Shown piece by piece: positions 1-25,000 of a stretch of 25,000 nt of DNA; position 1 is the first letter of the stretch; each line of letters starts with the position of its first letter. Position numbers and translations under genes: made by a program. The stretch is from a virus. The DNA lies in the IMG/VR virus record IMGVR_UViG_3300000117_000226, positions 1 through 25,000 of that record. One strand, given 5' to 3'. The notes below the pieces were generated by a model. That model had not been told where the DNA came from and did no database searches. It saw only the letters and a list, made by a program, of their open reading frames with translations.

Positions 1-283
1 ATAAGCAAGAAACGAAGCCCTAGACTGCCGAGTTTATGCTTATTGTTGTTTTGTTGGATTAAATGCTAACTTAAAAACAATTTATAAAAAACAAAACGAA
101 ATGCTTAAAACCTTGGGAGCAAAAGAACAGCCAACACCAGAGCCAAAAGAAGAGGCAAAAGAAGAGACTAAAGAAGAAATTAAAACAGAAACTAATATTC
201 AAAAAAAACCTTTAAATATACAAAGAAATAATTTAAAAAATAGGCATGATAGACCAAGAGGCGGCTTTGTGAACTCTTGGTAA
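1..283 (+). CDS. Terminase large subunit (gpA-type), C-terminal end only
   Basis: From base 5 the frame reads A-R-N-E-A-L-D-C-R-V-Y-A-Y and ends R-G-G-F-V-N-S-W. Both are typical of the C-terminus of lambda gpA-like large terminases, the ATPase/nuclease that packages DNA into proheads. Between them lies a charged Lys/Glu-rich linker. An ATG at 101 could start a 60-aa ORF, but homology runs upstream of it without a break and it has no convincing SD, so I read it as the terminase tail. Oddly, an in-frame TAA sits at 2-4, directly before the conserved stretch. This may be a nonsense mutation, a frameshift or error in the A-rich start, or an effect of the window edge. The next gene follows at 304. 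The family call is fairly secure; the integrity of the gene is not. Confidence 0.72.
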
Positions 284-303
284 GTCTTTTAGGAGGGCTT
301 TTC

Positions 304-894
304 ATGTCGAATGTTTTTACCGCTACGCCTGGAACGTCAGAGCCGCGCGAAATCATTCAGGGTGATTATACAACGTGGAAAAAAACAGAATACAGCGACG
401 ATTACCCAAACACTTCTTATACACTATCTTATAAAGCAAGACTTGAAGGCGACGGCACAACAGTTATCACTTTAACCGCAACAAATAGCGGTGATGATTA
501 TTTAATTGTTGCCGATGCCGACACAACAGCCGCTTATACCGTGGGCGTTTATCACTGGCAGCTATACATCACCGATAGCGGCGACAGTTCAAAAAGAGTT
601 ACGCTAGATTATGGCACTTTTGAAATTAAGCCGAACAAAGCAGCCGCAACAACAGACCCCCGCACTCACGCAAAAATCATGCTTGATAAAATTGAAAGCT
701 TGCTTGAGGGCAGAGCCGATGCGGACGTATCTACTTACTCCATTCAAGGCCGATCACTAACTAAACTATCAATCGACGATCTTTTAAAGTGGCGCAGCTT
801 TTACCGCGCTGAAGTTAAAAAAGAAGAGCAGGCCGAGCGCGTCAGAAATGGCAATGGATCAGGCCGCTTGATCAAAGCCTCTTTTAACGTATAG
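304..894 (+). CDS. gpW-like head-completion / neck protein
   Basis: This is a 196-aa protein. ATG 304 is preferred over the upstream in-frame start at 277 because AGGAGG lies at 291-296 with normal spacing. The N-terminal half (about residues 1-115) is beta-rich and Ig-like in composition. The C-terminal part (about 118-196) reads R-T-H-A-K-I-M-L-D-K-I-E and then G-R-S-L, followed by a Leu/Arg-rich helix. That pattern resembles the small gpW-type connector proteins encoded between terminase and portal in lambda-like phages, which finish the packaged head and prepare it for tail joining. The position between terminase and portal supports the role. The exact family is inferred from pattern and synteny. 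Confidence 0.62.
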   Translation: MSNVFTATPGTSEPREIIQGDYTTWKKTEYSDDYPNTSYTLSYKARLEGDGTTVITLTATNSGDDYLIVADADTTAAYTVGVYHWQLYITDSGDSSKRVTLDYGTFEIKPNKAAATTDPRTHAKIMLDKIESLLEGRADADVSTYSIQGRSLTKLSIDDLLKWRSFYRAEVKKEEQAERVRNGNGSGRLIKASFNV

Positions 895-901
895 GGGAGC
901 A

Positions 902-2371
902 ATGTTTGAATTTATAGCTAACTCAATCGCTAAAAGATTTTCAAAAAAAGTTTCTAAGAGATCTTATGACGGCGCCAAATCAGGCCGCTTAATAGACTTT
1001 TTCGCTGGAACTCGCAGCGCTGATGATGAAATCCGTTTTGATATTCGAAAGCTTCGCGACAGATGCCGCGAAATGATCCGTAACGATCCATATTCTAAGC
1101 GCTATGTTGCCATTATGAAAACAAACATAGTTGGCGAAAAAGGCATTCTTTTACAGCCAAACGCGCTAGAAGATGATGGAAGAAGCGACGAAGCCGCAAA
1201 CAATTTGATTTTGCAAGCTTGGCATAAATGGGCAAAAAAGGGATTTTGCACGATTGATGAGCGTTTATCTTTTGTTGACTGTCAAGATTTGCTAATAGAG
1301 CAGCTTTCAAGCGAGGGCGAGGCGCTTATTCAACTAGTCACAACCAATAAAAACCCTTTTGGTTTTGCGCTTAAGTTTTTAGATACCGATCAGTTAGACG
1401 AAGAGCTAAACAAAAATCTTGAGAACGGCAAGCGTATCAAGATGGGCGTTGAGTTAGATAAAAATGACAAGCCGCTAGCTTATTGGCTATTCGAAGAAAA
1501 TCCCAACGAAAATTTTATGCTAAGCCGAGCGGCAAGAATGCATAGAAGAGTGCCAGCCGATCAAATTTTGCATATTTACAGACAAACAAGGCCAGGGCAG
1601 ACAAGAGGCGTTCCACCACTAGCCGCAGCGCTTTTGAGAGTTCGCCAGCTTAACGGATATATTGACGCGGAACTCACAGCGGCAAGAATCGGGGCTTCAA
1701 AGATGGGCTTTTTCACAAGCTCTAAAGGCGAAGACTACCAAGGCGAAGACAAAGAAGATGTATACAATCCGATTATGAACGCAGAGCCAGGAACGTTTGA
1801 GCAATTGCCCGAAGGCATGGCCTTTCAAACCTTCGACCCTCAGCACCCAACTAGCCAATTTCAGGATTTTGTAAAACAGATTCTTAGATCTTTTGCATCC
1901 AGTTTGAATATTTCTTATGCGACGCTATCGAATGATTTAGAAAGCGTTAACTATTCGAGCATAAGACAAGGCGCTTTAGAAGAGCGTTTTTATTTCAAAA
2001 AAGAACAGAATTTTTTAATTGAGCATTTTTTACAGCCCGTTTTTGAGCGTTGGCTACTAATGGCGATGACAACAGGCGCGCTTAATCTTCCCATGCGAAA
2101 GTTTGAAAAGTTCGCAAATCCTAAATGGATGCCTCGCGGTTTTGGTTATATCGACCCACTTAAAGAAACCCAAAGTTATTCAGTTGCTCTTAATAACGGA
2201 ACCATGACGCTAAATGATATTGCCTCTATTCATGGAAGGGACGTTAAGAGTTTGTTAGAACAAATCAAAAAAGAGAAAGAACTCGCGCAAAGTTTAGGCA
2301 TAGATCTAGCCTTTGAACCTTTTGGCGCGAAGGGAGCTTTACAAAAGAGCGAGGACACAGAAGATGAGTAA
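902..2371 (+). CDS. Portal protein, lambda gpB family
   Basis: This 489-aa protein forms the dodecameric ring at one head vertex through which DNA enters and leaves. It carries features of the lambda-type portal family. There is an early helical region with R-C-R-E-M-I-R-N-D-P-Y (about 50-65), a central L-D-T-D-Q-L-D-E-E segment, then I-L-H-I-Y-R-Q-T-R-P-G-Q-T-R-G-V-P and A-A-R-I-G-A-S-K in the stem and clip region. A late S-L-N-I-S-Y-A-T-L-S-N-D-L segment follows. The length is close to lambda gpB (533 aa). GGGGAG just before ATG 902 serves as SD. The stop overlaps the start of the protease-capsid gene by 8 bases, which suggests translational coupling. Confidence 0.93.
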   Translation: MFEFIANSIAKRFSKKVSKRSYDGAKSGRLIDFFAGTRSADDEIRFDIRKLRDRCREMIRNDPYSKRYVAIMKTNIVGEKGILLQPNALEDDGRSDEAANNLILQAWHKWAKKGFCTIDERLSFVDCQDLLIEQLSSEGEALIQLVTTNKNPFGFALKFLDTDQLDEELNKNLENGKRIKMGVELDKNDKPLAYWLFEENPNENFMLSRAARMHRRVPADQILHIYRQTRPGQTRGVPPLAAALLRVRQLNGYIDAELTAARIGASKMGFFTSSKGEDYQGEDKEDVYNPIMNAEPGTFEQLPEGMAFQTFDPQHPTSQFQDFVKQILRSFASSLNISYATLSNDLESVNYSSIRQGALEERFYFKKEQNFLIEHFLQPVFERWLLMAMTTGALNLPMRKFEKFANPKWMPRGFGYIDPLKETQSYSVALNNGTMTLNDIASIHGRDVKSLLEQIKKEKELAQSLGIDLAFEPFGAKGALQKSEDTEDE

Positions 2372-4193
2372 ACCAGAAATTTCAACTTGTCAAAGGTCAG
2401 CAAGGTTAGATCTTTCTTTGTTAAAAGATGAGTCAAGAGAGATAGAGCTTGCTTTTTCGTCTGAAAACAAAGTGCGCCAAGTTTTTGGCTACGAAGTTTT
2501 AGACCATGAAGATGTTGATTTAGAGTTTTTAAACTCAGGAAGAGCGCCGCTTTTAAAAGATCACGACAAACGCCAACAAATTGGCGTGATTGAAAGGGCG
2601 TACATAGATCAGGAAACCCGCGTAGGCCGCGCGGTGGTGCGTTTTGGAAGAAACGCGCTAGCTGAATCCGAGTACCAAGACATGAAAGACGGAATTCGTG
2701 TGAATGTTTCGGTATCGTATGAGATTTTAGAAATGGACGAAGAATTGCCAAGAGACGCGGAAGGGATTCCAAGTTATCGGGTAAAGTTTAGACCTTTTGA
2801 AATCTCTTTAGTATCAGTCCCAGCCGACGAAAGCGTAGGAGTTGGGCGCGAGAAAATACAAGAAGAAAAACCCCTTAAAGGAGTGGTTAAAATGTCAGTA
2901 CAAGAAAACGATTCGGCTAAAGTTGATGTCGCGGCCGAAGTAAAAAGCGCTAGAGAAGCTGAAGTTTCCAGAGTTAAAGAAATTCATTCTCTTGGCGAGC
3001 GCCACAAAATGCAAGATCTTGCACAAAAAGCAATCAGTGAAGGCTTAAGCGTTAGCCGCTTTAAAGGTGAAATCCTTGAGCGCATCCAAAGCCATCCCGT
3101 AAAACTTCCTCAAGGTGAAGTTGATATGAGCAAAAAAGAACAAAGAGAATACTCTTTGATGAAAGCTATCAATGCAGCCGCTAAAAAAGACTGGGGCAAA
3201 GCTGGCCTTGAGTTGGAAGTTTCTAAAGAACTAGAAAAGCAATACGGCCGCGAAGCTAAAGGCTTTTTTGTTCCTACTAACATTGCATGGGGCAACCAAG
3301 CAAGCCGTGATTTAACTGTTGCATCAGCTACTGGTGGTGCTAAATTAGTTGGAACCGATCAAAGAGGCGATCTTTACATTGACGCTTTGAGAGCTAAAAC
3401 TTTGATCAATGAACTAGGCGCAACTGTTTTGACAGGTCTACAAGGTGATGTTGATATCCCAAGAGTTAGCGTTAAAACAACTGTCGCATTTATGGCGAAC
3501 GAGACAACAGCCGTAACAGAGGGCGCACCTCAGTTTGATCAAATTCAACTAGCACCCAAAACTGTTAGCGGATTTGTAGATATCTCAAGAAAACTTCGCT
3601 ACCAAAGTGATCCAAGCGTTGAAATGCTCGTTCGTAACGACATTTTGCAGCAAATTGCTAGCAAGATTGACGATGTAGCATTCGAAGGCGGCGGAACTGG
3701 CGAGCCTTCAGGTATTATCAACGGCGCAAGCGTTGCAGTTGTAGCACTTGGAACAAACGGCGGCGCTCCAACTTACGGGTCAACCATCGACTTAATCAAA
3801 GAAGTGGATGTGGATAACGCTTTGATGGGTAACTTGGCATACGTAACAACTCCTGCAGCTTGGGCGAAACTTGCACAAACTGCAAAAGTTGCAAGTACTG
3901 ATAGCGTAATGATCTTAGATCCAGCTATGAACATGCTTAACGGCTACCCAATTTACAGATCAAACAACGTGCCTAGCGATCTTACAAAAGGTTCAGGAAC
4001 CGCGCTAAGCGCTATGTTCTTTGGTAACTTCAACGATCTAATGCTAGCTTTTTGGTCAGGAATTGACATTATCGTTGATGAGTCCAGCTTGTCCACAATC
4101 GGCGGCGTTCGCTTGGTATTCTTCCAAGATTTAGACGTTGGTTTAAGACATGACGAAAGCTTTGCAGTAATAAAAGATATGATTACAACCTAA
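2364..4193 (+). CDS. Prohead protease fused to HK97-fold major capsid protein
   Basis: This is a 609-aa fusion. ATG 2364 (MSKPEIS) is chosen over the upstream in-frame start at 2313 because GAGG lies at 2351-2354 and the overlap with the portal is short. Residues 20-165 form an HK97-type serine prohead protease with candidate catalytic His67 (K-D-H-D), Ser116 (N-V-S-V-S-Y) and Glu146 (P-F-E-I-S-L-V-S-V-P-A). Residues 177-270 are helical and charged, like a scaffolding delta domain. From about 275 to the end is the major capsid protein, with the N-arm (G-F-F-V-P-T-N) and P-domain pattern. Fused protease-capsid genes are known in some phages, where the protease is removed by self-cleavage. A strong internal start at Met177 could supply capsid without protease. 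Confidence 0.92.
   Translation: MSKPEISTCQRSARLDLSLLKDESREIELAFSSENKVRQVFGYEVLDHEDVDLEFLNSGRAPLLKDHDKRQQIGVIERAYIDQETRVGRAVVRFGRNALAESEYQDMKDGIRVNVSVSYEILEMDEELPRDAEGIPSYRVKFRPFEISLVSVPADESVGVGREKIQEEKPLKGVVKMSVQENDSAKVDVAAEVKSAREAEVSRVKEIHSLGERHKMQDLAQKAISEGLSVSRFKGEILERIQSHPVKLPQGEVDMSKKEQREYSLMKAINAAAKKDWGKAGLELEVSKELEKQYGREAKGFFVPTNIAWGNQASRDLTVASATGGAKLVGTDQRGDLYIDALRAKTLINELGATVLTGLQGDVDIPRVSVKTTVAFMANETTAVTEGAPQFDQIQLAPKTVSGFVDISRKLRYQSDPSVEMLVRNDILQQIASKIDDVAFEGGGTGEPSGIINGASVAVVALGTNGGAPTYGSTIDLIKEVDVDNALMGNLAYVTTPAAWAKLAQTAKVASTDSVMILDPAMNMLNGYPIYRSNNVPSDLTKGSGTALSAMFFGNFNDLMLAFWSGIDIIVDESSLSTIGGVRLVFFQDLDVGLRHDESFAVIKDMITT
2877..2894 (+). promoter_or_regulatory. Internal SD and in-frame start inside the protease-capsid gene
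   Basis: AAAGGAG at 2877-2883 lies 8 bases before an in-frame ATG at 2892-2894, which is Met177 of the fusion. Starting there would give a 433-aa scaffold-plus-capsid protein without the protease. The match to a perfect SD with ideal spacing, placed exactly at the domain boundary, argues against chance. Use in vivo is inference. Confidence 0.62.
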
Positions 4194-4220
4194 TAATTAG
4201 CTTTCCTTTAATTAGACTAT

Positions 4221-4246
4221 GGGGGCCGCTTCGGCGGCCTTCATTT
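4221..4246 (+). terminator. Hairpin after the capsid gene (terminator or attenuator)
   Basis: Arms 4221-4229 (GGGGGCCGC) and 4234-4242 (GCGGCCTTC) pair around a TTCG tetraloop, with two G-U pairs near the base. The following tract, ATTT, is short, so termination is probably partial. Hairpins of this kind after the capsid gene can favour capsid mRNA over downstream tail mRNA. Confidence 0.6.
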
Positions 4247-4263
4247 AACACAAGGTTTCAAAA

Positions 4264-4455
4264 ATGAAAGTTAAAGTTTTAAGGGCTTTTCAAAACCATG
4301 AAGTTGGATCAATTATAGACCTAGAAGGCCCTCAAGTGATTCAATTTTTATCTAGAAAAATGGTTGAAGAATACAAGGAGCCAGCGCAAGAAAAAAACCG
4401 CGCGGTCGGTTTAGAAAATTCAGCGCCCAAGAAAAGCGCAAAGCGTAAAAAATAA
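4264..4455 (+). CDS. Small head-region protein, hypothetical
   Basis: This 63-aa protein begins M-K-V-K-V-L-R-A-F and continues with H-E-V-G-S-I-I-D-L-E-G, a small beta-rich fold. It ends in a strongly basic tail (K-K-S-A-K-R-K-K). Small proteins of this pattern are common in phages between the capsid and head-tail joining genes, where they are usually annotated only as hypothetical. SD evidence is weak (AAGG in ACAAGG at about 4251-4254). Its stop at 4453-4455 directly abuts the next start, so the two genes are probably coupled. I do not know its function; a structural or assembly role follows only from position. Confidence 0.6.
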   Translation: MKVKVLRAFQNHEVGSIIDLEGPQVIQFLSRKMVEEYKEPAQEKNRAVGLENSAPKKSAKRKK

Positions 4456-4761
4456 ATGGCTATTGAAAACGCAGCGGAAAGAGCCGCAATGCTTGCAGAT
4501 TTTGGGGTTACGGCAACCTATACAGCCGACGGAGGCAGCCCGAAAAGTATAACGGTAATTTTTGATCAGGCTTTTTTAGAGGCCGACGCAAACGGCAATG
4601 TAAAAGTTGAAAGCACAAATCCAATTGCTCTTTGCAGAACGGCAGACGTTAGCGACTCCGACCACGCAACAACAATTGTTATTTCAGGCACAACTTATAA
4701 TGTAGTTGGCGTTCAACCAGACGGAACGGGTTTTACGTTGTTAGTTTTAGAAACTCAGTAA
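4456..4761 (+). CDS. Head-tail joining protein (gpFII-like)
   Basis: This 101-aa protein has a beta-rich pattern ending T-T-Y-N-V-V-G-V-Q-P-D-G-T-G-F-T-L-L-V-L. That resembles the C-terminus of short head-tail attachment proteins such as lambda gpFII (117 aa) and its relatives, which bind the filled head and form the platform for the tail. The ATG follows the upstream stop with no gap, so translation probably depends on coupling or re-initiation. The place after capsid and before the tail genes is the expected one. The identity rests on the terminal motif, length and synteny. Confidence 0.65.
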   Translation: MAIENAAERAAMLADFGVTATYTADGGSPKSITVIFDQAFLEADANGNVKVESTNPIALCRTADVSDSDHATTIVISGTTYNVVGVQPDGTGFTLLVLETQ

Positions 4762-4776
4762 AAAGGTGGTTTTACT

Positions 4777-5517
4777 ATGACGCTCAAAATGGCCCATAAC
4801 TTTTTTTATAGTGTAGCACAAGGTTTAATTCCTAACGTTCATGCCGTTGCAGAGTTTGGAGAAAATTTAGATGTTGGAACAAGTCAAGAAACTTTATGGG
4901 GCGAGGGTGGACTTTATAGTTATTTATCAAGCGCTGAGCAATTAACACTATCGAGTACTAGCGCAAACGACACAAGCGGCGGAACAGGGCTTCAAACAGT
5001 AACAATTTTTGGCCTAGATGGAAATTATGACGAGCAAAGCGAAACAATAACATTAAATGGCTTAAGCGGCGTAACAACGACAAATTCCTACTTAAGAATT
5101 TACACCATGTGCGGTGTTGCTGTTGGTTCGGGGGGCGTAAACGCAGGCAATATTTATGCTGGAACGGGAACAATAACGGCAGGAAAACCAGCTAATGTTT
5201 ATGCACAAATGGACATAGGAAAAGGGCAAACATTAATGGCTATTTACACAATACCAGCAGGCTATACAGGCTATTTAAGACAAATTTATTTTTCCACGGG
5301 TAAGAGCCATTCAATTTATGCACAACTCTACACAAGAAAAATTAATGAGAGTTTAACAGTAAAACATACAGGTCGAATGTTTGACGGGCTTTATCACAAA
5401 TTATTAGATTTTCCCATTGTATGCACAGAAAAAACAGATATAGAAATCAGAGTTACGGGTGAAGCATCAAATAGCCAAGTTTCAGGCGGTTTTGATTTGA
5501 TGATAGTTAAGGATTAA
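4777..5517 (+). CDS. Virion structural protein, decoration or head-fibre type
   Basis: This 246-aa protein is rich in Thr, Ser, Gly and Asn. It has an L-W-G-E-G-G-L-Y-S-Y motif near residue 40 and then L-S-S-T-S-A-N-D-T-S-G-G-T-G and V-T-I-F-G-L-D-G-N-Y motifs. Later it reads G-Q-T-L-M-A-I-Y-T-I-P-A-G-Y-T-G-Y-L. This type of beta-sandwich protein occurs in many environmental phages near capsid genes and is generally thought to be exposed on the virion. AAGGTGG lies upstream of ATG 4777. A second ATG eight bases further in frame (M-A-H-N) is an alternative start. Decoration or fibre function is inference. Confidence 0.6.
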   Translation: MTLKMAHNFFYSVAQGLIPNVHAVAEFGENLDVGTSQETLWGEGGLYSYLSSAEQLTLSSTSANDTSGGTGLQTVTIFGLDGNYDEQSETITLNGLSGVTTTNSYLRIYTMCGVAVGSGGVNAGNIYAGTGTITAGKPANVYAQMDIGKGQTLMAIYTIPAGYTGYLRQIYFSTGKSHSIYAQLYTRKINESLTVKHTGRMFDGLYHKLLDFPIVCTEKTDIEIRVTGEASNSQVSGGFDLMIVKD

Positions 5518-5521
5518 TTTT

Positions 5522-5962
5522 ATGGCGCATCTTAGAAAACAAATACGCGATCAAGTGATTACAACTTTAACGGGACTTGCGACAACTGGCACAAATGTTT
5601 TTAGATCCAGAGTTTATAACAACGAAGCGTCAAAGTTGCCTTGTCTTTGTGTTTACACTCTAAGCGAGAACATAGAAGACGCGACATTAAGCCCCGTTAA
5701 ATACGAAAGGGCCTTGGAATTAGCGGTTGAAGGCTATGCAAAAGCAACTAGCAATATAGATGATACACTCGATCAAATTGCTTTAGAAGTTGAAGAGGCT
5801 TTGGCCGCCGATTTAACGCTAAATTCGCTAGCGCTTGATTGTGCTTTGCAATCAACAGAGATAAATTTAATTGGCGATGGCGACCAGCCAATAGGGGCTA
5901 TTCGCTTAAGCTTTGAAATTCATTATAGAACAAGAGCCGACGACGTGGAAACGAGCGGCTAA
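5522..5962 (+). CDS. Tail terminator protein (gpU-like)
   Basis: This 146-aa protein opens with an R-K-Q-I-R-D-Q-V helix and a short R-V-Y pattern. The segment L-P-C-L-C-V-Y-T follows, and then the acidic helix D-D-T-L-D-Q-I-A-L-E-V-E-E-A. It ends in a beta strand, I-R-L-S-F-E-I-H-Y-R-T. This is the layout of tail terminators of the lambda gpU kind, which cap the tail tube and join it to the head. AAGGA lies shortly before ATG 5522. Its place just upstream of the tail tube gene agrees. Confidence 0.7.
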   Translation: MAHLRKQIRDQVITTLTGLATTGTNVFRSRVYNNEASKLPCLCVYTLSENIEDATLSPVKYERALELAVEGYAKATSNIDDTLDQIALEVEEALAADLTLNSLALDCALQSTEINLIGDGDQPIGAIRLSFEIHYRTRADDVETSG

Positions 5963-5980
5963 AAGTCATAGGGGGAAATC

Positions 5981-6373
5981 ATGGCTACTTTTCACGGAAA
6001 GGAAGGAACGGTATTAGTCGGATCAGACGCGGTTGCCGAAGTTAAAAGTTTTACTGTTACACAAACAGTAGAAACCGCTGATGATACAGTGATGGGCGAT
6101 ACTTGGAGAAGTCACAAAGCTGGCTTTAGATCCTGGAACGGTTCTTTAACTTGTAACTTTGACGATACCGACATAAACGGCCAAGAGGCTTTAACAGTTG
6201 GCGCTAGTGTTACCCTAAATCTTCAACCTGAAGGAAACACAACAGGGGATTATCTACTGACAGGAACAGCAACTATTACGGAAGTTACACAAACAAGTGA
6301 TAGTGAAGGCATTGTTGAGAGATCTTTTAATTTCTTGGGCAATGGCTCGCTAACAATATCAACCGTTTCATAA
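5981..6373 (+). CDS. Major tail tube protein
   Basis: This 130-aa protein is almost all beta. It opens with H-G-K-E-G-T-V-L-V-G, then S-F-T-V-T-Q-T-V-E-T-A-D-D-T-V-M-G-D-T-W. The segment S-W-N-G-S-L-T-C-N-F-D-D-T-D is typical of small siphovirus tube proteins that stack in hexameric rings around the tape measure. It lacks the extra C-terminal Ig domain of lambda gpV. AGGGGG precedes ATG 5981 at good spacing. The chaperone genes follow directly, as in other lambda-like phages. Confidence 0.82.
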   Translation: MATFHGKEGTVLVGSDAVAEVKSFTVTQTVETADDTVMGDTWRSHKAGFRSWNGSLTCNFDDTDINGQEALTVGASVTLNLQPEGNTTGDYLLTGTATITEVTQTSDSEGIVERSFNFLGNGSLTISTVS

Positions 6374-6384
6374 ACGAGGTTTAA

Positions 6385-6777
6385 ATGGCTGCAATCGACA
6401 ATGTAATTAAACACTTTGAAAACACCTATGAGAAAAAATCTTTTGAAGTTCCTGAGTGGGGGCCAGAAGGACAGCCGTTAAAAATCTTTGTTGAGCCGAT
6501 GACGCTTAAACAACAATCCGAAATCTTGGAATTAATACAAACCAAGGGAGCGGGCGCGGGCTTTGTGCATGCAATATGCACAAAAGCCCTAGATGAGAGC
6601 GGCAAAAGAATTTTTGCGGGCGATAAGCTTTTTTTGACGAACAAAGCCGATCCCGATTTAGTGATTGAAGTTGGTCAAAAGATTTGGAACCTTGCAAAAG
6701 GAAAAGATATTGACGCGCATTTGCAAAACTTAGATGAGGAATGCGAGGAAATTGTCGAAGAGCTTAAAAAAAAATAA
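6385..6777 (+). CDS. Tail assembly chaperone, G-type short product
   Basis: This 130-aa acidic protein lies between tail tube and tape measure, the fixed position of the lambda G/T chaperones, which hold the tape measure soluble during tail assembly. It reads F-E-V-P-E-W-G-P-E-G-Q-P-L-K-I-F-V-E-P-M-T, a pattern common in this group. It ends E-L-K-K-K immediately before TAA 6775-6777. GAGG lies upstream of ATG 6385. The last three codons are all AAA and form the slip site for the longer product. Confidence 0.78.
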   Translation: MAAIDNVIKHFENTYEKKSFEVPEWGPEGQPLKIFVEPMTLKQQSEILELIQTKGAGAGFVHAICTKALDESGKRIFAGDKLFLTNKADPDLVIEVGQKIWNLAKGKDIDAHLQNLDEECEEIVEELKKK

Positions 6778-6932
6778 GCAAGAATGAACGCTACTTATTC
6801 GGCGTTTTTCAACTTGCGGAATTTTTAAAAAAGCACCCTTCCGAAATTGTAGAAATGACAGTTTCAGAGTTTTACGCTTGGATAGCTTACTTTAAGGTTA
6901 AAGAAGACCATGGCAAGAAAAGATCAGCTTAA
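6385..6932 (+). CDS. Tail assembly chaperone, GT-type product by -1 frameshift
   Basis: A -1 slip on the A run at 6766-6774 moves translation into the frame that starts at 6774 and stays open to TAA 6930-6932. The 130 residues of G are extended by 52, giving about 182 aa. The added part reads L-F-G-V-F-Q-L-A-E-F-L-K-K-H-P-S-E-I-V and then T-V-S-E-F-Y-A-W-I-A-Y-F. That is the recognisable T-domain pattern of such chaperones. The extension has no usable start of its own, because a TAA in its frame lies at 6765-6767, just before the run. It overlaps the first 23 bases of the tape-measure gene. Family knowledge (lambda G/GT) and sequence agree well. Confidence 0.8.
6766..6777 (+). promoter_or_regulatory. 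Programmed -1 frameshift site (A9 then TAA)
   Basis: Nine A residues (6766-6774) are followed at once by the zero-frame stop TAA. A homopolymeric slippery run beside a stop codon permits -1 ribosomal slippage; polymerase slippage is also possible. Which mechanism works, and at what rate, cannot be read from the sequence. Confidence 0.75.
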
Positions 6933-8811
6933 GTTTACCGTTACAGCCATTGACAAGACAAAGGCAACCTTTAGAACTATTGGCATGGGCTTGAGCAAGC
7001 TTGGCGGTATTGCTAAAAGCGCAGGGCTTGCCGCTACCGGAGTCGGTGCAGCTTTTGCTTTTATGCTTAAGAAAACCGCCGATGGCATTGACGAGACGGG
7101 TAAATTGTCTAGGCAATTGGGGATGAGCGTTAAAGCGCTTGAAACTTTTAAGCATGCCGCAGAAATTGGCGGCTCTTCTTTAGATACTCTTGCAAGAGCA
7201 TCCAAACAGCTTTCAAAAAACACTTTAGATTTTGTGGTAAAGGGAACGGGTGAGGCGGCAGATTCATTTAAACTTTTAGGTTTAAGCGCGTCAGACTTGC
7301 GGCCCGTTATGAATGATTCAGTGGCTTTAATGTCACTTATTGGTGACAAGTTCAATGAGATGCCCGAAGGGGCCGTAAAGACCGCAGCCGCTTATAAGCT
7401 TTTTGGTTCAAGAGCTACCGAAATGATCAATGTTTTGGAAGGCGGCAGCCAAGCTTTTAACAAGTTTTCCGAAGATGCCGAACGTTTTGGCCTTGTTTTG
7501 GAAGAAAAACAAGTCAAAGCCGTTGAAAATGCCAATGATGAGCTTGTGAGATTTGGCGGCGTAATTCGAGGTATTGCCAAGCAAATGACAGCGGAGTTAT
7601 TTCCAAAAATTGGAGAGATAGCCACACAGTTAAGAGAAAAGATCTTAAAAAGCATTGAAAATTCTTACGGCAGTGTAAGAAATTTAGGGAAAGATTTAGC
7701 CGACCGCATTGCAGCAGCTTCCAAATTTGCAGCCCTTAACATTTTAAAAGCGGTTAAAGGAATAACTACGGGCATATTGACAATTACAAAAGCGATGACA
7801 ACGGCCCTAAACCTCTTTATTCAAGGCGTTGAAGAATTAGCAATTGCTTTGATGCCATTTAAAGAAATGTACGAAAAGGGCTTAACGGGTTTTTTCTTTG
7901 GTGGTGGTTTTGGTACAGGCGTAGAAGATCCAAGGCTTGAGCAGCAAGAGCGGCAAAAAAAGATTGCTCAAATGAGAAAAGGCACAATGGCAAAATCTCT
8001 AACGGGCATGGAACAAGGCATTGCTGAAAGCATAGAAAATACAAGCAGCTATTTTGATACAGCGTCTAAGTGGATAGAAGACTTTTCGCTAAAAGATGAA
8101 AAAGTTAGGGAGACTTCAAAGGTTGTTGGCGAACAACTCGAAAAAAATAAAACGACAATGGAGCAAACGCCAGCCGCGGCTAATGAAATTACAAATGCTC
8201 TTGAACGCATGAAAGGTTCCGCTGAAAAAGCGGGCGATATCATAGCTAACAATTTTGAAGACGCAATATTTAAAGCAAAATCTTTTGAAGATTCAATAAA
8301 ATCTATTGCCGATGAGCTTGCAAGATTAGCTTTTCGTGAAGCGGTGACAAAACCTTTTGCTGAATTTATATCTAGCTCCATTTCAGGCTTGATGAGTCCA
8401 GTTGATACAAAAGCGGCTTCTATTGCATCGGCTAAAGGTAATGCCTTTATGAGTGGTAAATTACTACCTTTTGCAAATGGCGGCATAGTTTCAACACCTA
8501 CAAGCTTTGCTCTTGCAGGCAGTCGGGGATTGATGGCCGAGGCTGGCAGCGAAGCAATTTTACCATTAAAGCGCTCATCAAGTGGTGTTTTGGGCGTAGA
8601 ATCTAGCGGTTCGGGTTCTAAAGTGTCAGTTAATATTATTGATCAAAGAAGTACAGGGGCAGCGGCGCAAGTTAGCGAAGAGCGCGGACAAGATGGCAGC
8701 CGAAGCATAAATGTAGTAATTCGCGACGAAGTAAAACGAGGTTTTGCCGAAGGCTCTTTTGACAAATCTTTGCGCGTTTTTGGAATAAGTAGAGGGGGCA
8801 TAAGACGATGA
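6910..8811 (+). CDS. Tail tape measure protein
   Basis: This 633-aa protein fixes tail length and is ejected into the host with the DNA. It has an N-terminal helical region with a Gly/Ala-rich hydrophobic stretch (about 33-55). Long heptad-like helices follow, including the D-E-T-G-K-L-S-R-Q-L-G-M-S segment typical of tape measures. Near the end comes the familiar F-A-N-G-G-I-V-S-T-P-T-S-F with G-L-M-A-E-A-G-S-E-A-I-L-P-L. Applying the usual rule of about 0.15 nm per residue suggests a tail near 95 nm (inference). The start overlaps the chaperone extension. The end overlaps the next gene by ATGA. Confidence 0.92.
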   Translation: MARKDQLKFTVTAIDKTKATFRTIGMGLSKLGGIAKSAGLAATGVGAAFAFMLKKTADGIDETGKLSRQLGMSVKALETFKHAAEIGGSSLDTLARASKQLSKNTLDFVVKGTGEAADSFKLLGLSASDLRPVMNDSVALMSLIGDKFNEMPEGAVKTAAAYKLFGSRATEMINVLEGGSQAFNKFSEDAERFGLVLEEKQVKAVENANDELVRFGGVIRGIAKQMTAELFPKIGEIATQLREKILKSIENSYGSVRNLGKDLADRIAAASKFAALNILKAVKGITTGILTITKAMTTALNLFIQGVEELAIALMPFKEMYEKGLTGFFFGGGFGTGVEDPRLEQQERQKKIAQMRKGTMAKSLTGMEQGIAESIENTSSYFDTASKWIEDFSLKDEKVRETSKVVGEQLEKNKTTMEQTPAAANEITNALERMKGSAEKAGDIIANNFEDAIFKAKSFEDSIKSIADELARLAFREAVTKPFAEFISSSISGLMSPVDTKAASIASAKGNAFMSGKLLPFANGGIVSTPTSFALAGSRGLMAEAGSEAILPLKRSSSGVLGVESSGSGSKVSVNIIDQRSTGAAAQVSEERGQDGSRSINVVIRDEVKRGFAEGSFDKSLRVFGISRGGIRR

Positions 8812-9152
8812 GCTGGCCAGGGACTTTACCCGTAGCAATAGCCGATGGCTATCAGGAAGTTTTTGCGGATAACACTATTCGCTCACAAATGGAAACGGGC
8901 TATCCAAAAGTTCGCAAGCGATCAACCGCAGCGCCTTCTATGCTAAGCTTAGTTTTTCACATGACAGCGGCACAAGTGACAACTTTAAACACTTTCTTTT
9001 CTACTACCCAAAACGACGGGGTAGATACCTTTACAATGACGCACCCAAGAACGGCTGTTACAGAAACTTTTCGCTTCTTAAGCGCGCCCGAAATTAGCAT
9101 TTCAAACGGTATTGACTACCGAGTAAGTATTAAGTTGGAGCAACTACCCTAA
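8808..9152 (+). CDS. Minor tail protein (gpM-like position)
   Basis: This 114-aa protein begins M-S-W-P-G-T-L-P and contains S-L-V-F-H-M-T-A-A-Q-V and the late pattern F-R-F-L-S-A-P-E-I-S. Short proteins like this follow the tape measure in lambda-like tails and form part of the distal tail or tip assembly (lambda gpM equivalent). AGAGGGGG at 8790-8797 lies 10 bases before ATG 8808, inside the end of the tape-measure gene. Overlaps of ATGA upstream and TAATG downstream point to coupled translation. Function comes from position and family pattern; no catalytic motif is seen. Confidence 0.65.
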   Translation: MSWPGTLPVAIADGYQEVFADNTIRSQMETGYPKVRKRSTAAPSMLSLVFHMTAAQVTTLNTFFSTTQNDGVDTFTMTHPRTAVTETFRFLSAPEISISNGIDYRVSIKLEQLP

Positions 9153-9625
9153 TGGCTAGATCACTTTCTACCACAGCTAAACAAGCCATTTTTTCACAAG
9201 AAACGAACGAAGTTTTCTTGATGATTATAGAAATTGATCATACCGATTTAGCAAGCCCGATCCGTGTTGTTAACAACTGGGAAAATATAACTAGCAACGG
9301 CAACCTTTACACAGCCTACCCTTTTCAATTTGCTTTACCTGGTGAAGATGGCGAGAGTATGGAACAGGTGCAGCTAACTATTAGCAATGTAGATAAACTT
9401 TTAGTTGAGGGTGTGCGCTCTATATCGAGTCCTTTGGATTTAACTTTAAACGTTATTTTGGCAAGCGATCCCGACACCATCGAGGCCGGGCCGTTTAATA
9501 TGAAAATTCGCAATGTCGAATATAACGCAGAAACGTTGACGGGAACTTGCATTTTTAATGATTTGCTAAACGAACCCTACCCTGCTGGAACTTATACACC
9601 CGCTGACTATCCAGGGCTTTTTTAA
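9152..9625 (+). CDS. DUF1833-like minor tail protein (gpL-like position)
   Basis: This 157-aa protein carries the DUF1833-type pattern: an N-terminal A-K-Q-A-I-F-S-Q-E-T-N-E-V-F-L-M-I-I-E-I, a central F-A-L-P-G-E-D-G-E-S-M segment, and a C-terminal region ending N-E-P-Y-P-A-G-T-Y-T-P. Members of this family sit before the NlpC/P60 peptidase and tip protein genes in many proteobacterial phages and are taken as tail-tip components. It overlaps the previous gene by one base (TAATG). The role in the tip complex is inferred from synteny. Confidence 0.72.
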   Translation: MARSLSTTAKQAIFSQETNEVFLMIIEIDHTDLASPIRVVNNWENITSNGNLYTAYPFQFALPGEDGESMEQVQLTISNVDKLLVEGVRSISSPLDLTLNVILASDPDTIEAGPFNMKIRNVEYNAETLTGTCIFNDLLNEPYPAGTYTPADYPGLF

Positions 9626-9674
9626 GTTTTTGAAACTTTTATCTTTTTCGTGACGCTACGGAAATGGTCGAAGA

Positions 9675-9692
9675 TGTAAAGCGGGTTTTACA
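9675..9692. repeat. Imperfect copy of the TGTAAAGC palindrome
   Basis: TGTAAA and TTTACA flank GCGGGT at 9675-9692. Seven of nine positions per half are symmetric. It lies in the 79-base gap before the peptidase gene, directly upstream of its SD. It resembles the palindromes at 10210 and 22593. Confidence 0.45.
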
Positions 9693-9704
9693 AAGGGGGG
9701 TAAA

Positions 9705-10115
9705 ATGCAAACTTTTTGGTTACAAGACTATATAGGCATCGAGTTCGAAGAACGCGGGCGCTTTAAAAAAGTAGATTGTTGGGGCTTATTTAGACGTGTT
9801 TACTGTGAAAGGTTTGGCGTTTTATTGCCAAGCTTTACAGACTACGAAAGTACAAAAGAGATTGAGCAAATAGCCAAAATTGTTAAAGGCAACGAAGACG
9901 AAGGCGGCTTCAAAGAAATACCTTTTGATAAGAGAGGCTTTGCAGATTTAATCCTTTTTCGAATCCAAGGCCAGCCCGTACACGTTGGATTGATTGTAAA
10001 TCATTATTTGATGTTACATATTGAAAAGGGTAAAAATTCTTGTTTAGAGAAGTACAAAACTGCCCGTTGGAAACCCCGAATTTATAAAGTTTTCAGACAT
10101 GAGAAGTTTTTATAA
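9705..10115 (+). CDS. NlpC/P60-type tail-tip peptidase (gpK C-terminal domain type)
   Basis: This 136-aa protein has D-C-W-G-L-F-R-R-V-Y with the likely nucleophile Cys25. G-F-A-D-L-I-L-F and H-V-G-L-I-V-N follow, with His93 as the probable second catalytic residue and His105 as a further candidate. These are the core motifs of NlpC/P60 cysteine peptidases that cut cell-wall peptides. In lambda gpK this domain follows a Mov34/JAB domain, which is absent here. A role in local wall opening during DNA injection is the usual interpretation. GGGGGG lies before ATG 9705. The stop overlaps the next start (TAATG). Confidence 0.8.
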   Translation: MQTFWLQDYIGIEFEERGRFKKVDCWGLFRRVYCERFGVLLPSFTDYESTKEIEQIAKIVKGNEDEGGFKEIPFDKRGFADLILFRIQGQPVHVGLIVNHYLMLHIEKGKNSCLEKYKTARWKPRIYKVFRHEKFL

Positions 10116-13100
10116 TGTCCGATGAAATCAAAGTTCAAACCTTGCCGCACCTTTTTTCTTACTATCGAGTAGAAAGTGCAGCGCCTGCAAAATCAAGAGT
10201 AAGCGACCTTGTAAAGCACGCTTTACATGACAAGCTTTTACAAAGTCACGCTAGTGTTTGGATATCGGACAAAGATTTTGAGCTTGATCCGCTTTATGTA
10301 AAGCCAGAAAACTTTGATACAACGATAGTAAAAGGCGATACAGTAGTTACCATCAAAGTTTGTCCCCAAGGCGGCGGCGGTGGCGGCAGTGGCAAAGACG
10401 TTTTAAGAATTGTTGCAACTGTCGCATTAATAGCCGTTGGCGCGCAATTTGGCGGTGCTGTTGGCGGCTTCATGGGCTTTAAAGCTACTACCGCGCAAAC
10501 TGTTGGAATGGCAACAATCATGACAGTTGGGCAATTTGCCGTTAATTCTCTTATTCCACCACCAAGAGCAAACTTTGATAGAGGCGGCAGCGATGTTAGA
10601 GAGTCCCCCACACTAAAAATTACAGGTTCACAAAACAACGCTAATCCTTACGGCGTAGTCCCTCGCGTTTTTGGTCGTTATAAAGTTTATCCCACACTTG
10701 CAGCGCAGCCCTACACTGAAATTTCAGGAAATGAGCAATACTTGCGCTTGCTCTTTGATTTTGGATATGGCGAGCTTCAGTTATCCGACCTAAAGATAGG
10801 AAATACAGACCTTTCCGACTTTGAAGACGTAGAAACAGAAATTCAATATGGCACAGGCGCGGAAAATGATTTTAAGCTTTATTCAACGGATATTAGTCCC
10901 GACCCCCAAAACATACTTGTTAGCGCATCAGGCGGCGCACAAACAATCACAACAGCCACAAATACAAATGAGGCCGTTATAGATGGCTATTTTGTCGGCA
11001 TGTTTGATTTTGACGCACAAGATAATTATTATCGCGATGCTACGGTACAAATAAAATATGAATACAAGCAAGTAGACGCTGGATCTTGGACAACTTACGC
11101 AACAAGAACCTATACCAACAACACAAAACAACAATGGTATGTTAGCGAAAGAATATCTTTTGCCAGTGCAGATCAATATGACATCCGCTTAACACGTTTA
11201 ACGGCTGATAGCGCCGTAGATACAAAAGTTGATCAATTTTATATTAGCAATTTAAAGAGCGTAAAACAAACAAGTCCGATCAACGTTTCAGGGCATTGCA
11301 TGGTAGCTATGAGAATAAAAGCCACCGATCAATTAAACGGCGTTGTCGATCAGTTCAACGCAATTGCACAAGCAAAGCTTGAAAAATGGAACGGCAGCGC
11401 ATGGACTAGCGCCGTGGCAACAAGAAATCCTGCATGGGCTTTTGCCGAAGTTTTAAGAGGAGCCGCAAACGCTAATCCCGTTGATGATAGTTTAATTGAT
11501 GGTGACGGTTTAAAAAATTGGGCAGACGCTTGCGACGCTTTAGCGCAAGATGGACAAGCTAAATGGCAATTTGACGCGGTTATTGATTATGGCACAACCG
11601 TTTTTGAGCTTTTAAGGGATATAGCAGCCGCAGGCCGAGCGTCTTTTGCAATGGTAGACGGCAAATATACAGTTGTTCGAGACATTGAACAATCAACGCC
11701 AGTTCAGCATTTCACACCAAGAAATAGTTTTGGCTTTTCTTCCGTTAAAGTTTTTAAAGAAGAGATACACGGCATAAAATGCCGATATATAGACCCAAGC
11801 CGCGATTATCAGCAGCAAGAAGTTATTGCTTATGATGACGGCTACAGCGCTGCAAACGCTAGTAAATTTGAAGCGATGCAAGTTTGGGGATGTACAAGCG
11901 AAAACCAAGCATGGAGAGAAGGCCGCTATCTTTTAGCGTCGGCAAGGTTAAGACCCGAAGTCTATAGCCTAACTTGTGATATTGAAAATCTTATTTGTAC
12001 AAGAGGCGACCTTGTAAAAGTTTTGCATGATGTAACAAGCATTGGGCAAAAGGGCGCTAGAATCAAAAGCGTAACAACAGACGGCGGCGGCGACGCAACG
12101 CATATCACGATTGACGAAGAAGTTACTATGTTAAGCGGTTTAACTTATAATGTAAGAATCCGAGCAAGTGACGGCACAAGCTCTTTGCATAGCGTAGTAA
12201 ATCCCGTAGATACCGTTACGCAACTAGAATTTACAACAGCCATACCAGCGGCAAGCATACCAGTCGCAGGCGACTTGATACAATTTGGCCAAACTAGTTT
12301 AGAAAGCGTAGATCTAATTGTTAAAAGTATTGAGCCAGGCTCAGATTTAAGCGCACGTTTAACACTTGTTGACGCAGCGCCAGCAATTTTAAGCGCCGAC
12401 ACTGGGAGCATACCCGCTTTTGATCCCAAAATAACAAATACACCACCAAGATTTAGGGCTTTGCCCGATACTCCCCATATACTACAGGTATATAGTGATG
12501 AAAACGCCTTAATCATAAATTCGGACGGCAGCACAACGCCGCAAATTATTATAGACATTGAGCCGCAAGATTTAGGAGCCAGTGTACAAAGAGAATTTAT
12601 TGAATATCGCTACAAAGCTAGCAATGAACAAAAATACAGAATGTTTAAATTGCCAGGCGACACGACTAGAATTTTTATTTTTCCCGTTTTGGAAAATGGA
12701 GTTTACGATTTAGGAGTTAGGGCCGTTTCGCACCCTGGCGAAGTTTCAGCGTGGAAAACTTATTTAAATTATGAAGTTGTAGGAAGATCAACAGCGCCCG
12801 CAGCTGTCCAAAACTTTGCAATTAATATTGTAGATACAACCGCTTATTTAACTTGGGACGCAAACACTGAAAGCGATCTAGATTATTACCAAATTAAGTT
12901 TACGACCAAAACAAGCGGACAAACTTTTGAAAATGGCATAGATCTTTTCCCTAGAATCCCAAAAACAATAACTGGCGTAACAAGTCCAGCGATGACGGGG
13001 ACTTATTTTATAAAAGCCGTTGACACTCTTGGGAAAAAATCCGTCACAGCAACAGAAATCACAACTATTTTTGAGTCGGTCAAAGATATTAACGTGATTG

Positions 13101-13873
13101 AAACGCAAACAGAAAGCCCGACATATCCAGGCAGCAAAACAAATTGTATAGTCTCAGATGGGTATCTAAAGCTCGACAACTCGACGCTTTGGGACGATAT
13201 GATTGGGAATATGGACGACTGGCTAGGGCTTTTAGATGCTGGACAAGGCAGCGTTTACAGTTCGGGAACTTATGAGTTTGAAAATCCCGTTGATTTGGGC
13301 AGCGTTTACACAAGCCGAGTTACTTCTAATATTGATCAATTCGCAATTGACTACGCAAACAGTTTTGATTCTCTACAAGGTTTGTTAGATCAATTAGAGG
13401 GCAATTGGGACGATTTAAACACCACTACAGCGCCCGATGTTAACGTAAAATTACAAGTGGCTTTAACCGATGACGACCCAAGCGGCACGCCTACATGGTC
13501 CGCATGGCAAGATTTCTTTGTTGGGGAATACAGAGCGCGCGGCTTGAAATTTAGAGCGCAACTAATATCAAATAACGTTTATCAAACGCCAAGAATTGAA
13601 ACTCTATCCGTTACAGTTGATATGCCCGACAGAGTAGACGGCGCAAGCGATTTATCAAGCGGCGCTGGAGCTTATGCAATTACCTATTCACCAGCTTTTA
13701 AAAGCGTCAAAGCGATAGGGATAGCTTTACAAGACGGCCAGCAAGGGGACTACTACGAGATAACTAGCAAGTCGACTACTGGCTTTACAATAACATTTAA
13801 AAATTCGCTAGGTACAGCCGTAGACCGCACGTTTGATTGGTCAACTATCGGCTATGGACACCTGGCAAGCTAA
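10115..13873 (+). CDS. Host-specificity / tail tip protein (TipJ, lambda gpJ type)
   Basis: This 1252-aa protein is the largest in the window and forms the central tip that contacts the host receptor. Residues 1-88 look like a ubiquitin-like beta domain. They are followed by a Gly run and a long hydrophobic Ala/Gly segment (about 98-150), as in TipJ proteins, where an I-like domain is joined to J. Next come N-P-Y-G-V-V-P-R-V-F-G and F-D-F-G-Y-G-E-L, then N-P-A-W-A-F-A-E-V-L-R-G-A, all typical of the J core. One or two fibronectin III-like domains occupy about 790-970 (A-Y-L-T-W-D-A-N). The C-terminal 250 residues are beta-rich and are the likely receptor-binding part. It is about the same size as lambda gpJ (1132 aa). 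Confidence 0.9.
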   Translation: MSDEIKVQTLPHLFSYYRVESAAPAKSRVSDLVKHALHDKLLQSHASVWISDKDFELDPLYVKPENFDTTIVKGDTVVTIKVCPQGGGGGGSGKDVLRIVATVALIAVGAQFGGAVGGFMGFKATTAQTVGMATIMTVGQFAVNSLIPPPRANFDRGGSDVRESPTLKITGSQNNANPYGVVPRVFGRYKVYPTLAAQPYTEISGNEQYLRLLFDFGYGELQLSDLKIGNTDLSDFEDVETEIQYGTGAENDFKLYSTDISPDPQNILVSASGGAQTITTATNTNEAVIDGYFVGMFDFDAQDNYYRDATVQIKYEYKQVDAGSWTTYATRTYTNNTKQQWYVSERISFASADQYDIRLTRLTADSAVDTKVDQFYISNLKSVKQTSPINVSGHCMVAMRIKATDQLNGVVDQFNAIAQAKLEKWNGSAWTSAVATRNPAWAFAEVLRGAANANPVDDSLIDGDGLKNWADACDALAQDGQAKWQFDAVIDYGTTVFELLRDIAAAGRASFAMVDGKYTVVRDIEQSTPVQHFTPRNSFGFSSVKVFKEEIHGIKCRYIDPSRDYQQQEVIAYDDGYSAANASKFEAMQVWGCTSENQAWREGRYLLASARLRPEVYSLTCDIENLICTRGDLVKVLHDVTSIGQKGARIKSVTTDGGGDATHITIDEEVTMLSGLTYNVRIRASDGTSSLHSVVNPVDTVTQLEFTTAIPAASIPVAGDLIQFGQTSLESVDLIVKSIEPGSDLSARLTLVDAAPAILSADTGSIPAFDPKITNTPPRFRALPDTPHILQVYSDENALIINSDGSTTPQIIIDIEPQDLGASVQREFIEYRYKASNEQKYRMFKLPGDTTRIFIFPVLENGVYDLGVRAVSHPGEVSAWKTYLNYEVVGRSTAPAAVQNFAINIVDTTAYLTWDANTESDLDYYQIKFTTKTSGQTFENGIDLFPRIPKTITGVTSPAMTGTYFIKAVDTLGKKSVTATEITTIFESVKDINVIETQTESPTYPGSKTNCIVSDGYLKLDNSTLWDDMIGNMDDWLGLLDAGQGSVYSSGTYEFENPVDLGSVYTSRVTSNIDQFAIDYANSFDSLQGLLDQLEGNWDDLNTTTAPDVNVKLQVALTDDDPSGTPTWSAWQDFFVGEYRARGLKFRAQLISNNVYQTPRIETLSVTVDMPDRVDGASDLSSGAGAYAITYSPAFKSVKAIGIALQDGQQGDYYEITSKSTTGFTITFKNSLGTAVDRTFDWSTIGYGHLAS
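10210..10227. repeat. Near-perfect TGTAAAGC palindrome inside the tip gene
   Basis: TGTAAAGCACGCTTTACA at 10210-10227 has one asymmetric position pair. The identity to the 22593 copy reaches a few bases beyond both ends. It lies about 100 bases into the tip gene, in codons for L-V-K-H-A-L-H. Confidence 0.55.
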
Positions 13874-13887
13874 AGGGGAAAAATATC

Positions 13888-15234
13888 ATGGCGCAACATG
13901 ACTACAACATAGCAAATGACGGAGCAGCCGCCGTGCGCTCTGATATCAACAACGCTTTGAGCGCAATTGTTAGCAACAATTCAGGCGCTACAGAGCCAAG
14001 CACAATGTTTGCTTATCAATATTGGTATGACACAAGCACCAACATTTTAAAGCAAAGAAATAGCGCCAACGACGCTTGGATAAGTATTTTTGAACTTGAT
14101 CAAACAGGGGATTTAGTTGCCGATCTAACAACTACAGATTTAACCGTATCTAGAGCATTAACTAATAGCGCAATGCGCTTAATACCTGGACACGTTGAAA
14201 ACCTATCAATGAGCCTATCAGCCGGCGTTTTAACGCTTAAAGGTGGAGATGGTAACGATTTATCAGCCACTAACCCCGCTTATGTTTGCACCCTTTCAAA
14301 TGTTACCGATGGAAAGCCAATATTACACACAATCACAAGCAATCAGACTTTAACCGAGGGTGACATTGACAATAACTTGTTGGGCTTTCTCACAAGCGTT
14401 GCTGTTCCAACAGATGTTACTTTAGGCGTTTATCTTGTCGCAAACGATAGCGACGCATCCCCAACTTTTATGATAAGCCGAAATCTTTTTGCAAAAATAA
14501 CACCCGCCGCCGCAAATATTGGCGCACCAGATGATTCAGTAGCCGACGCGTTTGGAGATTTTTTTAGTTTTAGCAACATTGACGAAGCAACCTATAACGG
14601 CAACGCTTGCGAGCTAGTCGGCTTAATCCGCGCTCAAATGGACGCTACCGACGCTTGGACAATTCAAGCATTGGACAATGAAAAAGACGGTTTTGGAAAA
14701 AAACCAAAATGCGAAGAAGGAGACTGGGAGTTTATTTCTAAATCTGAAGCTAGCACAGATGCCAGCATTGATATTGCACTTCCTATTCAATACAAAAGTT
14801 TTAAAATCGTTATGGACGGTATAGACGCGGACACGTCAGGAGGTGATTTATATTTAAGGTTCTCAAATGATAATGGCGCTACTTTTGAAACTACCTCATA
14901 TATCTATGAGCATGCGAGGATTGTAGGAGGTTCTCAAACAAACAACTCGGCAAGCTCTGCTTCTCAAATTTTAATTGCAGAAAATGATAGAGCTAATGGA
15001 GATGGAATTTATGGTGAGATTATTTTATATAACACAGATGATGCTTCAAATAACACTTATTTAACAAGTAGATCTACCCACACAGGAACGGGCGGGACAG
15101 CTTATAATTATGAAACCCATTTGGGCGCAAGAAGAGGAGCTAACGAAATCACCGATGCCGTTAGGTTCTTATTCTCATCTGGAAATGTTCAGGGTGGTAA
15201 ATTTTATTTATACGGAATGAAGGAAACAACATAA
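13888..15234 (+). CDS. Tail fibre / receptor-contact protein
   Basis: This 448-aa protein starts at ATG 13888 rather than the upstream in-frame 13837, because AAGGGG at 13873-13878 is well spaced and 13837 lies deep inside the tip gene. The N-terminus (H-D-Y-N-I-A-N-D-G-A-A-A-V-R-S-D-I-N) and F-A-Y-Q-Y-W-Y-D-T-S-T match the attachment modules of many environmental phage fibres. The middle (about 110-280) and the C-terminal beta-rich domain (about 285-448) have no motif I recognise. The C-terminal domain is likely the variable host-contact part. Its location right after the tip gene fits a side or accessory tip fibre. Confidence 0.78.
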   Translation: MAQHDYNIANDGAAAVRSDINNALSAIVSNNSGATEPSTMFAYQYWYDTSTNILKQRNSANDAWISIFELDQTGDLVADLTTTDLTVSRALTNSAMRLIPGHVENLSMSLSAGVLTLKGGDGNDLSATNPAYVCTLSNVTDGKPILHTITSNQTLTEGDIDNNLLGFLTSVAVPTDVTLGVYLVANDSDASPTFMISRNLFAKITPAAANIGAPDDSVADAFGDFFSFSNIDEATYNGNACELVGLIRAQMDATDAWTIQALDNEKDGFGKKPKCEEGDWEFISKSEASTDASIDIALPIQYKSFKIVMDGIDADTSGGDLYLRFSNDNGATFETTSYIYEHARIVGGSQTNNSASSASQILIAENDRANGDGIYGEIILYNTDDASNNTYLTSRSTHTGTGGTAYNYETHLGARRGANEITDAVRFLFSSGNVQGGKFYLYGMKETT

Positions 15235-15461
15235 TGCACAAGTTGGTTAAAGGCGTTAGAGTCGAAATGACAGCGGCAGAAATTGCCGAGCATGAAGCGA
15301 CCCAAGCGCAAGCACAAAAAGATAAAGAACAGGCAGAGGCCGCAAGGCAGGCTTTGCTTGAGCAAAAGATTAATTCTTTAAAAGCAGATGGTTTGTCGCA
15401 AACAAGCATCGAGCTTCTTTTACCAGAAAGCAAAGAATACTTTGAAAATGAAGGGGCATAA
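15234..15461 (+). CDS. Small coiled-coil protein, possible fibre-assembly partner
   Basis: This 75-aa protein opens V-K-G-V-R-V-E-M-T-A-A-E-I-A-E-H-E-A. That pattern is often seen in short proteins encoded just after tail fibres, with a Gln/Glu/Ala-rich coiled coil to about residue 50. It starts in a TAATG overlap with the fibre gene, so translation is coupled. A chaperone-like role in fibre folding is plausible by analogy with other phages but is not shown here. Confidence 0.55.
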   Translation: MHKLVKGVRVEMTAAEIAEHEATQAQAQKDKEQAEAARQALLEQKINSLKADGLSQTSIELLLPESKEYFENEGA

Positions 15462-15462
15462 G

Positions 15463-15618
15463 ATGAAAATAGCGCTTTTAGTTTTGGTCGTTTTGGCAGG
15501 CGTTGGATCAGGATTTTATCTCAAAGATGATAATCTAATTGAAGAGGCAGCCGAGGCCGTTATCAAACATGAGACTGGCCTTGATATTGATTTAACACCC
15601 GATAGCGAAGAGGAATAA
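15463..15618 (+). CDS. Small single-pass membrane protein, unknown function
   Basis: This 51-aa protein starts at ATG 15463, with AAGGGG at 15451-15456. The upstream in-frame start at 15388 lacks an SD and lies inside the previous gene. Residues 3-20 (A-L-L-V-L-V-V-L-A-G-V-G-S-G-F) form a membrane or signal-anchor helix. The rest is acidic, with I-K-H-E-T-G-L-D-I-D-L-T-P-D-S. Small proteins with this tail occur in other tailed phages, usually near lysis or fibre genes. It ends 5 bases before the convergent recT stop. A lysis-related role cannot be excluded; no holin signature is decisive. Confidence 0.6.
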   Translation: MKIALLVLVVLAGVGSGFYLKDDNLIEEAAEAVIKHETGLDIDLTPDSEEE

Positions 15619-15623
15619 AAACT

Positions 15624-16352
15624 TTATTTCTGCTTTTCTTTAGCAAGCTTTAGAAATTTCACGCTTTCATCAAATTTTGAGGCAAGTAAGTTGCCCATAT
15701 TCAAAATACCGTGGTAGTCTAAAAAGCGCTGCATCAAGTCTTGATCATCTTTAATGATGGATAGCAAAGCGGAGATTTGGGAATTATTTACCCGTTTATC
15801 GTCCGCTTGCTCAAAACTTGCAGCGCTTGCAATTTCTTGGTTTTCAAGGCCAGCAAGCTCACCAGGGAAGGCTTTTTTCAAAGCATTGGTTTCGGCGCAT
15901 TTAGATAACATTGTAAGCGGCTTAGATGCCCAAAACTGTGTCGGCGTACCGTCTTTTTTAGTTTGTACGCTCTCAGAATAAAAAACCGTGGCGCTAACTT
16001 CGTGCCAAGTTCCATCAGGTGTTAGCTTTTTAACAAAAGCCGTAGCGCTAAATGGCTTGTTATCTTTGGTAAACTTAAATTCTGTCTCTTTTCCTGGCGC
16101 ATACTTGCCCGTTCGATCAGCAATAAGCCTATACCCATCAATTCCAATTTGAACGCTCATAACATTTGCATTAATGCTCTTGTCGAAGCGTTTAACGGCG
16201 TAAATTTGCTTTAAAACAGGATCAAGGCCAGTTCGCTTGCAAGCATGCAAAAAAAGCTCTAATTCGTCGTTTGTAGCGTCCTTGCAAACTGTGTTTTTAA
16301 TTAATTCTATTTTTGAGGGAGTGAAGTTTTGCTCTTTGACAAGTTCGCCCAT
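15624..16352 (-). CDS. RecT/Bet-family single-strand annealing protein
   Basis: This is a 242-aa protein. The start at 16352 (MGELVKEQ) is preferred over 16388 because AAGGG at a spacing of 7 precedes it. It shows the Bet pattern: N-D-E-L-E-L-F-L-H-A-C-K-R-T-G-L-D-P near residue 30, then Q-I-G-I-D-G-Y-R-L-I-A-D-R-T-G, and later W-A-S-K-P-L-T-M-L-S-K-C-A-E-T-N-A-L-K-K-A-F-P. These proteins anneal complementary single strands in phage recombination and normally work with a 5'-3' exonuclease; none is seen nearby. The length fits (lambda Bet is 261 aa). It is transcribed against the late operon, with a 5-base gap between the convergent stops. Confidence 0.92.
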   Translation of the reverse strand: MGELVKEQNFTPSKIELIKNTVCKDATNDELELFLHACKRTGLDPVLKQIYAVKRFDKSINANVMSVQIGIDGYRLIADRTGKYAPGKETEFKFTKDNKPFSATAFVKKLTPDGTWHEVSATVFYSESVQTKKDGTPTQFWASKPLTMLSKCAETNALKKAFPGELAGLENQEIASAASFEQADDKRVNNSQISALLSIIKDDQDLMQRFLDYHGILNMGNLLASKFDESVKFLKLAKEKQK

Positions 16353-16415
16353 TTTGCGGCCCTTAATTAATTTGTTAAAGGGATACATCCTAACATTTTA
16401 AAATTTATTTTTGGC

Positions 16416-16448
16416 AAAAAAAACCCGCAAAAGGTGGTTTTTTGCGGG
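16416..16448 (-). terminator. Intrinsic terminator, minus strand
   Basis: CCCGCAAAA (16424-16432) pairs with TTTTGCGGG (16440-16448) around a 7-base loop. On the minus strand the stem is followed by eight T (16416-16423). It would end transcripts of the 94-aa gene before recT, so recT needs its own promoter in 16353-16415 or partial read-through. Confidence 0.82.
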
Positions 16449-16555
16449 CAAAAACAAACAAAACTAACTAAGCGGAAAAAAATGCTTATAAGATCTTATG
16501 GAGACCTGAAAATGTTTTTTTAGATTAAAATATTTTTTTGAATCTTGCAAGCTTT

Positions 16556-16840
16556 TTAAGAAAATTGAAGAAAAAAAACTTCGTGAACGTCTAGCGCTTC
16601 TTTTTCAGTAGCAGAAAATATGCTCTTTATCTCTTTACCGTCTTTATAAAAGATTTTGGTTTCAAAGATTTTAGGAACTTTAACCAGTTCTTCCATATAG
16701 CTTAAATCGAAGCCTACCCATACGGTGCTAATGGTGACGTTTTTTAATTTGTCATATTTAACAATTTTGTAAATATTGGATCTTAATTTTGCCGCCCATT
16801 CCATGAATTCAATAGGCTTGCAGTTTCGATCATAATACAT
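16556..16840 (-). CDS. Conserved-type small phage protein, function unknown
   Basis: This 94-aa protein opens M-Y-Y-D-R-N-C-K-P-I-E-F-M-E-W-A and then has N-V-T-I-S-T-V-W-V-G-F-D-L and K-I-F-E-T-K-I-F-Y-K-D. The end has T-E-K-E-A-L-D-V-H-E-V-F. I recognise this overall pattern from small proteins of other phages and mobile elements (start M-Y-Y-D, S-T-V-W-L-G, I-F-E-T-M-V-F), where no function is known. No strong SD is seen upstream. It is a separate unit from recT because of the terminator between them. A promoter candidate lies at about 17002-17030. Confidence 0.68.
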   Translation of the reverse strand: MYYDRNCKPIEFMEWAAKLRSNIYKIVKYDKLKNVTISTVWVGFDLSYMEELVKVPKIFETKIFYKDGKEIKSIFSATEKEALDVHEVFFLQFS

Positions 16841-17001
16841 GATTAGCGCTTAATTAATTTGTGCATGAAGTAAAAATAAATTGAAAAGCCGCTAATGATA
16901 CAAAAAACTTTTAACATTTTAACGAGTTCCATTTTTGGCCTTTTTTTTTGCTTTGAGCATAGCAAAACAGGGCGGTTTTGGGAATTATGAGAAATTAATT
17001 T

Positions 17002-17053
17002 AATTTAAAAGAAAAAGTGTATTATTACAATATTGTACAAGGTCGGATAATAA
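17002..17053. promoter_or_regulatory. Candidate divergent promoters over a 12-bp palindrome
   Basis: On the + strand TTACAA (17025-17030), a 17-base spacer and TAATAA (17048-17053) resemble a sigma-70 promoter. On the minus strand TTGTAA (the same six bases), 17 bases and TAAATT (17002-17007) form another. The palindrome TACAATATTGTA (17026-17037) overlaps both and could be an operator. The rest of the 16841-17113 gap is AT-rich and includes a second palindrome, TTAAAGCCGCTTTAA, at 17085-17099. These are weak matches in AT-rich DNA. Confidence 0.35.
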
Positions 17054-17113
17054 GCATTATGTTAGATCTGTCTTAAAACCGCCATTAAAGCCGCTTTAAA
17101 ATAATTACTTTAT

Positions 17114-17338
17114 ATGAAAATTAGAAATGATACGCAAATACTTTTTGAATTAAAAAAAGACCTTGAAAATACATGGAAAATTTATAACAACTTTCTTGAA
17201 AAACTCGAAAAAGCACGATCTTGCAAAGACTATGAAAGAGAAATTTTAGTTTGCTACATGCAAAAAGTGATTGATCTTGAGACGCAAATTTTTGAACTTG
17301 GCTACAAGATCAAAGAGCGCGAAATTATGTCCCTCTAA
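17114..17338 (+). CDS. Hypothetical small helical protein
   Basis: This 74-aa ORF encodes a Lys/Glu-rich, mostly helical protein with a probable coiled coil (L-E-N-T-W-K-I-Y-N-N-F-L-E-K-L-E-K-A, then D-L-E-T-Q-I-F-E-L-G). No SD is visible before ATG 17114, which weakens the case. A candidate promoter lies about 60 bases upstream. I do not recognise it. Possibly a small early phage gene; possibly not expressed. Confidence 0.4.
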   Translation: MKIRNDTQILFELKKDLENTWKIYNNFLEKLEKARSCKDYEREILVCYMQKVIDLETQIFELGYKIKEREIMSL

Positions 17339-17359
17339 AAAAAGGGTCAATCAAGACCC
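17337..17359 (-). terminator. Weak terminator-like hairpin, minus strand
   Basis: GGGTC (17344-17348) pairs with GACCC (17355-17359) around 6 bases. On the minus strand seven T follow (17337-17343). The stem is only five pairs. Confidence 0.45.
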
Positions 17360-17433
17360 CCAAAATTACAAGACTCAAAAAAAGCCGCAAAAACAAAAAA
17401 AGTTTTGGCGGCACGCTATGCTCAAAAAAATGC

Positions 17434-17476
17434 AAAAAAATGCCGCTGGAAAAATTCTCTAAAAAAACCAGCGGCA
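17434..17476 (-). terminator. Terminator-like hairpin, minus strand
   Basis: TGCCGCTGG (17441-17449) and CCAGCGGCA (17468-17476) pair perfectly over nine bases around an 18-base A-rich loop. On the minus strand seven T follow (17434-17440). It is the best candidate end for the transcript of the 182-aa gene upstream at 18385-17837. Confidence 0.6.
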
Positions 17477-17556
17477 AAAACAAATGCATATTCGAAAAAA
17501 ATCTATCAAAAAAAATTAAATTTTACAACTTGTTTTCATTTGAAAAAGTGCTTTTA

Positions 17557-17679
17557 GTGGGAATAAGTGGGAAAGAAAAATTGAGCTTTCTTGAATGGCT
17601 TTGCAAGTCTTTGCAACTTAACAAAAAAAGATAGCTAATTTTTCAGAATAAATCAGAATATGTGGGAATAAGTGGGAAA
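17557..17679. repeat. Two copies of an 18-bp repeat built from GTGGGAA units
   Basis: GTGGGAATAAGTGGGAAA occurs at 17557-17574 and again at 17662-17679, 105 bases apart. Each copy holds two GTGGGAA units with a 10-base step, so four units lie on nearly the same face of the helix. Such arrays often bind a protein, for example a repressor or initiator. The binding protein is unknown. Confidence 0.55.
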
Positions 17680-17795
17680 AAGAAAAAAAAAAGCCCAATC
17701 AAATGACGAATCAAAAGAAAGGGCAAGGCTTTTTCTGCGATTTTTGCTTAAAGCAGGGAGTATAGAGGAAGCTTTTTAGCAAAAACTTGATTAAG

Positions 17796-17814
17796 TTAGC
17801 ACGAATCTTGCATA
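17796..17814. repeat. Copy 1 of a 19-bp motif flanking the 182-aa gene
   Basis: TTAGCACGAATCTTGCATA at 17796-17814 matches TTAGCACGGATATTGCATA at 18420-18438 in 17 of 19 positions. This copy lies 22 bases past the stop of the minus-strand gene. The core GCA-N7-TGC is a partial dyad, as in operators. Confidence 0.45.
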
Positions 17815-17836
17815 TAGCAAAAGATAAAAAAATTAT

Positions 17837-18385
17837 TTAATCGTTTGTTTGTCTTTCTAAAGCTAGTTGATTGCAAAAGTCGTAAAGCCCAAGAAACTCG
17901 GATGGGATTTCTTCTCTAGCTTTGAGTTTTACAAAAAAACCGCCTTCTTCAAACTCAAAAAAAGAATCGGATGTAAGATTTGCTTCTATTAGACCTTTAC
18001 TTTTTAAAGAAGCAAGATATACATAATGTATAAAAACATTTGTCATTTTGCATATTTCTTCATCGCTACAGCTAAAACTAAATTCTTTAGTTGTATCTTT
18101 TCTAAGATTTAAGCCATTTGCAACAAGCGCTAGGTAAAGTACAATAGAATCCTTTTGATTACTTTCTAAGTTTTCGGTGTCAGAGTCTTCAGGTTGTAAA
18201 TCTCTTAGCTTTTCATGGCCCAAACTTTCAAGCCAGTCTAAAACATTGCCTTTTCCTTGTTTGTAAAAATTGCGCATACTATTTGAGTATTCTTGACATT
18301 TTATTGGAAGAAGCGACGAGTTACCCGATATTTTTTGTTTTTTCTTTTCTTCTCTTTTTTTTTGTCTTCTTTCACTTCGCGACAC
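17837..18385 (-). CDS. Hypothetical 182-aa protein, divergent from the replication gene
   Basis: It starts at GTG 18385, preceded by AAAGG at about 7 bases. The first 20 residues are very basic (S-E-R-R-Q-K-K-R-E-E-K-K-K-Q-K). The rest is mixed alpha/beta and acidic, with D-W-L-E-S-L-G-H-E-K-L-R-D-L near residue 50 and F-E-F-E-E-G-G-F-F-V-K-L near 150. I do not recognise the family and see no helix-turn-helix. Its position, divergent from the initiator gene and bracketed by a repeated motif, is where regulators often lie, but that is only context. The + strand TATAAT at 18405-18410 lies near its start without a clear -35 partner. Confidence 0.65.
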   Translation of the reverse strand: MSRSERRQKKREEKKKQKISGNSSLLPIKCQEYSNSMRNFYKQGKGNVLDWLESLGHEKLRDLQPEDSDTENLESNQKDSIVLYLALVANGLNLRKDTTKEFSFSCSDEEICKMTNVFIHYVYLASLKSKGLIEANLTSDSFFEFEEGGFFVKLKAREEIPSEFLGLYDFCNQLALERQTND

Positions 18386-18419
18386 AATAAACCTTTGTTT
18401 TTTTTATAATGGGCAAAAT

Positions 18420-18438
18420 TTAGCACGGATATTGCATA
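18420..18438. repeat. Copy 2 of the 19-bp motif, upstream of the 182-aa gene
   Basis: TTAGCACGGATATTGCATA at 18420-18438 is the partner of the 17796 copy. It lies 35-53 bases before the GTG start of the minus-strand gene, a usual place for an operator or promoter element. Confidence 0.45.
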
Positions 18439-18520
18439 AGAAGAAAGATGGAAAAATTCTTTTAACGAAAAAAGACTTACTTAAAAATGTTTGATGAGAG
18501 TAAGTTGTGAAAAGCAAGAA

Positions 18521-18556
18521 GGGAAGTCGCTTCAATTGACATAACAACGACTTCCC
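18521..18556. repeat. Perfect inverted repeat in the leader of the replication gene
   Basis: GGGAAGTCG (18521-18529) and CGACTTCCC (18548-18556) form nine pairs around an 18-base loop. No T run follows on either strand, so it is not a standard terminator. The rest of the 308-base gap 18386-18693 is AT-rich with short dyads (AGATT/AATCT near 18610, TCTTG/CAAGA near 18652). It could be an operator, an mRNA leader structure or a single-strand initiation site. Confidence 0.6.
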
Positions 18557-18693
18557 AACTTCGAACTAGCCTAATATTAGCATAAACGCTGATTTTCGCT
18601 AAGACTAAAAGATTATTTTAATCTCTTTTCTCGAAGGTTTCTTCAAGGTTCTTGCTTAAACAAGAATATTAATTAAAACGAAGGAGCTTTCTT

Positions 18694-20094
18694 TTGTCTC
18701 AAGAAAAACCACATTTTACATTTCCTGATGAAGTGCCCATTTATGGCCACGTTGCAATGAACCCTAATCTGTGCCCAGATGCAAAAATATTTTTTGGAGT
18801 ATTAAGCGTTTTATCTGCTGCAACAAACCGTGTTTATGGATCAAACAAACAATTTGCAAAGCTAATGAATAAAGACGAGAGAACCATTCAAAGATATTTT
18901 GAAGATTTTGAAAACTTTAATTTACTTGATCGCGATATAAAAAACGTTCTAGTTTCAGAATCAAAGGAAGTTGAAGAAAAGAAATTTAACTGGGTAGTGG
19001 AAAGGGATCTTTTTATAAATCCCAATCCACACCAAGAATTTTTAGACACTTATGAAATACTATACAATCAAGGATATTTTTTTCCACGATTGATTGTCAT
19101 TCCCAAAGAAATAGCCCAAAATAAAAAAATAAAAGGCAAAGCCAAATTGCTTTACGGTTTTCTCAAATCGCGTAGCTATTACGATGGCTATACAAAGGAT
19201 TTAGACGATAAGATTGCAAAATTTTTAGGCGTAAGTGTTAGGGCCGTCCAAGCCTTACTCAAATGCCTTGAAAAGTTTAAACTCATTAGTCGGGAAACTA
19301 GGAAAACATTTACAAAAATAAAAGATAAGATGGGAAACCCAGTTAAAGACGAAAACGGAAAAATAAAATACGAAGTAAAAACCACAAGAAAAACTTACGT
19401 CCACCGAATTTGTTCAAATATTTCTTGCCAGGGTGACAAAACGTGCGTTGAGGAAAAAGCCGTTCAAATAATTTTACCGACCACGACAAAAACGTGCGTT
19501 TACGACCACGACAAAATGTGCGTTCATGACCACGACAAAATGTGCGTATATAATATTAAAACTAATGAAAAAGAACTAACAAACCAGAAAACGCCGCCAA
19601 AGGCTCAAAAAGTCTCGAAAGCCAAAGCACCCGATTCGGGTTTTGTTGGTTTTTCTGAAAAGCAAAAGACAATCGAAAATCTAAAGCTTAGTGTATCGCA
19701 AAAGCGAACAATCCTTAAGCATTCGAAAAGCATGGATCTTGAGTTTTTTAAAAGCCAGGTGGCAAAATTTGCCGATTATGCAAAAAGCAATCACGTAACA
19801 AACCATTTTGGCCTTTTACGGTCCGTTCTTGGCCTAGATGGAAAGCCAGCCTGGGAAGATGCTAAGCCAAAAGATCAAGGAAGCATAGAAGAGCAAAACA
19901 GAGAAGCTGCAATAGAAAAGCTTGGCGTTTACGATGGAAAACCGATTAAAGGCTTGTCTTTTGAAATCTTGAACTCTCATTGCCAGTTTACAAACGGAAC
20001 TTTTGCCCAAATTTTTGAGTTTAAGAATTATGATTTTGTGCCGCGTATTAACGAGTTTTTAGAGCGATTAGGGCTTAATGTTTGTTTTGGCTGA
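18694..20094 (+). CDS. Replication initiator with two winged-helix segments (lambda O-like in role)
   Basis: This 466-aa protein has a TTG start (18694), fixed by the perfect AAGGAG at 18681-18686 with 7-base spacing. Residues 10-85 form a winged helix (Y-G-S-N-K-Q-F-A-K-L-M-N-K-D-E-R-T-I-Q-R-Y-F). Residues 130-205 form a second one (D-D-K-I-A-K-F-L-G-V-S-V-R-A-V-Q-A-L-L). Residues 205-300 are a basic, Cys-containing linker whose codons carry DNA iterons. From about 320 a helical C-terminal part follows, ending in F-V-P-R-I-N-E-F-L-E-R-L. Tandem winged helices are typical of Rep initiators. The intragenic iterons suggest a lambda O-like role, recruiting host or phage helicase, though no helicase or loader gene is seen nearby. 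Confidence 0.82.
   Translation: MSQEKPHFTFPDEVPIYGHVAMNPNLCPDAKIFFGVLSVLSAATNRVYGSNKQFAKLMNKDERTIQRYFEDFENFNLLDRDIKNVLVSESKEVEEKKFNWVVERDLFINPNPHQEFLDTYEILYNQGYFFPRLIVIPKEIAQNKKIKGKAKLLYGFLKSRSYYDGYTKDLDDKIAKFLGVSVRAVQALLKCLEKFKLISRETRKTFTKIKDKMGNPVKDENGKIKYEVKTTRKTYVHRICSNISCQGDKTCVEEKAVQIILPTTTKTCVYDHDKMCVHDHDKMCVYNIKTNEKELTNQKTPPKAQKVSKAKAPDSGFVGFSEKQKTIENLKLSVSQKRTILKHSKSMDLEFFKSQVAKFADYAKSNHVTNHFGLLRSVLGLDGKPAWEDAKPKDQGSIEEQNREAAIEKLGVYDGKPIKGLSFEILNSHCQFTNGTFAQIFEFKNYDFVPRINEFLERLGLNVCFG
19435..19600 (+). repeat. Four iterons and AT-rich DNA: candidate replication origin
   Basis: GACAAAAnGTGCGTT-type units lie at 19435-19449, 19485-19500, 19510-19524 and 19534-19548. The last three share a longer block starting GACCACGACAAAA at 19479, 19504 and 19528. 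Each unit is an imperfect dyad (ACGACA with TGTGCGT). AT-rich DNA follows from 19548 (TATATAATATTAAAA). Unit 2 has one extra A, so its bases are read in another frame from units 3 and 4, yet the DNA is conserved. This arrangement mirrors the lambda origin inside O. Confidence 0.75.
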
Positions 20095-20178
20095 AAAGTT
20101 TGAGTCTTTTACTTTAAGCGCTTTTAAGCTATCGTTTTGGCTTTAATTTTAAAAAAAGATCAGCTATTGTTTTGGCTT
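20084..20178. repeat. Three GTTTTGGCT repeats after the replication gene
   Basis: GTTTTGGCT occurs at 20084, 20134 and 20169. The last two belong to a 17-bp repeat, AGCTAT(C/T)GTTTTGGCTT, at 20127-20143 and 20162-20178, 35 bases apart. The first spans the end of the replication gene. An inverted repeat TTGAGCAA/TTGCTCAA (20177-20184 and 20217-20224) follows. Function unknown. Confidence 0.45.
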
Positions 20179-20228
20179 GAGCAAGTAGAAAATTTTTTAA
20201 ATCTTTCTTGCTGTAGTTGCTCAAAGTC

Positions 20229-20252
20229 GGGCAAGGCTTTCTTGCCCTTTTT
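20229..20252 (+). terminator. Intrinsic terminator just upstream of the 189-aa gene
   Basis: GGGCAAG (20229-20235) and CTTGCCC (20241-20247) pair around a 5-base loop, and five T follow (20248-20252). It ends the replication transcript. The next start codon is only 16 bases further. Confidence 0.85.
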
Positions 20253-20267
20253 AGCTCAGGTGGTACA

Positions 20268-20837
20268 ATGCTAAAATGTATTTTATTTTTTTGTCTCTTT
20301 GTGACTTTTAAAATCGCAATGAGCATGAAAAACAAAGAAACACTCATAATCTCAGAAACAATCTTTCGAGGCGCGCTTATAACTTTTTCAATTTTTGCAA
20401 TTGATAGCCTTTTTGCTTTTGAAAGCTACCAAAATTTTGACGATTACAAGCCAAACTCTAAAGTTTTACAAGTAATTAGCCAAGCGGAGAAAGAACGTCT
20501 CTATTTAAAAGAACGAGAAATGTATTTCAAAGCTGCTGAGGCCGCCGCAAGGGCCATGCACAAGGAAATAGACCTTGCCGACAAAAAAGCCGCTAAAATC
20601 CGAGATATAAAGGCTAAGCGCGTAATGCGCGAAGCTATCAAAGCGGCAGTCGCATCTCTTGGCGGCGCAGGATCTAAAGAAAAGGCTTTAATTGCGGCTC
20701 TTTACATGCTATCGGAATTTGCAGGCGAGGCATTTGATAATTTTTTAGAGGCTAAGCAGCATCTTAAAAAAGCTAAAAAATTTGCGGCAGATGTAGACTT
20801 TTTCCAAGAAAAGCTTTGGATGTTGGACCCGCCATAA
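20268..20837 (+). CDS. Membrane protein with long helical tail, unknown function
   Basis: This is a 189-aa protein. ATG 20268 is preferred over the in-frame 20217, which lies across the terminator, because AGGTGG stands at 20258-20263. Residues 2-17 (L-K-C-I-L-F-F-C-L-F-V-T-F) and about 32-50 (F-R-G-A-L-I-T-F-S-I-F-A-I-D-S-L-F-A-F) are hydrophobic and could be two membrane helices, or a cleaved signal with an alternative start. From 65 on it is a charged Ala/Lys/Glu helix, likely coiled coil, with a Gly-rich break at A-S-L-G-G-A-G-S. I do not recognise the family. A virion-internal, ejected or envelope-interacting protein is possible but unsupported. Confidence 0.6.
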   Translation: MLKCILFFCLFVTFKIAMSMKNKETLIISETIFRGALITFSIFAIDSLFAFESYQNFDDYKPNSKVLQVISQAEKERLYLKEREMYFKAAEAAARAMHKEIDLADKKAAKIRDIKAKRVMREAIKAAVASLGGAGSKEKALIAALYMLSEFAGEAFDNFLEAKQHLKKAKKFAADVDFFQEKLWMLDPP

Positions 20838-20854
20838 TCTACCGAGGGGGGAAG

Positions 20855-20950
20855 ATGGAAGATTTTAACGCGGCTTTTGTAAGTTTCAGTGTTGTTTTTG
20901 TATTTGGACTTTGTTTGTGGGCTTTGTACAAAATAAATAATATAAAATAA
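20855..20950 (+). CDS. Very small single-pass membrane protein (31 aa)
   Basis: ATG 20855 opens a 31-codon frame. A G-rich SD (GAGGGGGG at about 20844-20851) stands just before it. Residues 6-25 (A-A-F-V-S-F-S-V-V-F-V-F-G-L-C-L-W-A-L) form one membrane helix, followed by a short Lys/Asn tail. It follows the 189-aa membrane protein by 17 bases and is closed off by the terminator at 20969. Small phage membrane peptides can be lysis or host-takeover factors. Function here is unknown. Confidence 0.55.
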   Translation: MEDFNAAFVSFSVVFVFGLCLWALYKINNIK

Positions 20951-20968
20951 TTGCCTTTTTTTTGCTTT

Positions 20969-20999
20969 AGAGCGGCTAAGCTTTGGCCGCTCTTTTCTT
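20969..20999 (+). terminator. Intrinsic terminator after the small membrane protein
   Basis: AGAGCGGC (20969-20976) pairs with GCCGCTCT (20986-20993) over eight bases, extendable by U-G and A-U pairs into the loop. A T-rich tract (TTTCTTT) follows. It closes the 20268-20950 unit. Confidence 0.8.
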
Positions 21000-21087
21000 T
21001 TCTAAAAAAAATTTCAAAAATACTCAAAAAAAGATTTAAGTGTCTTAAAGTTTTTGCTATCGTTAAAGAAAACTATAGCAAATTTTT

Positions 21088-21411
21088 ATGTCTACTTGGC
21101 GAAGAACAAAATTTAACGCTCAAGCTTGTTTTGAAGATGGCTTGCGATTCGACTCTAAAAAAGAGGCCGCATATTACAAGCGTTTAAAGCTTTTAAAAAA
21201 AGCCACCCATGATAGCGACCGTGTAGACTTCTTTTTAAGGCAAGTTCCCTTTGATCTTCCAGGCGGCATCAAATACCGCGTCGATTTCCAGGTTTTTTAT
21301 TGTGACGGGCGCATTGAGTTTGTAGATGTCAAGGGCTTTGAGACCAAAGAGTTTAAAATGAAAAAAAGAATGGTAGAAAATCTTTACCCCGTGGAAATTA
21401 TCATAGTATGA
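21088..21411 (+). CDS. DUF1064-family nuclease-like protein
   Basis: This 107-aa protein has the DUF1064 pattern: F-D-S-K-K-E-A-A-Y-Y near residue 22, F-F-L-R-Q-V-P-F-D-L-P-G-G near 50, then Y-R-V-D-F-Q-V-F and E-F-V-D-V-K-G. The Glu, Asp and D-V-K arrangement looks like a PD-(D/E)XK nuclease core, consistent with a Holliday-junction or branch-cutting role proposed for such phage proteins. The start has no good SD, so initiation may be weak. The stop overlaps the next start by ATGA. The nuclease role is inference from the motif; no partner recombinase is adjacent. Confidence 0.82.
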   Translation: MSTWRRTKFNAQACFEDGLRFDSKKEAAYYKRLKLLKKATHDSDRVDFFLRQVPFDLPGGIKYRVDFQVFYCDGRIEFVDVKGFETKEFKMKKRMVENLYPVEIIIV

Positions 21412-21833
21412 AGAAATATTTCTTAACGATGCTTGATCATCAGAACGTAGTCGGTCACGATTTAAGCTTTTCGACTAAAATTTTTTGTGAAAATTTACAC
21501 GAAGCGGAAATTAAAATGAGATGGCACTTAACCCATTATTTAGTACCGCGCCTTGGCAACGAATACAAAAGCTTTGAAGATTTTCAATCATGTTTTACTT
21601 TGATAAGCTTTGATACCGCAAGATTGCCACTATGGAATAAAATGTTTCGCGAAAAGTCTAGGCGTATTGTTTTGGATACTCCAACGACTCGTAAGAGAAA
21701 AAAAGAAAAAGATAAAAAAGAAGACATTTTAACAGATATGAACGCAATAAACGCAAAAATTGATTTTTTAGTAGAGCGTTTAGCCGAACAAACCAAAAAC
21801 GAAGAGATTGAACATGGTCCGCAAGACAACTAG
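21408..21833 (+). CDS. Hypothetical phage protein, 141 aa
   Basis: The N-terminal half is compact alpha/beta (Y-F-L-T-M-L-D-H-Q-N-V-V-G-H and then A-E-I-K-M-R-W-H-L-T-H-Y). A strongly basic hinge follows (T-R-K-R-K-K-E-K-D-K-K-E). The C-terminal helix is a likely coiled coil (M-N-A-I-N-A-K-I-D-F-L-V-E-R-L-A-E-Q). It is coupled to the DUF1064 gene through ATGA overlap, so the two may act together. I do not recognise the family. Confidence 0.65.
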   Translation: MKKYFLTMLDHQNVVGHDLSFSTKIFCENLHEAEIKMRWHLTHYLVPRLGNEYKSFEDFQSCFTLISFDTARLPLWNKMFREKSRRIVLDTPTTRKRKKEKDKKEDILTDMNAINAKIDFLVERLAEQTKNEEIEHGPQDN

Positions 21834-21975
21834 CCCGCTACTTATTTCTGTATCCATTTTATTTTTTTATATTTTCTTGGCCTTCTATGCAAAATCATAT
21901 CTTCTTGCGCTTTTGTCTCTTTATCAGCTTTATCTTTGCTTTTTTATAAGCGAGCTAAGAAATCACGGCTTGTAA
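21814..21975 (+). CDS. Small two-helix membrane protein (53 aa)
   Basis: ATG 21814 opens a 53-codon frame that overlaps the previous stop by 20 bases. After a short basic start (M-V-R-K-T-T) residues 9-25 (L-L-I-S-V-S-I-L-F-F-Y-I-F-L-A-F-Y) and 28-46 (S-Y-L-L-A-L-L-S-L-Y-Q-L-Y-L-C-F-F) are both membrane-spanning in character, ending S-E-L-R-N-H-G-L. Two short helices with a tight turn resemble class II holins or other small phage membrane proteins, but no endolysin is seen beside it. SD is weak (GAAGAG), so coupling from the upstream gene is likely. Confidence 0.55.
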   Translation: MVRKTTSPLLISVSILFFYIFLAFYAKSYLLALLSLYQLYLCFFISELRNHGL

Positions 21976-21986
21976 GGGGGAATACT

Positions 21987-22583
21987 ATGCAAATTAAAGT
22001 TAAGTCAAATTTAAAGGGTTTTTCACGCTGGATGCAATCAATTCACAAAAAACAAGTGCCATTTGCTACTATGTTGGCCCTTAATGACACAGCATTTTAT
22101 GCGCGCAATAAAATTGTTAAAGAAACTTATCCAGAAGCTTTTGAATTAAAAATAAAGCGCTTTCCCGCTCTTGTTACAAGAGTTAAAAAAGCTAGCAAGA
22201 AAAAGCTAGAGGCGCAAGTTGGTGATTTGAAAAAGATTGGCTTGAGTTTTTTATCGCTACATGAAGAGGGTGGAACAAAACTACCCTACGGGCGATCAAT
22301 TGCTATTCCTATCGGCAAAAATGAAAACAAACGTAATTTGAGAAAAAAGAACCCACCAACAAAGGTTATGGCCGAAAAAGGTTTTATCATTAAGACAAAG
22401 ACAGGCAAGCGTGTGATGTTTAAACGAAAAGGTGAAAAGCTAGAGCCGCAATATTTGCTTGTGCCTAAAGCGGTAATTCGTAAAGCGCTAGATTTTTACA
22501 AAGACGGACAACAAGCGGTACAAGCGGTTTTTCAAAAAAACTTTGAAAACAGGTTTTACAGAGCGATACAAACGGCGAAGTAA
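21987..22583 (+). CDS. Virion morphogenesis / minor tail protein Z-like
   Basis: This 198-aa protein starts at ATG 21987, supported by AAGGGGG at 21974-21980; the in-frame 21936 lies within the preceding gene. It reads V-P-F-A-T-M-L-A-L-N-D-T-A near residue 24 and S-L-H-E-E-G-G-T-K-L-P near 90. A Lys/Arg-rich middle and L-V-P-K-A-V-I-R-K near 160 follow. This pattern is typical of phage structural proteins of the gpZ or virion-morphogenesis type, which help tail completion or head-tail joining. It lies far from the other structural genes, which is odd unless the genome is circular and the window's right end leads into the terminase region. Confidence 0.62.
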   Translation: MQIKVKSNLKGFSRWMQSIHKKQVPFATMLALNDTAFYARNKIVKETYPEAFELKIKRFPALVTRVKKASKKKLEAQVGDLKKIGLSFLSLHEEGGTKLPYGRSIAIPIGKNENKRNLRKKNPPTKVMAEKGFIIKTKTGKRVMFKRKGEKLEPQYLLVPKAVIRKALDFYKDGQQAVQAVFQKNFENRFYRAIQTAK

Positions 22584-22592
22584 AGGGTCACT

Positions 22593-22610
22593 TGTAAAGC
22601 GCGCTTTACA
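22593..22610. repeat. Perfect 18-bp palindrome before the sugar gene cassette
   Basis: TGTAAAGCGCGCTTTACA at 22593-22610 is fully symmetric. It fills the 43-base gap between the Z-like gene and the dehydratase gene, 16 bases before its ATG. Related copies lie at 9675 and 10210. It could be a dimeric repressor site. Confidence 0.65.
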
Positions 22611-22626
22611 TCTAAAAAAGGAAACT

Positions 22627-23607
22627 ATGAAACGAATTCTAATCACAGGTGGAACGGGAACTTTAGGACACGCGCTAACAAAAGAGCTTTTAAAAAGAAA
22701 AGACCTTGAGCGCTTAATAATTTTTTCTCGTGATGAGCTAAAGCAAGAACGCATGTGTGAACATTTTCAAGACCAGCGCTTGCGTTTTGTTTTGGGAGAT
22801 GTAAGAGATAAAAAAAGCATTATTCGGGCGCTTGATAGAGTAGATGCGATCATTCATGCCGCCGCTTTAAAACGCGTTGCAAATGGCGATCTTTTTCCGC
22901 ATGAGTATTTTAAAACCAATGTCGAAGGCGTGCGCAATGTTTTGGAAGTTTGCGAAGAAAGTTTTATCGAGCGCGCTCTTTTGGTTTCGACCGACAAAGC
23001 CGTGGAACCCGTTAACACTTACGGAGCAACAAAGCTTTTTGGCGAGCGGCTTTGGAAGTTGCAAGCCAAGCAAGGCGGCGCTTTTGCTATTGTTCGCTAT
23101 GGCAATGTTTTGGCTAGCAATGGATCAGTGCTTCAAAAGTGGAAAGAAAAGATCAAAAAACAAGAAAACCATTATATAGCGCAGAATTGCTCAAGGTTTT
23201 GGATTACACAAAGCGCCGCGGCTAGGTTTTGTTTAAAGGCGCTTGAGCTTGCTACGGGTGGCGAAGTCTTTGTAAAGCCAAGCATAGCCTTAACTAATGA
23301 AGAGCTTTACAAAATCTTTTGTGGAGATACTGGGCTTGCATGGCTATCGACCAAGAACCCTGGAGAAAAAAACCATGAATGCTTAGTAGGAATAAATGAA
23401 GAGCCAAACGTTTTCAGCATTCAAGACTTTTTTGTTTTGCTGGAAGACGTACAAAAAGAAAAGCTGGATTATTGGCAACTTAAAAGCGCTATTTACAACG
23501 AAAACGAAAGCACAGTGAAAAATTTGCCTATCAGTTCAAAATATTTCCTCTTAAGCGATGATGAGAAAAAACAAAAAGTTAAAGAGTTAATTGATGCAGT
23601 CGCTTAA
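22627..23607 (+). CDS. Sugar-nucleotide 4,6-dehydratase, PseB/FlaA1 type (extended SDR)
   Basis: This is a 326-aa protein (PseB is about 334). ATG 22627 (MKRILITGG) is chosen because AAAGG lies just upstream and residue 1 then matches the Rossmann start; the longer ORF from 22543 runs through the palindrome. The NADP-binding T-G-G-T-G-T-L-G is at 7-14, F-S-R-D-E-L-K-Q at 33-40, G-D-V-R-D at 57-61 and H-A-A-A-L-K at 77-82. Asp123, Lys124, Tyr132 and Lys136 have exactly the spacing of the FlaA1 catalytic residues (Asp132, Lys133, Tyr141, Lys145). The family removes water from UDP-GlcNAc, the first step to pseudaminic acid and related sugars. A phage copy may alter host surface sugars or decorate the virion. 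Confidence 0.88.
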   Translation: MKRILITGGTGTLGHALTKELLKRKDLERLIIFSRDELKQERMCEHFQDQRLRFVLGDVRDKKSIIRALDRVDAIIHAAALKRVANGDLFPHEYFKTNVEGVRNVLEVCEESFIERALLVSTDKAVEPVNTYGATKLFGERLWKLQAKQGGAFAIVRYGNVLASNGSVLQKWKEKIKKQENHYIAQNCSRFWITQSAAARFCLKALELATGGEVFVKPSIALTNEELYKIFCGDTGLAWLSTKNPGEKNHECLVGINEEPNVFSIQDFFVLLEDVQKEKLDYWQLKSAIYNENESTVKNLPISSKYFLLSDDEKKQKVKELIDAVA

Positions 23608-24127
23608 CCAATTTAAAGAAGCTGGCAATTTTAAAAAGTTGAGCGCCGCTATTTTAGCGCCAGGGCAAAGCCTTGTCCGCGATATTTACAGTTTACCGCC
23701 TGCAGATATTATAATAGGCTTGAATCATCATATTCTAATTTTAAAGCCTGATTGGATTGTTTGCTTAGACAAGCACACAAAAGAACTATTAAAACATTTT
23801 AAGGGCCTCGTTTTTGCCAAACATGATTTTGCCGATGTTGACATAGGGCAAGCTCCAAGTTTCGGTTTTACAGGAGCCGCCGCCGTTTGGCTTGCCGATT
23901 ATTTAGAATTTGGTGAAATCACGCTAGCAGGCTTTGATTGCTATTTAGAAAACGTGCGATCTTATTGGCACGATTCAACAGCCGTAACAAAGCCGCATCT
24001 TAAAACAAGTACAGATCAGCAAATGATTATTTGGCAAACTGTAAAAGCATCACTCAAAAAACCCGAAAACATTAAAACCTTCCCAGGCTTTCTCTCAAAA
24101 TTTTTTAAAGAAGTGGACGCATGTTGA
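23594..24127 (+). CDS. Rossmann-like protein, MptE/DUF115-type, paralogue 1
   Basis: This 177-aa protein starts at ATG 23594, inside the end of the dehydratase gene (14-base overlap). The first strand and loop read A-A-I-L-A-P-G-Q-S-L. Then come I-I-G-L-N-H-H, W-I-V-C-L-D-K and A-A-V-W-L-A-D-Y-L-E-F, followed by I-T-L-A-G-F-D-C-Y and Y-W-H-D. This layout recalls the MptE-like/DUF115 fold, found in sugar transfer and pterin enzymes, and phage proteins near terminase genes. It is homologous to the next gene along nearly its whole length. Overlap with a sugar enzyme gene suggests a joint carbohydrate role, but substrate and activity are unknown. Confidence 0.68.
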   Translation: MQSLNQFKEAGNFKKLSAAILAPGQSLVRDIYSLPPADIIIGLNHHILILKPDWIVCLDKHTKELLKHFKGLVFAKHDFADVDIGQAPSFGFTGAAAVWLADYLEFGEITLAGFDCYLENVRSYWHDSTAVTKPHLKTSTDQQMIIWQTVKASLKKPENIKTFPGFLSKFFKEVDAC

Positions 24128-24681
24128 AATTAGATGAGTTTTACGAACAAGAATTTCTAAAGCGCTCGATGCCTTTTGGGGCGGGTAGATGCGCCTTAAT
24201 TATGGAAGGGGGAACTTGTCTAACTCAAGATCTTTTACAACGTCCACGCGGTGCAAACGTGATTGCAATTGCAATAAACCATCATTGCAATATTTTATTT
24301 CCAGAATTTGCAGTTGCGGAAGATCCAGAACTTGCAAATCTAGTTAAAGATTCACCCAGCACTAAAATTTTTGGACGGCATAAATTAGCGGATATTGATA
24401 TAGCAGGCGCGCTAAATTGGAATGATAGCGGCATAAATGCCGTTTGGCTTGCCGACTATTTAGAATTTGATCAAATAGTTTTAGCTGGCTTTGATTGCTC
24501 TACTAATCATACCCGAAATTATTGGCATGATAAAGAGTATGCAAAATCACGGCGTGTTAAAAAAGATCATTTGGAAGTTTTGGAAATATGGCAGGATTTA
24601 AAAGACAACTTATGTAATCCGCAAAATGTTTACAGCATATCGTTAGAATTAAAACATATCTTCAAAGAGTGGAAGGTTTAA
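24121..24681 (+). CDS. Rossmann-like protein, MptE/DUF115-type, paralogue 2
   Basis: This 186-aa protein overlaps the previous stop by 7 bases; AAGAAGTGG precedes ATG 24121. It shares with its neighbour I-A-I-N-H-H, D-I-D-I-A-G, A-V-W-L-A-D-Y-L-E-F, L-A-G-F-D-C and the R-x-Y-W-H-D motif. The N-terminal loop differs (M-E-G-G-T-C-L instead of A-P-G-Q-S-L). V-A-E-D-P-E replaces C-L-D-K-H-T, so the likely ligand pocket has diverged. This is tandem duplication followed by divergence. A role linked to the dehydratase or, by position, to the packaging region cannot be settled here. Confidence 0.66.
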   Translation: MLKLDEFYEQEFLKRSMPFGAGRCALIMEGGTCLTQDLLQRPRGANVIAIAINHHCNILFPEFAVAEDPELANLVKDSPSTKIFGRHKLADIDIAGALNWNDSGINAVWLADYLEFDQIVLAGFDCSTNHTRNYWHDKEYAKSRRVKKDHLEVLEIWQDLKDNLCNPQNVYSISLELKHIFKEWKV

Positions 24682-24683
24682 CA

Positions 24684-24950
24684 ATGAACAGCCCTAGACA
24701 AATAGACTATGACAATGAGCCTAACAGCGTATGCTATGAAAAAATTTGCCTTTTTTGCGGAAAACAATTCCTTGCGGATTATAAAAGCAAACACTGCTCA
24801 AAAAAATGCGTGGCAGAGAAGAAGCGGCTCAGAAATTATAAGTATAGAGTTGAGGCCAAAAAAGATAAAAAGCTTAGTTTAGACAAACATATATTAAATA
24901 ATATTAAGTCTAGTCTTGGCGGCTTACTAAAGAAGCTGAAAGGGCTCTAG
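24684..24950 (+). CDS. Small zinc-finger protein
   Basis: This 88-aa protein starts at ATG 24684, with GGAAGG at 24671-24676; GTG 24669 is a weaker alternative. Cys22-x2-Cys25 (C-L-F-C-G-K-Q-F) and Cys38-x3-Cys42 (K-H-C-S-K-K-C) form a probable zinc site. A Lys/Arg-rich helix follows (K-K-R-L-R-N-Y-K-Y-R), suited to nucleic-acid binding. Similar short fingers are common in phages and plasmids, often near terminase or nuclease genes. The last 50 bases of the window hold no visible gene. Exact function unknown. Confidence 0.62.
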   Translation: MNSPRQIDYDNEPNSVCYEKICLFCGKQFLADYKSKHCSKKCVAEKKRLRNYKYRVEAKKDKKLSLDKHILNNIKSSLGGLLKKLKGL

Positions 24951-25000
24951 ATTGCTTCTAAGGTACTATATAGAGCATCTTTTTGCGGGTAACTCACAAC

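Follow-up and report, generated by a model that had tools for sequence, protein, structure and literature searches.

Four short palindromic repeats in the middle of a replication initiator gene, together with the AT-rich stretch that follows them, probably form the replication origin of a siphophage; the probability of this reading was put at about 85%. The window analysed is a whole virus record of 25,000 bases, and the gene (18694..20094, + strand, TTG start) encodes a protein of 466 amino acids. The repeats are read as initiator-binding iterons and the AT-rich stretch as a DNA-unwinding element, from which we infer that the initiator binds here, that the DNA melts and that replication starts at this site. 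Such an intragenic iteron origin had been predicted beforehand from the sequence, and it was supported by the initiator families recognised, the codon shuffles, a linker predicted to be disordered, the AT-rich stretch and the recurrence of the same plan in related initiators. Iterons placed inside the initiator gene are an already known kind of phage origin; of more interest are the larger iteron family and the apparent recognition code to which the window led.

The repeat units were located at the predicted positions, starting at 19435 (GACAAAACGTGCGTT), 19485 (GACAAAAACGTGCGTT), 19510 (GACAAAATGTGCGTT) and 19534 (GACAAAATGTGCGTA), with start-to-start spacings of 50, 25 and 24 bases. All of them lie in the part of the gene coding for the linker of the initiator, and their consensus is GACAAAA(A)YGTGCGT. 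The complete iterons, all on the + strand, extend over 19433..19448 (GTG-ACAAAACGTG-CGT), 19483..19499 (ACG-ACAAAAACGTG-CGT, with an extra A), 19508..19523 (ACG-ACAAAATGTG-CGT) and 19532..19547 (ACG-ACAAAATGTG-CGT). They are inverted repeats of 16–17 bp with a 3+10+3 layout in units 3 and 4 and a 3+11+3 layout in unit 2; the arms are complementary in units 2–4 and only in part in unit 1, which is partly degenerate.

No other unit with up to two mismatches was found in the 25-kb record, and a single site with three mismatches occurs elsewhere in it. This distribution speaks against the repeats being a secondary initiator site or a stalling site, as oriR of SPP1 is, with the main origin in the missing terminase region or elsewhere. 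Such an arrangement would fit a record that lacks the terminase genes, and in SPP1 gp38 binds two origins (PMC6316719), so it was given a probability, the lowest among the alternatives considered, of only a few in a hundred.

The original prediction had also held that unit 2, with its extra A, is read in another frame while the repeat is kept. This was borne out for the left half, since GACAAAA lies in frame 2 in unit 2, against frame 0 in the other three units, and GACCACGACAAAA encodes D-H-D-K in units 3 and 4 but T-T-T-K in unit 2. It did not hold for the right half, GTGCGT, which has the same frame in all four units. The frame argument is therefore weaker than first stated, and a protein-level share of the repeat is possible. 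The codon-shuffle test is independent of the frame argument. With protein and codon usage fixed, four units appeared in 0 of 20,000 synonymous shuffles and three units in 14, and GACCACGACAAAA, present three times in the gene, appeared at most twice in any shuffle, in agreement with the predicted selection on the DNA rather than on the protein.

These data bear directly on whether the repeat could be a matter of the protein alone, namely a recent tandem duplication of the linker peptide D-H-D-K-M-C-V, perhaps for metal binding or as slack, with no role for the DNA. The right halves, all in one frame, encode TCV or MCV, the spacing of 24 is a multiple of three, and units 3 and 4 are nearly identical, as a duplication would produce. 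However, the codon choice is constrained beyond what the protein demands, the left half of unit 2 is kept even though it codes there for TTTK in place of DHDK, disorder is predicted for the stretch, and most arrays in related initiators are in mixed frames. A duplicated peptide was accordingly considered very unlikely, although it was rated the highest of the alternatives.

The AT-rich DNA predicted after the repeats was found at 19546..19585 (+ strand), where the AT content is 80%, within the top 2.1% of all 40-mers in the record; in the first 20 bp past the last unit, AT is 26 points over the gene mean. This stretch is the proposed DNA-unwinding element. At least three regularly spaced repeats inside an initiator gene (here with spacings of 50, 25 and 24), kept as DNA and with an AT-rich neighbour, are among the features that define this class of origin, and these three are present in the window. 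The turning point of GC skew expected near 19500 was absent, the cumulative skew showing no reversal and staying flat between about 14 and 20.5 kb. Phage GC skew often follows gene direction. The flat skew gives no support to an origin, though for a phage it is not decisive.

The protein belongs to known initiator families, with 43.2 bits against HTH_36 (PF13730; curated cut-off 25) and an E-value of 4.7e-13 against phrog_270, 'replication initiation protein'. It consists of two winged-helix domains, a predicted disordered linker and a C-terminal domain. Using an HMM built from other initiators, with the window left out, copy 1 (aa 20–80, 18751..18933, + strand, recognition helix DERTIQR) scored 38.0 bits and copy 2 (aa 135–204, 19096..19305, + strand, with a wing to about aa 236) 36.8 bits. 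An AlphaFold2 (AF2) model obtained without an alignment was discarded (pLDDT 31). In the model retained, only copy 2 was modelled well, with a mean pLDDT mostly of 87–98 over aa 131–240, and copy 1 had low confidence. The tandem winged helices of Rep type that had been predicted are thus tandem as stated, but they are two copies of one HTH_36/RepA_N-like domain and not of the Rep_3 type. Neither Rep_3 plasmid initiators (PF01051) nor Lambda O (PF04492) gave a match in the window at E up to 0.1.

The best PDB matches of the modelled copy 2 were 4pql, 4pt7, 4pta and 5kbj (Z 10.2–10.7, rmsd 3.1–6.2 over 88–109 residues), which, judged by the entry titles and by the Schumacher 2014 work that PMC5703833 cites, come from RepA_N plasmid initiators; they are DNA-binding domains, a Rep–DNA complex among them. 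DnaD (2v79) was also among the structural matches. The fold resembles RepA_N, while the RepA_N family itself (PF06970) scored 13.2 bits (E 0.087), below its cut-off of 30. Between the confident winged helix (about aa 131–243) and a C-terminal part of moderate confidence, the linker segment encoded by the iterons (aa 248–285) has a pLDDT below 50. As this linker is predicted to be disordered, it would tolerate the iterons in whatever reading frame they happen to lie. The C-terminal domain (about aa 334–460, 19693..20073, + strand) is modelled as helices with moderate confidence and had no family match in the Pfam search.

In the proposed mechanism, the winged-helix part of the initiator would bind the iterons in its own gene, and binding to the row of iterons would bend the DNA and melt the adjoining AT-rich stretch. 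The C-terminal domain might then bring in the host helicase or primase. This recruitment was proposed because neither a helicase nor a loader gene could be recognised in the record; Pfam and PHROGs searches likewise recognised no primase gene.

Structural genes for portal, capsid and tail fill roughly the first 15.2 kb of the record. The portal shares about 42% identity with its counterpart in Roseobacter phage CRP-406, and the structural genes follow a similar order (window 1–15234). The replication module is unlike that of the Roseobacter phages, which have a primase/helicase or a RepA-family helicase, whereas the window has the initiator with its putative origin and RecT. On this side of the record are found the RecT annealing protein (15624–16388, minus strand) and a DUF1064/Holliday-junction-resolvase-like gene (21088–21411). 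Just downstream of the initiator gene, at 20127–20178, an imperfect direct repeat, AGCTATYGTTTTGGCTT, occurs twice, 35 bp apart. The region 22543–24681, which follows a minor tail gene near the end of the record, encodes a nucleotide-sugar epimerase/dehydratase (Polysacc_synt_2, 2e-60) and then two similar proteins of about 180 aa, both without a Pfam match and with a common WLADYLEF...AGFDC...YWHD stretch; these genes are likely sugar-modification cargo.

The only relatives of the window gene were about 99.6% identical over the shared part, and the one contig covering the gene was identical across its whole length. No divergent homologue of the protein was found in the phages, plasmids and genome contigs searched, and a search run without a positive control returned no direct relatives in 369 and 385 genomes of the classes to which a Legionella and a Pelagibacterales genome with matching loci belong, respectively. 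Matches to the exact unit elsewhere were also discarded: single or paired ACAAAAYGTGC in viral contigs lay in tail genes or were scattered chance sites, except in the near-identical contig and in contig L049. Since no divergent homologue was found, the recurrence of the core in other initiators was examined instead.

Three copies of ACAAAAAYGT with gaps of 8–38 bases occurred in 117 stretches of viral contigs, compared with 6 for the complemented control word. Bacterial and archaeal genomes contained 108 such stretches. Of the 80 loci kept from each set, 58 viral and 21 genome loci had an initiator ORF spanning the array, in every case on the same strand as the array. By record titles, the genome loci covered by an initiator are from Bacillota, Bacteroidota, Spirochaetota, Planctomycetota and Actinomycetota. 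Most of the other genome loci are of a different nature, for example repeats within long coding genes or short ORFs, and the motif therefore also occurs outside initiators. The units occupy more than one frame in 42 of the 56 non-redundant initiator genes. The flanks are complementary in 229, 152 and 139 of 238 units (71 genes) at arm positions 1, 2 and 3, where base frequencies predict 165, 78 and 68, and no complementarity was seen at position 4. The site is therefore a 16-bp palindrome, N3-ACAAAAAYGT-N3'.

The class so defined has three exact cores with complementary arms. In the window, the exact core is present in unit 2 only, and units 1, 3 and 4 carry the variant core ACAAAAYGTG, so that the window is a variant and not an exact member of the class. 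Repeats were also seen in a sample of 27 related initiators that had not been chosen by motif, some of them with truncated ORFs: 12 had at least three repeats in excess of those produced by codon shuffling, the frames were mixed in 6 of these 12, and the repeat sequences were of many different kinds.

Past the last unit of ACAAAAAYGT arrays, examined in 70 initiators, AT content is 9 points over the gene mean in the first 20 bp and peaks at 20.8 points over it at 20–40 bp, with no AT peak elsewhere within 300 bp on either side of the arrays. A downstream AT peak of this origin kind counts against the repeats serving gene control or incompatibility, by binding the initiator or another phage regulator, rather than the start of replication. 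The winged-helix domains do resemble MarR/CRP-type regulators in fold, and repeats within a gene could block transcription. Nevertheless, arrays recur at the same place in initiators, and the relatives of this plan that have been mapped are origins. A regulatory role was consequently held to be improbable, slightly more so than the duplicated peptide.

Several other candidates did not define the family. The four-A core alone does not serve as a marker, because triple ACAAAANGTG gave 39 stretches that were mostly AACAAAACGTGAAC arrays outside HTH_36 ORFs. Pairing of the tandem domain with an asymmetric iteron was dropped, as the outer arms ACG and CGT are complementary. The rep gene of pPR9, a reported pfam13730 hybrid, had no ACAAAAAYGT unit and no clear match to the class HMM. 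Many viral contigs contain AACAAAACGTGAAC(A/G) arrays spaced 22–30 bp, mostly outside recognisable HTH_36 genes, which may be origin or operator arrays of another kind. In the Paraprevotella MAG RGIG8997, CACAAAAATGTAC units 22 bp apart occur on at least six contigs outside long ORFs, as a dispersed chromosomal array, and similar arrays with 35-bp spacing were seen at four loci of the Lachnospiraceae MAG RGIG8306.

The outer arm base varies with one residue of the recognition helix, column 51 of the HMM (R of R-T-I-x-R). Among 52 non-redundant initiators, this residue is Arg or Lys in 43/43 of those with G as the outer arm base, and it is another residue in 7/9 of those with A, C or T. For all 79 genes, Arg or Lys was found in 63/63 with G and in 3/16 without it. 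About seven arm-base changes are needed on the tree of the short winged-helix domain; since this tree is poorly supported, the number of independent changes is uncertain, and a sign test on them lacks power. The window behaves as the rule predicts, with Arg at column 51 of either copy and G as the outer arm base of each of the four units. At column 55, the second conserved Arg, copy 1 has Arg and copy 2 has Ala, and copy 1 may thus be the main reader of the site.

What appears to be new is the ACAAAAAYGT site family itself, which is found repeatedly in phages and in bacteria from several phyla and seems to be read by one identifiable amino acid; our literature search found no paper joining this motif to iterons. 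In its full form, the proposal is that HTH_36 phage initiators from at least five bacterial phyla carry one palindromic iteron, N3-ACAAAAAYGT-N3', in their own genes and in any frame, the outer base pair being read by a single recognition-helix residue (Arg or Lys for G; Val, Ile or Asn for A), and that the window represents a variant with a duplicated domain and a core changed to ACAAAAYGTG. The odds are judged to be slightly in favour of this general rule. Origins of uncultured phages could be found from sequence alone, by searching the linkers of winged-helix initiators for palindromic arrays that lie out of frame and have an adjoining AT peak. The covariation between residue and base would provide a specificity code, open to testing, for initiators of a widespread class, with a bearing on which replicons can coexist and on how replication modules are swapped.

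The plan of the window resembles that of known intragenic origins. Lambda O is a mapped or genetically supported precedent (PMC5043065), and the predicted likeness to the lambda origin was confirmed: four dyad iterons with an A-rich centre lie in gene O in different frames, adjoining about 40 bp of AT-rich DNA. As also predicted, the iteron sequence is another one (CCCTCAAAACGAGGG in lambda), and the window has no PF04492 match. In SPP1 oriL, within gene 38 (PMC6316719), and in the 80alpha ORF20 origin (PMC5499656), which likewise have been mapped or have genetic support, direct repeats and an AT-rich unwinding element are similarly found within the initiator gene, the comparison with SPP1 being drawn from its published description. 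Both phages have their own helicase loader genes, whereas none was recognised in the window record, and the 80alpha repeat sequence differs. In ORF20 (5675–5900 of the sequence compared), repeats coding for NVGKTVNGKT (GGAAAAACCGTTAAYGGTAAA) are followed by a long ACTAATAAT run; this layout of iterons plus AT-rich DNA, within the annotated putative origin, is as in the window.

Among plasmids, the origin of pSK41 has been mapped inside repA, with four boxes mid-gene in a linker reported to be dispensable (PMC5703833). The boxes, TGTCAAAAGGACA, are 23 bp apart in frames 1, 0, 2 and 1 and form a dyad around an A-tract. pSK41 RepA is a RepA_N initiator with boxes inside its own gene, as in the window, and among solved structures the modelled winged helix was closest to RepA_N; the window differs in having two winged-helix copies, another box sequence and a RepA_N Pfam score below the cut-off. 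In Leuconostoc phage LLC-1, GACAAAAACGTC occurs four times in the replication gene, once out of frame. In comparison with LLC-1-type HTH_36 initiators, the window has the core ACAAAAYGTG in three of four units, the domain twice and low overall sequence identity, but it shares with them the domain family, the site in the linker, the spacing of 22–25, a dyad unit beginning with GACAAAA, Arg at the base-reading position and the AT-rich neighbour.
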